A stretch of DNA of 64,000 nucleotides from positions 3,686,573-3,750,572 of the forward strand of contig JAJEKV010000083.1 of NCBI GenBank assembly GCA_021234155.1, in the 5' to 3' direction. The DNA is from Isoetes taiwanensis. Taxonomy: Eukaryota; Streptophyta; Lycopodiopsida; Isoetales; Isoetaceae. The number at the start of each line of letters is the position of its first letter. The stretch's first letter is position 1. The translations under genes were made by a program, and so were the position numbers. Below the pieces are notes generated by a model. It did no database searches. It was not told the origin of the DNA and saw only the letters and a list, made by a program, of their open reading frames with translations. Below are positions 1-64,000 of this stretch, in pieces.

Positions 1-905
1 TCCGGGAGAGTCAACCATATCCTTAAGGATCCTCCAAATGAATTTAGAAATTAGAATCTTACTCGCAAAATGGAAGTCCGCCATACCCAAACCACTCCGC
101 AAATTTTGGCTTGGTGCATTTAGACCATGCAACCTTGACCACAAAGATGCTCCTCACCCCACCCCAAATAAAGTTATGGACAATCGTAACAATCACCTAA
201 ATTTTGACCGAGAAGCCGTATAGGCGAGAGGCCATATAGACATGGGAATTACTTAAAACATACTTAGTAATGAAGCTATTCATTACCGCGCAGAGAGAGC
301 TTAGCAAGATTCCACCAAAACAAATGCTTACGTAACCCTTCAATGATAATATCCCAAGCATCGAGGTAGAGATATGAATACCCACAGTATACCAAGAAGT
401 TTAGTAGCCTTCCCATGAGGAAGCACCTTCCAAGGAAAATCTGCAACACAAGAAGGCACAACCCCATCAAGCGTCCATAATGCAGAACACTTTGGCCAAC
501 CAACAAGAACTCCAGATGCTAAAGAGAACGTATCAAGAAGAAGCTTTGCATTTGGAAGATTGTCTGTGTCAGCAACAAGAAAGAGGAACGTGTCATCAAA
601 TACCGGGTTACAAATTTCCCCGTGAACCATCCTCCATACTCAACCCCCGCACTATCCCATCCTGCATGGCCTTAGCAAATGGACCTCAGCTACTATTGTG
701 AACAAAAGTGGAGCTAATGGGCAACCTTGGCGAACACCTCGCCCAACCGAAAAAACAGTGGAGGGTTCCCCCTGAAACAACACAGTAGACCGTGCCGCTG
801 ACCAAAGCCTAATGCTAAGAGGCTTTTTTTCCAAAAATCCCCAATCTACACTATCATATGCTTTGGCAAAATCTAACTTAAGATAGACTATGACATCTGT
901 CTAAA
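1..905 (-). mobile_element. LINE reverse-transcriptase fragment (minus strand)
   Basis: Read on the minus strand from about 905 downwards, this encodes part of a plant L1-type LINE reverse transcriptase. The motif LDFAKAYDSVDW lies near 880-845 and GRGVRQGCPLAPLLF near 755-710, both typical of the RT palm. Near 600 comes FDDTFLFL, where the family usually has a YADD-like catalytic box, followed by a thumb-like segment ending in GWPKC. The frame changes at least twice between 840 and 600 and stops accumulate below 340, so this is a dead copy. The element is cut by the window edge. The EN domain and 3' tail are not seen here. Confidence 0.85.
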
Positions 906-2029
906 TTGTTAAAATTCATAGTATTTTTTTTTCGCACGTTTGCACAAAGGTAAGTCGGCACTTTGAAGCAATTTTAGAGTGTCCACGTTGCTGCAAACTA
1001 GGATTTTTGTACACATGGATCATCTACAAGCATTCGATATCATCTACCACTGTGAAAATTCAAGGAAATTCCAAGTGGGTTGGGTTGTCAGTTAACGTAA
1101 GGCCGCTTTCCTATGTACGAGAGGAGGAGACCAATTTGCGTTCCCCTAATATAGAGAGAGCAATTTTTTACCCTTTTCTCTGCGCAATAGACCTCTGAGA
1201 TGTCGGATTTGCATACCCCGGCATGTCTATGGCTCATGGGTGCTGATCTTTTTGGAAAGATTCAGCATGGCGTGACCTCTTGGGCGCAGATCCGGCGAAT
1301 TTTGCAGGCTTTTTGGTAGACTCAGACTTCTCGATGATATTTTTCCTTTCTTTTTTAAATTTTGTGTTGTTGAAATCGATATAGGTTTAGGGCATACAAC
1401 CCTTGTTTTAAACTAAAATGGCTAGCATGCTTCGAATGATCTGGCCAACTGTCTGGATGGGAGAATGCCTTGAATGATCTGGCCAACTGGGAACTGCCTA
1501 TTTTTGCTGAACGACTACTCTGGTCGCCTCTGATCAGAGCTCTGAGGTATGGAAAACAAGAATATCCCAGGTCTATTTGTTTTAGCTGGAATGATGGATC
1601 TGTGCTTTAGTAAGGGTACAATGCCAGATCTGTCATACGAACCTGGTTAGCCATGTACTTTTATTTGAAGAGATCCACGATGAAAATGGATTTAGAACTA
1701 TTCCGGTTTTGCTTTGCCTGGGTAAGTCTGCAAATTTTTTAGAAGAGTAGGCAATGCTACAAATTTGCATATGCATTTTTTTGAGATTGAATAAGCCACA
1801 ACAATATTGCACATACAAGTAAACCATTCCACATATAGCATAAACAATATAGATTGAGCTTCAAGATACATAAGAAATGAATAAAATATACTAGTTTTTT
1901 TTACCATGCAAAGCACTTTATCTATTAAGCTCTATAATATAGAACCGGCAACCCAAGTACTAATCAAACCTAAACAAACCCATTTTTTATAAAGACTGTG
2001 AAGACACACTCTCGGGCCATCGAAGGGCA
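906..2029. other. No gene recognised
   Basis: AT-rich sequence with short open frames only. I see no conserved protein motif, RNA gene or clear repeat structure. Confidence 0.4.
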
Positions 2030-2217
2030 ACCCCTCGTGCATAGCACCTTGTTATATCTTCATTTCTACAAAAGAGACATTTAGACACTTTTGTAATAGG
2101 AGTTTCATGGTTGCTACCGATCCGGCCAAAGAACCTAGTCGACATTTTGAAAGTGTCTTGGTGGGCATATTGGTGTTTTAGCTCTCGTGGACATTAATAT
2201 ACACTTACTTACTTACT
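2030..2217 (+). mobile_element. Probable LINE 3' end with (ACTT)n tail
   Basis: The stretch ends in CTCTCGTGGACATTAATATA followed by a short ACTT repeat near 2203-2217. The same layout (CG-GGACGTTAA-like motif, then a four-base tail) closes the LINE ends at about 4,955, 54,207 and 55,795. No coding sequence is visible, so this is a 5'-truncated copy or a SINE sharing the LINE tail. Confidence 0.45.
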
Positions 2218-2687
2218 ATAATTGAACATTACTAAAGTTTCAACATAAACACTTGCTTAGTAAATGCAATTGCAAAATTTTTGAGCTAAGTCAAAAAGAT
2301 ATTAAAGCATGGGGCTTTTATGTCAAAGAGCAAAGGTATTCTATTCTACTTTGTAATACAAAAACTACATGCAAAACCAAATTATGCGTACATGTAAATG
2401 CACTCTCTTCTCAGCACGCCTCACTTCAGGCAAGGATCCTTCTGCTCTTGCCCTCATCAGACCATCATCTTCTTCTGGACACCTTGCAGAATGCATCTCT
2501 TGCAGGCCCGATAATTTCCTTCGAAGGTAAGCTTTTGTTCCAGATACTAAATTTGCTTTACTCTGCCAACTTGGAAGCAGGTACCCCGCAATCACCTCCC
2601 TCCTCTTCTCCAAAATTCTATACTGATGTTGAAACACAGACCCTCGAGAGCGCATGCACTGCTGACGGGGTGCAAATAGAGGCTCAT
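2218..2687. other. No gene recognised
   Basis: Contains overlapping short open frames on both strands (for example a plus-strand frame from 2253) but no motif or codon pattern that supports a gene. Confidence 0.35.
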
Positions 2688-4290
2688 TGTGGCGTTTCCC
2701 TAAAATATACGGTATGTATACGTATATTTTGGGCCACGTCACCATACAAATCCATTGTATTTAGATTTGTATGACAATTAGGTAGGTTCAAGTCACATTA
2801 AAATGTAACTTGATTAACCTTAGGAAAGGATATCTCCACGTGGCACTACCTGATTGGAGTAACCGGCCACGTGTTCGCATCCCATTGGGCAAGGTGTCAA
2901 CCCTAACCCTAACTTAGCCTATAAATACCTAAACCTAAACCGGAAGACACTTTTGCTCCTCCCACTCTTGAGGCTATTGTCACGCGCTCCGGTTCGAATG
3001 AAGATCCGTGGTCGCAGCATAGCACGGTTTAGCGGCCCAAGCAAAAGGGACATGTTAGATTCGGTTGCAAAGTGATCTCAACCTTGAAGAATCGATGGAG
3101 ACTCGGGAGCAGGAGGCAATGCGTTAGGAGCGGTATTTTGAAGCGGTTTCAGCCTATAGGGATGTAGTAGAGTCATGTATTCTAGTAGAGCCTTCCTAGA
3201 ATCACTATTTCACCTCATGAGCGAATCAATGAACCCTAACTCCCTAGTTAGATTCATGTGATTAGGTTAGATCTTATTCTTATTGTTCATATGTTATGGA
3301 TATGATATGGTTGATCTCTTGTTATGCTCCTCATGTATTGGGAAGGGGGTAGAGACCTAGCGACCTTATGTATGATGCTTCTAGATAGACCCATAATACC
3401 TATTATATGCGGCATGCATAGAGCCCACCGGACTAAAGGGAGTTATGGATTGACCGAGCACTAGATAACGGGATCGAAGGATTTGAGATGGTGGAATAGT
3501 CCCCTCGGCCTTTGCACTCTTGGGGACTTGGGGCAGACTAGGCCTATGGTGGACCACTAGGCATGGGTTCGCCACTCCTGGATCAATGGTGCCGCCGATC
3601 GATCTGGCTAGCCGCAGGTCGGCCTGGTTCTTGTTTTTTGGGGGTTAAAGACGTGAACGGACGTGTGTCGCCACGATCCTCTAGTCGCCCATCGAGTCAC
3701 TAATTTCTTGAAAGGGGAGATGTAACCCGACCTTGCCTCATCGGACCAGGGAGATGCAACCTGGAGTAGTCTCTTGGTGATCCCAAGAGATTGCATATCC
3801 TAAGAGGCTAATCACGCCATAGCTCGATTTAGCCCTTCCGCAAAGTATGCAGGGAGGGGTGGATGGAGTGGTCAACCCTTAGCCATTGTCTTATAGCCAG
3901 CCCATTGTTTATACTTCCGTCTCAGATCTATCTTGAGACCCTAGCCACAAGATACTTTCCCCATGAGTCAGAGCTTGGGTAGAAGCTTTCATGTTTTATG
4001 GTATATTGATCCTTTTGACGATTCTATGGATGGATGGATTGAGCTACCCTTCGAGGTAGACGTATTATTATTGTTGTTAGTTGCTAGTACTGACATTTAG
4101 TTTATATGCTTCCGCTGATGTTAGGAGCCCATAGGGGACGGGCGCGCGAGACACCTCCGTGTCCCTTACCGTTCTGGCCATCCCCAGAACGGGATAGATG
4201 GAGGGCCCATCCAGTAGACGACACTGGGTGGGGGATTTTTCGTGGAGTATACGTCAGATGCCTCATAGGGATAACGATGTGGAGATGACA
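2688..4290 (+). repeat. Long Ty3/gypsy-type LTR, copy A
   Basis: About 1.6 kb, alignable along its length with the LTR at 32,090-33,613. Shared blocks include a TGTG-GTT start, a tract of TATACG steps, the words GTAGAGACCTA and ATGCAACCTGGAGTAGTC, the block CTACCCTTCGAGGTAGACG and GGAGCCCATAG, and an end in ATGACA. The two copies differ by many substitutions and indels, so this one is old. No internal gypsy coding sequence adjoins it, so it may be a solo LTR or a remnant. A third fragment of the family is at about 37,240-37,475 on the minus strand. Confidence 0.7.
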
Positions 4291-4479
4291 GATAAAGATC
4301 AGGGTGGCACGCAAGCACATGATCATAGTGGCGTGCCGGATAAGGATCATGGGAGCATGCGGGCAGCAGAATTCGCTCAGACAACAGTGGATAAAAGCTT
4401 GAATTTGCGCGTGCCAAAGGCAAATCCCGCCTTGGATGTAGAAACGGTGACCCAACTTCTTCCACAGATGTTATGCACA

Positions 4480-4955
4480 TTCGAGGTCGCCATTGTTACA
4501 AAGACACGGGGTTGGGGCTCGAGGCCGCACCAGGCCCCCATATCATCGTCGCGGTTCAATAGCCCACGGGGCCAAAGTTGTATGTCCTTCAAAGATGGAA
4601 GTCATTTAAAAGACACCCACTTCTGGTTCAGAGGATCTCTCTCTCGCCCCACCACCGGGAGACGACGTGAATTGTGTAAAGTCACGAGAGGCTGAGCTGC
4701 AACAAAAGTGGACGATCGGGAGGTACAACAATCATCTGAGACCAGTGGCCTTAGAACCCATGGCTTGGGTACACTTAGCTCATGTGCACGTGCTTAGCTA
4801 CTTATTATCATTTTTGTTGTGTTTTTGTTATGTTGATATTCTTCACTTCTTTTGTTACTGTTATCAGGCTTACGCCCCATCTTTTGTATTGGGTCCCATA
4901 ACCCGATTGGGTTTTCGCGGACGTTAAAATTTCTATCTATCTATCTATCTCATTG
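4480..4955 (+). mobile_element. LINE 3' end with (TATC)n tail
   Basis: Ends in TTTTCGCGGACGTTAAAATT followed by four TATC units (about 4,932-4,950). The preceding GTATTGGGTCCCATAACCCG resembles the GTCTCATAGACC stem just before the tails of the LINE copies at 41.7, 54.2 and 55.8 kb. This marks a plus-strand LINE or SINE 3' end. Upstream there is no readable ORF2. Confidence 0.5.
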
Positions 4956-5969
4956 TTGACTTATCATTTACAGGTTCCAGCTAATCTCCAACAACATTGG
5001 GCACTATTACTATGCTAAAATATAAACTTGGATATTTGGAAACATGCATATAGTTTTCATAAGCTCAGGTTTGTCATTTAAGCATACTTTTTTTTTTCTC
5101 TGTAAGGAAATGAAGTTTAAGAAAACTAAGATGAAATAATGCTTTATGAATATTGGTCTTATATTCTTCTTCGATGTAATAGGCCGCACTTTTTAAACTT
5201 CTAAGAAAGAAACAAAATAGGGAGGAATGACGTGGCAAAAACAGCCACACCTTTTAAGGAATGTTCACACAAGCCTAGGATATTGGAGTTTCTAAACATT
5301 CTATGGCTTTGCAATTTCTCAAAAGTCTAATACGAATTCTCACTGGCTTACCCAAACAATGCAACATATCCACTCAAAAATGGCATTGATAGAAAAAATG
5401 CCAAGCACATGGTGGTCGAACAATGCAACAATAATTCCACGAACACATGGAAAATAATACAAGGTAACTTTCGAAGGTTTCAAAAGAAGCGGCCGCTTTT
5501 CTAAACTTATCATGTTTTGGTGTTTTTATGCAAAATCCGGCACCGGCAAATCTTATCTTACATGCAAAATCCGGTGGATCATGACATGCTACGGCGCCGC
5601 CACCCCTCTCACAAGCCTCCATATTTGGATAGGCTAAATCAGCGGTATAAGCAGGACTCCATAAGAGAGCCCTTTTCTCCAGTAGATATTAGCAGGACTC
5701 AGGAGGGCCGATTTGTTGCCTGTAAGAAACCGATTCAGCGGATATGATGCAACTCGGGGAAAACCAGAGGTTTTCTTCAAAATAGAGCATGCCCAAGGAA
5801 TTTCTTCGCAGCAAAAACAGGGGCTTCTATAGACAGACACAAAAACGGGGGTTTATGTAGGCAGAAAAAGGGGAAAGGGTGAGGAAAAGGGTGCGGAAAA
5901 GGCCAAAACGCAAACAAGGAAAGAAGGCTTCCCAACAAACTAAGCGATTTTTTTTGCATCTGTAACCTG
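4956..5969. other. Upstream region of panB; nothing else recognised
   Basis: AT-rich with no convincing coding frame. It is the likely promoter side of the downstream gene. Purine-rich GGAAAAGG stretches occur near 5,870-5,900. Confidence 0.4.
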
Positions 5970-5978
5970 TATAAATAG
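5970..5978 (+). promoter_or_regulatory. TATA box of panB
   Basis: TATAAATAG lies 84 bp before the start codon at 6,054, which allows a transcription start near 6,000 and a short 5' leader. This is inferred from position and match to the plant TATA consensus. Confidence 0.6.
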
Positions 5979-6053
5979 TTGTCTCTGGGATGTTGATGCT
6001 CGCTTCTAAATAGAATCTTCAAATTCCTATCTGTGGTAGATTAGCTTCAGAAA

Positions 6054-8226
6054 ATGAGGTTTGCTTTAGCTCGAACATACCAGCAATGGAGTCGTCTAAG
6101 TCTACCCTGCGTCACACGCAGCATGACCAGTTTGCCAGAACATACTGTATACAGTGGACCCAAAGACAAATCTCCTTGGAAGAGTGTAACCTTGCGCCAC
6201 CTAGAAGGGAAGTATAAAAGAGGAGAGCCCATCTCTGTTGTCACCGCATACGATTACCCTTCTGCTGTGCATGTGGATCAAGCTGGTATTGATGTTTGCC
6301 TCGTGGGAGATTCCGTGGGTAAGTTTTTTCGCATAGTAACTTCTATTAATCAATATGTTACTGAATATGGGTTGCTTTATTTGGTATGATAAGGTATGGT
6401 TGTTCATGGACATGATACCACCTTGCCCGTGACTATGGAGGATATGCTATTGCACTGCAAGGCTGTTGCCAGAGGTTCTCAACGTTGTTTTTTGGTGGGT
6501 GATCTTCCATTTGGAAGCTATGAGCAGAACACAACTCAGGTAAGTTGGAACTAGTCAAAACAGAATTTTAAGGTTCTTGCACAGTCCTTTACTCCATTGA
6601 CTAACGCTTGTCAGTGTTTAAACGTCAAACTCTGGGCAGTAGCACGAGTCTGCGTGATGCATACCAAAGGGTCCTTGTCTGTGCAGGCAATATGTGTTTA
6701 TTTCTTTACTTGCCAGAGGCTCAAAATTTTGTCATGTGTGCACATCAAGTTACATTTTTTATCAGGATGTGATGAATTGTTGACTATCCGTTAATGCACA
6801 TGTTATTCCCACCGTGTCATGGCTAGGTAGCTCGTTCAAAAGCAACCCGTTATTTTTATCACCGTTTCAGTCAGCATTTGAATGTGAAAGTACGTCAGGT
6901 TGAAGCCAATACATGTTTTGTTCTGGTCTTATTTGAATGTGAAAATATGTCCAGGTTGAATTCCATATTTTTTATTAGCATTCAACGTCTTATTTGAATC
7001 TGAAGGAATCTTCAGGTTGAAGCCATTACATGTTTTTCTTTCGTACTTCCAATTTCTACCTTGTCTCTGATGCAGTGAGTGTTAATAGTTGAAGCCAAAA
7101 TAGATTTTCGTTTTTCTGCCTTGTTTAGGTCATGTTCTTTTTTTTTTTTCTAATTGGCATCTGACGTCCCTGATGTATCTAGGGCAGGCTATTCAAAGTG
7201 CAACACGGATGCTGAAGGAGGGCGGCATGGATGCTGTGAAGCTTGAAGGTGGGGGAACATCTCGCGTTGCAGCTGCAAAAGCAATAGCTGAAGCTGGGAT
7301 TGCTGTGATGGGGCATGTTGGTCTTACTCCACAATCTATCAGTGTTCTTGGTGGCTTCAGGCCACAAGGAAGAAGTTTAACAGGTGCAATTCAGGTAAAC
7401 ATCAAGTCACATGACATTTGGTTGATCTGCATAATAATGTTATAAGAGGCATCAGCCAAAGCCATGCGTTTTAATTTTGACGTAGTGTTATTAAAGGTTC
7501 TGGAGCATGCTTTAGCACTGCAGGAAGCTGGCTGTTTTTCCATAGTCCTGGAATGTGTCCCCTCACCTGTGGCGGCAGCTGTTACAAATGCCCTTACAAT
7601 TCCAACCATTGGCATAGGTGCTGGTCCTTTCTGCAGCGGCCAAGTATGTTATCCGAACTTCACTCTCTTTTCTGAAGATATTATTTTGTTACCATGTTAA
7701 ATTCTACTAGGTTTCGTGCATTTGCAAAATCCATTGAATTCTTTGGCTTTAGTAGAACGAAAATTGCATTGAACCTTTGTCTACAACAGATTTGTTTCCT
7801 TTCGACTAATGCAGAAAATGTCACAGGTTTTGGTATATCATGACTTGTTGGGCATGATGCAGCATCCCCATTTTGCAAAGGTATGGGATTGTGCATATTT
7901 TTAGAAGATGTTGTCAATGTCAATGTCAAACGGATTCTTAGTTAGCAGATCTGACATCCGTGCAGGTGACACCTAAATTTTGTAAGCAGTACGCACAAGT
8001 TGGAAAGGTAATACATGAGGGTCTACAGGAGTTCCTTGAAGAGGTTTCAAATCACACTTTTCCTTCGCCAGCCCATACACCATACAGAATTGACACATCA
8101 GATACCAATTCTTTCTTGAAAGAACTTAGGAATAGGGGTTTCGAAAGAGCTGCAGAAATGGCAGCCCTTGCTGCTACTAAAGATGAACAAGCTGGCGAGC
8201 CAGTCATCAAAACCCCGCCAGATTAA
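6054..8226 (+). CDS. panB: Ketopantoate hydroxymethyltransferase, six exons
   Basis: The enzyme transfers a hydroxymethyl group from 5,10-methylene-tetrahydrofolate to 3-methyl-2-oxobutanoate, giving ketopantoate, the first committed step to pantothenate and CoA. Exons: 6054-6318, 6394-6539, 7188-7394, 7497-7643, 7827-7880 and 7966-8226. All have GT/AG borders and compatible phases, and they total 1,080 nt (359 residues plus TAA). Family residues are in place: the VTAYDYPSA strand, the metal-ligand Asp in VGDS (about residue 86), the second Asp in GDLPFGSY, the Glu in [14 protein letters not shown], the catalytic Glu of VLECVP, and the IGIGAG loop. The first 25 residues are rich in Arg and Ser with no acidic residue, which fits the mitochondrial location known for plant PanB. 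The C-terminal 40 or so residues go beyond the bacterial length. The gene looks intact, and no linked pathway gene is in the window. Confidence 0.96.
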
Positions 8227-8325
8227 AGTGAGATTAAAGCATTCACTGATTTGCCTTTTGCGAGGCAATGTTAATGGCAGTAGCAATTGCTTAGCAGGGA
8301 GGAAAGGACTATGCCTGCTTCATAA

Positions 8326-8373
8326 AATAAAGGACAATCGATTGATTATCTTTAGTGGATTTATTTCAATAAA
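8326..8373 (+). terminator. Poly(A) signals of panB
   Basis: Two AATAAA hexamers, at 8326-8331 and 8368-8373, lie about 100 and 145 bp after the stop codon. Position and consensus support use as 3'-end signals. Confidence 0.6.
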
Positions 8374-8813
8374 ATTTTAGTGCCTGGTAAATAAGTCATT
8401 GCCAAAAAAAGCATTGCAAAAAAAAATACTACCATGTCTGGTCAACATTCCTAAATCGAAGGCCAAAATCACTACTGCTCACATTTTGCTCATGTGGGTA
8501 AGGTAAAGGTATTGCTTGGAGGGATAGTAGAAAATCCTAAGGTTGTATGGGGTTTGTATTTGGACAGTGGCATCCTGGGTTTCTGGACGGACATAGGCAC
8601 ATTGCCTGATAAGGATCAGAGCAGAGGAGGCCAGATGATTTATGATTAAACCTTTATATGTGCAGGGTTGAGGAGTTTTCTTCGGAAGGACTAGTGGGCA
8701 TACCTACAGTGATACATGTCTTTCTGCCGTTTGTCTGTTTGTGCTGAAAATGGAAAGATGAAGGTAATGATTGTTGTTCTCTTGCTCCTTACCAGGTGGT
8801 AACTCATGGGTAT

Positions 8814-8933
8814 AGCCTATTTATATAATAATTTATATTTGATGCGTCTCTCTCACCTTTGCATCTTTTTCCTAGCCTATTTATATGATAATTTATATTT
8901 GATGCATCTCTCTCACCTTTGCATCTTTTTCCT
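8814..8933. repeat. Tandem duplication, 2 x 60 bp
   Basis: The unit starting AGCCTATTTATATAATAATT at 8814 is repeated at 8874 with about two substitutions. This indicates a recent local duplication in the intergenic DNA after panB. Confidence 0.9.
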
Positions 8934-10236
8934 GTAGCATTTCATGTTACTCCAGCAGCATTCTGAAATGCAGTTCTTCAAAAGCATTAAAAAATTGGAG
9001 AGAACTAGAAAATCACCTGAAATGTTCCTACTGATAGATCTTAACTTGTGGCAAATCTTTAACTTGTGAATTATCTAATTTAGCACATCGAGTGCAAAAG
9101 ATACCGAGTAGTTGCATAAGAAATTTATTGTGGGGGGCAACTTAATCGGGTGAAATAATCCCTTATCGCTTGTTTTCCCTTATCGCTCATTTTCAGCCCT
9201 TGATTTCCATAATATTCCCTTACATGTTCCCTCACCTGCATTCTACACTGTCTCCCAAAATTGGGATGGGGTCAAATGGCATTTTCCAGCTCACCATAAG
9301 ATTCTTTAACTATTGCAATAAGTCAATATATAAGTCAAAATAAACTCCACAGTTTCTAAGGATTTGAAACCCCTGCGAGACAAACTTGAAGAGAAGCCCT
9401 CCTTCCATTTCGACAAACTTGTTGTGCACCTTCTGAACCTGATCTTATCCACAATACCTACTGCCCATCCCACTGGCATCTGCTTGGTCTTTGCAAATGG
9501 ATTAACATGAACAACCATCCAACTAAGAAAAACAGGTACAATAATAAAGCAATGCCAAGTACACAAAAGTGAGGCCCATATCATTGGGCATCGGATTTTC
9601 ATTCAAACATCTAAATGCCTAAAACATCTAATAAGCTGCTCACCCAAGCATGTTTTTCCTCTATTACAAATCTATATGAACTATTTCAGCTTTAGTATCA
9701 TAAATATCCATTGTTTAAGCCTTCCATGAACCCATAAGCAAACTTTGTGTGAAGTTAAGCAGGTGCCAATATACTAAACCAACATAGTGATGCCCACAAA
9801 GCCTTCAAATAAGGAGAGCAATTTAATCATCCAGTAACTATCTAGCAGGCACTATAAAACACACAAGGACATCCCGAATTTGTGAACACTGCACTCTCAT
9901 ATTTGAACATTGCAATATCCACTTATCTCCATGTGAAATAACATATTTACTATCATAGAACAGAACAGCACATGAGCCATATATCAGAGCATTGCCATTG
10001 AACTGCGTTATGGCACTCTCTTCCCACATTTAACTTTAACATGTTCAGAAATACAAGAGCAGCCTATCAAAGCTATTCTTACAAGGCCACACAAGTGTAC
10101 ATGTCCATTTGGCTCTAACAATCTGAAAGAATGTGGCCTATACTCGGATATAGCATTGCGCTAAACCTCGCCAACCTCTGTCTTACCTGGATACGGCGCT
10201 ACCCTAAAAACCCAGGCCATGCCGGCCCCCTCTTAC
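8934..10236. other. No gene recognised
   Basis: AT-rich intergenic DNA. A 98-codon minus-strand frame (9306-9602) has no recognisable motif and I do not call it. Confidence 0.4.
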
Positions 10237-10690
10237 TGTCATGAACCTACGTGAAAACAAGGAAAATACGTGAAAAATACACAAGAAATATGGAAGAAAT
10301 ACGCCAAAATAGGCAAAGAATCTGATATACGAACAAAAATCAAGAGTACAATGACCCGAAGGCAAGCAAGAACATGAGACAGATGCCTAGAAGGTTCAAG
10401 ACTGGCGTTGAACCAGAATGGTTCGACAAGAAGGAGATGCCTCCTTATATATCCAGGCCAACGGTCAGGATCGCGCCACTTCAATAGATGAGATCATGCC
10501 AAGTGTTGTGCATGCATGTATGTTCTAGAAAATTCTAGAACCTCCTGGAAACAGCCTCGCATATGAGAAAGATATGAGGGAATGTCTTTAATAAATATTG
10601 GTAGCGCACTTTTTGCATTCGTGTGACGACTATCTTTTGTACATACGAGTATAATGTTCGTATGATACGAATATCTGTATGGTCGTCACA
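10237..10690 (-). repeat. Ty3/gypsy 3' LTR (454 bp)
   Basis: On the minus strand it starts TGTGACGACC and ends GGTTCATGACA, the usual TG...CA layout. A TATATAAGG promoter-like word lies inside near 10,450. It directly follows the chromodomain end of the gypsy pol frame. The last 50 or so bases recur at 38,853-38,905 on the plus strand, where they close another gypsy copy of the same family. Confidence 0.82.
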
Positions 10691-10992
10691 CCATCCCCCT
10701 CCTACGACGGTCCTCGGAGCTAGGGCCGGAGTACTCAAACGTGGCTTATCCGAGTAACGCCAATAAAACTCCGCAATTTTATCAGGAGCATTAGTCAGAT
10801 TCTCGGCAGGCTCCCAGGTTCTATCACTTGGCGAGTAATCTTCCCAATCGACAAAGTAATGCAATCGTCGACGAAGAAACTTGGAGTCCAGAATCTCTCG
10901 AACCTCGAACTCCCCATGATCATCAATTTCTACTGGTGGTGGCGGCGGAGGAACGCGCACCGAGAAAGTATTGACTGTGTAGGGCTCCAATA
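10691..10992 (-). mobile_element. Ty3/gypsy (chromovirus) pol 3' end with chromodomain
   Basis: The minus-strand frame shows a proline run followed by a chromodomain: EFEVREILDSKF, then YFVDWEDYSP and RTWEPAENL. It belongs to the chromovirus branch, whose integrases end in a chromodomain. This is the 3' part of the element whose 5' part lies at 23,614-25,834. The 12.6-kb DNA transposon sits between the two halves. It is a fossil, described as such. Confidence 0.85.
10989..10992. repeat. Target-site duplication, left copy (AATA)
   Basis: AATA precedes the left inverted repeat and recurs at 23610-23613 directly after the right one. The flanks outside the two copies are the two sides of one gypsy element, which supports a real 4-bp duplication. 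Confidence 0.85.
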
Positions 10993-11016
10993 AAGCATAA
11001 TTTCATTAATTGTGGA
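10993..11016 (+). repeat. Left terminal inverted repeat of the 12.6-kb transposon
   Basis: Begins AAGCATAATTTCATTAATTG. The right end, read inwards, begins AAGCACAATTTCATTAATTA. The two match at 22 of 24 positions (differences at 6 and 20), then diverge. Confidence 0.9.
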
Positions 11017-11985
11017 TTTTGGCCGAGTCCATATGACTCCCAAATGTACCCGATTTTTTAGAAAATAAGGGTTTTATTTAGTAGAATGATGCAAATTTTC
11101 GAAATGTGTGCAGGTAGGTGGGATGGCAGGCCTTGTATCTATAAAGCCCAAAAAGTGCCAACCGAGTTTGTGTCATGCCCAAGCGCCTTCCTCAGCGTGG
11201 TCTCGCCACGCTAGAAATGCATTCGCAAATCGCATAGTGTAGATTCATATTCGTGCCGGTCGAATGGTCCCAACCAGCGCAGCTATGGATTCACAATGAG
11301 CTAAATGTGCGGCCATATCGTAGAGCCAATATTAGCTCATGCGAATCAAACCAAAGTTGAGGTGCGAACGAGATAAACCAAAATGGCACGAGAAGAAATG
11401 AGAAGCCAACTCGGGAAGCTCATTCGTCGTGGAGAGTTGATGAAGGATGGCGATGAGCGGAGTCGATAACCTTAGCGGTGGTAGAGCTGGAAGGTCGCTT
11501 TGATTTCCTTTGAAACGCCATATTTACAGGCGTAAGCTCAAAGAGGTTGCTGAAAATGGAGGATGTTTGGCTGCACAACACTTTCCTATCCGTTGTTTAA
11601 GAAGCTTTACAAGAAGGAAAAGAGGCAAAAGTGTGGTTTTGGTAAGGAAACTCATCCTCGGACTCCTATCCGGATGATGGCGTAATTGGATGATCGGTTC
11701 GATCTGTCTTGCCGACAAGACATATCGAGTTCCAACTGGGGGATCTAATTATGGTGGAACCGGATATTGACCAAACGTCCATGTTTAATATTATCTATTA
11801 TTATCTATTGTCTTTCTCGCTCAACCTATGCTTTCGACGCGCATGTTGTTAAAGTTGATATTATTATCTACGTAATCCATCCATGTACTCCATTCCTATG
11901 TGAATAGAATGTTTTTGTCTACATTGAGAACATCCCAATGACGTGCAATTTCTCAATAGTAATATCTTATTTCATGGAGGCCTCC
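11017..11985. other. Left subterminal part of the transposon, no gene recognised
   Basis: Mixed sequence with CpG-rich parts and a possible TATA word (CTATAAAG near 11,140). No clear ORF or motif is seen, and palindrome copies start only after it. Confidence 0.35.
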
Positions 11986-12322
11986 CGAGGAAATTGGGCC
12001 AGCCACTTTCCTTCCAGGAGGAAATTGGTAGCCCCGCCCATTTTCTTTTCGGAATAGTCTCCTCCGAAACTGGGCGTCATGACTTTTGCCCTTCGCGGAT
12101 GGCACGAAGGTAGTTTCATGAAGGCTTCCACTTTCAGGAAAATTGGCGCCGCCCACTTTCCTTCTTGCGGGCAAAAGGAAAACGAAAAAAACGTAGATCG
12201 AACCGAAGATAACAACCGAAACATAACAACGTAATCATGCACAACACGGTTACATCATCATATCATATAAAGTTATGAAATACATGAGTCATAGATTGTA
12301 ATTATTGGTGATTCTATTAATC

Positions 12323-12657
12323 TCAAAAGCCTCGCTCCGGAACCCACACAATATGGATAGTAACATGATACTCGTAGGGAGTCTTTCTTTTCGACCAGTA
12401 GCTATACCATCTGACCCGGGATCGAGAGAGATCCCTTTCAACTTCGCTGTATAAAAGATCGTCATAGGTCATAAGGCAAGTAAGGGTGTCAACATGGGGC
12501 CCGTGAAGATGGCGAGACATGGCGGCGGAATGTCTTTAGTGGCGTCGAATGCAACTATATTTATAGCCAAGGAATTATTGATGACTACATCAGAAGCGGC
12601 ATTATTGGTTGTATATACGGTGTACATCCAATAATCTTTGGCGCATAATACCTTCAA
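12323..12657 (-). CDS. Cargo ORF block, unknown
   Basis: Two overlapping minus-strand frames, 12469-12657 (62 codons, with ASDVVINNSLAINIVAFDAT) and 12323-12520 (65 codons). They read like pieces of one gene broken by a frameshift or an intron. No family is recognised. The block lies between two palindrome clusters of the transposon cargo. Coding status is uncertain. Confidence 0.3.
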
Positions 12658-13235
12658 TAATGATTGTGGGTATAAATATATCTCAAACCAATTTTGACCA
12701 TCAAATTTGGCCTTCGCCTAGCCATGTGGTCTCGTCACGGTCTCCGAACGTGATTCCATCAACTGCAAGATGAATCACGAAAACTTCAAGCAAAGGCTTG
12801 AAATGAAAGAGATACCCATGGAAGATCGGATGACCACGATTCGCTCTAAATCCTCGTCATTATCCCGATCCCTTCGACGTTATCATCCATCGATATGGAA
12901 TAGAGAGCATCAAATGTACATGATAGAAGATCACCGGGTGCTCGGTGAAAATGACTCGAAAGAGTCCCCCTAAATGAACGCTTGTCATCTTGTTGTAATC
13001 GGACCGTAATCATCTATGAGATAAAGTATTAGTACAACTTGTCTTCTATATGTGCAACTTGTCCAACATGTCCCCGTGAAATTGGGCCCGCCCACTTTGC
13101 CCTTGAATGCTCATATCGAATGATGCGCTGTGAAATTGGTAGCCTAATTTCATTTGGTCGCATCTGGTGTACCTTATACACGTTACTTGTTAGCTTAGTA
13201 TGTACGCCAATAATTGACATCAATAATTTCTCACG

Positions 13236-13523
13236 CCTATAAAAGCAAGCGGCTCCACCGCATTCATCTCTCATGGCTTCCTTTTGCCGGATCGTCCGGG
13301 AGAACATCCATGATCCTTCAAGTGCTACTTGAGTTACAACGATATTTGCCCGGTGCTATATGATACGGTCTTAGTCTTGATCCATGGCTCCGGTCCAAAG
13401 CGGATGGACTGCGGTAATTGCGGGAAGCTCACTTTCGTGTTGTGGTCCACTTGTATTGGCTTCCCCGATCGCCAGATCTTTGAGCTGAATGGCATCGCCT
13501 TGGCAGGCGTTGACGACGAGTGA
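13236..13523 (+). CDS. Small cargo gene with TATA box, unknown
   Basis: CTATAAAAGC at about 13236 sits roughly 35 bp before an ATG at 13273 (MASFCRIVRENIHD...). That frame ends after about 19 codons. A second plus-strand frame at 13329-13523 continues with coding character: VLYDTVLVLIHGSG, a CGNCGK pair of cysteines that could bind metal, and FPDRQIFELNGIALAGVDDE at the end. An intron or frameshift must lie between if this is one gene. Palindrome copies sit on both sides. No family is recognised. Confidence 0.35.
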
Positions 13524-14308
13524 CTCTTTGTACACTCGGATATGTTAATGTACCTGACAAGGATATAATAATGTTGTAAGGATGTAATAAGCATAGTCAA
13601 TATTATATAATGTAACGTGCACTGAGTAATTCACGAGGGTCTCTTTTGATCTCCACTTGTTTTCGCAGCTCCACTTCACTTCATGTTTGATGGCGCTTAC
13701 TCGCGCGCGAGAATTGGGCGCCCGCCCAATTTCTATCTGGAGGATAGCGAAAGTCAAATAAATTTAATAAAAGGCTATAGTTTGTAGGGTTAACCAAATT
13801 CGGCCCCAATTTGGTTAGCAAAAAAAACTAGAGAAATTTAAGACAAGGAAATGAGTGCAACGTTATCATTTTACGAAAAAGAAGTATGAACAATTGTTAT
13901 TAACATATTTCACGTATTTTCAAATCATAAGTCGCTCATTAGATGCGAGGCACATCTTCCGAATGATCCCTTACCGGGTTCTCGTTCTTTGGCTGAGGTT
14001 GTTGTCTTTGCCTCTTTGATCAATTCCATTCTTTGCATAAAATCTTGGGCCCCAGTTCCTCTCATTCTCATCATGTGCACCTTGATTGTCTTACGTATTC
14101 GCCACCTCTTCCTCTACATCTTGATCGCTCATCGTGTTGGGGACCACATCCTCTCCATCCCGATTGTCCCCTTCACATGTTTCCATGACAACGACAGTCG
14201 GGCTCCCTAGCAACCTCTTCCCTCGAACTTTGAGGTCGCCTCAATCATGTCCCGAGTATTCACCCGGTCCCCTCCCTCGCCAAAGGCGTTGATGTTGTTT
14301 TTCTTCTC

Positions 14309-15025
14309 CTAAATAGTTCCAAATCCACGAGAGCCTAGGGCGGGCCCTTTTGAGTCAGACTTGAATCGCACTCTTGTCCCGTCTCCGAGGCCCGATTGCA
14401 CTTCGTTTATGGTTGTAGGCGAGAACGGACAAAGGTGTCTCGAGGCGGAAAGTCGAGGTGAGGAGCATTTTTTGGAAGTAGAGGCCTTCTTCTTTCCCTC
14501 TTTTATCTTACGTAGTGCCCGAGCTCTTGATTTTTTCTCGTCTAACATGACATCGAGTTGCTCGAATATCCGTACAAGCTTAATTTCCAGCTTCTCGTCG
14601 TCTCAAAGACAATGTTTTATAGCCCTCGCACACCGCCGCCGGGCTAAAAGCACCACCGAAGAAGTCGAGAACAAAGTGCAACCTTCCGGCATCAACTGCG
14701 ATACTAGATAGGTGCACGCCCTACTTTCCAAAACTGATTACGCACCAAGATTCCTCCCCACTGGCCGCACCCTTGTCGCACAAAGGTCGATACAGCCAAT
14801 AAGTCGCACGGAAAAACAAATGTTAGAAACATTGATAGTCAACAAGCAAATTGGTAGAGCCCAATTTAAAATGCATACCTGTTTGCACACCTCGTGTCGT
14901 GCAAATTCTTTTCGATGTCCCGTTTTTCGTGAATGCTTGGGAAACTTAGCATATTGCTTTGGATGGTCGGAATTGGCGAAGCAAATATTTATTTCCTCAG
15001 ACCGGGACGAGCGTCTCGGCAACAT
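14309..15025 (-). CDS. Cargo ORF block, minus strand, unknown
   Basis: Minus-strand frame 14738-15025 begins EEINICFANSDHPKQY and contains KHSRKTGHRKEFARHEVCKQ. Immediately after that, near 14,879, comes a GTATGC donor-like site and then an AAATTGGGC palindrome (14847-14869). Frame 14309-14548 is strongly basic, with EGKKKAST, and could be a nuclear or nucleic-acid-binding tail. Farther down, near 14,200-13,925, the same strand has an acidic stretch. I read this as exons of one unknown gene, but splice sites are only guesses. Confidence 0.35.
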
Positions 15026-15180
15026 ACATTAGCAGGACAAGACATTGCAACTCGAACTCTAGAGGTAGTCGCAGCTACGCCTGGGGTCCCGGTAGGAACC
15101 AACCCAAACACGGCCGCCACCGCCTATTGTCTTCATGGCGGATAGGCACTCATTGAGGCGATGCGGGGTAATAAATATAG

Positions 15181-15774
15181 CTACCCAAGAAAAGCTGGCT
15201 GGTCCGTCATCGTGCTTAGGCGGTCAAGGAATTTTTCATAATCTTCCTTTGGCCATTTCTTCGTATATCTGAAGTCGCATCCAATGAAGCGGGCCGAAGT
15301 GTTTACCACGTCCACGCACAAACCTCCCGGACTAACGTGGAAACACTTGAAAGGTTTGCCACCCTCCTCAACTGGCCCTAGAAGATATTCGTCTACTTTG
15401 CTGTAGAGGGACTCCGGAAAGCTTTCCTTCTCCATCTCTTTAAGCGTCTTTACATCCATCCAGATGCTACTTGCGAACATAAGCATCGATTCTCCGCGGA
15501 ATATGGGGTGAGCTTGCCTCAAGGCGCCCATGTCTTGAAAAGGAAGTTTCTTCACCTCCTTCATGTATCTGACAAGGGCCCGCTCCATTGTTCCAATCTT
15601 CTTCAGCTCACCGGCTCTGACTTTCATAGTGCGTCTCCCAGTATAATCCTTGCTTCCCTTCAGGAATGTGGTGCCATCCTTGATCTCCTTCAGCAGCCTT
15701 TGCAGATCTAGAGGATGCATGGACTTTAATGGGCGACAGGAATTATTGGTGAAAAGTCTAAGCCTATCCTTCAT
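15181..15774 (-). CDS. Cargo ORF, 197 codons, unknown protein
   Basis: This is the longest open frame of the cargo. It is a charged, soluble-looking protein with no signal peptide or membrane segment: RLLKEIKDGTTFLKGSKDYT, an MKVRAGELKKIGTMERALVR helix-like stretch, then PFKCFHVSPGGLCVDVVNTS and FDRYTKKWPKEDY-like text near the C terminus, ending DQPAFLG. It overlaps the end of the upstream frame 15771-16031 by four bases, so the two may form one gene. Codon use and composition look coding rather than random. I do not recognise the family. Possible roles are accessory transposition factor or captured gene; neither is shown. Confidence 0.5.
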   Translation of the reverse strand: MKDRLRLFTNNSCRPLKSMHPLDLQRLLKEIKDGTTFLKGSKDYTGRRTMKVRAGELKKIGTMERALVRYMKEVKKLPFQDMGALRQAHPIFRGESMLMFASSIWMDVKTLKEMEKESFPESLYSKVDEYLLGPVEEGGKPFKCFHVSPGGLCVDVVNTSARFIGCDFRYTKKWPKEDYEKFLDRLSTMTDQPAFLG

Positions 15775-16031
15775 CTCAATTTTTCTCCCTTCTCGCCCTT
15801 CAACCGGTCTTCATTAGAATAACCGGGCAACCGGTGCACATATTCCAATTTTTCGTCGTCAAGATATACAAAGTAGTCGTTTGTCAAAAACTCGATAGTT
15901 GACTTCTTAATCGCTTTTCGCGGCTTCTGACTTTCCAATCTCGCATGACAAAGAAGGCACCGGATAAAGGCGATACACATCATCTTAATTTGCTTGCAGA
16001 TGACGCAATTTGGCGCCCAATTTCGGATCAT
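15771..16031 (-). CDS. Cargo ORF, unknown
   Basis: Minus-strand frame with CVICKQIKMMCIAFIRCLLC (five cysteines in 20 residues) and then FLTNDYFVYLDDEKLEYVHR. The first part begins inside a run of five palindromes (15,995-16,180), so the true exon may start lower, after an intron. The last part continues into the next frame at 15774 and probably belongs to the same gene. Confidence 0.35.
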   Translation of the reverse strand: MIRNWAPNCVICKQIKMMCIAFIRCLLCHARLESQKPRKAIKKSTIEFLTNDYFVYLDDEKLEYVHRLPGYSNEDRLKGEKGEKLR

Positions 16032-16153
16032 CCGACACTCGTGAATTAGGGAGCTTCAATTTCCCCTTATGAACGTTTCCGAAATTGGGCGAAGCCCTAT
16101 TTGCGGCCGTTCTCCGGAAATTGGGCCTCAATTTGAAAAGAGTGCCATCAGGT

Positions 16154-16909
16154 TTAAATTGGGCTGGCCAATTTCAACTTGTGGATAGCGTGAACTAGTA
16201 ATGGTGGTAGTGCACTTACGTAATCACGCCTCCACCGACGGAGTGCCCGCGTTGCCCTTCTTAGGCTTCCCGTAGAATGCCCAATTGCGTCATTCTTTGA
16301 ATTTCTTCGAAAAATACTTCCCTCGTGTATAGTCTTCTTTGTTATGTCATTATTCTCCTGGCTTACACGAACGTACTCGATTGCTGTGAGATTTCCTGCC
16401 AGGACTCGGCATTTCCTTTTGGCATAGAAAAAGAATATCAGTTCTGCCAAGTGCTTCCTTTCAGAGGCCATGCCAAAGCTTGTGTGACAGCGGTTGAGCA
16501 ACCGCGGGTCGTATGGTTGCCATTAACAATCCAAAGATTCTCGCATTTTGCGCATCCTCCCGACTTCTTCCACTTGATTGCTCGCCCTCATGCGTGGATC
16601 GATCGACGCAAGACGACGATACGGGGAGGGTGCATCGATGGCTGATAAACGATTAAGTAGAGTGTCCAAGTGCTTCGGACTTATGACCCTACAAGTCATA
16701 TTTGCCGGGGCTTTATGCATCTTGAACACATCGACTTCAATCTCGAAGCCCACCCCCAGAGGGTAGATTCTCTCCCTGTGCTTGATGCTTGCTATGGCGC
16801 TTTGTGACAACTCATGTGCCGCTCTCCGAGTGGCGCCGCCACCCGATGGAGTGAACTTCACGATCTGCCAGGCTACTCTCCTCCGTTCTTCGGATGAAGA
16901 AGAAGACAA
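16154..16909 (-). CDS. Cargo ORF block, unknown
   Basis: Two consecutive minus-strand frames, 16523-16909 and 16154-16501, lie in the same reading phase and are separated by a stop codon near 16,523. They show a serine/glutamate start (SSSSSEERRR), a strand-like YPLGVGFEIEVDVFKMHKAP, and LLNRLSAIDAPSPYRRLASI, then AELIFFFYAKRKCRVLAGN and an Arg-rich ALRRWRRDY. Directly after RRWRRDY, at about 16,218, comes GTAAGT, a good donor, and 45 bp on a palindrome. So the exon probably ends there and the rest of the frame is intron. No family is recognised. Confidence 0.4.
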
Positions 16910-16954
16910 GGACTCCCTCTCCGATGTTTTTGGGCTCTGGATAACATCGCCCGC

Positions 16955-17155
16955 TTATGCCCTCTTCGACGGACCACCTAAATCTTTTCCCATGCGCTTA
17001 GGGGGTTCCTCTTCGGGCGGGCCGGTCCTCTTCACAGACTCGCATCGGGCGACCTTGATGTTCTCTTCATTCCACCGGAATATAAGTTTAGTGGCGCCTT
17101 TACGGTGAATAGCCTTAGCGGTGTCCTCGCCTTCTTGATCACAGACGGGCTCCAT
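16955..17155 (-). CDS. Cargo ORF, possible gene start, unknown
   Basis: Minus-strand frame starting MEPVCDQEGEDTAKAIHRKG and running through KLIFRWNEENIKVARCESVK to a Pro/Glu-rich segment. It precedes the block 16154-16909 and could be the first exon of the same gene. It is hydrophilic with no signal peptide. No family is recognised. Confidence 0.35.
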   Translation of the reverse strand: MEPVCDQEGEDTAKAIHRKGATKLIFRWNEENIKVARCESVKRTGPPEEEPPKRMGKDLGGPSKRA

Positions 17156-17930
17156 TTATTGCCCCCCCTCGCTTGTGCCTGTCTCACCTTTCTTGTATCT
17201 AGACTTAAGCCACTTAGTATCGCATTACTTTAGGGTTGGTTTTGCCCCGATACTCGCGGAACGCTTGCTTTTCGACACGCTTACGTTTGTGCTCTAATAT
17301 CCACCGCCCGACAAAAAGTAGTAGCCATCCAAAATATCAGTTCTTGATTTGATGCCCGAAAAGGCTAAACTTTCATATGAGTCCAGTATCCTTTCCTTTA
17401 CGAAAGCAAGAATGTGGGCTTTCCTTTATACTTTCATGCTCATCATACATGGCTCGTACCAGATAGTGGAACTTTATAACGGACAAAAGTCCGATCTACG
17501 GTTTGTCTTCAACGCCGATGAGGAAGTCATCATTGTTCTCAGCGAGACCTCCATGTCGATGACGATACCCGCCAATTCATTTTTCCCGCCCTATCTTGCC
17601 AAAGAAAAGCGAGAAGATCCTTGAGGTGGTTTGTCCGGGACCCAGGATGAATATTCCCTATCTCTATGCACCGGACCCATTCCTCAAAGAATCAAAAATT
17701 TCATGGGGCACAACACGGATGCCAGCAAACAGTTCTTTCTCTTCTTCCGTTCTTGCATTCTCTATTGCAATAGCCTCTGCAAATTTGGGTCCTGCATCGA
17801 ACCCGAAAGCAAACCGCTTTGTTCAAGGCCATATTAATTCCCGCAGAACGGAAAGTAGTGTTAGTACTTGGGAGACTTGGGGCTGAAGAGGTCATTGTTC
17901 GATGGAGGCAAATTGGGCTCACTAATTTGC

Positions 17931-18170
17931 CCTGATCCCCATCAAGACACCAAATTGGGCCCGCCAATTTGCTCCTACCAACTCATGGTGAGCCTTGAGT
18001 CCGAGGGGCGATTGTATCCCGGGAGGCCAAATTGGGCAAATACCAATTTGCCGTGATCCCCACGCGACACCAAATTGGGCGCCCCAATTTGCTCGGCCAA
18101 CTCATGGTGAGCCTTGAGTCCGAGGAGACGATTGTATGTCATTGGTGGGCCAAATTGGGCCTTTTCAATT
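17931..18170. repeat. Tandem repeat, two units of about 120 bp
   Basis: The string TGATCCCC, then ACACCAAATTGGGC, then CAACTCATGGTGAGCCTTGA occurs at 17933 and again about 120 bp later. Each unit holds two of the palindromes, and a partial third unit follows. Local duplication has helped multiply the palindromes. Confidence 0.85.
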
Positions 18171-18237
18171 TGCCGCATCCCCACGATATAATTGATGGGC
18201 CCGCCCATTATTTTGATCAAAGTGGGCTGACGCCAAA

Positions 18238-18354
18238 TTGCCTATTCGGAGAGCACGACTTTTGGATGGTAGACTTGGGTAGAGTAAATTGGCCGCCCAA
18301 TTTGAACTCGCCCAAGTCTACCATCCAAGGTAGTCGTGTTCTCCGATAGGCAAC
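18238..18354. repeat. Long inverted repeat, stem of about 55 bp
   Basis: The left arm from TTGCCTATTCGGAGAGCACG and the right arm ending at CGATAGGCAA are reverse complements with a few mismatches and small indels. Both carry TTGGATGGTAGACTTGGG. The centre (18286-18303) is a copy of the palindrome, AAATTGGCCGCCCAATTT, so the long hairpin looks like an extended member of the family. Confidence 0.88.
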
Positions 18355-19788
18355 CGGGCGCCCGCCACTTTGGTGCTCCGGGATAGGCAAACCGGGCGGC
18401 CCATACATTGGTGTGAGGGATAAGTAAAATGGGCGCCCGCCCACGCTGGTGTTAGGGAAAAGTTTAATGTTTTGCAAAATGAAACACTCTAAGGGAAGCA
18501 ATTGGGTGCCCTATTCAGCCTGCATACGTATGCATCCGTGGGGACCAAAGAGGCATCTAGAAGATGTTCATATGTCCGAGATGTTATAGCGGATACTTAA
18601 TCGCAAGCGCCAAGTTTATATTTAGAAAGTAGTCCACCTTACCTTTGCCACCGGTGGTGGGGCGAGATGCCATCAATCGCTAGGAATTCCTTGGTGTATG
18701 CAGGTACCCAGCGATAGGTCAATGCAGAGGAAGGCGCCAAATGGGATGGCGACAAGCCGAGAGACACAAGGCGCCAAAGACCTCGATCCGCCGGCCGGCT
18801 GGTTCGAGTATAGTCTTGGAGAACGACTTTCGTGGCTAAGAAATATGAAGGCGACAAGTTTTAGCGAACAAAGCAGCCAAAGAAGCCGTAATTTTCTAAA
18901 TCTGCGGTCGAGGAGAATGAGGGGCTTTTAAAGGGTTATGGACCTCTTGGGGGCTAAGACAAGTGTCGTGCATGTAAGCGCTTGACCCTTTGAAATAAAA
19001 TGGACCGTTGATGGCTTCGAGCGCGAGGAATTAATTGTGGACCTTAATAATGAGTCTTGGCGGATTTTTTGAATTTCAAATCATCATTTAAAGCCCGCCC
19101 AAAATTAATTCGAGTCATGCACGTGTCGCGACGTGCTTTAGGCGGAACTTCGTGTTTCAAAGTTCGGAGACGGACACATTATTTCAAATTAGGTGGGACA
19201 TTTAACTTTAAAAATTGGGGAAATTACATTCAAATTTTGGGGGAATTCATGTTTAAATGTAAATGCGCTTCAAACCTCATTGTTTTTCCCGGGCAAAGGC
19301 CTTGTTTGGCTACTATCTTTTCTACAAGACGCAAAACATCTTCAAATTCATATTCATGGCCACGAGATCTCCAAAGGTTTGTCTTTGCTCCACAGCTTAA
19401 ATTAAGCCATACCTCGATGTGTAATTGCCGCGAAATGTGATGTGACCCGATTTTATCAATCACGCCTTTCCATTCACGGGCTGTTCATTCGCACCTCTTC
19501 AAGCACGCCTGTTCATTCACACCTTTCCATTCACGCCTTTTCATGGCTTGACCCTTGATTTACTCCTCCTCATTCACCTCGTTCTTGTCACATTTACATA
19601 AACTCTAAATTTCGATGCGGTCGCCCTTTTTTCCTAAAATTGTCATGCGATTTTGTGTGCCTCGCTATTTTCTCCATTAACCCTTGTTTGTAGTCGCCCT
19701 TCCAATGCTCGATTGTATTTGTTTTGGGAGCTCAATGATAAATTCCGCTTAGTGTCCGCCTCCTTAGTTCTCTTAGTGTGTATGTGTA

Positions 19789-20334
19789 GGTGACCGGTGT
19801 AGGTGAAACCGCCTTGGATGGGCAAAACCAGATCTCGAAGGTGTTTTATCTTGGTGACAACTAAATTGGCGCGCCGAGTCTCTGCCTACTTCACGGGTCT
19901 TTAACCACCACGAACAAATTGGGGGCCTAATTTGTGTCGCTGGATATGTCCCGCTTCGATCGACAACCTTCTTTTTGTACCCATTGTGAGACCGATTTGC
20001 ATCAATAATACCCTTATATAAGCTACGATTCGGTTCAAATTGGGCGGCCTATTTACAACAATGGGACAAATTGGGCGGTTAGCCCATATTGTCCCTTTTC
20101 TCAGATGACCGGATAGGTGAAATGTCCGTTGGGCCAGGTATCTCGAATGTGTTTTCTCTTGGTGATGTAAATAAATTGGGCGGACGCCGAAAGTGTGTGC
20201 CTACTTTACAGCTCCTCTACCACCACGAACAAATTGGGCGCCAATTTGTGTCTTGGATATGGCCTCTTCAGAGTGAGAACCTTCTTTTCTACCCATTGTG
20301 AGACTCATCGATCCAATACTAACCTTATACAAGG
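19789..20334. repeat. Direct duplication of about 235 bp
   Basis: The segment 19789-20024 is repeated at 20104-20334 with perhaps 20-25 percent divergence. Shared words include GACCGG, GTGTTTT-TCTTGGTGA, ACCACCACGAACAAATTGGG, ACCTTCTTTT and TACCCATTGTGAGAC. Both copies carry palindromes. It is in the transposon, between cargo and transposase. Confidence 0.85.
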
Positions 20335-20517
20335 GGAATCTAAACATCTCATACGTAAAAAGGGCACCCGCCTTTTATTGTCCTTGTAACCATTGAATGG
20401 GAGTCCCCTGTGTCATTTGCATTGCTTTCGCCTTCCTTACTCGATTTTAACACTACTGAAATCCTTTGTGCGGGTTGTGTATCTCTTCCTTAATGAACAT
20501 CTAGTAGCAAAGGAGTT

Positions 20518-20928
20518 GTGGGGCAAATGACACAATGCCACTTCAAGGAGATATCGAAAGGACTACTTGGCGTAGGTGTGGAGGAAGTGTTCAAGGCCAC
20601 CATACCCTTCCCCGCCAACTCGGATGCAACCACAATAGCGAAGCCGAGGGGGCTCATTCGCTCTGTGGAGAAGCATGAAGATGCTCGTGAGTCGCCTAAT
20701 GACGCCCCCAAAAAAGATGGACAGCGGTGGGGAAGGAGACACAACCGCGTGATAAGATATACCCTTCTTGAAAAGGATTGTGAGATATGGCACTCATGCG
20801 ACTCCATTATTGCCTTAAAGGGATTCATATCTTTCACCGCCCCCATGATGCAGGTTTGTGACCAGTTTCCGGGTTTCAAGTTTGTGGGAGTATCTCAGAA
20901 TCGAAGGTTTCCTCCCCTTCTCAAGTGA
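20518..20928 (+). CDS. ORF before the transposase, unknown
   Basis: A 136-codon plus-strand frame with IKHE-like charged text, KKDGQRWGRRHNRVIRYTLL and EIWHSCDSIIALKGFISF, ending shortly after a possible GTTTGT donor at PMMQ. It lies 100-300 bp before the first recognisable transposase text. It may be the 5' exon of that gene or a separate accessory gene. A similarly long frame on the other strand (20490-20879) makes the call uncertain. Confidence 0.3.
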   Translation: MGQMTQCHFKEISKGLLGVGVEEVFKATIPFPANSDATTIAKPRGLIRSVEKHEDARESPNDAPKKDGQRWGRRHNRVIRYTLLEKDCEIWHSCDSIIALKGFISFTAPMMQVCDQFPGFKFVGVSQNRRFPPLLK

Positions 20929-21054
20929 ACATCCGTTGCCGTGGTTGCTTGCAGTGCCGGGGATGCTCGTGAGATGGAGCAATGACCTCGCCCTCGTGTT
21001 GACGAGTAAAGGTCTCGAGATATTGACCGCAGACCGCAACAGAAGCGTGATATT

Positions 21055-23524
21055 GTGTCCAGCCGGGGGAGCCCGAGCATCGAAAGCACCCAAATTATGA
21101 GAAACGACATTACACTTTTCATTCCCGACAACCCGGGGAAGGTTGTTAGGCCACCAAAGCTTGCTCGTATCACCACTGTAATGCTATCCTCACTTACGGG
21201 GAGGACCTTGTGTTGCAAGAATAGGTGTTGTGTCGAGGTTCTCTAGGAATCAAGTTGTTAACATGCGAAAGGAATTCCTTGCCATGAAATCAAGTGATAG
21301 GGTTACTTTTGTTTATGACATGTTAAGCCAACAACATGAAAGGTCGAGAGTGGGACGGCCGGTGCCGCAGGGGAATCTCGTTTTAAAAAAGGGCGTGGTA
21401 CCTTGGTCTCGGATCTCAAAGTCGGTGATCACGAAATGGAAGGCCCAATTTCTTGAGGGTGCACGCAAGGCCGAACATGGTAACCGTGGCACCTTGAAGC
21501 CTCGCCCTCGACGTTGGCATGTGAGGCCGTGTTTTCCATGTTCGTGAGGGAGAAACGGTGAATCCTTGCCCCACCGTGAAAGGTGGAGAAAACGAGGAGG
21601 GATAAGAGAGAATGTCGAAGTTGCCTCGCAATGTTTACTGAAGTCCAAATTCTAGAAGAGGTTAATGCAGAGGTTGTGGCATTGACTGGCAAGAAGGTAT
21701 CACCGACAGGTTTTCATAGAACGTGGAGGCGGAGTTTCCGGGACGTCAGTATCGCAAAGAAAATTGCATTCTCCAAATGCGATACATGTGAGGTGATCCG
21801 TACGAAGTTACTGAAGACCAAAGATGAAGGAGAGAGGAGGATGTTGCATGATGAAAGAAGAGCGATAGATCGAGCAGGGCCTGGGTCGCATTACACACAA
21901 TCTTGGGTCGTGGAGATTATACTCCCACGGTATCCCTACCAATATCTTTGTATTATTCACGACAAAATGGATCAAGCCAAAACAATGATTCCAAAATTGC
22001 AACAATCTGTAAAGTCTCTCTGGAGACTTGACAAGCTGAAAACGACATTGACTGGTGCATTGACTCATGGTCATGGGAATGGATCTTATGGAAACTTTGC
22101 CCTGGACTTATGGCCAGATGACTCTAACTTCCATGTAGGTTCTTTGAATAGCATCTTGAAGAGATTAGAGATGGGGCACTTAGTATGCAGAGGCCACCGC
22201 CGGTGCCCTGAATCATCTGCTCCAAAATGGGTCTCCTCATTGCGAGACACAACGGCCTTGGAGTCAAAGTTGTCACTATCCAATACCAGCATACCTGCTA
22301 ATTTGCCACAGGCACAGGGACCATCATTGAAGCCTCTGCCCAAGATACTTTATTTGCAGCTGGACAACGCATCTGGACAGAACAAGAATAGGTATGTCTT
22401 CTCCTATCTTTCTTACCTAGTATATCTTGGTGTGTTTGAAGAGATTGAGCTAGGGTTCATGATGCCCGGTCACACACATGATGATATCGATGCCTTGTTT
22501 GGTAACTTCTCTACATCTTTAAAGAAGGCAGAGGTGCTCACAATGCCAGAACTACTGTATGAATTCCACAAATGCAACTTGAATACACCCGTCCCCTATG
22601 TTGTTGACAAAGTTCCGGATTGGAAGGGTTTTATAGAAGGCTACATACCGGATGGGGATGATAGATTGACAGTCATACCACCCCTCTAACTTTCAGATTC
22701 GCTATGAATGGTGATTGGCCACCATGTATTACAAAAACTAGACCCACTTACCCGGATTGGTTGCCCACAGTGGAATAAAATGTGGAAAGAAAAAAGAGGA
22801 CGGGAAGCCCATGATGCCGTTGGATATCCTAAGCCGCTTCCTCCCAAGAAATCGGTGAAGGACCTTGGCACAACTGCGAAAGCAAGATCCACAAGCATAT
22901 ATTGCATTGGGTTGCTTGTTCAACGCCTAACAAAGGTGCTCGAAGCGCCAACTACTCGCACGCTCACGCCCAATGATTGAATATTGGATGAAACTCTTGC
23001 AAGAACTCGGGAACATCAGCAGTGACGAAGGCACTTATAATGACTTCTGGCCATGTACTAGGCAAGCACAAGCTCCACCTCATGTAGCTGTAGTGGTAGA
23101 GCCAATTGCTACTATCACTCCTCCTTATGTCGGCCCCTGGAAGGACAAACCTGTGCCGGAATTCAACCCATACAAAGATTTGAAGAAAGGTATGTTTATT
23201 ATGGCACGCCCTGATGATGTGTTGTGCCCAACTTGGGTGGGCCTAGCTACTGAGGACCCACAAATGGATGATAAGAAGGAGAACTTTGAGACTATTCTGG
23301 TGACTTGGTGGGAGCCAATCCCAGTGAGGAACCAAGTCTACCCAGCTAATTATGCCAATTGTTGGAAGAAGAGATGGAGGCCAACGACTGCAAGTGACCG
23401 CATAGAAGTGGAGACTATCGACTACGCTTGGGAGCCATCAAACAAGAAGAAGATACCTAATACTATTAAGATACCCGTGCATGCTGCTGAGGCATATGCA
23501 GCACTCGCAGGGGATGTCAACTAG
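21055..23524 (+). pseudogene. DUF7869-like transposase of the 12.6-kb element, interrupted
   Basis: Order seen: a cysteine cluster GRTLCCKNRCC (about 21,205), MRKEFLAMKSSDRVTFVYDM (21,262), a basic linker with EHGNRG (21,470), the 368-codon frame 21583-22689, and a C-terminal frame 22973-23524 with NCWKKRW and AWEPSNKK. The main frame has KCDTCEVI (a CxxC pair), IIHDKMDQAKTMIP, the strand LYLQLDNASGQNKNRYVFSY and MMPGHTHDDIDALFGNFS. The Asp of HDKMD, the Asp of LDN and the acidic DDID cluster are candidate DDE-type residues, by analogy. At least three frame changes or stops (near 21,240, 21,550, 22,687 and 22,975) break it unless introns explain some of them; CTTTCAG at 22,692 could be an acceptor. 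The stop at 23522 is 85 bp from the right end of the element. Family assignment is from memory of the motif. Confidence 0.75.
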
Positions 23525-23585
23525 TGTATGAAAATGAGTCATTCATCCAAGTCTACTAAAAAATGGTCCATAAATTCAGGTATTG

Positions 23586-23609
23586 TCCATAATTAATGAA
23601 ATTGTGCTT
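23586..23609 (-). repeat. Right terminal inverted repeat of the 12.6-kb transposon
   Basis: Inverted partner of 10993-11016 (22 of 24 positions match). Just inside it, GTCCATAA occurs twice (about 23563 and 23586), which could be a subterminal binding repeat. Confidence 0.9.
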
Positions 23610-23613
23610 AATA
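23610..23613. repeat. Target-site duplication, right copy (AATA)
   Basis: Matches 10989-10992. The gypsy reading frame resumes immediately outside it on the minus strand. Confidence 0.85.
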
Positions 23614-25834
23614 GAGAAACGTGAAATACTGGATGGAGCCGAACAGCTGGAGGGAGCTCGGGCCGGAATGTCACATTGTTGATCCGAGCCGTGATCCGGT
23701 AAGGACCAAGGCGACGATAGTCAAGCTTGTTGCATGATCGTGAGGTAGGGAGATCCCTATGAAGAAGCAAGACAAGGTCACCAACATGAAATTTAGGAGC
23801 TTCCTGCCGATGCAAATCAGCATAATGCTGATAGCGTTCCTGTGCTCGGTGAAGATGATGCTGAAGATTCGATTGAAGAGCCTGGAGTTTCTCAAGTCGA
23901 GATTCGGCACTAGGATTGACCGAGTCACCGCCAGCGACGCTAAGGGACCAACGAGGATGCTGACCAGAGTTCAGAAAGAACAAAGTCTGGCCAGTGGAAG
24001 CATGTATTGAGTTATTATAGGCAAACTTAGCTAGTGGAAGATAATCGACCCGATCACCCTGCTGATAACTGATAAAGCACCTTAAATATTGCTCCAGAGT
24101 CTGATTAGTGCGCTCTGCCTGCCCATTACTTTCTGGATGATGACCAGATGTCAGTGAGCGGTCGATATGCAATAACTCCAAAAGCCGCTTCCAAAAACCT
24201 GCGACAAACTGCGGTCCACGATCGCCGACGATAGTATCGGGCAAGCCGTGAAGTCTGAATACTTCACGAAGCAGAAGATCCGTTATTCCCTCACTGGTAA
24301 TGGTGATGTTGCAGAGAATAAAATGAGCCATCTTAGAGAAACGATCAACAACCACCATGATGGTATCATAACCCCGAGAGACTGGCAGCTCCAGAATAAA
24401 GTCTATAGAAATACTCTTCCAAGGTCCATCTGGTACCGGCAGTGGTTGAAGAAGGCCATAAGGAAGATGTCTTGGAACCTTCGCTCGACAGCAGACATTA
24501 CATGATCGAATAAAAGCTTCGACAGAGCAACGAAGCCCAGGCTATCAATACTCTCGACTAATAAGTTCAAGAGCCTTGGCTACTACAAAGTGTCCGACCA
24601 TAGATGAATCATGGCAAGCCTGGAGAACCCGAAGCCTAGAGGCACCATCTGGCACATACAGAAGCCCATCACGGAACAGGAGTCCATCTCAAACCTCAAA
24701 ACGATCATAGTCTGATCGATTTGCTGAGAAGATGATGCAGAGCCAAGGTGTGAGAATACATCTTGAGCCAATGGATTAGAGGGTAGAGATGCTCGAACAG
24801 ACTCCAACAAGGCCGTATCATGAGGCCTCTCGAATAAAGTGAGGGCCATAAGCTGGAACCGACCAGACCCTATAATAACCTGTGATTGTTGATCAAATGC
24901 AGGATCACCTAGCTTGGGCTCAAGGTAGGAGCGTCAAGACAAGGCATCAGGCTTCCATTGGAGGGATCCAGGATGGTACTTGATCACAAAATTAATATGG
25001 GATAATACTTGAGTATGCCACTGGGCCTGGCGACGGTTGAGCACTCGAGCAGACTGACAATATTTTAGATTTCGATGATCTGTGTAGACTGTGACCTTAT
25101 AAGGAGATCTCTCCGGGAAACGTCTCCACTCCTCCAAAGAATCCACTATCGCCAACAACTCCTTGTCATAAATGGGATAGTTGATTTCAGCAGCCTGAAT
25201 CCGTGAATGATAGGCGATTGGATGCAATTCATGGTCATCCCCCTCCTGTGACAGAATCCCTCTAAGAGCAAAATCAGAAGCATCTATTTCGACAACATAT
25301 GGACACAAAGAATCTGCATGAGCAAGAACTGGTGTCGTGGTGAAAGCATGCTTCAAAGTAACGAAAGCAGATTCCGCTTCTACATTCCATTCAAATGGCA
25401 TGTCTTTAACCGTGAGGCGTGTCAAGGAAGGGCAATCTCCAAATAATCCCAAATGAAACGCCGATAGAAATTGTCAAACCCAAGAAAACACTGAACATTT
25501 CGAATGGATGAAGGTGTTTGCCACTCCAGAACAGTGTTACCTGTTTGGGATCCATAGAGACTCCATGTGGAGTGATATGAAAGCCAAGAAACTCCACATT
25601 ACCCTGCTCGAACTGACACTTCTCAAGTTTGGCATATAACCCATGCTCACGAAGCTTCTGAAGGACATGTCGAACATGCCTCTCATGTTCTTCGAGAGTC
25701 TTAAAATAAATAAGAATATAATCCAAATAGACGATAACAAAAGTGTCTAAGAACTCTCGAAAGACATCATTGGCTATATGCTGAAATACTGCTGGAGCAT
25801 TGTTAAGTCGTGAGGCATATGAGAGGGACTCCAA
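23614..25834 (-). mobile_element. Ty3/gypsy pol (RT, RNase H, integrase), 5' half of the split element
   Basis: Fossil chromovirus pol on the minus strand. From high to low coordinates: the second half of the reverse transcriptase (DVFREFLDTFVIVYLDYIL, about 25,760), RNase H (VEIDASDFALRGILSQ, about 25,290; TDHRNLKY, about 25,080), the integrase core (VVVDRFSKMAHF, about 24,350; GDRGPQFVAGFW, about 24,240; SNGQAERTNQ, about 24,125), and the integrase C-terminal LHPVFHVSLL at the transposon border. It is broken by a handful of lesions. Its 3' part and LTR are at 10,237-10,992. At 25,835 it abuts a LINE piece, so its own 5' end, gag and 5' LTR are lost. The same family recurs at 37,510-38,905. 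Confidence 0.9.
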
Positions 25835-25837
25835 AAC

Positions 25838-27170
25838 CTATGGAAAATGGTCAGAAATGGAGTTGCTACAGTCTGACGTAATGAGAACTTGATCCCAAAT
25901 ATCCAGATCAGTTGATGAGGTATAGAATCTGTCTAACAAACAAAAGGTTCTCTCAGGTCCTTTTCTTTTATTGCTCCAGGAATAAGTGGCTGAGGAGGAA
26001 GGGGGATGATAAACAAAAGTTCCAATAATCTTGTCCCATTTCACTCCTTTCATTTTTAATCATATTTAATTTCTTTCCCAGTTTCTCATAGCATAGGGGA
26101 GTGTTATTAAAATCCCTTGCTAAGAGCCAATTATGAACCTGTTTTTGTCCTTCAATCCAAATCCTCATTTCACTCCACTGCATTTCTTTCATGAGGCTCT
26201 GTTGAAGCATAGACATTAATGATGCCCAAAAGATGACCTTTAATGTCCAAAAAACTGACATACCATCGACCCGAAGGAGCTGCATAAGAGCCAGAGGATG
26301 AAAATCCTTTCCAGATCGTGAAAATATCTCCTTCTGTACCATTAGCAGCAGCCCAGGTGAAGCCACTCCCTGGAAAAATCCAATCCCCTAACTTAGAAGA
26401 TTCAAAAGAAGGAAGCCTATGCTCCTGCAATAGAATGATGTCTGCTTTCATTTTTTGAATGGCTATCAGAGCCCTTTTTCTTTTTAAAGGACCCTTTATG
26501 TCTCTAAGATTCCAACAAACAATCTTCATGAAGATTTATTTCCAGTGTTGGAAGCAGGCCCATCCAAATTGAAGAGGACCATTTTCTTGTGCTTTTTCTT
26601 AGATGTCTGTGGGGTATAAAATTCATCAAATCTAGATTGTGCAGGGGATGACATGACTAAGTCATTGGTTGGGTACACCTCTTCCAAACTGTCATCCACA
26701 GTAGCCCCTATATTTTGATCACCATGAATAGCTTGAACAGACTGAAGATCTGCAGATTGGATTTTTGAGCTCTCTCTAATGGCAGAAGGCTCAGCACAAT
26801 TTGGAAATTTTGGCTGTTGCTTTAAAAGCTCACCAATATCTCCTTGATTTCCAACCTCAGAGTTATGGATAAAAGGCACTGGTTGTTGCTTGTGAAGCTC
26901 ACCAATGCCTTCCAGATATGGTTTATCAGGACCAAGAAAAAGGTTCTGAACAGGAAAATTAGTGACCATTATTTTAGATGCATGAGAGCATTCACCTTTC
27001 TCCAGAACAGGAGAGGAGGAAGCAGACAAAGCTCCATTTTCCAGTGTTGGCTCCTTAATTGTAATTCCACGATTTAAGACCTTTACACTCCCGGGAGCTG
27101 TGGTTAAGACTTCCTTAAGCTTGTCAAAGAAAGCTTGAACATTCTGAATCTAATGTTCGACCCATAATCG
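25838..27170 (-). mobile_element. LINE 5' part: ORF1-like region and endonuclease
   Basis: On the minus strand, 27029-26526 encodes a Ser/Gln-rich ORF1-like or ORF2 leader segment. Then 26529-26170 starts with MKIVCWNLRDIKGPLKRKRA and has IILLQEHRLPS and YASTEPHERN, the N-terminal motifs of the AP-type endonuclease of L1-like LINEs. 26053-25838 continues to SISDHFP, the SDH box near the end of that domain. There is a frame change near 26,170. The element stops right after SDHFP at 25,838, so RT and 3' tail are missing. That is the reverse of normal 5' truncation and points to later deletion or recombination. Confidence 0.87.
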
Positions 27171-27754
27171 AACCATCTCCAAATGACAGACATGCAGTTT
27201 GATCATTACATAGAGTGTGATTATTATTATTAAAGCGACATTGCAGATGTTTATAGAACTTTGCTTCTTCTAATGGCAACTTAGAATATAGAGGATCTGA
27301 TAGACAAGATCAAATGGGGAAAGAGTTCAAATTGCATTATCCAGCCTAATGTTTTTGATGACTTTGCCTTTCCTTGAGACCTACAGATTCTAATCTACTA
27401 TTCTTCAAACTTTCTCCTCATCTAACTGCTTGGCCCTTTAAACGTGCTCAAGACATCAATTTCACGACTTGACAATACAGTATCACCAAATTTTGATGGC
27501 TGTGAGTCCATATCTCAGGTTAACTATTTCGACCTAAGACTATCATATTGTGACACAATTCTGTATGGTTTCAAATTATAGGGACATATGCCCATGCACA
27601 TATTTGGTTTTTATTACATCATATATACAATAAAGATATGATCGTCCTCACTGTTTTGTATTGGCTTACTTTTTGGTTAACCTTGACCAAGGGTAATTAT
27701 CATGTTATGCTTGTTTTCTTATAATAATGAATAATCTTTCCTCCAAAAAAAAGG
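27171..27754. other. AT-rich spacer, no gene
   Basis: Ends in CTTTCCTCCAAAAAAAA (about 27,738-27,752), which could be the 3' tail of a short plus-strand retroposon ending at the gypsy border. Otherwise no motif is seen. Confidence 0.35.
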
Positions 27755-30560
27755 GTGGTTTCGACCCGTTCGACTTTCGATGCTTAGTGAGGTCCTAAAG
27801 AGGAGCCACCCACTTAGCAAAGTCCCTGACAAACTTCCTATAAAACCCTGCAAGGCCGAAGAAGCTTCTTACTTTTGCCACATTTTTTGGTGTTGGCCAG
27901 TTGATTATTGCTTCAATCTTGGATGGATCGGTGGCGATTCCTTCGGCTAACACTACATGGCTTAGGCATTCCACCTTTGGTGTTGCAAAATGTCACTTTG
28001 AGAGCTTACCAAACAAGCGGTGTCTTCTTAACTTCTCCAAGACTCTCCTCAAATGGATCACATGGTCTTCTATTGATTTCCTATAAACCAAGATATCATC
28101 AAAGAAGATGATGATAAACTCATCTAAGAACTCCCTGAAGATATCATTCACCAAGCGCATAAAAGTTACTGGAGCATTTGATAGACCAAAGGGCATAACT
28201 GTGAAATAGTGCCCATATGGCATTCTGAAAGACGTCTTATGAATATCTTCCTCCTTGATCCTCAGTTGGTGGAATCCCGACCAATCAATTTTGCAGAAGA
28301 TCCTTGCTCCCTGGAGCTGGTTCACAAAGTCATCAGCCCTTGGCAATGCATACTTGTTCGATATCATTTGCTTAATAAGTTGTTGATAATCAATGCACAT
28401 TCTTAGACTTCCATCTTTCTTCTTCATAAAAAGAATGGGAGCTCAAAGGGCGATATACTTGGTCGAATGAATCCAAGCTCTTGCAATTCCTGCAATTGCT
28501 TCTTTAGCGCAATTAGCTCCGAAGTGCTCATCCTATAGGGAGCCTTGCTAGATGGCTTAGCATCTGGTGCGAGAGTGATCTCACACTCCACTCCTCTATA
28601 AGGCAGTAGCTCACAGAATCTGGAAAGATATCATGAAACTCCTTAATTAGCTTAGCAACTGCCCTAGGTAATTGCTTTAAGGTTACCTTCTTCCTCTTAT
28701 GCTTATGATCTGGCTCAATGACCTCTAGCCTAAGGATGTATTCAACTTTATCCTTCAAGATGCATCTATGCAACTGCTTCAAAGACATGCACTGCATTAC
28801 AGAGGGGATTCCTTACCTTTGACCACAAAACGGTTGCCGTTGGGCACCGTGATCGAGATCTCATGCTTAACGCAGTCTACCATTGTCTTCGCCGAGTTCA
28901 GGAACTCCATGCCAACTATAAGGTCATACCTGCCGATATCCATAACTTCTGCACCCATGCTCAATTTGGTTCTGCTTAGGCCTATGTCTAAAATTGACTC
29001 ATCTTTTTTTGGTGTGGCAAATTGCCCCACTTGCCATACTAACCGACCTTGATTTCGACGTAAAAGTCTTAGACTTCAACAATGCTGCTAACCTGGACGA
29101 AGCAAAATTGTGGAAGCTGCCTGTGTCTATAAGGATTATATATGGCTTATCATCTATGATTCCCTCTGCTGCTATGACTGTTGCCGACTTTTCACATTAT
29201 CCATTTCAATTGCAGCACAAACTTTACACTCACCTTCAATGAAGTCCTTGGCCTCCTCTTTCTCATCATAATTGTCTGGCTCCGTGGGTGACTCCCATCC
29301 TTCGACTTTTGCCAAAACTGCTTGCATGACGAATGGGTAGTCGTGAATGTTCCGGCTGGAAGCACCTGAAGCATAACTTCTTCCTAATACATTCCTCTCT
29401 ATTTTCCTTAGGTATATTGTCCAAGAAATGCTTTATTGATCTCCCTACCGAGGACTCTGGTGTCTGTTGCTCTCTGAATGAGGCTTTCCTAGGCTTTCCT
29501 GTCTCCTTTACCATGTGACATGCTGGCCTGCTGGTGTGGTACTTGTCTGCCTTGGGATGTAGGAACCCATTGCTTTCCCTTTATTGTAAAAAGACTGTTT
29601 CTGCGCTGGTGTTTGAGGTGCCTCCTCTAAGCTCAATACTTTGTCCTCTGCTTCCCATACTGTCCTCAGATTAATGTCTCGGACAAGCCTTTTGATATTG
29701 TTGTTCATGCCTTCAATATACCCATCTATTGCGTGCCTTTTTATTATCCTTGGCACATTCAATCTTAGCCTCATGAATTCTTCTGTGTACTTAGCCACTG
29801 ACATGTTCCTTGATCAAGGCCATAGAACTGCTGCATTTGCCTACTTGTATGGGATCGTGAACGTGAACATAGTGTTTCTGGAATACTTTGTTGAAGGTCT
29901 TAACATACAATTGTTCCTCTTCAGCCTGTAAGACTTTGCATATCCCTTCCACCAGATACGTGTTGGCCCAATAAAATTTGCAGTTACTACCTTGCCAATA
30001 TCCTTGTTTTTCATCCCATACGAATTCCCAAATTCTTTCATCTCATCAAGCCATGCGTCGGCTTCCATGCCTGACCTGTCCTTCCTTGAAAATTGTCCTA
30101 GCTTACGAGTTTTCCAGACATTACTCATGGTGCTATCTATCTTCTTCTGGTAGTTCTGCTTTACGGTTCCTATGCCTGCCATGAGAGCTATCTAATTCAC
30201 TCTTTGAATTTGTTATTTGATCCGCTATTTGGCGACTACCTGAGACTAGAGCTCGAAGGGCTAGGGCTCTTCCAATTTCTTTTCTTCCTTTTCCTATCCC
30301 TATGTGCCGCTGGTGCTACCTCCTGCTCTGGTTGGTCCCCCTATCCTGAGAGGTGGTGGTGGAGGTGACATCGGTCCACACTCTTCAACTTGCATGAGTG
30401 GTGTAGCCAATTGCACAAGTTGTGCCATCTTGTTACGCATCTATACCCGATTAAGCCTATTGATTCAAGCAGATATGTCGTTCTCTTCATCAGGCTATCT
30501 GCCAAACAAGTTCCCAGGTAGCAAATTGCATTGCCGGCCTTAGTTCTCCTGGACATGCGA
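27755..30560 (-). mobile_element. Second Ty3/gypsy element: gag, protease, reverse transcriptase
   Basis: Fossil on the minus strand. From high to low coordinates: gag (about 30,550-29,500, with MSVAKYTEEFMRLRLNVPRI and a knuckle-like CFRCFQPEH near 29,400), aspartic protease region (YDLIVGMEFLNSAKTMVDC, about 28,930), and reverse transcriptase (MCIDYQQLIKQM; IDWSGFHQLRIK; MPFGLSNAPVTFMRLV; FFDDILVY) to about 27,760. RNase H, integrase and LTRs are absent. Its RT differs clearly from that of the 23.6-25.8 kb element, so it is another family. It carries several breaks. Confidence 0.88.
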
Positions 30561-31394
30561 GGCTAAACCGAAGTTTCTAGCTACAAGTATTAATAACACA
30601 TGCTTATCATTCAAAGTTATTTGTTATTACGATCCTTCTATATTGATTTATTTCAAAGATAAAAGAAATCACAATAAAACAGGATGATAAGATTGCAATA
30701 ATTGTGTCTATTAATCATATCATAGTTATACAATTTTAACTCAAAAGTTAAAAATAATACACTTGATGATTTACAACATTTCAAGTTATTACAAGCTCGG
30801 TTTAAACTCACGATCGGCGCTTGGACTTGAAAAACTGCTTGTTGATGTCAATGTTTCAGAGGATGTTTTGTGAATATCCGCCCTCTAAAGCTCGAGCCAA
30901 CGAGTGCTGGAAGCTCCAGTGCCATGGCTGCTACTATTGCTAGGGGTGCATCGCGTAAGTGCCCTCATGCAAAATCCAAACTGTACAGTGCTATTGGCCT
31001 CTTGAAAAGAATAATGTGATCCGTGTTCTTTTTTATCTTGGCATGCTTGCCAAACTCGATAGTGCTGTGAGGAGAGCAACAACCTATTTCCCCCTTGGGC
31101 TGAACTCCTTGTGGTTCACTATCATCTACCCCTGGCTTAGAGCTGGAAGGTAGTATTGAAGGGCTTTCCCCCTTTGGGGTCCTGTCTTTGCTTTTCCTAC
31201 CCCTGTTCCCTCCCCCCCTCCCCCCATTGAGTTGTCGTAGATATCTGGTGCCAAGAGGTCGTCATGATCTCTCTTCATCGTGATGGCGCTCTCCAAGTTG
31301 ATGTGAGCTTTTTCTCTCATGTTGCTCGATCTGAGAGGCCAGCTCATGCTTGGTCCTCTGTCTAGGTATAAGTTCCTTTGGATTTCTTGGAACT
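30561..31394. other. Unassigned, probably retroelement debris
   Basis: AT-rich to about 30,780, then mixed sequence with a C-run near 31,205-31,230. No motif is secure. Confidence 0.35.
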
Positions 31395-32089
31395 CTTCTG
31401 CTGATATTGTGACGTTTCAGCAATACTTGGTTAAGTGGAAACACTTACCCACAGAGGACGCAACATGGGTTCTTAAAGTGGATTTCGATAAGACTTACCT
31501 AGACTTTATGAAAGAATGACAGGGCCGAACCACGACGGTAAGCATAGTGTGTTCCTAGTGCGGCAGGGGTCATATGAGCGAGATCTAGCAGGGATCATTC
31601 TAGGGGTTGGGTTACATGCATCTTACCTGGGGAACTGGGCATATAGGCATTCATGATAGGATGCATTCGTCTCCGGCTATAATGGGAATATTGCCATTCC
31701 TTACGCAGCGACGACATGCCAGCCATAGGCATGATAGGATTCTTGCATTCATACTTTTATTTATTTATAAGGGGGTGGTCCCTTCAACCACACTACTTAA
31801 ATTATTTCTTAAACACTAATGTATTCACTTCCACAGGCCAGTAGAGCGTACTGATAAGCTGCAGAATAACCTGGGCCTCACTTCGCAGGCCAACTTGTGT
31901 TTTTTAAATTTTATGTTTGAAATGTACTCTTGAATGTAATATTTTATTAGTTATGTGGGAAAAAGGACTTTTGTCCTGCTACCTGAATGTGTAACCCTTG
32001 TCATCTTCAATAAATGACAGTTATCTTTTCCATATTGACTCTCCACTAACTCTAATGTCGATGACAACATTAATCCAAGGGCGGAAGAA
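31395..32089 (+). mobile_element. Ty3/gypsy 3' end with chromodomain remnant
   Basis: The plus-strand frame has QQYLVKWKHLPTEDATWV, the central part of a chromodomain, followed by a stop and an untranslated stretch. A polypurine tract (AAGGGCGGAAGAA) directly precedes the LTR at 32,090. It is the 3' end of the element that owns that LTR; upstream parts are lost. Fossil. Confidence 0.8.
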
Positions 32090-33613
32090 TGTGACGTTCC
32101 AAGTATTTATACGATATACGTATGCATACCATGACACGTCACCAGCATGTAGTGGGCCTAAAGGCCCAAGTGGGGTTCACCTACAATGGATTTTATTAGC
32201 TATGCTAATAAAACCCATGGATAATTATGGATTTTATTGGCATAAATAACCTAATTATGCTAATTTGGTCTAATTAGCTAATTATCACCAATGAGGGGGT
32301 GCCACCTGGTCCAAATCGATTGGCCAAGAGGGACTTGCCATTTTGGTTCGTGAAATATAGGTCCTACCCCCATTTCATCCCAAATTCGAATTGGAGAGAG
32401 AAGAGGAGCAGCAGCCACCATCTTAAACCCATCCTTGCCAACACCTACCAACAGCCTCAAGATATGGAAGCCTTCCGTGACAACGGCTCCAGCCAAGAGA
32501 CTGGTTAGTCTTTAGATAGCTTCTATTTTGCTGACACTTCTTTGAATAGATAGAATGATTAAATTCTCTTTTGTATGTTGTTCTGGATACTTAGATGGTG
32601 TTTATATTCTTTCTTTCCGCTTCTTCCATGTATTGGGAATTAAGGGAAGGGTAGAGACCTAAAAGCCTCTTAGCAGTAGAGATGTCTCTAGCTAGACCCC
32701 TTAATACCCAATAATTGCGGCCTGTGCACAAGAGCCAACCTGGCTGTGGATGCTATGATGTGGTTCAACACCAGATAACGAGTATGATGGTGAATCGGGG
32801 GTGGGGTCTTGCCTAGCGCGGCCACATGACTCCAACAGTATGCTAGGCTTATAACCAGTCATTGTGTGTGGGCCGGGTATGGGTCTAACACTCCCTAAGT
32901 ATACCCTGGACTCGAACGGGCTGGTGAGTCAGTCTTTAGATTTAGGGGAGTAAGTCGGGTACGGATGCGGGGGTTACTGAGGGGGCACGTGTTCTCTAGT
33001 ACACCCAGGGATCCGTCATGCTCGGGAAAGAGACGCCTCTCTGACCTGCCTCATCGGACTGGGGAGATGTAACCTGGAGTAGTCCCGAAGGGTGATTCCT
33101 TGGGATTGCATCTCCAGAGGGCTACAAGCACGTCATAGCATGATTCAGCCTATCTGCAAAGTGTGCAGGGGCAGCTGGAGTGGACTACCCTAGTTATTAT
33201 CTTATGCCAGCCAACGCCATGTTATACTTCCGTCTACTGATACCTTGAGGCCCTGGCCGTCAGTTGATCCCTTGGAGTCTGAGCCCCAGGGTAGCGCCTT
33301 GTCATAGTGTTTACTTCATGTCACTATGGTTGTATTGTCTTTTCGTTGATGATGATGAATGGGCCACCCTTCGTGGTGGCATATTATTTTAGCATGATTG
33401 TTGTATGCTAATGTGTATGTATGCTTCCGCTGTATAGGATTCCCATAGAGGACATGGGACGAATGACACCTCCGTGTTCCTCGCCCAGACACTTGGCCAT
33501 CCCAAGTGGTCCAAGTATGATGGAGGGCCTTACCATGGTGAAGTAGTCGCCATGGGAGGGGAATTCCTGTATTTGTATGATGGGAGCATCGTATAGATTC
33601 TGGGAATGTCACA
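32090..33613 (+). repeat. Long Ty3/gypsy LTR, copy B (3' LTR, 1,524 bp)
   Basis: Starts TGTGACGTTCC and ends GGGAATGTCACA, so the ends are inverted copies of each other. It follows a polypurine tract and chromodomain remnant, which makes it a 3' LTR. It is related along its length to copy A (2,688-4,290). There is no matching 5' LTR in the window. Confidence 0.85.
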
Positions 33614-33649
33614 GATATGAATGTTTGCTATTGCTGAAAACTCCGCCTT

Positions 33650-34640
33650 ATGTATTTGTAAGCTACCACATCTGACATTTTTTACCCGTAGGAGTGCCGC
33701 TATGTTACCTCTCAGGGAATCTCTTGGTAAGAGTAGTCGATGAGATCATGTTGCTGTCTTTCTGCCATACAGCCTAAGAGTTCATCTATTCTTAATCCTT
33801 CCTCTAAGCAATACGATAGCTGGAGGATATTGTTGGCGAAGAGATACTCCTCCCCTTTGATGATCATCGGAGATAAGGCCATTCTGCCTATCACTGGTTC
33901 CGTGGCCCTTCTCATTTCTTTCTCATACTGCTCCACTTGCCTTTCCATTCTTTTCGCAAGCCATCTCTCTTCCTTTTTATCTATTCTTCCAGTTCTTCAT
34001 AATTTGCCTCAAACTGAAGTTGTCATGAAGAAGTACCTATATTTGGTGGAGTCGAGCTGTTGTATGAAGCGTTGATTTACCCTTGTGTTCAAGGATGCTA
34101 AGTCCAATGGCTGTATGAACGGTTCCCCTACTTTATTGATGGCGTTAAAACGCATGAATGTTGCTAAAGCTGCCTGACATGACATGTATCTATGCCTGTG
34201 GGCTTTACAGGTCATATAATCTGGCATATTCCTCGTTCAATTCCAAATATGATTCTTAACCCTTGCACTCTTACCCAGCACTTGATTGAGTGTCTCTAGG
34301 GAGATCCATTTCCCTCCCCTTGGTGGGATGGTAACTTTCTAACGTAGGACTTGCTGATCATAATGACACATGATGTCAGTGTAGAAGGGTGTCCTTGTCA
34401 ATGTTGCGTGAAGGTCAAAGAGGTGGTCGAACACCTAGAAGGCTTCTTCAACAGGCACCTCACTGATGTGGTTGGTGTTGTTTGATAGGAGCCATTGGAG
34501 CAGGGAATAGATTAGAAATTGGTCCGGAAGAATGACAAAAGGGTTGAAAAATCACTTAAGGAGGGAGAGCACAAGCCTAGGTGAGGAAAAAGTCAAATGA
34601 GTTTCCCTTATATAGACCAGGGCTGCCTAGATTTCCGTGC
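33650..34640 (-). pseudogene. Decayed coding-like block, minus strand, retroelement-like
   Basis: Minus-strand frames read PPRGGKWISLETLNQVLG (about 34,310), RHRYMSCQAALATFMRFNAI (about 34,180) and MERQVEQYEKEMRRATEPVI (about 33,945), a soluble, helix-rich protein with a coiled-coil-like end. The GKW-S-E-LN pattern recalls proteins encoded by plant retrotransposons, but I cannot name a family. It has several breaks. It follows the histone H3-like frame on the same strand by about 450 bp and abuts LTR copy B. Confidence 0.4.
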
Positions 34641-34719
34641 TAGAACTGCTTGTTGGAAAAATCTAGGTTCTGAAAGGTATAATTATTAGATGATCTTTGG
34701 GTCAAACTGAGTCAAACTA

Positions 34720-35050
34720 GGTTGCTTTGCTCGAAAGGGCTCTCTGAGAATGTGGGAAGGCCTCCAGACATGGAGTGATATAGGTGGGCCTGATTTAGTC
34801 AATTTTTTGACCTATTTGATTGATTTAAAATGCTAATATGCATAACTTGATTAATTCTAGATGATCCATTAACTTATAACACATTAATCTAACACTTTTA
34901 GGCCAAATTTTAGGTAAACCGGGTTATTTCGTGCGAAGTGGGGGCTCCCAAATTGTGGAAAGGTCTCCAGGCGTGGAGAGATTTGGGTAGCCTGTTTTGA
35001 CTCTTTTTTTTTTTCCATTTTAAGTCGAGTTTGTCAATCGTTACATCTAC
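34720..35050. repeat. Degenerate tandem repeat of about 210 bp
   Basis: GAATGTGGGAAGGCCTCCAG (34,748) and AATTGTGGAAAGGTCTCCAG (34,953) head two related units that continue with GGAG-GAT-T-GGT and a CCTG-TTT-GTC block. It lies between the two minus-strand coding-like blocks. Confidence 0.6.
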
Positions 35051-35097
35051 TCAAAAGTTTTATACATATTAGAGTCAAAATTCTACACAAAAAGCTT

Positions 35098-36161
35098 CTA
35101 AATTTTATCTTTTCTAATCCTTCATGCCAAGCTCAGGTCCTTGGGCATAACATTAACCCTTTTGGCATGAATTGCACAGATATTCCCTTCCTTAAAAAGC
35201 TGGATAAGCTTCGCTTCAGATGCCTCTTATAATGCCTGCACCATCATCGTTGTGACCCGATAATCTGTCTTGAATTCTTGCAGCACTTCTTTGAGGAGGT
35301 GCTTGAATGGGATTTTCCGTATTAGGAGGTTTGTGCACTGTCAGAAGTGTCGAATCTCTCAGAATAACCGGATGTCCTTGGAATTACGTCCATGACGGAA
35401 TCTCTTTGGCATCCTCGGTCTAGGTGGAGGGAGCTTAGGTTGGTTCTTTGGTCTGCCATCCTTTAAGAACTTCGACATGTTCTCCTTGCAGTACCAGTCG
35501 TTGTATCTGGTCCACCGCCGAAAGTAAATCTTGAAGGCAGCCTTCTTCTTGAATTCGACATCGTGTCTGAGCTTGAAGGCTTTCTCTCACATTTTTTAAT
35601 CCTTCTTTGTCGATTTAGGTGGCTTGGGCCACACTGGAAATGGGGTTGAGCATTGGGGTCCGAGGGCTCCCCAATTTCCTCCTCCTCCTCCTCCTCCTCC
35701 TCCTCCGACTCTGAGTCGTCTCATTCCTTGGAGGCTCTTGGATGACTATGTTCCCCCGCGACCTATCTTACATCTTTGTGCGTTTCTCCCTATGCTACTC
35801 TTCCCATCCTCTTTCCCTTCTTTTCCCCTCTTCCTGTCCTTCCTCCCACTCTGCTAGTTCCTCCTTCCCCTTCCTTTTCCACTTGCTCTTTTTGCTGCTG
35901 CTTTTGCTGTTGTTGCTAGTGCTCCTCGTGCCGAGGAGGTGACTCCAGGTCAATTGTTTCTCCCATTCTTTTTGAAGCTTGCTCACTCGTTGTATGGTAA
36001 GACTCATATGACGAGTCAGAGTTGCTTCACTTGTCGCCGTCGTCCGATCTTGGCCGCAGATGCTCTGGGACCTTTCTGCCACTTCCTACCGCGATCTCCA
36101 CCATGCTTGGCTTTGGTCTTGGGCTCCTGACCTTCTTCGCCATGCATTTGGTCCGTACCAT
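35098..36161 (-). pseudogene. Histone H3-like fossil reading frame with long acidic N-terminal extension
   Basis: The last third (about 35,395-35,098, minus strand) reads as a histone fold of H3 type: LLIRKIPFKHLLKEVLQEFK, then [33 protein letters not shown] and [12 protein letters not shown], closing with RIRKDKI and a stop exactly where H3 ends. Loop 1 has canonical H3 length, not the longer loop of CENH3. The frame opens with MVRTK, like the H3 tail MARTK. It then has a 220-codon low-complexity insert rich in Gln, Glu, Lys and Ser, with a Glu run over the GGA/CCT tract at 35,678-35,706. The frame has about ten interruptions, so it is dead. A PBS-like site lies 550 bp upstream on the same strand and decayed retroelement text follows it, so it may have been part of an LTR element. 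It could instead be a host H3-variant pseudogene. Confidence 0.72.
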
Positions 36162-37239
36162 ATCTTTTGGATTAGAAAACTAGTTAATTCAAGCCAGAGA
36201 TCTCCTTAGAGCCTAGGAAAGTAATTTAGGGCGAAATTAGGGGAAAAGAGGATAAACTGGGGTTTAAAAAAGGAAAGATGCTCACACATGTGAAAGAATA
36301 TTTTTTTTGCCATTATTACTATTCGTAATGAGCAATTCTCATTAATGGTAGCCCCCATTAATAATTTTTTCTTAAATTTTCAATGGTTCTTGGGTGGATA
36401 ATTATGAATTTACGCCATATTTCACTGGAGTCTCCAATTGGGACAATTCTTCGATCCACTTTATGTGCAATCTTGGTGTCAATGCATAGTTTTCACTATA
36501 AATTTACTAGAATGCTCATTTAATTCAATATCCTCTCCCCCCCCCTCGAAATCTATATTTAGCTTATTTTTACGACCCTGCTAATGGGAAAAAAAATTTC
36601 CTCACACTTTCGAGGTTTAAGGTTGGAATTCTCATTCCGTAGCTTAACTAGGCCAGTTAATCTACCTATCCACGGTCATGGCCAGTGCTAGATCTTGGTC
36701 AACCAAGAACATTGCTCTGATACCGTTGTGATGCTCCCCCCGTCGTATATCTCGTGGGAAATCCACAACACATCTGCCACATGGGTCCTCCGTCTGCTTC
36801 GTTGATGTGATGGCCAGGGCACGGGAAGGAGATAGGCCCAGAGGATGCATCTAAACTATAGGGGACACGTCATCTGCATGCATAGGGTTAGGGGAAACCC
36901 TCCTGTATACACTTTTCCTTGTAGAAAACCCCCTACCATAAAGCCTTATATTGTAATAAATTTTGCACCCTTATCATACTTGTACAAGCATTTTTGTTAG
37001 TGGAAAATATATCCATCCCATCTATATATTTATTTCAAATATATTAGAAAATATATCTAACAGTGTAGAAGCCCAAATCCAATAACCCCTTTTCGCGTCC
37101 AAAGATCAAAAGAAGCCCTCCCATACATGTATAATTTATTCTCCTCCCACCAATACCCTCCTCACGACTTTGTGTGGTATGAAATGCACAAAAACCATAC
37201 TTGTGTACGACGTATATTTATGTCATCATAAAAAATAAA
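36162..37239. other. Possible 5' leader and LTR of a minus-strand retroelement
   Basis: AT-rich. Holds the PBS-like site at 36,714-36,724. No LTR border could be fixed. There is a C-run at 36,537-36,545. Confidence 0.35.
36714..36724 (-). promoter_or_regulatory. Primer-binding-site-like motif (initiator Met-tRNA)
   Basis: On the minus strand GGTATCAGAGC follows GAGCATCACAAC, the usual LTR-end then PBS order. The same motif primes the copia elements at 48,023 and 62,526. It suggests that an LTR ended near 36,727 and that the minus-strand block below it belonged to a retroelement. Confidence 0.5.
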
Positions 37240-37475
37240 CCCTCTAAAGGTTAGTCACTAGTGTTGTATGGCCAGTACCGTATGAACCCCCCTTGGAGAT
37301 ACAAAGATGTCTTGCGCGACCATCTTCTAAGGGCTCCTATAACAACAGAAGCATAAATACAACGTCAGCTAGTAATACAATACAATACAATACAGTTGGC
37401 TACCTCGAAGGGTAGTGCCATCCATCCAACAATAGATCCATCATAATTTCAATACATCATCATCACATGAGCTCT
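37240..37475 (-). repeat. Fragment of the long gypsy LTR family, copy C
   Basis: On the minus strand it shares TGGATGGATGGC-CTACCCTTCGAGGTAG, TATGCTTC-G-TG-TATAGGAGCCC and the AGACAT-T-TGTATC stretch with copies A and B. Only about 235 bp remain. Confidence 0.7.
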
Positions 37476-37509
37476 TATTCAGGCTCACGGCCCAGGAACA
37501 AGTTGGATT

Positions 37510-38905
37510 GATTGGTTCTCTTCTCATAGGGCCAACTTTAAGTTAGTTGACTCCTTTGCTAGGGAGAGGAACTTCATAGTTGCAGGATTTTACTGCTTTC
37601 ACTGTTGAGCTTGAGATGTATTTTAGGGATACAGATCGTCAGCGCACATCAGTTACAAAACTCAACAATCTCAGGCAAGGCTCTCGTCCAGCATCAGTTT
37701 ATGAATTTAAATTTTGTAAAATTTCAATGGATACTATCTGGGATGATGCTGCTCTCTGTGATTAGTTTCAAAGAGGACGAGGCTATAAAATCTGTGGTTC
37801 GTTGTGATAACCTTCTTTGAGCATGAAGGATATGCTGTTGACCATGGAGGATTCCAAAACCTTGGACGAGGCTATAAAATCTATGGTTCATTGTGATAAC
37901 CTTCTTTGAGCATAGGCAAGAAAGATAGAATCAAATTAGTTCTTCAATCCCGCAAAAACCAGTAATTACAGCAGCTTCTGCGCCGTCCATGCCCTCTAGA
38001 TTAGATGGTCATGTACCTATGCAGATTGATCGTGTGATTCAGGGGCTCTTGTCTACAGCTTGAAAGCAATGCCGAAGAGAAACCAATTTACACCTTTATT
38101 GTCTCGACGCTCCTATCTGATGCCTAATGCCTTGGCTTGATGCTCTTACCTTGAGCCTAAGCTGGGTGATCCCACATTTGATCAGCAATCACAGGTTATT
38201 CTAGAGTTTGATAGGTTCCAATTATGGACATCACTTTGTCCGAGAGGCCTCATGATTCAGCCTTGCTGGAATCTATTGGGGCATCTTGCCCTCCGATCCA
38301 TTGGTTCAAGATGTATTTTCACATCTTGGTTCAACATCATCTTCTCGGCAAATGCGCTCGGATTATGATCGTTTTGAGATTTGAGATGGACTTCTGTATG
38401 CTCTAGATGTTGCTTTTAGGCTTCCGGTTCTCCAGGATTGCCACGACTCACCTATGCTACTTAGTAGTCGAGAGTATTGATTGTCTGGACTGTGCTGCTC
38501 CTTCGAAGTTTTCATTCGGTCCTGTGATACCTGCTACCGAGTGAAGGTTCTGAGACATCTTCTTCATGATCTTCTTCAGCCATTGCCTGTTCCAGATGGG
38601 CCTTGGAAGAGTATTTATGCGAACTTTATCTAAGAGTTGCCCCTCTCTCGAGGTCATGATGCCATCATGGTCATTGTGGATCGCTTCTCTAAGATGGCCC
38701 ATTTTACTCCTTGCAACGCCACTATTACCAGTGAGAGAACATCTGATCTTCTTCTTCGTGAAGTAGTCGGACTTCATGGATTGCCGGATACTATTATTAC
38801 TGATTGTGGACATCAGTTCGTCACAAGTTTTTGGAAGCGGCTTTTGAAGCATATTTCTTGCATATTCCTTACGTATTTTCCTTGTTTTCGAGTAGGTTCA
38901 TGACA
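37510..38905 (+). mobile_element. Internally deleted Ty3/gypsy copy, ending in LTR remnant
   Basis: Fossil on the plus strand, same family as the element at 10.2/23.6 kb. Parts: gag (about 37,510-37,920, with LEMYFRDTDRQR and LRQGSRPASVYEFKF), then RNase H/integrase-side sequence from about 38,070, the integrase core (VIVDRFSKMAHF, about 38,670; TSFWKRLLK, about 38,845), then directly the last 50 or so bases of the LTR (38,853-38,905, ending GGTTCATGACA). Most of pol between gag and RNase H, and everything between the integrase core and the LTR end, is gone. It has many breaks. Confidence 0.82.
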
Positions 38906-39133
38906 CTTCCTAGAGTAATTGGGGTGCTCTAGTGCTTGGATATTTTGTGTGCCAAAAAGACTAATAGGCACTGAGGGACCATTGATAATAGGAGACATTT
39001 TCATAGTGTTCTTAGGAACGCATTGAACACTTTTAACTTATAAGTGAAAAGGGAGGGCTACACATGGCTCATTCATCCATTCATTTCAGTAGTTGTTGGG
39101 TTGTTTGATTTGTGTTTAGAGTGCAGTTAAGTT

Positions 39134-39235
39134 AGCATAAGTTGGCAACCTTTTTATGGAGTTCATGAAATTAATCTGAAGTATAGCATAAGTTGGCAAC
39201 CTTTTTATGGAGTTCATGAAGTTAATCTGAAGTAA
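39134..39235. repeat. Tandem duplication, 2 x 51 bp, upstream of NAGLU
   Basis: The unit starting AGCATAAGTTGGCAACCTTT at 39134 repeats at 39185 with one or two differences. It ends 115 bp before the NAGLU start codon, within the likely promoter or 5' leader. Confidence 0.9.
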
Positions 39236-39350
39236 AAGACATCTTTTGTGTAGTAATGAGTTCTAGATTGTTTCTGGCAACGCGGCAGGAAAGAAAGACA
39301 AAAAGGGAACCCGATGGCTGTAGCTAAATGTTGATCGCAGATTCCAAGCC

Positions 39351-42300
39351 ATGGAGAATCATCTGCAAATCCTTTTCGTCTTGTTTCTGATACCATGCGC
39401 ATTGCCTAATCTAAGTGGGGCATCTTCATCCGATGCTGTTTTTGAAGTGTGGAAACGTCTGATAAACAATCTCCCCCCTGCTCAACAACAAGAGGCAGCT
39501 GCCAGAGGCGTGCTACAGCGGTTGCTTCCTCGCCATGTAGACTCTTTTCATTTCCAAATTGTGCCCACGGTATGTATGTCTTCCCTTTGATCTTCTCTAC
39601 GTGGAAGCAGACAATTCATGTATTTATTTTTGTCTTGGTAACTGGAAATTCTATGCCAATCTGAAATGCTTGGTAAAAATATGCTATACAAATCTTTTTG
39701 ACTCCAGTAGTTCATGTACTGATCACGTGTCCAATCATACGCTCGCGGATGTAATCTGTCTGCTATCTTCAGGTCATACAAGTTTGCATAAACTCTATTA
39801 GTGCAAAATTTGCAGAAATATATATTCGAATGTCCAAACATTATGCCACGCTAGCGACTCTTAAGAAATGTGGAACTTATATGAATGCATAAAGGTCAAG
39901 TGGTGCGTTTGCACCTGCTTGTAACATAAGCTGCCATGACCTTTTTCAATCAGTATGATCCAAATAGAGGAATTTGTAACTTGACAACTACGAAAAGGCC
40001 TTAGCCTCAGTCTTCGTTTTAATCTTTGTTCTAACACTATCCTTAAATGACAATGAGGTACTTCAAAGAGAGACCATAATCCTAAATTTCAAATGCCATC
40101 ATCTGGGCATATTCAAAGGTATTTTCCTTGGAAGATGAGAATATTTAGATTTCATCTATGGTAACTCCATATTAATTAAAGTTTTACGTGGCTTTGAGTA
40201 CCAAAGAATCTATGTCCTTATGCAATCAACCATGTCGCAGAGAATCAATGTTACATCAGGAGTGAACATTGCTGACTTCTTTCTTTGGACCTGATTCAGC
40301 ATCATCAATATAAATAATCATATAGGAAAAGAAATTCAGGTTTGTTCAATGGGGTTTTTATGAAGACCATCAAGCCAGGATGAGAAGAAATGTTCTTTTA
40401 AGAAAGATCGAGACTCTTCCTTGGTCAAGCAGGACTGCAGGTCATTGTCTAGACTCACTTGGGGATGATATAGCAGGTTAGGCAAGGTCTATGCTTTTAT
40501 CATTTTTTAGTTTACTTGCTAGCTTCGCCGAGCACATTCAAAGTTAGGAGGATGCTCTTAGACGATATAGAGTTGATGTATTACTTATTTGGTCCCATGT
40601 TCTTATTAGATGCCAATAAAATCAGTTTTATATCTTCCCTCTTCTTTGTGATTGCTCCTTAAATGATTGCTGTTATATGAATTATATAAGTAACATAGCG
40701 ATTATAAATGCAGGAACTGTGTGATGGTAAGGCTTGCTTCTTCATCAGCAACTACTCTGGCAAAAATCTGGATGGTCTCCCAGAAATAAGGTAATGTATA
40801 AGCATACTGACTCATTCGTAGCTTCGTTTGCAATGTAGTTCAGCAGTCTTCTATTTTGTCCCGTGCACAAACACGTTTGAAGAACAACTTCTTTCTGACA
40901 TCTGTAAAACATACTTCAGTCTATCGGACTAATTAATATGAATGTGACGTATATACAGCTAGGGGCAAGTACATTCCACCTAGAAACATTATTTTTTATG
41001 AAAACATGCTAAGGTTTAAGATGAATCAGATTTTCCTCTAGCCATTGGAGCAAAATATAATAGTTATATTTCTGTCTCGTAGATCATTCCTGTTTACTTC
41101 CTGTTTTAACCTTCAGAGGTTTAAAAGAAAATGCCACTGTTCCCGAGGTGGGAGAGGATATCTTTCTGTGGTGCTCTTCGATTACAAATGAAGAGAGAAC
41201 TTAAATTTATTGCACCCCTGCTTAAAATCTGTATCCAGAAATGTATAGCTCTTTCCTTCACCAAATGACTGGGCATAGAAGAAATCTGCTGAAGGAGCAA
41301 GCTGGGGGAAGAGTGGGACAGGAAAATGACCCTACACAAAGGCTGATCACTCTCTTTCTCGTTGGAGGTGATAATGATAATAAACGGAAGTCAGGTCCTC
41401 TTCACCATCTCATCCGATCTCAAAAGGAGTAATAATGAAAGTGTCTAGAAGGAGAAAGCGGACAGTAAAGGAAAAACATAAGCAGTCCTTTAAAAGAGAA
41501 AACAAGTCTGGCATCACTTTATACTTTGAGTCCGGGCCAAGAAGACAAAAGTTTCTTGATTTCATCATTTTAGTTTTCCTTCTTTCATTTTTAAGCAATA
41601 TCTCTAGACGGCTGCAAATACGCTCCAGCTGGACATGTTTGGTGTATATTTGGTCTCATAGACCCTCCCTCCCTCCCTCCCTCCTATTGCATCATTTGGA
41701 TCTGGCTAGCTTGCAGTATGTTGATATTTGAACATTTTTGAAGTACTTGGATGCGACCTCAATGGCTTTCTAGGTCAGATTTTAGCACTTCAGGAAGCAG
41801 ATCAGAAGGTCAGATAAAAACAGTAAGTGCAAAAAAGTGGGTCAGCAACAGGAGTAATATTCATTTAGTTGACACTAATCCTTGACCCAAGAAACTTACT
41901 TTGTTCCACGATACTTCTGAGGGATTACTTGGTTAAATTATTGACAGCTGAAACTAAATCTTTACTTATGCTTTAATTGAGTTATCTGTAGCAAGGAAAG
42001 ACACAAAGTGGAAATGGGCTTTCAAGATTAAATCAATTGGAAATGCTCATTAGAAAGGCCAGCAGATGATGCTTTTATCAGTGGTATATTTGAAGAAAAG
42101 TTTTACATAGGTGAGAGGAAACTTGTGTGTAGGCTATGGAGCAGTCTCCATGGATCCAAGATGCTTGAACAAATAACTTGCCTCTACTTGAAATGATGAT
42201 CTGATCCTCAACGTGGTATATGTTAATGACTAAATTCTCGGAGTCGAAGCGGAAAACTGGAATTGGTTTGTGTCAACAGAGATACATCAAGGAACTCCTG

Positions 42301-45300
42301 GTCCAGATTGCAGGCCAGCTCAGTTTCAGATGTAAAATTTCCAATAAATGGTCCCTCTCTTGTAGCAGGTGGCACTTTGCTCAGGAGCCTCATTTAAGCA
42401 AGTTCATGGTTTCCCAGAGAGGCCAGCCAAGAAAGTGAAGGGCGATCTGCTCTGGCATTTTGTGGCAGATATCACTAAATTGCATTGATTCTGTGAATGC
42501 TGATCATGCAGGCTCCCAGAAACACAACAGGCCATGCCATGGCTGTTCATCACCTGACAAAGTAAGAGACGACCCACTATCTTCTCGTGAGCACAGACGC
42601 AGACTAAAAAGATCTATCTGCACCACATCTTAGATTGAGGCCCTTGACATGTAAGAAGGTACAATATGGCCCAACTGCTCTGGTTACTGATCTACGAGTA
42701 ATCAGGAAGCAGATTGCTTCACCAATAATAAATTGCACCTGTTCAAGAACAGGCTTAGTGTTGTGAATTAAGCTTTAGGATGGGCAAACATGAGCTAAAA
42801 TCTATATTTGACTGAAAAGGGTGAATATCGAGTTAAATATAATTATGTGCCACAGTTGACATGACAGCTTGTGCTGTTGGAGCAGCTTTGGTAACATGGC
42901 AGCTGATGTGGCCTTAGCATTGTTGACTGATACAAGATGACATGGTGATGACATGGTCGATGCTAATACGCTATCTCAGCCGACCCTTCTAAGGACTGTA
43001 CATCCCACCAGTCAAGGCAAAATCAATTGGTGGAACTTGCTATTTAAATGAACCCTACACCCAAGGAAGTAGATAGCACACATTAGTGACAGAAGCTATA
43101 AAATTCTAGGTCACCCAGTTCATGTATCTCCTTCCTTTATTTTCATAGTCATTACTTCTATTCTGTCAAGGTGCCATCCATTTATAAGCTTTGTGCTCTT
43201 CAGGTTCACTTCAGCCAAATGGCATGTTTTGCAGTTTTTTCGAGCATTTTAGAATGTGTGGTGCAATTAAATAGGTGTTCATTATTAGAGAAGGAGATTA
43301 AAGGTATGAGAAAAACTGCTTAAGATACAGTATTGTTATTGTTATAGAATTCATCCATAGAGAATATCTGCAGTTAGTTTGCTAATCCTATTTATTGTTT
43401 CATCTGGTTGCAGCATCAAAGGGACAACGGGAGTGGAGTTATGTGCAGGTCTGTATTGGTACCTCAAGAATCTGTGCGGGGCCCATATATCATGGGATAT
43501 CACTGGTGGCCCTCAATTGGCAACTGTACCAGAGCCAGGGTCATTGCCACGCTTATTGGATCGCGTGAAAGTACAACGACCAGTTCCTTGGAACTACTAT
43601 CAAAATGTTGTAACTTCAAGCTGTAAGTAAGGATAGATATTTTGGACACATCAGATTGGTATTGTCAGAACATATGAGTCTACGCGAAAGCCCAAAGGAG
43701 ATTCGAATTTGGAAAGACCTATGAACAGACTATCCCTTTCAAAGTTTACAGCACTAGGCCTAGAACCAAAAAAGGAAAAAACAAAGAAAGACTTTTGAAC
43801 AGACTATCATTGAAGTAGGCCTAAAATATAGTTGGAATACGATAAAGGAAATACAAAGAAAGTTTTTCTTCATATTGCAACAGGTAGTTTGTATCTTGTT
43901 TGGAGATAATAGGTGCCATTTAGGCTACATGATGTATTTCACGTACAGCACAGAGACAAGTGCCTCTCAGAAAATTCGGATATGCGAAGTTTGAAAGCTA
44001 AGATCATCATTAAGGAAATCATTAAAGAAAGAAACAAAGATGTATATATGTCTGGTCAAGGCTCCTAGGGTCTATGAGATACAATCAATATCTGAAAACC
44101 TGCAAGGCATAATGAGCCTTCTAATCTAAACTTCCATCTTAGAGAAGATAGAACCAAAGTCTGTCTTAAGATATTCAACTTGGTGGGGCCGTCCCATTTG
44201 TTATTTGTACTGCCCTTCACATTAGACCCTTTATTTTCTATCAAGCATCTCATCTGCAAAGACTGTTTATCTTTTTTCTGTCTCTGATCTTTTTATTTTC
44301 TTGGATGATGCTCCTTTTGAATCAGGAAACCCTTTCCCTTATCAAGTTTCCAATTCGTGAGGGCTTTTTCTTAGCTGGAAAATGTTTTGCTTGCCTTGAA
44401 CCTTTTTCGACTTAATCCATTTCTTTGGACGAGTATGCTTCTTTGTTGCGAAGAGAGGGAATGGTCAAATTAAGCATTTATTCCTCGTCAAAGTACTTCA
44501 TAATTACTACATGCATTTTGCTCGAAAGTTTTGCAAGCATTATGCTATACCTTCATCATTTCAGTCTTACAGATAAGTAGTGTATCAAATGCTCAATAAC
44601 TGCTTAGAAGATGTAGGAGTAATTCTATGCTTGATGATGTCGGAGTTCTGTTTTGTGGTGAAGCAGTAGGCTGTCCTAGAAAAGTTCTGTTTCAACCTAG
44701 TTGCTGTATTCCGCAGGTCAAACCGGTTATAGGATAAGCAACAAGCTGCAGATTTGTCATTTACAGGTTAAGCCACATATTGTTAGAAGTGGAAAGGATG
44801 CTGGCTGGCAATGACTTATACTGATAAAGCAGTTAGGTTATATCCATTAATATTCAACTATAGGGTAATCAAAGGTGACATTGGATGGCATGGCTTCATT
44901 CTAATTGGGGCACATATTAATTTGTGGAAAAGAGGGGGCCTCATAAGATAAACTTTCCTTATGCAGATTCCTTTGTATGGTGGAACTGGAAAAGGTGGGA
45001 GAAAGAGTTAGACTGGATGGCTCTTCAAGGCATTAATTTGCCACTTGCATTTACTGGTCAAGAGGCGATCTGGCAGAAGGTTTACCAGGTAAAATATATA
45101 CAGGTGGCACTTGAAGATTGCATATTCCTCAAATTCCATAAAATATTGTGTTAGAAAAAACTTACATAACAGGATATTCTGTTAGAGAAAAAAGAGAAGC
45201 ATCATGGCCACATTGATTGGGTCTTTTTGCAAGTTATGCATGAATCTACGGAAAGCCATATAACCACTTGGTTGTGTCAATCTGACATGTGGAATCTGGT

Positions 45301-48300
45301 GTAGAATGATAATCTCAATCTGACCAAGGACGACCTAGATGATTACTTTGGTGGACCTGCATTTCTTGCATGGGCAAGGATGGGCAATCTTCACCGGTAA
45401 GAAATGAGTTAACAATTTAGCAGGAGTTTGTCCAATATGTTACGTAGTGTCAGGTGTGTTAGGAATTTAGGATAAACTAGCTGGGTTGTGACAGTTGTGT
45501 TAGGAATTTAGGATAAACTAGCTGGGTATTGAACCGAGGACCTCCTGCTTGCAAGTTATGTGCTCTATCACTAAGCTACCGGCCTTCTTACTGACATCTA
45601 CTATGTCACCCATTATCATATTTTCATCGCTGACTAAGGCTGAGCCACCAACCTGCTGGACCTTCTATCAGATGTCTTTTAAATGATAACATGCTGTGTC
45701 CATTATCATCACAAGTTGAAGATATAACATGCCAATCTTTGTGCATCAAAAAGATGCACAGAAGCCGCATCTGATGCACATTAGGAAATACAAGTAGTTG
45801 CCTATGAGCAGGTTTCATAAATCGGTCCATGTGACATGCAGGAAAAATGTACCACCTTAGTATATTGCATAACATATGTTATACCTATCAGCATTGTCCT
45901 GTTAAATTCCAGTTGAGCAGCTCTTCAGTTCCATTCTGGACCATAGGACATAGCAAGTAGTGATCAAAAGGAGCGAACCATCTAACGCTTGGAAATCTCT
46001 CTAATTACTGTGCCCATTCTGCTGCATATAGAGTATAACAAGAACACATGAATAAAGAAAGAAACAGTTTATTTTGTCCCATGTGAGCCACTTATCTAAG
46101 TATACAAAGCGTAAGGTTCAGTTTCAACTATGTACCACCAATACTCCTCTGTTGTGAAGCCCAGGTTAAAGAAAGTATGCCTTCTCCACCTCCCCTCTTA
46201 GCTTCGCTGACATGATTTGCGACATTCTCTCATTTCATGAAACTTAATCCTTGCAAATCAGTTGAGCAATATTGGAGATGCAAATACCCTGTTCTATCTG
46301 CTCCCTCAACAACTCTGAATATCTAGATGCTTGTTGGCAGGGGCTTACTTCGCATTTTTTGTCACCTAATTGGCCCAAACTTATCCTGTAACTATGGCGT
46401 AATTCTCAACTGAACATCTTGGAGAAGATGATCAATTATAACATTTTTTTTTATGTACTTGTAATATGTTTTTTAAGTCTATTTTTATGTTATTGAGACC
46501 AACAACTTAGTGTTGCTTGAAAGGCCAACTAAGTAATTTCCTCTCCATCCGGAAATATAGCCTGCTTTTCGATTCCTATTATACAAGCTACTTTTAGCAA
46601 AATCAGCTTCTATATCACCCTCTTCTGGTAGTGATGGGAACACCCCACACGCAAGAAACACCCAACACACCCCGTACGCAAGGAACACCCCACAGGCAAG
46701 ATCAAGTAGGCAAACCCATCCCAACCTCTTATGGTGGTTTTAGGAAGAGGCCCATTTTTTTTTCAAAGTCATCAATTTTAGACACACGTCAGTATAAGGT
46801 TCCTTAAGGGGTGTAAGGTTCCTTAAGGGGCGATTTACACGCTGCCATAGTGCCGTCGAAGTCGTGAAAAAAAGCCAGCCATGTTTTGAGGAGGTCACAG
46901 GACCGTCATAGAATGTGATCTTTTAGACAGGGCAGCATCGGAGATGACTGGTGCATGTAAACCATCCGTAAGCACCCCGGCCTAACCAATTGGCCAAAAC
47001 AATCCGGATTTTTATGGGAAATCCATCCCACCCTCTTATGGTGGGTCAAGAATGCCCCACATGCAAGATCGAATTGGTCTTTCATAGGCGTGTTACAATC
47101 TCTTCAACTGGAAGGAAGATAGGAAGATATTTCTGGGAAATCCATCTTACCTTCTTATGGTGGTGTTAGGAACGCCCCATAGGCAAGATCTATTCTATTG
47201 GTCTCATATAGGTTTGTTACATCTCTTCCACTGGTCTCATATAGGTTTGTTACATCTCTTCTACTAATATGAAATATGCTTGTTCTCGAGCATCACAAAG
47301 ACCACACCGTCCCACGGTGTCAGAAGACCAAGCCAAGGTACCATATGATATCAAAGTCATCCATGTCCCGTGGAGACTCAGAACAAGCCAAGGTATTATA
47401 CAATATCCAAGTCATCAATGCCCATTTGGAGTCTCGAATTGGAGCCCCAATCATCACCAAGACCACACAATGCCACAGTGTCACATGTCCAAGCCAAGGT
47501 ATCATATGATATCCAAGTCATCTATCCCATGGAGACTCTCTCATAGGTGTGTTACAATCTCCTCCACTAGAAGATAAAGATGTTTTTGGAAATCCATCCT
47601 ACCCTATTATGGTGGTATCAGGAACGCCCCACCGGCAAGATCTATTCGATCGGTCTCCCATAGGCCTGTTATATCTCTTCCACTAGAAATATGAAATATG
47701 CTCATTCCCGAGCATCACCAGGGCCACACCATCCCATGGTGTCACAAGACCAAGCCAAGGTATTATATGATATCTGTTAGAATAGTGTATTCTATGTGTT
47801 ATGATGACTAGGCACGCATGCTTGTTGCTGACATGGCATATAATCATGAGCCATAGTCATGCTTGTTGATGTGGCATAGAGCGTGCTTGTTGCTGACATG
47901 GCAAGCCTTTATAAGCCATAGTCATGCAGGTAGTTAGTTTCATCCAGTTGTGAGTCGAAGTAAGGCTAGCCATTTGTATCTTCTCTCTATTTTCAATTCA
48001 TTGAAAATCTTTGAGTCTTTCATGGTATCAGAGCCGGATTTGGAAAAGGGAGACAGTGCAATTGAAGAACGTCAAATTTGACGTCAAATTTGTTCGAGAT
48101 TTGGAATCTTTTGCGGACTTGAGTCTGTAAACTGGAGCGGATTTGAGCAGGCTTTTCAGAGAGCCTACTCTTATCAAGATCGGCTGAATCAAGGTGGTTT
48201 TCTTGCGGTTCTTGCAAGCTTGGTGGATAGAGGTGGCTCTGCCTCAGAATTGTGAATTCTTGATCGAAAATCAATCTTTCTCTGCAATTTTCTTGCCGCT

Positions 48301-51300
48301 CAGGCCGGTTTCTATCAGTACAGTTGAAATTTTATCCATTCTGGTGAATCTTTTCATCATTGCTGTTACTTTCTCTGAAGGATTGGTCGGTTTTATCAAG
48401 TTTTCTCGATCTTTGTGATTGGCATTACATTTTTTAATTAGTCAAATGGCTTCTCATGCTGATCCTTGGAAGTATTTCATACATCCAGTATTGGATGCAG
48501 ACAATTATTTTACATGGAGGGATGCTTTTGAAACAAATCTCAATCTGAGAGATTTGGAAGATGTATTTCTTTCCACATGGAGTCCTGTCAGTACAGAAGA
48601 TCAAAAGAAGGATATGTATGCTCTAAATCATCTTAAGACTTGTATCTGTACGGATTTTCAGAGGGATATTAGAGGATTCAAAACTTTTAAAGAAGCTTTT
48701 GTGTTTCTTCAAAATACTTGTGTGCAACAAGGAGAAGGACAGAGAATTATGTTCCAGAGTAAGCTGGACAATCTTAGACTGGAAGAATGCAAGAATATGA
48801 CAGATTATTTGCAACAATTCAAAACCTTGAGAGAAAAGTTTTTTGGAGCAGGAGGTAGTATGACTGAGGTCACTTTCATCATGTATGTTTTGAAAGGCTT
48901 ATCTAAGGAGTATCAGCATATTATTGATCATTATCAAATGAAAGTCAAGATCAAGATTACCTTCACTCAACTTCAACAAAAGTTGCTGGATGCAGAATCG
49001 AGTAGGAAAAGAAGAGAATATTATGAGCATGCACACTATTCAGCTAAGTCTTCCTCTATTACTGCTTCTTCTATTTCTCCCATTAATTCTTCCACAGAAT
49101 TAGTGCCTAAATCCTCCTCCACTTCTGGTATGACATCTCGAGAACCTTATGCTTGTTGGTTTTGTGGCAAGAAAGGACACATCAAACGTGATTGTAGGAA
49201 ATTACAAAGGGAATTTGCTCAGTACTCAAAGGATCGTGCTTCCAAATCAGTAAAGTCAGACTCTGTGGCAATTTCTAAATGTTGCAGCTGAGTGTTGCGA
49301 TGAAGATATTTGGTTACTTGATTCTGCTGCTACAAAACATTTTGCAGGCAAGTCTCAAATGTTTGATACCTTAACACCTCATGATACTACCATAGTTAGA
49401 ATGGCTGATGGTAATTTGGCAAAATCCAAAGGAAAAGGCAATATTAATTTTCAGACTGACAATTGTCTTACTCTCAAACTGGAGGATGTCATCCTAGTTC
49501 CTGGTTTGTTGGTGAATCTTTTAAGTATAAGTGAATTTGATAGGAAGATGGGATATTCAGTTTTATTCACAGGAGGACTAGTTCATATTTTGCACAAAAA
49601 TCCGCTGGATTTTGTTGATCTTCAAAATCTTGGACCTATTGCCCAAGGTTATTTCAATAATGAAGGGTTATATGTTCTTCACCAAGGCTCTTCTTCATCC
49701 AAAGTAGCTGATATGATACACACCCAGTCTTCACTTCTTCACTCTCTGCAGCAGTTCCACAATCTCAAGATTCACTTTGGCATGCACGGTATGGACATGT
49801 TTCTCATTCTGCTTTAGTAACAGCATCTAAACATCAAATGGTCAAAGGCTTACCTATACTAAAAGCTCAAGCTCTTGATTGTCATGCTTGCAGACTTGGT
49901 AAGCAAGTCCAAGCTTCTTATCCCTCTCAAGCAGAATTTCGTGCTCAAACACCTTTGGAACTTATACATTCAGACATGTATTATCTTCCTACTGAATCAT
50001 ATGGTGGAAACAGGTATTTTATGGTCTTTGTTGATGACTTTAGTAGGTACACATGGGTGTATCCTATTAAGTTTAAGTCTCAAGCTTTCTCTCAATTCTT
50101 AACTTTCAGTCATCTGGTGGAGAATGAATTTTCTACCACTATTAAGAGGATTAGGACAGATAATGCACGCGAGTATCTTTCCCAAGAATTTGATGATTAT
50201 CTCAAATCCAAAGGTATTCATAGGGAACTTATTGTTCCCTATGCTCATCCTCAGAATGGTGTTGCTGAACGTAAGAATCGAACACTCATGGATTTAGCTC
50301 GAAGTATGTTGAAGCACAAGCAGTTATCTCCACAGTTTTGGGCAGAAGCTGTTTTAATTGCAGCCTATGTTTCCAACAGGGCTCCTACAAAATCATTGGG
50401 TCTTAAAACTCCTTTTGAAGCTTTGTATGGCCTAAAGCCAGATGTTTCCCATTTCAAGGTCTTTGGGTGTTTGGCGTTTGCTACTATTCCAAGGGAAATT
50501 CTTCAAAAGAGTGGCAAACTCTTGGATCGAGCAACTAAAGTCATTTTCATTGGATATCAAGACAACATGAAAGCTTGGAGATGTTATGATCCGGTTACTA
50601 AGAGAGTTTTCTCCTCCAGAAGTCTTATGTTTGTGGAAGATGCTGTTTACTCAAGTGAGTTTTATCAATCCCATGAAGTTGACTATGATAAAGCTATTTG
50701 TAATCAGTTTGAAGTTGGTAGTGTTGCTCAAGTACCTCATGTTCCTGATGTTCCTAATATTCTTGAAGTTTCTGATCTGAATATATCAACACAAGTTCCT
50801 GATGTTTCTGATAATCCTCATGTTCCTGCTGTTCCTGATGTTCCTGATTCAGTGGTCTCTGATTCCTCCTCATCTGTATCTCAGTCTCTTGATCCATATC
50901 AAGATTTTTTACCTATTGGTTATCAGTCTCCAATTTCTGATACTTCTTCATCCTCAACTGACATGACTGTCACAGAAAATAACTCACTTCGAAGATCTCA
51001 AAGGATTGCCAATCTTCCACCAGTTCACTATTTTTGCAACTATGCTTTAATGACACAAGTTCTCCATGACAATGATCCTATCACGTACACAGAAGCAGCC
51101 AAACATTCTCATTGGATACAAGCTATGCATGATGAGATCAACATGTTACAAAAGCAACAAACCTGGGAATTGGTACCTAAACCTTCCAATCACAATATTA
51201 TTGGTGCTAAATGGATTTTCCGCACTAAATATCATTCAGATGGTACACTCTCAAAGCACAAGGCACGTTTGGTCGCCAAAGGGTATACTCAACAAGAAGG

Positions 51301-54300
51301 ATTTGATTTTAATGAAGTGTTTGCACCTGTGGTTCGACTGGATACATTAAGGGCAGTCTTGGCTCTTGCAGCTCATAAAGGCTGGCCTCTTTATCAACTT
51401 GATTTTAAATCTGCATTTCTCAATGGGGACTTACAAGAAGAACTCTATATGCAGCAGCCACCTGGATTTAAGGATAAGCATCATCCGGATTTCGTTTGTA
51501 AATTGAAGAAGAGTTTGTATGGATTAAAACAGGCACCTCGCTGTTGGCATCTGAAGATTAATTCTTTTCTTCTGTCTATGGGCTATCAAAGGTCTCGAGC
51601 AGACCCTAATCTTTACTATAAATTTGAAGGAGAATCTGTCTCTATTATTCTGCTGTATGTAGATGACACTATCATAACAGGAGATGCTGCACATCTTATT
51701 TCTCAAACCAAAGAAATTCTTACTCAACAGTTTGAAGTCACTGATTTGGGTCTTATGCACTACTGTCTTGGTCTTGAAGTTTGGCAGACTCCTACTGGTC
51801 TTCATATTACTCAACAAAAGTATATTTCAGAACTTTTGGACAGGTTTCATATGACAGATTGCAAGCCTTCACTTTTACCATGTGATATTGGTCAAAAGCT
51901 TACCCTTGAATCTGATCATGAAGATGCTGATCCTACTTTGTATAGGCAGCTTGTTGGAGCTTTACTGTACTTGACTCATTCTCGTCCAGATATTGTTTAT
52001 GCAGTTGGGGTTCTAACTAGATTCATGCAACATCCCAAACAGCCTCATTGGAAAGCAGCTAAGACTGTCCTCAGATATTTACAAGGCACTAAAACAGAAG
52101 GAGTTTTGTATCTCAGGCACAGTGATCCTAAGCTGGTTTTGTTTACAGATTCTGATATGGCCTCTACAGATCTTGATCATAGAAGATGTATTACTGGTTA
52201 TGTATCATTCTTTGGAGGGAATCCAATAACTTGGTGTTCAAAGAAACAAGCCACTACTAGTATAAGTACTACTGAAGCAGAATTGAAGGCTCTTTGTATG
52301 ACTGTACAAGAAATGCTGTGGCTTATTCACCTATATGAGGATTTACGTATACCTATTAAACCTGCATCTGTTCACTGTGACAACAGTGGAGCTCTTTATC
52401 ATATCAAGGATTACAAAGGTCATCTTCAAATTAAACATATGGATATCAAACTCTGCTTTGTACGTGAACAGCTTGACAATGGTTCTCTTTCTCTTCTATA
52501 TTGTTCTACTCATGATCAAGCAGCTGATGGCTTCACTAAGCCTTTGGCAGGAAAATCTTTTCAGAAGATGAAGGAAATATTACATGTTCTGCCTCGGGCA
52601 TCATCTCAGGGGGGATGAATTCTTTTCTTTCAGTTTGTTTTGAAATAAGACTGCATAGCTCTTGCTTTTAGTCGTGCTAGTCATCAGGGGGGATGTTAGA
52701 ATAGTGTATTCTATGTGTTATGATGACTAGGCACGCATGCTTGTTGCTGACATGGCATATAATCATGAGCCATAGTCATGCTTGCTGATGTGGCATAGAG
52801 CGTGCTTTTTGCTGACATGGCAAGCCTTTATAAGCCATAGTCATGCAGGTAGTTAGTTTCATCCAGTTGTGAGTCGAAGTAAGGCTAGCCATTTGTATCT
52901 TCTCTCTATTTTCAATTCATTGAAAATCTTTGAGTCTTTCAATATCCAAGTCATCTATGCCCGGTGGAGACTCAAACCAAGCCATGGTATCATATGATAT
53001 CCAAGTCATCTATGCCCTTGTGGAGACTCGAGCTCGAGCCCCCAGCATCACCAAGACCACACAAGACCACACAGTCCCATGGTGTCACAAGACCAAGCCA
53101 AGCTATCATATGATATCCAAGTCATCTATCCCCCATGGAGACTCAGACCAAGCCAAGGTATCATATGATATCCAAGACCTCTATGCCCGTGTGGAAACTC
53201 AAACTCGAGCCTTCTCTAATACCAAATGTAAATGTAATGTTCTAACCACCCCGGCCTAACCAACTGGCCAAAACATCAAAACATCACGACGTGTATGGGA
53301 AATCCATTCATTCTCTTACAGGGTGTCAGGAATGCCCCACTATGGAAAATCCATTCATTCTCTTACAGGGTGTCAGGAATGCCCCACAGGCAAGATCTAC
53401 TTGATCGGTCTCCCATGGGTGGCAGCCGGCAATAATCTCCTTGTACCTATGTACATAGTTTTGACTTGAACTCATTTGATATCAACTAGTAATTGGTAAA
53501 ATTATTTACAGGTGGGGAGGCCCATTACCACAGACGTGGTTGGATGGGCAATTGGTTTTGCAGAAGCAGATTCTTTACCGTATGAGGAACCTTGGTATGG
53601 TTGCTGGTATGTTCATTCACTTTCTATCTTATATATACAATGAGATCTATAAAGCAGAAATTAGGCTCATGGAAATTGAAAAGCTTTATGAAAAGTACGA
53701 ATTGGTGTCTTTTATTGGAACTGCTCTTAAATGGCTTAACTATACTTATAATAATGCCATGAAGTAGCTCGGGAATATTCTTACCTTAACTCTCGCTTTT
53801 AGCTTTGATATTAGAAAAGATAGTTTATCGCAAGGCAAACTTAGGCAAATTCACCAATGGCTTCATGCTATTTGAAGGGATTCATTCTTTGGGAAATGTA
53901 ACCAGATTGAGCATGCCAGAATTATTCTTATGCTAATAATATGCTGCTTTCTCATTGGAAGCAGGTTATCATGTAGAAGAAAGAAGGTAAGTAGGGCTTT
54001 AGCAGTAGGGCAAAGCCCCATTGGGCACCTGCCAGCGGGTGTAGCTTGAAAATCGACGGATAGTTGATGTGTGGAAAACCTGCCCTAAGTCATGTAGGTT
54101 CGAGGGGTGACTTATGTCTAGACATGGAAGATGGTTAGGCTCACAGGCTTAGGCTTGTGGGGTGGGAAGCTATACCTAAAAGAAACGCAGGGTGGCCAGC
54201 ATTTTTTTTAAAGGAGGTAAGTAAGAAAGAAAGAAAGTAAGAAAGAAAGAAGGAAAGATCATATTAACGTCTACGAGAAACCACTTGGATCTATGAGACC

Positions 54301-57300
54301 AATTATTATAGCAATCATGTCCAGCTAAGGGCTCACCAGCCTTCTAGATATGTTGGATGAAAATGAAAAAAGAACCACTGAAACATTAAAATTAGGGAAC
54401 TTTTGTCTTTATCCTAGCACTGGCTTAAAGTATGAGCTGACGTCAGACTTGTTTTCTTCTTTAAAGGACTTATGCTTTTCCTTTGCTGCCCGCTTTGTTC
54501 TGCTTGACACTTTCATGGTTACCCCTCTTGGGATTGGATTAGATGGCCCAGGAAGAGGCCCTGACTTCCGTTTATTATTATTATCACCTCCAATGAGAAA
54601 GAGAGTGTTTTGGATTCTGTGTAGGTCATTTTCCTGTCCAGTTCTCCTCAGCCTGCTCCTTCAGCAGATTTCTTCTATGAACAGTCATTTGATGAAATTC
54701 TTCTATGAACAGTCATTTGGTGAAAAATAGAGCTATACATTTCTGGTCCTCATATCTGATGAGTTTTGAATGGGAGGTAGGTTCTTGAACAACCTGCCCT
54801 GTATTTCATAATGTACGAGATTTCTAAAATTCAGAAACTGCAAGCACATGATTCGCCACAGTTGACGACGTTAGAAACTGAGGATGGATGGGTAAGTACT
54901 GAATCCAAGGCTTCTTTCTTACAGGCAAAGCTCTATAAATGCTTGGTGCAGTTTTATGCTGGATCGGATCTGCTAATGGAAGTACCACTGAGTTGGGGTC
55001 AAGCTTGTATAAATGCTAGTTCCAATTTTGCAAAGAACATTTGCTTGTCAGTAGAAGCAAGGTTGTGTAATGAGTATGTCCAACTACTTAAACCTGTATT
55101 CGATACCAGTGGTTCACTTCCAGCCAACATAGTTTCTCATGCCATGTTAAGAATTGAGGACGTTAGGGACCTGCAAAATCAAGTACTCTACAATGGAGGT
55201 ATAAGCCTGGTTTTGTGCCAAATAGGGTATTATCCTGAATATGCCAAAACCAAAGAAGCTCCGCAAACCAAGGGATTCTTCACCCCCAGCCAAATGGGGG
55301 TCTCAATACCATGGCCAAAATCAAGACACTAGAGGGGGTAAAGGCATCGGCTATTTTAAGAAGACACTTCTATTCGTGCTTGGCCGATTACCAATCCCGC
55401 GGTTCTAGTTGGCCAAGTATATAAATGCTATATTGAATCATCGTATTGTGCTTAGGAAGCGTTGAATGCATCAGATTTCTGGTTCTTATGGATTTGAGTT
55501 TCTTATTTTAATCCATAGGGTTCTTGAATGTATCCATCATTGCAAACAGCTTTAGTTACTTGATTGTTCATGCCTGACAAATTAACTGTACAGGCCCAAA
55601 TGATGCAAGGGACAGAAACTGATCGTTTGCATTTGGAAAATATGACATGGCATTAATAGAATGTTATGACTACACTTGAATAGCTAGAAAGAAGTTGAAC
55701 AGAAGAGTAGATAAGATCAGCCCTTTTCGAATAGAGTGTTGAAAACATCATGATTAATTTTTTGAAGCGTGACTGTGCCCTTATGCTGTTAGGAAAGAAA
55801 GAAAGATTATATTAACGTCTACGAGAGACCGCTTGGGTCTATGAGACCAAATATACATCAATCATGTCCAGCTAGGGGCGCATTTGCAGCCACCTAGAGA
55901 TATTGCATAAAAAAGGAAAAAGAAAACTAAAACAATGAGATTAAGAAACTTTTGTCTTCTTGGCCACGGGCTCAAAGTATAAAGTAATGTCAGACTTGTT
56001 TTCTCTTTTGAAGGACTGCTTATGTTTATCCTTTACCGTCCGCTTTCTTCTTCTCGACACTTTCATGGTTACTCCTTTTGAGATTGGATGAGATGGTCCG
56101 GGAAGAGAACCTGCCTTCCGTTTATTATCATTATCACCTCCAATGAGAAAGAAAGTGATCAGTCTTTGCGTAGGATCGTTTTCATGTCCCACTCTTCCCC
56201 CAGCTTGCTCCTTTAATAGATTTCTTCTATGCACAGTCATTTGGTGCAGAAAAAGAGCTATACATTTCTGATCCTCATAGGCGATCAGTTTGGAGAGGGA
56301 GGTAGGTTCCCGAAATAGGCAATGGAATCTGCCCGTATTTCATAATAGACTGGACACGTGAAGATGAAATGTTCCTCCGACTCAATTACATTCAAGTGAC
56401 ATAGTCTGCAGATTCTTTTTCGAGCTCCACCTTGGGTCTACTAGCACGACCAGCTTCGATCTCGAGCTGATGAGATGAGACCCTGAGCTGACCGATAGCA
56501 TGTCTCACCTTATGTGCGAGGTGAATATTCAAATATCCTGGTCGCTCGATGAAACCATCTTCATTGATCTCAAGGAAGTGATCTTTGTAAAATTGCATCT
56601 TGGTAGGAAGATCACTTGGGGTTAACCATGTCCTTGATATGTATAAAATTTCCAGATCGTGCCGTATGAGCTGGTTCTTCTCTTTTTCAAGTCTCTTTTT
56701 TGCTCCAGGTTTTACCGCCATTATTAGCTGCAGCTACATTATGTTGAAAGGGGGGCAGGTTTCCCAAGCCAAATCCTAAAGAAGCAGCCCATTGCGATGC
56801 TTTTGCGTACCAACATTCCTGTACTCCCTTTTCAGCCAGATCTTTGGAGCTCTTGAGAGCAATCCATGGAAGCCTGCATTGGCCTTGCTGCGAGGACCCG
56901 AGTTGGTGCACTTTATGCAAAAAGGAGACTAACTGGAATGCTGCGTCCAGTTGAAGCGGAGTGGCTGAAAATTCTGCCAATATGATTGAATGTGGCACAG
57001 ATGCTTTGCTCATAATCATGCATCAGCAACAAAATTCCATGTCATCTGACAACATGTTAGCAACGTGAGTGATATTATCTTGTACATGTCAGCATGACAT
57101 GTGTCATTCTTGGGATGATGGATCATGCAGATATGGAGGTGCCTTCTCTCTAGTCTTCTTCAAATATCTAGACAATGGCATTAATATTAGACACTTCTTC
57201 TGAAGTTGGCAACTTGTCAATAAAAATCTCTCTTTATTTCCTCAGGTGTATTTCTTGATAATCTGGTTTTATGTTACATGTTTGCAGTTTTACCCGCCTT

Positions 57301-60300
57301 CTCCGGAAATGTGCCACATGCTTTAATGAAAGTATACCCTTCTGCAAACATTACAAGGCTGTCAAACTGGTATTTTCTGTTTGGAATTAAATTTAAAAAG
57401 GAAAAAGGAACCTAAGGTTTGTATGAGACCGTAGATGCAACTAGTGATTTCTGGATAACGTAGTTTGGACATTCAGGCCCTTCCCAGGAAGCTGGCTTTA
57501 GATTGCATTTATGGTTCTTGAATGATGGATGTGATGATTTATCTAATCAGTCATTGCAAGAGGGTAGTTTCATTTTAATAGAAAGACAAAAAAGAGATTT
57601 TGTGCTGCAATACCTATTTTACCTGACTTAATTACTCGAACGATCTCTATCTATATGAAATGAACTGATTTATTCATGTTCTCTCAGAGGCGCTATGGCT
57701 TAACCAAATTACAACATTTTAAAGGGGCAGCAGTTGATCAAAATTGATGTCCATCCTCTACTTCCCCTATTTTACACATTTGACCTGTACGATTTGGTCT
57801 TGGTATCTTATGCCATTTTCCACACTCAACTTATAGGTGTTGGGAGCTAACCCTCATCTGACAAGGTTGGTGTCTATATGACATTGATAAACAGTCTACC
57901 AAATGCTGTAACAATCACATGGCAATGACTTAATTCTAGTTGTATAAATTCAGCAAGCATCATTGGATATGGAGTTTAGAGTTAACTCCTAACTCATCTG
58001 TTAAAAAGTGTGACTGTTTCTATATACTTTCCATGTTTTTCTTGCTAGACCCAGCCCCCATATCTGACATCCATATAATATGACGGGCATGACCAAAGTT
58101 CGATTGGTCCAGTCCCATAACTGAATTGTTCTACACTTAGCCTGCATTGCAAATAAAGCTCTTCCCCACCAACAATCCTTTTATCTATGATTGCATTCTA
58201 TCTGTCTTGTTTGCTCACTACTTGGAAACAATATTTCTTAAAAAAAGTGCAATTCGTTGTACTTGTGAATAGGAACACTGTGCATAGTGATCCACGATGG
58301 TGCTGTACATATCTTCTTCAACCAACAGATCCACTTTTTATCAAAATTGGGAAAAGCTTCGTTGAAAGGCAAATCCTGGGTAAGCTTTGCGTTTGTGGCC
58401 TGTCATATTGACCTTTGGGTACCTGCACTTACTGACATAAAATGATGCATTTGCAGAGTATGGTTTCACAAATCATATCTACAACTGGTGAGATGTCTGC
58501 ACTTGAATTGCTATAGTTGGATATTTGTATATTTGCAGGAGGTCCTGTAAGAGCTCTATTTTCCACCTGCTTAAGCATAGAATTCCATGCACAACTGAGG
58601 GCAATGGTGGTATCATTAGCTGACATTTTGTACAATAGACCTTCACCTAAGGTTTCCTGAAGATGTCAGCATATGCGTGCCTGACTTCCTGTCCTCCTAG
58701 CTGCATAACAGCATAATTTGTTAGGCCTTTGCAATGTACCTGATTATTGAGCGCAGAAGTTTGAATATAATACAATCGAATAAAACAAACTTCCCACTAT
58801 CATGCCATCAAATCGGCATCTGTATTGAGCTTAGTATAGGTTTGTGCTTGCTCATATCCCATCATCGAAGTATTGTGTTCATTGTTCTGAGATATGTCAT
58901 GCTATGAAGTCTTTACTAAGATGAACCTGTGTTGAAGCTCTGACACGTTTAATTGATTTTATCCTACCCTATCATCAATAATTTACCAACATATAGAGTT
59001 TTTTATTAGAGTTACACTCGAATATGTGCATTGAAGGAGCTTATTTAAGGCCATACAAGATCTTTAAGCTTCACAGAAGATCTGCAGGTTTGAAATTGAC
59101 CGGAAATATTAGCCAGTCTTTAGCTGCATCCAATATGATAGTGATGCTGACAGAAGACAAACCAGCAACTGTGGTAAACACGTCTTCATAAGTACCCCTT
59201 AACCGATCTGGATCTATATTGGTCTGTATATCCATAAACAGCAAAGTTGGTATTGTCATTTACAACATATAGCATGCTTACCTATGAAGACTTCGGATCT
59301 ATACATGGATAAATGGAAGAAAAATACAACAGGATAGAAGCGTCTAACAGAAATATTCTAGCTAGTGAAGACAATAACTAAAGAAAGTGGAGCGTGACTA
59401 TGGCTTATATATGCCATGTCAGCAACAGCCTTGTAATATGCCAGGTCAACAGACATCATCATACACGTCAGCAGGCTAACACTCCTCCGTATGGTTCTTG
59501 GCAGCCATGCCTTCTACTGTGGCTGACTGATTTTACTCTAGTCATGAACCATATTTTCATGCCTCTGTACCGTTTTTGTATCTCTGAAATATAGACATTC
59601 AAATCATGAATATAAAACTGCAAAAAATAACTTTTGTGACTATGAACTATATTGAAGCTCATGAAACCATTCTGTATTTGGACAAGAAAGGACAAGAAAC
59701 TGTCCTAAGAGCTTCCTATCAACTTGATATGGATGATGACATGCTGGCATTAAAGACCACCTCCTATCCATACCAGAGCTAGAAAACAGTGTTTGAGTGT
59801 CACATGGAAGTCAGATAGGTGGTCAAGTTTTGATAATTCCCTCATCAAACTCTTTAAAATTCTGTTAAAGAAAACCTCGCAGCAGTTGGAAGATTACTTG
59901 AATTATTTCTTGGACCCCAATAAGATCAGACCTGCTCAAAAGCCAACATCAATCCATTACAGATTGTGAGTTTTCAACTTTGCCTAATTCTAACAAACTA
60001 ACAATGTTCCCCCAAGGTGATTTCAGTAACTTCCATTCCAACATGAAGACTTCGGATCTATACATGGAAATGGAAGAAAAATACAATAGAAACACTCTAG
60101 CTAGTGAAGACAATAACTAAAGAAAATGAATCGTGGCTATGGCTTATATATGTCATGTCAGCAAAAATATGCCAGGTCAGCAGTGTAACATCACCATAAC
60201 ATCAGCATAAGTCTGACAACTTGAACAGTTATGTCAACACCCACGCACGCTGCTTCTTCATAAGCAGATAAGTTCCTCTTTCTCCAGTGGCTTCTTGGAT

Positions 60301-62237
60301 CTCTGCTATTATACAATGTCTTGCCCGTGTTATATAATGGGCCTCCATTCATGTTCCTAACCCAACTCTCTTGATGATAGTTAAGGTATACCTGAAGTTT
60401 GAAGAGTACCCTCTGTAGTTGGCAGCTGGCCCACCAGAATCTACAAACCATGAGTCTGGAATCCCTGTTTGCCCCTGCTCTCCTTCTAACTCCATATCAT
60501 AGAAGTACTGGCGTTGCTGAGTTTCAGAGTCTTGCTCATTCCCGAAGTACCTTTACCTTAAAAATTGGCATATGCAAGGCTTCTAAATGACTTGAGATTG
60601 GATCCATCAGAGTCTGTATTTCCTTGTTTCATATTTCTAACCTGCATTCATGCAAATTCTATATGCCGTGCATGAGTGTTTTTCTTACATATCTAAAAGA
60701 CGGATTTTCTATAATAAATGATTTATCATCTAGAGATTTTAAAAGACAGATTTTTTTATAATATATGATATTTATCATTTATGGATAATATTATATTACA
60801 GTGATACATTTAATGAAAACAAGCCACCGACAGATGATACTCTTTACATAACATCTCTTGCTAGAGCAGTCTATGCTGGAATGACGGCAGGAGATGGAAG
60901 TGCAATATGGCTTATGCAGGTACTACATGGCTTCTTTTACTCACAAGTGTCTAACAGGCCCTTTCTTAATTTTCACGTTTTGCATTAGGTAAGTTGTCGA
61001 CCCGTATCCCTCAGAGTTTGTTATAAGGCAAATGATTATATAATCAGATAAAGACTTCAAAGTGCTCCTCATCACTGTGGGATGCCTTTACCTTTGGATT
61101 CGTTGTAAATGGCGGTTTCTTAGAAATTGGCATTGTCCTCAAGTTCATAATTGGATCTACTTAGTTCTGTATTGTCTGTGCAAATTCACTTTAACTCTAT
61201 GTTCTTCAGGGGTGGTTGTTTGCATCAGACTCTCAATATTGGAGGCCACCACAAATGAAGGTAGTCTCATTATTATGTGGCTATTAATTATAGACATGGC
61301 AAAATCGCTAACCTTTTCCATGTTATTGAATCCAATGGCAATGACTTCTCTTTTGCACTTGAAATATGCTAATAGTCTTCAGAATTGTGATACTGCAGTT
61401 TACATTCAAATGTTGTGTGCAGGCACTATTACACGCAGTTCCTTTTGGAAGAATGATTGTGCTTGATCTGTTTGCAGACGTCAAACCCATATGGTCCCGA
61501 TCCGAACATTTCTATGGCGTGCCCTATATCTGGTTATCACCTAGGCTATTTTCTTGTTTGAAAGTTCTGATTCATTAATTCTCCGATTGGTTATTCCTAT
61601 GTGTCCAGGAACCTGTTTATAGAAATAGCTGACCAACTGAGGTGCTTACATGGCACTTTATCGCTATTTATGTGGATTCTACTAGGCCTGGAATGTTCTG
61701 GCAATTATGAGAATGTGCCTTTAGTTGCCTTAACTACTGCATGGAATTTTATCCTGACTTTCCCTCAGGAGCAAGTTCTTTTTCTTTTACTAGATGCCAA
61801 TCCTTGATGTCAGTGTATCATCAAGTCTTGAATAAATTTGGGGAGTTGATTTCGGGGCTGATGAATAGTCTCAACTAGAAAGACTTTAAATATCTTTAGG
61901 CATCATGACCTCTCGAAGTTGACCTAAAAACATGAGGCTATAGGCATTAAGCTTTAGTTTACACGTTGCTTTCAAGAGATATGACATTCGTCTTTAGGGT
62001 AATCTTTTAGTCTCAATCTTTGGTTGTGAAACATGTGATCTTGGGCCTTTTGGCCACGTGACTTTGGCTCACCCAAAGACTTTTGGCCACATGTAACTTT
62101 AAATGTATATTTGATGATCGTATTGACTTGGTAGGTGCATGCTGCACAACTTTGGGGGGAACATGGAAATGTATGGAAGGCTTGATGTAATATCATCTGG
62201 CCCAATTGCTGCAAGAAGGAGCTTGAACTCTACAATG
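39351..62237 (+). CDS. NAGLU: Alpha-N-acetylglucosaminidase (GH89), 13 exons in window, 3' part beyond it
   Basis: Glycoside hydrolase 89, removing terminal alpha-N-acetylglucosamine; plant homologues are secretory or vacuolar. Exons: 39351-39569, 40714-40790, 43414-43622, 44967-45088, 45305-45396, 53512-53606, 57288-57369, 58273-58379, 58457-58487, 60802-60919, 61210-61260, 61423-61532, 62135-62237. All have GT/AG borders and consistent phases, and together give 472 codons of a protein usually near 800. Residues 1-26 form a signal peptide ([20 protein letters not shown]). Family motifs: [75 protein letters not shown], and [12 protein letters not shown] with the acid/base Glu (human Glu316), then CMLHNFGGN. 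The nucleophile region comes after the window. Several exons are as short as 31-51 nt, while introns reach 8.1 kb because of inserted elements. The exon 12 donor is GTTATC, a weak match. The coding part seen looks intact. Confidence 0.95.
41200..41690 (+). mobile_element. LINE 3' end in NAGLU intron 2, (TCCC)n tail
   Basis: The plus strand encodes the LINE ORF2 C terminus: [45 protein letters not shown]. Then comes a short 3' UTR ending GGTCTCATAGACC and a CCCT repeat (about 41,667-41,690). Same family as the copies at 54.2 and 55.8 kb, and 5'-truncated. A frameshift near 41,430 separates the two coding pieces. Confidence 0.8.
42170..43100 (+). mobile_element. Decayed Ty1/copia 3' remnant in NAGLU intron 2
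   Basis: [14 protein letters not shown] (about 42,255) is a copia RT segment. [17 protein letters not shown], ending near 42,770, recalls the end of copia pol. An LTR-like AT-rich stretch with GACATGGCAGCTGATGTGG follows. Much is missing and there are many breaks. Fossil. Confidence 0.5.
45455..45527. repeat. Short tandem duplication beside the tRNA-like repeat
   Basis: TGTGTTAGGAATTTAGGATA at 45455 repeats at 45496 (period 41), running into the tRNA-like segment. Confidence 0.8.
45513..45583 (-). mobile_element. tRNA-derived segment (SINE head or tRNA pseudogene)
   Basis: The minus strand reads GCCGGTAGCTTAGTGATAGA, an A-box-like start, a loop CTTGCAAGC with GCA in the anticodon place (Cys-like), and GGTTCAATACC as B box. 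The 5' and 3' acceptor arms do not pair, so it is not a working tRNA. It lies in NAGLU intron 5, with the tandem repeat on its 3' side. Confidence 0.6.
46620..47774. repeat. Degenerate repeat array, left part
   Basis: Several degenerate units with shared words: GGGAAATCCATC-ACC-TCTTATGGTGG, GGAACGCCCCA-AGGCAAGATC, TGGTCTCATATAGG-TTGTTACA, AAGCCAAGGTA-ATATGATATC and AAGTCATC-ATGCCC. The array continues after the copia element at 52,947-53,420, so it was one block before that insertion. No coding sequence. Origin (satellite or multiplied LTR piece) is unknown. Confidence 0.75.
47775..48022 (+). repeat. 5' LTR of the copia element
   Basis: Starts TGTTAGAATAG and ends GAGTCTTTCA. The TTTATAAGCC word near 47,909 is a likely promoter TATA. 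Confidence 0.95.
52694..52941 (+). repeat. 3' LTR of the copia element
   Basis: Same 248 bp as the 5' LTR, with about two substitutions. Confidence 0.95.
52947..53420. repeat. Degenerate repeat array, right part
   Basis: Continues the array of 46,620-47,774 with the same words, including two adjacent copies of ATTCTCTTACAGGGTGTCAG about 55 bp apart (near 53,311 and 53,356). Confidence 0.75.
54207..54815 (-). mobile_element. LINE 3' end in NAGLU intron 6, (CTTT)n tail
   Basis: The minus strand carries the same ORF2 C terminus and 3' UTR as the copy at 55.8 kb, with the tail seen as GAAA/GTAA repeats at 54,207-54,250. It is 5'-truncated near 54,815 and its reading frame is broken in several places. 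Confidence 0.8.
54811..55332 (+). CDS. Unassigned ORF of 173 codons in NAGLU intron 6
   Basis: The frame contains [40 protein letters not shown] and [20 protein letters not shown], soluble-looking and without a low-complexity bias. It begins at the truncation point of a LINE copy and has no family I recognise. It may be a fragment of an old mobile-element protein or chance. Exon status within NAGLU is ruled out by the continuous splice phases around it. Confidence 0.25.
   Translation: MYEISKIQKLQAHDSPQLTTLETEDGWVSTESKASFLQAKLYKCLVQFYAGSDLLMEVPLSWGQACINASSNFAKNICLSVEARLCNEYVQLLKPVFDTSGSLPANIVSHAMLRIEDVRDLQNQVLYNGGISLVLCQIGYYPEYAKTKEAPQTKGFFTPSQMGVSIPWPKSRH
55795..57020 (-). mobile_element. 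LINE ORF2 C-terminal part with (TTTC)n tail, NAGLU intron 6
   Basis: From 57,020 downward the minus strand reads [20 protein letters not shown] (fingers and thumb side), then [15 protein letters not shown], a [12 protein letters not shown] zinc-knuckle-like motif near 56,395-56,340, and [20 protein letters not shown] with a basic C terminus [19 protein letters not shown] and the end AKKTKVS. The 3' UTR ends GTCTCATAGACC and CGTAGACGTTAATATAATCT, then TTTC repeats. Frames change near 56,690 and 56,390. It is the longest copy of this LINE family here. Confidence 0.85.
57990..58200 (-). mobile_element. LINE ORF2 fragment just before NAGLU exon 8
   Basis: The minus strand reads [17 protein letters not shown] and [13 protein letters not shown], matching the conserved WxxxxxPxxxYGxExWG region of plant LINE ORF2. 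Only about 200 bp remain, and it is broken by frame changes. It ends about 70 bp before exon 8. Confidence 0.65.
59030..59270 (-). mobile_element. Ty1/copia RT fragment, NAGLU intron 9
   Basis: The minus strand has [20 protein letters not shown] and then an LYGLK-like word near 59,050, the core of a copia reverse transcriptase. Old fossil with many changes. Confidence 0.6.
59288..60190. repeat. Pair of direct repeats of about 150 bp flanking copia debris
   Basis: GACTTCGGATCTATACATGG begins both 59,288-59,460 and 60,046-60,190. Both go on through CTAGCTAGTGAAGACAATAA and GGCTTATATATG-CATGTCAGC. They may be remains of LTRs or leader repeats of the old copia element here. Confidence 0.7.
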
Positions 62238-62264
62238 GTAAATTTTCTTTTATCCGGTAGTTTG

Positions 62265-64000
62265 TGTTAGAATACTGTATTCTACTGTATTCTGTGTGTG
62301 ATGATGACTAGGCACGCATGCTTGATGCTGACATGGCATATCATGATGATCCATAGTCATGCCTGCTGATGTGGCATAGAGCGTGTCTGTTTGTTGCTGA
62401 CATGGCAAGACTTTATAAGCCATAGTCACGCTGATAGTTAGTTTATCCAGTTGTGAGTCGAAGTAAGGCTAGTCATTTGTATCTTCTCTCTATTTTCAAT
62501 TCATTGAAAATCTTTGAGTCTTTCATGGTATCAGAGCCGGATTTGGAAAAGAGAGACAGTGCAATTGAAGAACGTCAAATTTGACGTCAAATTTGTTCGA
62601 GATTTGGAATCTTTTGCGGACTTGAGTCCGTAAACTGGAGCGGATTTGAGCAGACTTTCCAGAGAGTCTACTCTTATCAAGATCGGCTGAATCAAGGAGG
62701 TTTTATTGCGGTTCTTGCAAGCTTCGTGTGTAGAGGTGGTTCTGCCTCTGTATCGTGGAATTCTTGATTGAAAATTAGTCTTTCTCTGCAGTTTTCTCGC
62801 CGTTCAGGCCGGTTTTTAGCAGTATACTTGAAATCTTATTCATTCTGGTGAATCCTTTCATTTCTGCTGATACTTTCTTTGAAGAATTGGTCTCTTTCAT
62901 CAAGTTTTCTCGATCTTTGTGATCTACATTACAGTTTCAACAGTAAAATGGCTGCTCATGCTGATCCTTGAAGTATTTTACTCATCCAGTATTGGATGCA
63001 GAGAATTATTTTACTTGGAGGGATGCTTTCGAAACAAATTTGAATCTCAGAGATTTGGGAGATGTGTTTCTTTCCACATGGAATCCTACCACTCCAGAAG
63101 ACCAAAAGAAAGATATGTATGCTTTAAATCATCTCAAGACTTGTATCTGTACTGATTTGTACTGATTTCCAAAGGGATATTAGAGGATTTAAAAGTTTTA
63201 AAGAAGCTTTTGAATTTCTTCAAAATATCTGTGTACAACAAGGTGAAGGACAGAGGATTATGTTCCAGAGTAAGCTGGATAATCTTCGGCTAGAAGAATG
63301 CAAGAATATGGCAGATTATTTGCAACAATGCAAGACCTTAAGAGAGAAGTTTTTTGGAGCAGGAGGGAGTATGACTGAGATTACTTTCATTATGTATGTT
63401 CTCAAAGGATTATCTAAAGAGTATCAGCACATTGTTGATCATTATCACATGAAAGTCAAAATCAAGGTTACTTTTACTCAACTTCAACAGAAATTGCTGG
63501 ATGCAGAATCAACTAGAAGACGGAGAGATCAATATGAGCATGCACATTATTCAGCTAAGTCCTCTCCTAATGCTATTTCTTCTCCCTCTTCCATTAATTC
63601 TTCTAAAGAATTGGTGCCTAAATCCTCTTTTGATTCATCTCGAGAACCTTTTGCTTGTTGGTTTTGTGGAAAGAAAGGACATCTTAAACGTGATTGTAGG
63701 AAGTTACAAAGGGAATTTGCTCAGTATTCAAAGGATCATGCTGTCAAACCAGTTAAGACAGAATCTGTGGCAATTTCTTCCAAGCAAGAAACAAGTGCCA
63801 ATATATCTCATATTTCTGTTGGAGATTTTGAGCTTGGTTTTCTCAATGTTGCAGCTGAGCATTTTGATGAAGATGTTTGGTTACTTGATTCTGCTGCCAC
63901 AAAACATTTTGCAGGGAAGTCTCAAGTGTTTGACACCATAATTCCTCATGATACTACCATAGTTCGAATGGCTGATGGTAATCTAGCGAAATCCAAAGGA
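62265..64000 (+). mobile_element. Second Ty1/copia element, 5' part, in NAGLU intron 13
   Basis: Same family as the element at 47.8 kb. 5' LTR of 261 bp at 62,265-62,525 with small indels against the other copy, PBS TGGTATCAGAGC at 62,526, then leader and gag from 62,948. Gag keeps [17 protein letters not shown] and the knuckle [14 protein letters not shown], followed by the start of the protease region at the window edge. It has a few breaks and is probably older than the first copy. The 3' end is outside the window, so the LTR pair cannot be compared. Confidence 0.92.

Follow-up and report, generated by a model that had tools for sequence, protein, structure and literature searches.

The question raised by this locus is what a 12.6-kb insertion in the genome of the lycophyte Isoetes taiwanensis consists of, and what role can be assigned to the large part of it that lies outside the transposase gene. 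Within the window (the whole stretch of 64,000 nucleotides that was analysed), the element spans 10993-23609 exactly, and both ends are fixed to the base. It is bounded by terminal inverted repeats (TIRs) of 24 bp. The left repeat (10993..11016, plus strand) is identical in all ten further copies fetched from the genome, and the right one (23586..23609, minus strand), which agrees with the left at 22 of 24 positions, is identical in the eight fetched copies with both ends. When the two differing positions were opened, the TIR pattern matched the window only twice at up to three mismatches, both times at the element ends, with an expectation of 0. The target-site duplication AATA is present on both sides (10989..10992 and 23610..23613, no strand assigned), and the insertion separates the integrase/reverse transcriptase side (23614..26000, minus strand) of a gypsy pol gene from its chromodomain side (10535..10988, minus strand). 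Joining the flanks with a single AATA restores an uninterrupted gypsy reading frame from integrase to chromodomain, in which HPVFHVSLL runs directly into EPYTVNTF; its Pfam domains are rve, SH3_Tf2-1, and Chromo. The ends, the duplication, and the split gypsy element given by the original prediction were all reproduced.

The element belongs to a young, many-copy family of approximately 12.5-kb DNA transposons whose inverted ends measure 24 bp and whose target duplications measure 4 bp. All 40 places scored for the left end (own copy counted; 328 first-look candidates) had a match, 89-94% identical in the others, and at all 40 places scored for the right end (own copy counted; 874 candidates) identity was 98-100%. 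The ten fetched copies, whose left ends ranked best after that of the window copy itself, include nine that align over nearly the whole element, cargo included, and eight that retain both ends. Exact 4-bp duplications flank seven of these eight (ACCA, TTTT, TACA, TTTT, TTAT, AATA, and AATC), and the eighth has AGATAG on both sides; with the window copy counted, the figure is eight of nine. Inverted ends combined with a target duplication of fixed length in several copies are what defines DDE/D cut-and-paste transposons with TIRs, and the 4-bp duplication, AATA in the window and as listed for the fetched copies, is a trait of the Sola superfamily, to which the element may belong. It does not fit the Mutator-like type: Mutator-like elements produce duplications of 8-11 bp, those found here are 4 bp long, and DUF7869 is the sole Pfam domain found in the transposase. 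A repeat scan of the interior revealed no nested element having its own ends. The proposal of a 12.6-kb transposon with integral cargo was thus borne out by copies that share both the ends and the cargo.

The predicted transposase gene occupies 21248..23524 on the plus strand, of which 21248-22668 is covered by tblastn of related proteins (P0001-P0007) and the rest was assigned by frame path. In the window copy, its frame changes between 21574 and 21613, near 22680, and near 22775, with stops further on. A 369-aa open stretch (21580..22689, plus strand) contains the DUF7869 domain (PF25273) at E = 9.6e-40 and 136.7 bits, the curated cut-off being 26 bits, which agrees with the transposase type originally named; the same domain scores 127.4 bits in another copy (C935) and occurs in proteins such as R1sor_005091 of Riccia sorocarpa. 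Seven DUF7869 relatives are 26-36% identical to this stretch, and a further open stretch (22931..23524, plus strand) is probably the C-terminal end of the transposase. The earlier division into 2.5 kb of transposase and 9.5 kb of cargo was roughly right, with the homology of relatives lying at 21248-22668. D128, D262, and D301 of the 369-aa stretch form a candidate D-D-D/E triad, and the predicted strand/helix order fits an RNase H-like fold in a model whose confidence (mean pLDDT 46) is too low to build on and whose best PDB fold match, Mos1 transposase, was not significant (E 0.39). The element is predicted to move by cut-and-paste via this transposase.

In amoebozoa (Dictyostelium and Polysphondylium), Sola2 elements of large size are described that carry passenger genes (Fanzor1) which can be exchanged (PMC3627910). 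They resemble the present element in size, in having AT-rich duplications of 4 bp and inverted ends that are short and imperfect (12-13 or 21 bp in Sola2), and in carrying a second gene beside the transposase. They differ in that the present host is a plant and a Fanzor cargo, which was considered, had no Pfam match; the likeness lies in these element features. A pairing of transposase and cargo alone is therefore not unprecedented. No description of a transposon/palindrome system of the present kind was found in the literature searched, a collection with few subscription journals.

The cargo had also been reported to differ in base composition. Such a difference is present in the sequence, but its border lies at approximately 21999, inside the transposase ORF, and the difference is probably an assembly artefact rather than a sign of foreign cargo. 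In 10993-21999, CAG/CTG trinucleotides number 133 against 294 expected (z -12), the flanks also being low (z -2 to -4), and the CpG observed/expected ratio is 0.95 compared with 0.36-0.60 in the flanks. These figures could reflect real change, either CNG-directed hypermutation or old decay of the family, and it fits such a reading that the gypsy and copia elements of the window are unaffected and that the right 301 bases retain 7-8 CWG in seven of ten rows. The comparison of copies makes this reading improbable: departures from the commonest base amount to 1.3% well away from CNG and 11.9% in CNG-prone columns, the same site appears in several scrambled forms in different copies (14 columns shown), and patches of approximately 0.5-1 kb with normal CWG, in which the frames are open, vary from copy to copy. 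Because copy differences concentrate at CNG and the clean patches vary between copies, the unusual composition and the disrupted frames most likely arise from nanopore errors at CHG-methylated sites, not from decay; the assembly agrees in size with a published R9.4.1/Guppy 3.1 nanopore assembly. A foreign origin of the cargo, as a block captured together with its own repeats and composition from another genome, would likewise make it look unlike the host. It was rejected as the main explanation, and is considered very improbable, because the border lies inside the transposase and the differences cluster at CNG, for which sequencing errors account; moreover, a diverged relative within the same genome carries both the cargo gene and the palindrome, and no outside homologue was found among 5.8 billion proteins (E<=1). 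CWG loss by plain deamination was not favoured, TAG not being raised, and an alternative genetic code suggested by in-frame TAA/TAG was dropped, as TGA stops and frameshifts occur in the transposase as well.

Within the cargo, an accessory gene could be delineated on the minus strand. It comprises a first exon block (16218..17221), a predicted intron (15976..16217; donor GTAAGT at 16217, acceptor uncertain), and a second exon block (15184..15975) made up of a 209-aa ORF (15184-15810) and an upstream part. A probable further coding exon (13939..14617, minus strand) is open in two other copies (225 aa in C1027 and 229 aa in C1065) and broken in the window copy. Both exon blocks have matches (65% and 69%) in a diverged relative, C73 (family L040), with pN of 0.287 and pS of 0.823 over 287 codons. 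Judged by this comparison, the accessory gene is real, because the diverged relative keeps its protein. The original "cargo gene cluster" was too strong a term: there is good support for a single gene in two or more exon blocks, and a large share of the remainder is noncoding and contains a palindrome array.

The accessory protein gave no match at E<=1 among the 5.8 billion proteins with two queries (the second a joined reading containing errors), nothing above cut-off in Pfam (weak matches included MEIOC, E 0.02) or NCBIfam, and none in PHROGs or among PDB sequences. Since these searches were empty, it has no DNA-binding domain that could be recognised and nothing that points to a relation to VANC. 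The structure model of the accessory ORF was too poor for use (pLDDT 37). A ParB-like domain was suggested by eye from IVNGNHT in one copy (C1042), which resembles the ParB motif, and was dropped in the absence of any Pfam match at E<=5 or any match in PHROGs or PDB. No relatives were confirmed in viral or prokaryote contigs.

The palindrome array, which had been missed by the earlier reader, consists of approximately 22 sites of a 22-bp palindrome, AAATTGGGCGNNCGCCCAATTT, located in introns and intergenic DNA and almost absent from exons. In the window copy, 22 paired AAATTGG/CCAATTT sites (11991..20251, no strand assigned) are located at 11991, 12022, 12140, 13079, 13133, 13711, 13796, 14848, 16007, 16082, 16118, 16156, 17910, 17952, 18029, 18072, 18152, 18286, 19916, 20037, 20068, and 20231, four of them in the accessory intron, and the full form is seen in other copies. 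A variable spacer of 3-8 bases, suggested by the window copy, was withdrawn when other copies revealed a fixed 22-bp core. Exact 22-bp sites number 2720 genome-wide, compared with 0 for the control. The nine-mer AAATTGGGC, counted on either strand, occurs 19 times in the element and 0 times in the other 51 kb of the window (mean 0.22, maximum 2 in 500 shuffles), and 19-35 times in each of ten rows, the window included. Only one of the 19 lies in coding sequence, where 7.8 (broad coding set) or 5.9 (strict) would be expected, and 20 of 22 left half-sites are paired with a right half-site, compared with 22% at random positions. Several sites are embedded in larger repeats, namely a tandem repeat of approximately 118-bp units with two sites each (17904..18185, plus strand) and two copies of an approximately 190-bp unit with palindrome sites, 308 bp from start to start (19832..20333, plus strand).

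The association between gene and motif extends to a diverged relative. The intron between the exon blocks of C73 does not align to the window intron (E 1e-5, 50 bases or more), yet the same palindrome lies in this same accessory intron: it holds 10 of the 11 nine-mers in a 4-kb stretch and five exact palindromes, the cores being spaced at 66-73 bp. The palindrome is also present in a second diverged family (L042; right end 78%), and its 20 fixed bases are the same in L040 and L042. A further locus, L041, has four palindrome cores and no similarity to the window element, which would count against a pairing of gene and palindrome.

A possible model for such a pairing is offered by the VANC proteins of Arabidopsis VANDAL transposons, which bind short repeated noncoding motifs and lift silencing (PMC5735166, PMC10398659); the nine-base motif bound by VANC21 lies in the introns of VANDAL21, between its genes, and in its terminal noncoding DNA, frequently as part of tandem repeats (PMC5735166). 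The present element shares with VANDALs a transposase accompanied by further gene(s) (PMC5735166, PMC10398659), a short motif enriched in noncoding DNA, and, in the L040 intron, the turnover of motif tandem repeats between related families. By this analogy, the accessory gene and palindrome sites likely constitute an anti-silencing or accessory binding system, in which the accessory protein would bind the 22-bp array in noncoding DNA and binding would lift or prevent silencing of the element. Some observations speak against this reading: the accessory protein resembles no known family in database searches, and related VANDAL families have different motifs (PMC5735166), whereas a single core is common to the diverged families here. 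In addition, the CHG-error reading, if right, implies heavy methylation of the family in the tissue that was sequenced, contrary to working anti-silencing there. The whole reading, i.e., a young DUF7869 family whose accessory protein likely binds the palindromes and keeps the element unsilenced, with frames broken by nanopore errors, is given slightly less than an even chance. VANDALs are Mutator-like, and the proposal that a lycophyte DUF7869 superfamily evolved self-coded, sequence-specific anti-silencing independently of them, with the palindrome and a new DNA-binding protein family that would be inherited together across diverged elements, is put forward tentatively, as something that may well prove wrong.

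TnpA of En/Spm binds repeated sites near the element ends, and the accessory protein might similarly bind the palindromes to assist transposition, by gathering or condensing the element. The second gene and the site array, both conserved, fit this role equally. In the window copy, however, the sites are distributed through the interior (11991 to 20251), unlike subterminal helper sites; the left 990 bp contain none and the right 3.3 kb a single weak one (21433), so that a helper role appears rather unlikely. Alternatively, the palindromes may be RNA or cruciform hairpins (small-RNA sources or transcript structure) or by-products of hairpin-templated replication, with the accessory gene unrelated. 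A plain dimer site needs no outer-flank pairing, and such pairing would fit an RNA or cruciform role: outer arms scored 45 against 24.2 at 23 sites (0 of 20000 permutations) and 35.5 against 21.7 at 20 sites, the two longest and 21433 excluded (P 0.0036), and covariation was 0.196 against 0.118 (0 of 500 shuffles, which is not a probability). The site at 18286 forms the apex of a near-perfect hairpin with arms of approximately 50 bp (18241..18349, plus strand; RNA MFE -76.9, z -13.9), on which three miRNA-type matches fell among the five weak matches of an RNA family search, all below the gathering score. Hairpins as the sole explanation are nonetheless regarded as distinctly doubtful, given that the palindrome core is without covariation yet sequence-identical across diverged families, and that a second scoring with the two longest sites excluded left an arm signal of just P 0.014.

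Sequence-specific anti-silencing by transposons is documented, in the literature consulted, for Arabidopsis VANDAL elements. If anti-silencing by the accessory protein is true, another, unrelated instance, in plants separated from Arabidopsis by some 400 million years, would make it a general strategy, could explain the large noncoding interiors kept by huge transposons, and would supply a new protein with its specific DNA site as a tool for targeted demethylation. The locus also carries a warning that young repeats in nanopore-era plant assemblies can seem decayed and foreign through errors at CHG sites. As a minor observation, the palindrome half-site pattern matched three viral contigs, once each.

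By searching the whole genome assembly (1,658,258,908 bases in 1110 contigs), matches to the left 301 bases of the transposon (10993-23609) were found at 40 of 40 scored places (the best 40 of 328 first-look candidates), comprising the window's own end and 39 others at 89-94%, and the right 307 bases showed 98-100% identity at 40 of 40 scored places, own included (the best 40 of 874 candidates). The ten copies whose left ends scored highest, leaving aside the window copy itself, were fetched; nine aligned over nearly their full length, cargo included, and the exception (on contig C1054) consisted of ~550 bases of the left end and an inverted right end. Both ends were present in eight copies (11,955-14,614 bases), seven of which are bounded by exact 4-bp duplications and the eighth (C1078) by AGATAG at either side; in C1072 the right end was not found. 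Thus, the genome search proposed with the original prediction yielded further copies with their own duplications and the same cargo, and the cargo is therefore an integral part of the transposon. The inverted ends, AATA duplication and split gypsy element claimed there also proved exact to the base: the end pattern matches only the two element ends in the window, and the flanks joined with a single AATA give a gypsy reading that continues uninterrupted across the joint. No exact match to the end pattern was found in viral and prokaryote collections. Among the copies, C1065 (L012-L013) contains two adjacent elements, the second left end lying ~145 bases past the first element's right end, and C1042 (L030-L031) carries an extra ~1.9 kb near window 13758, a strand-biased simple sequence that produces long spurious open frames.

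The transposase had been described as DUF7869-like, and the profile comparison agreed (Pfam DUF7869, E = 9.6e-40). A protein search returned seven relatives, one of them named, from the liverwort Riccia sorocarpa; their homology spans 21248-22668, split over two frames, and DUF7869 is among the precomputed domains of six (P0005 scores 17.8 bits, under the cut-off). D128 is unchanged in all eight aligned sequences; a candidate triad adds D262 and D301, the last of which is E in P0006. Strands and helices are predicted in an order that agrees with an RNase H fold, in a poor model (pLDDT 46), whose best fold match, Mos1 transposase, is non-significant (E 0.39). No mention of DUF7869 by name was found in the literature searched. 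Sola elements appear in a list for Physcomitrella and in counts for two ferns, Ceratopteris and Azolla (PMC9033089, PMC6890710 and PMC6786969), and the main text of the Isoetes genome paper (PMC8566536) mentions neither Sola nor DNA transposons.

A codon-based path assigns minus-strand coding sequence to the accessory gene from ~17221 to 15196, interrupted by a predicted intron (donor GTAAGT) near 15976-16217, and continues through additional coding segments to ~14004; this path is not independent, because it was trained on open frames of the same element. Independent evidence comes from a diverged relative on C73 (L040), in which alignments of 1425 bases (65% identity) and 644 bases (69%) cover the two exon blocks, and no match was found in the intron separating them. 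The comparison gave pN 0.287 and pS 0.823 over 287 aligned codons, with dS saturated, ~13 overlapping residues shared between the aligned pieces and the C73 frame itself broken, and the accessory protein is therefore under selection to be kept. Searches with the protein found no known family.

The motif AAATTGGGC, part of a 22-bp palindrome, occurs 19 times in the element, both strands counted together, and not in the remaining 51 kb of the window (500 shuffles: mean 0.22, maximum 2). A CCAATTT-like half-site follows 20 of 22 AAATTGG half-sites, compared with 22% at random positions. Within a broad coding set, one of 19 nine-mers (7.8 expected) and two of 35 seven-mers (14.3 expected) were located; 13 seven-mers fall outside the element. 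The exact full core, AAATTGGGCGNNCGCCCAATTT, is absent from the window copy and visible in the nine other long copies (for example, in 5/10 aligned rows at site 20231 and 4/10 at 13711), each of which holds 22-35 nine-mers; 57,580 bases of right flank, drawn from eight copies, contain five nine-mers and no full core. Genome-wide, 2720 exact cores were counted versus 0 for a backward control, and several of those listed sit in short tandem runs. The C73 intron has ten nine-mers (four in the corresponding place of the window element) and five exact cores within a 66-73-bp tandem repeat. Another locus, L042 (G000:C63:25000-28500), has four cores and a right end 78% identical to that of the element, and represents a second diverged family related to it. 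At L041 (G000:C130:83500-87000), a tandem run of four cores lies in DNA that shows no resemblance to the element; some of the arrays may therefore stem from other elements, L041 possibly being another transposon family with a common site. The outer bases of palindrome sites tend to pair, more weakly in one of the analyses, and RNAalifold found no covarying core among the sites. One site forms the apex of a near-perfect hairpin with ~50-bp arms (18241-18349), which could be a small-RNA source.

It has been reported that Arabidopsis VANC21 binds a nine-base motif concentrated in VANDAL21 introns, intergenic and terminal noncoding DNA (PMC5735166), and that related VANDAL families have different motifs, likewise in tandem repeats (PMC5735166; PMC10398659). 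The present element similarly combines an extra gene with a noncoding, partly tandem motif array, and the favoured reading is that the two constitute a likely sequence-specific anti-silencing system, put at slightly under even chances. However, its transposase is unrelated, its accessory protein is of no known family, and one core is common to diverged families, whereas related VANDAL families differ in motif. The main alternative is that gene and array help transposition.

The distinct base composition described in the original prediction stood as a deviation, since 10993-21999 has a CpG o/e of 0.95 (flanks 0.36-0.60) and 133 CAG/CTG versus 294 expected (z -12; flanks only mildly low, z -2 to -4), and was qualified by inferred CWG misreads. 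Rows depart from the commonest base at 11.9% in CNG-prone columns versus 1.3% well away, an excess partly built in because the hot columns came from the same alignment. The same limitation applies to a separate comparison, in which control trinucleotides without CG or CNG gave 0.08-0.14 and CWG 0.20. The scrambled forms at CNG sites vary among copies. With intact flanks, the middle base of CTG is replaced in 22% of comparisons and that of CAG is missing in 8.7% (median trinucleotide 1.2%); homopolymers and CGG score high too. Roughly half of the comparisons overall, and two thirds of those at CAG and CTG, are unclassifiable. Patches of normal CAG/CTG content change position by copy, and open frames appear in them (e.g., 13939-14617 in C1027 and C1065). 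The published assembly was made from R9.4.1 nanopore reads with Guppy 3.1, miniasm, racon and pilon (PMC8566536), and Arabidopsis CWG sites carry more CHG methylation than CCG sites do (PMC7617993). The inferred cause is misreading of methylated CWG that stayed uncorrected in this repeated family, and the differences among 10993-21999 and the copies L012-L031, which fall mainly at CNG, are likely nanopore errors at CHG-methylated cytosines; no statement of such misreading was found in the literature searched. Against this reading, the gypsy and copia elements of the window lack the CAG/CTG effect, and 7-8 CWG are retained in the right 301 bases of 7/10 rows. If such errors are real, young repeats in the Isoetes taiwanensis assembly would appear decayed.

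Elsewhere in the window, an inverted second gypsy copy (38119-38865) shares 76% identity with the right flank, and the similarity stops short of the insertion site. A copia element at 47775-52941, with 99% identical terminal direct repeats (47775-48022 and 52694-52941), encodes a 968-aa open frame, and part of a related copy lies at 62283-64000.
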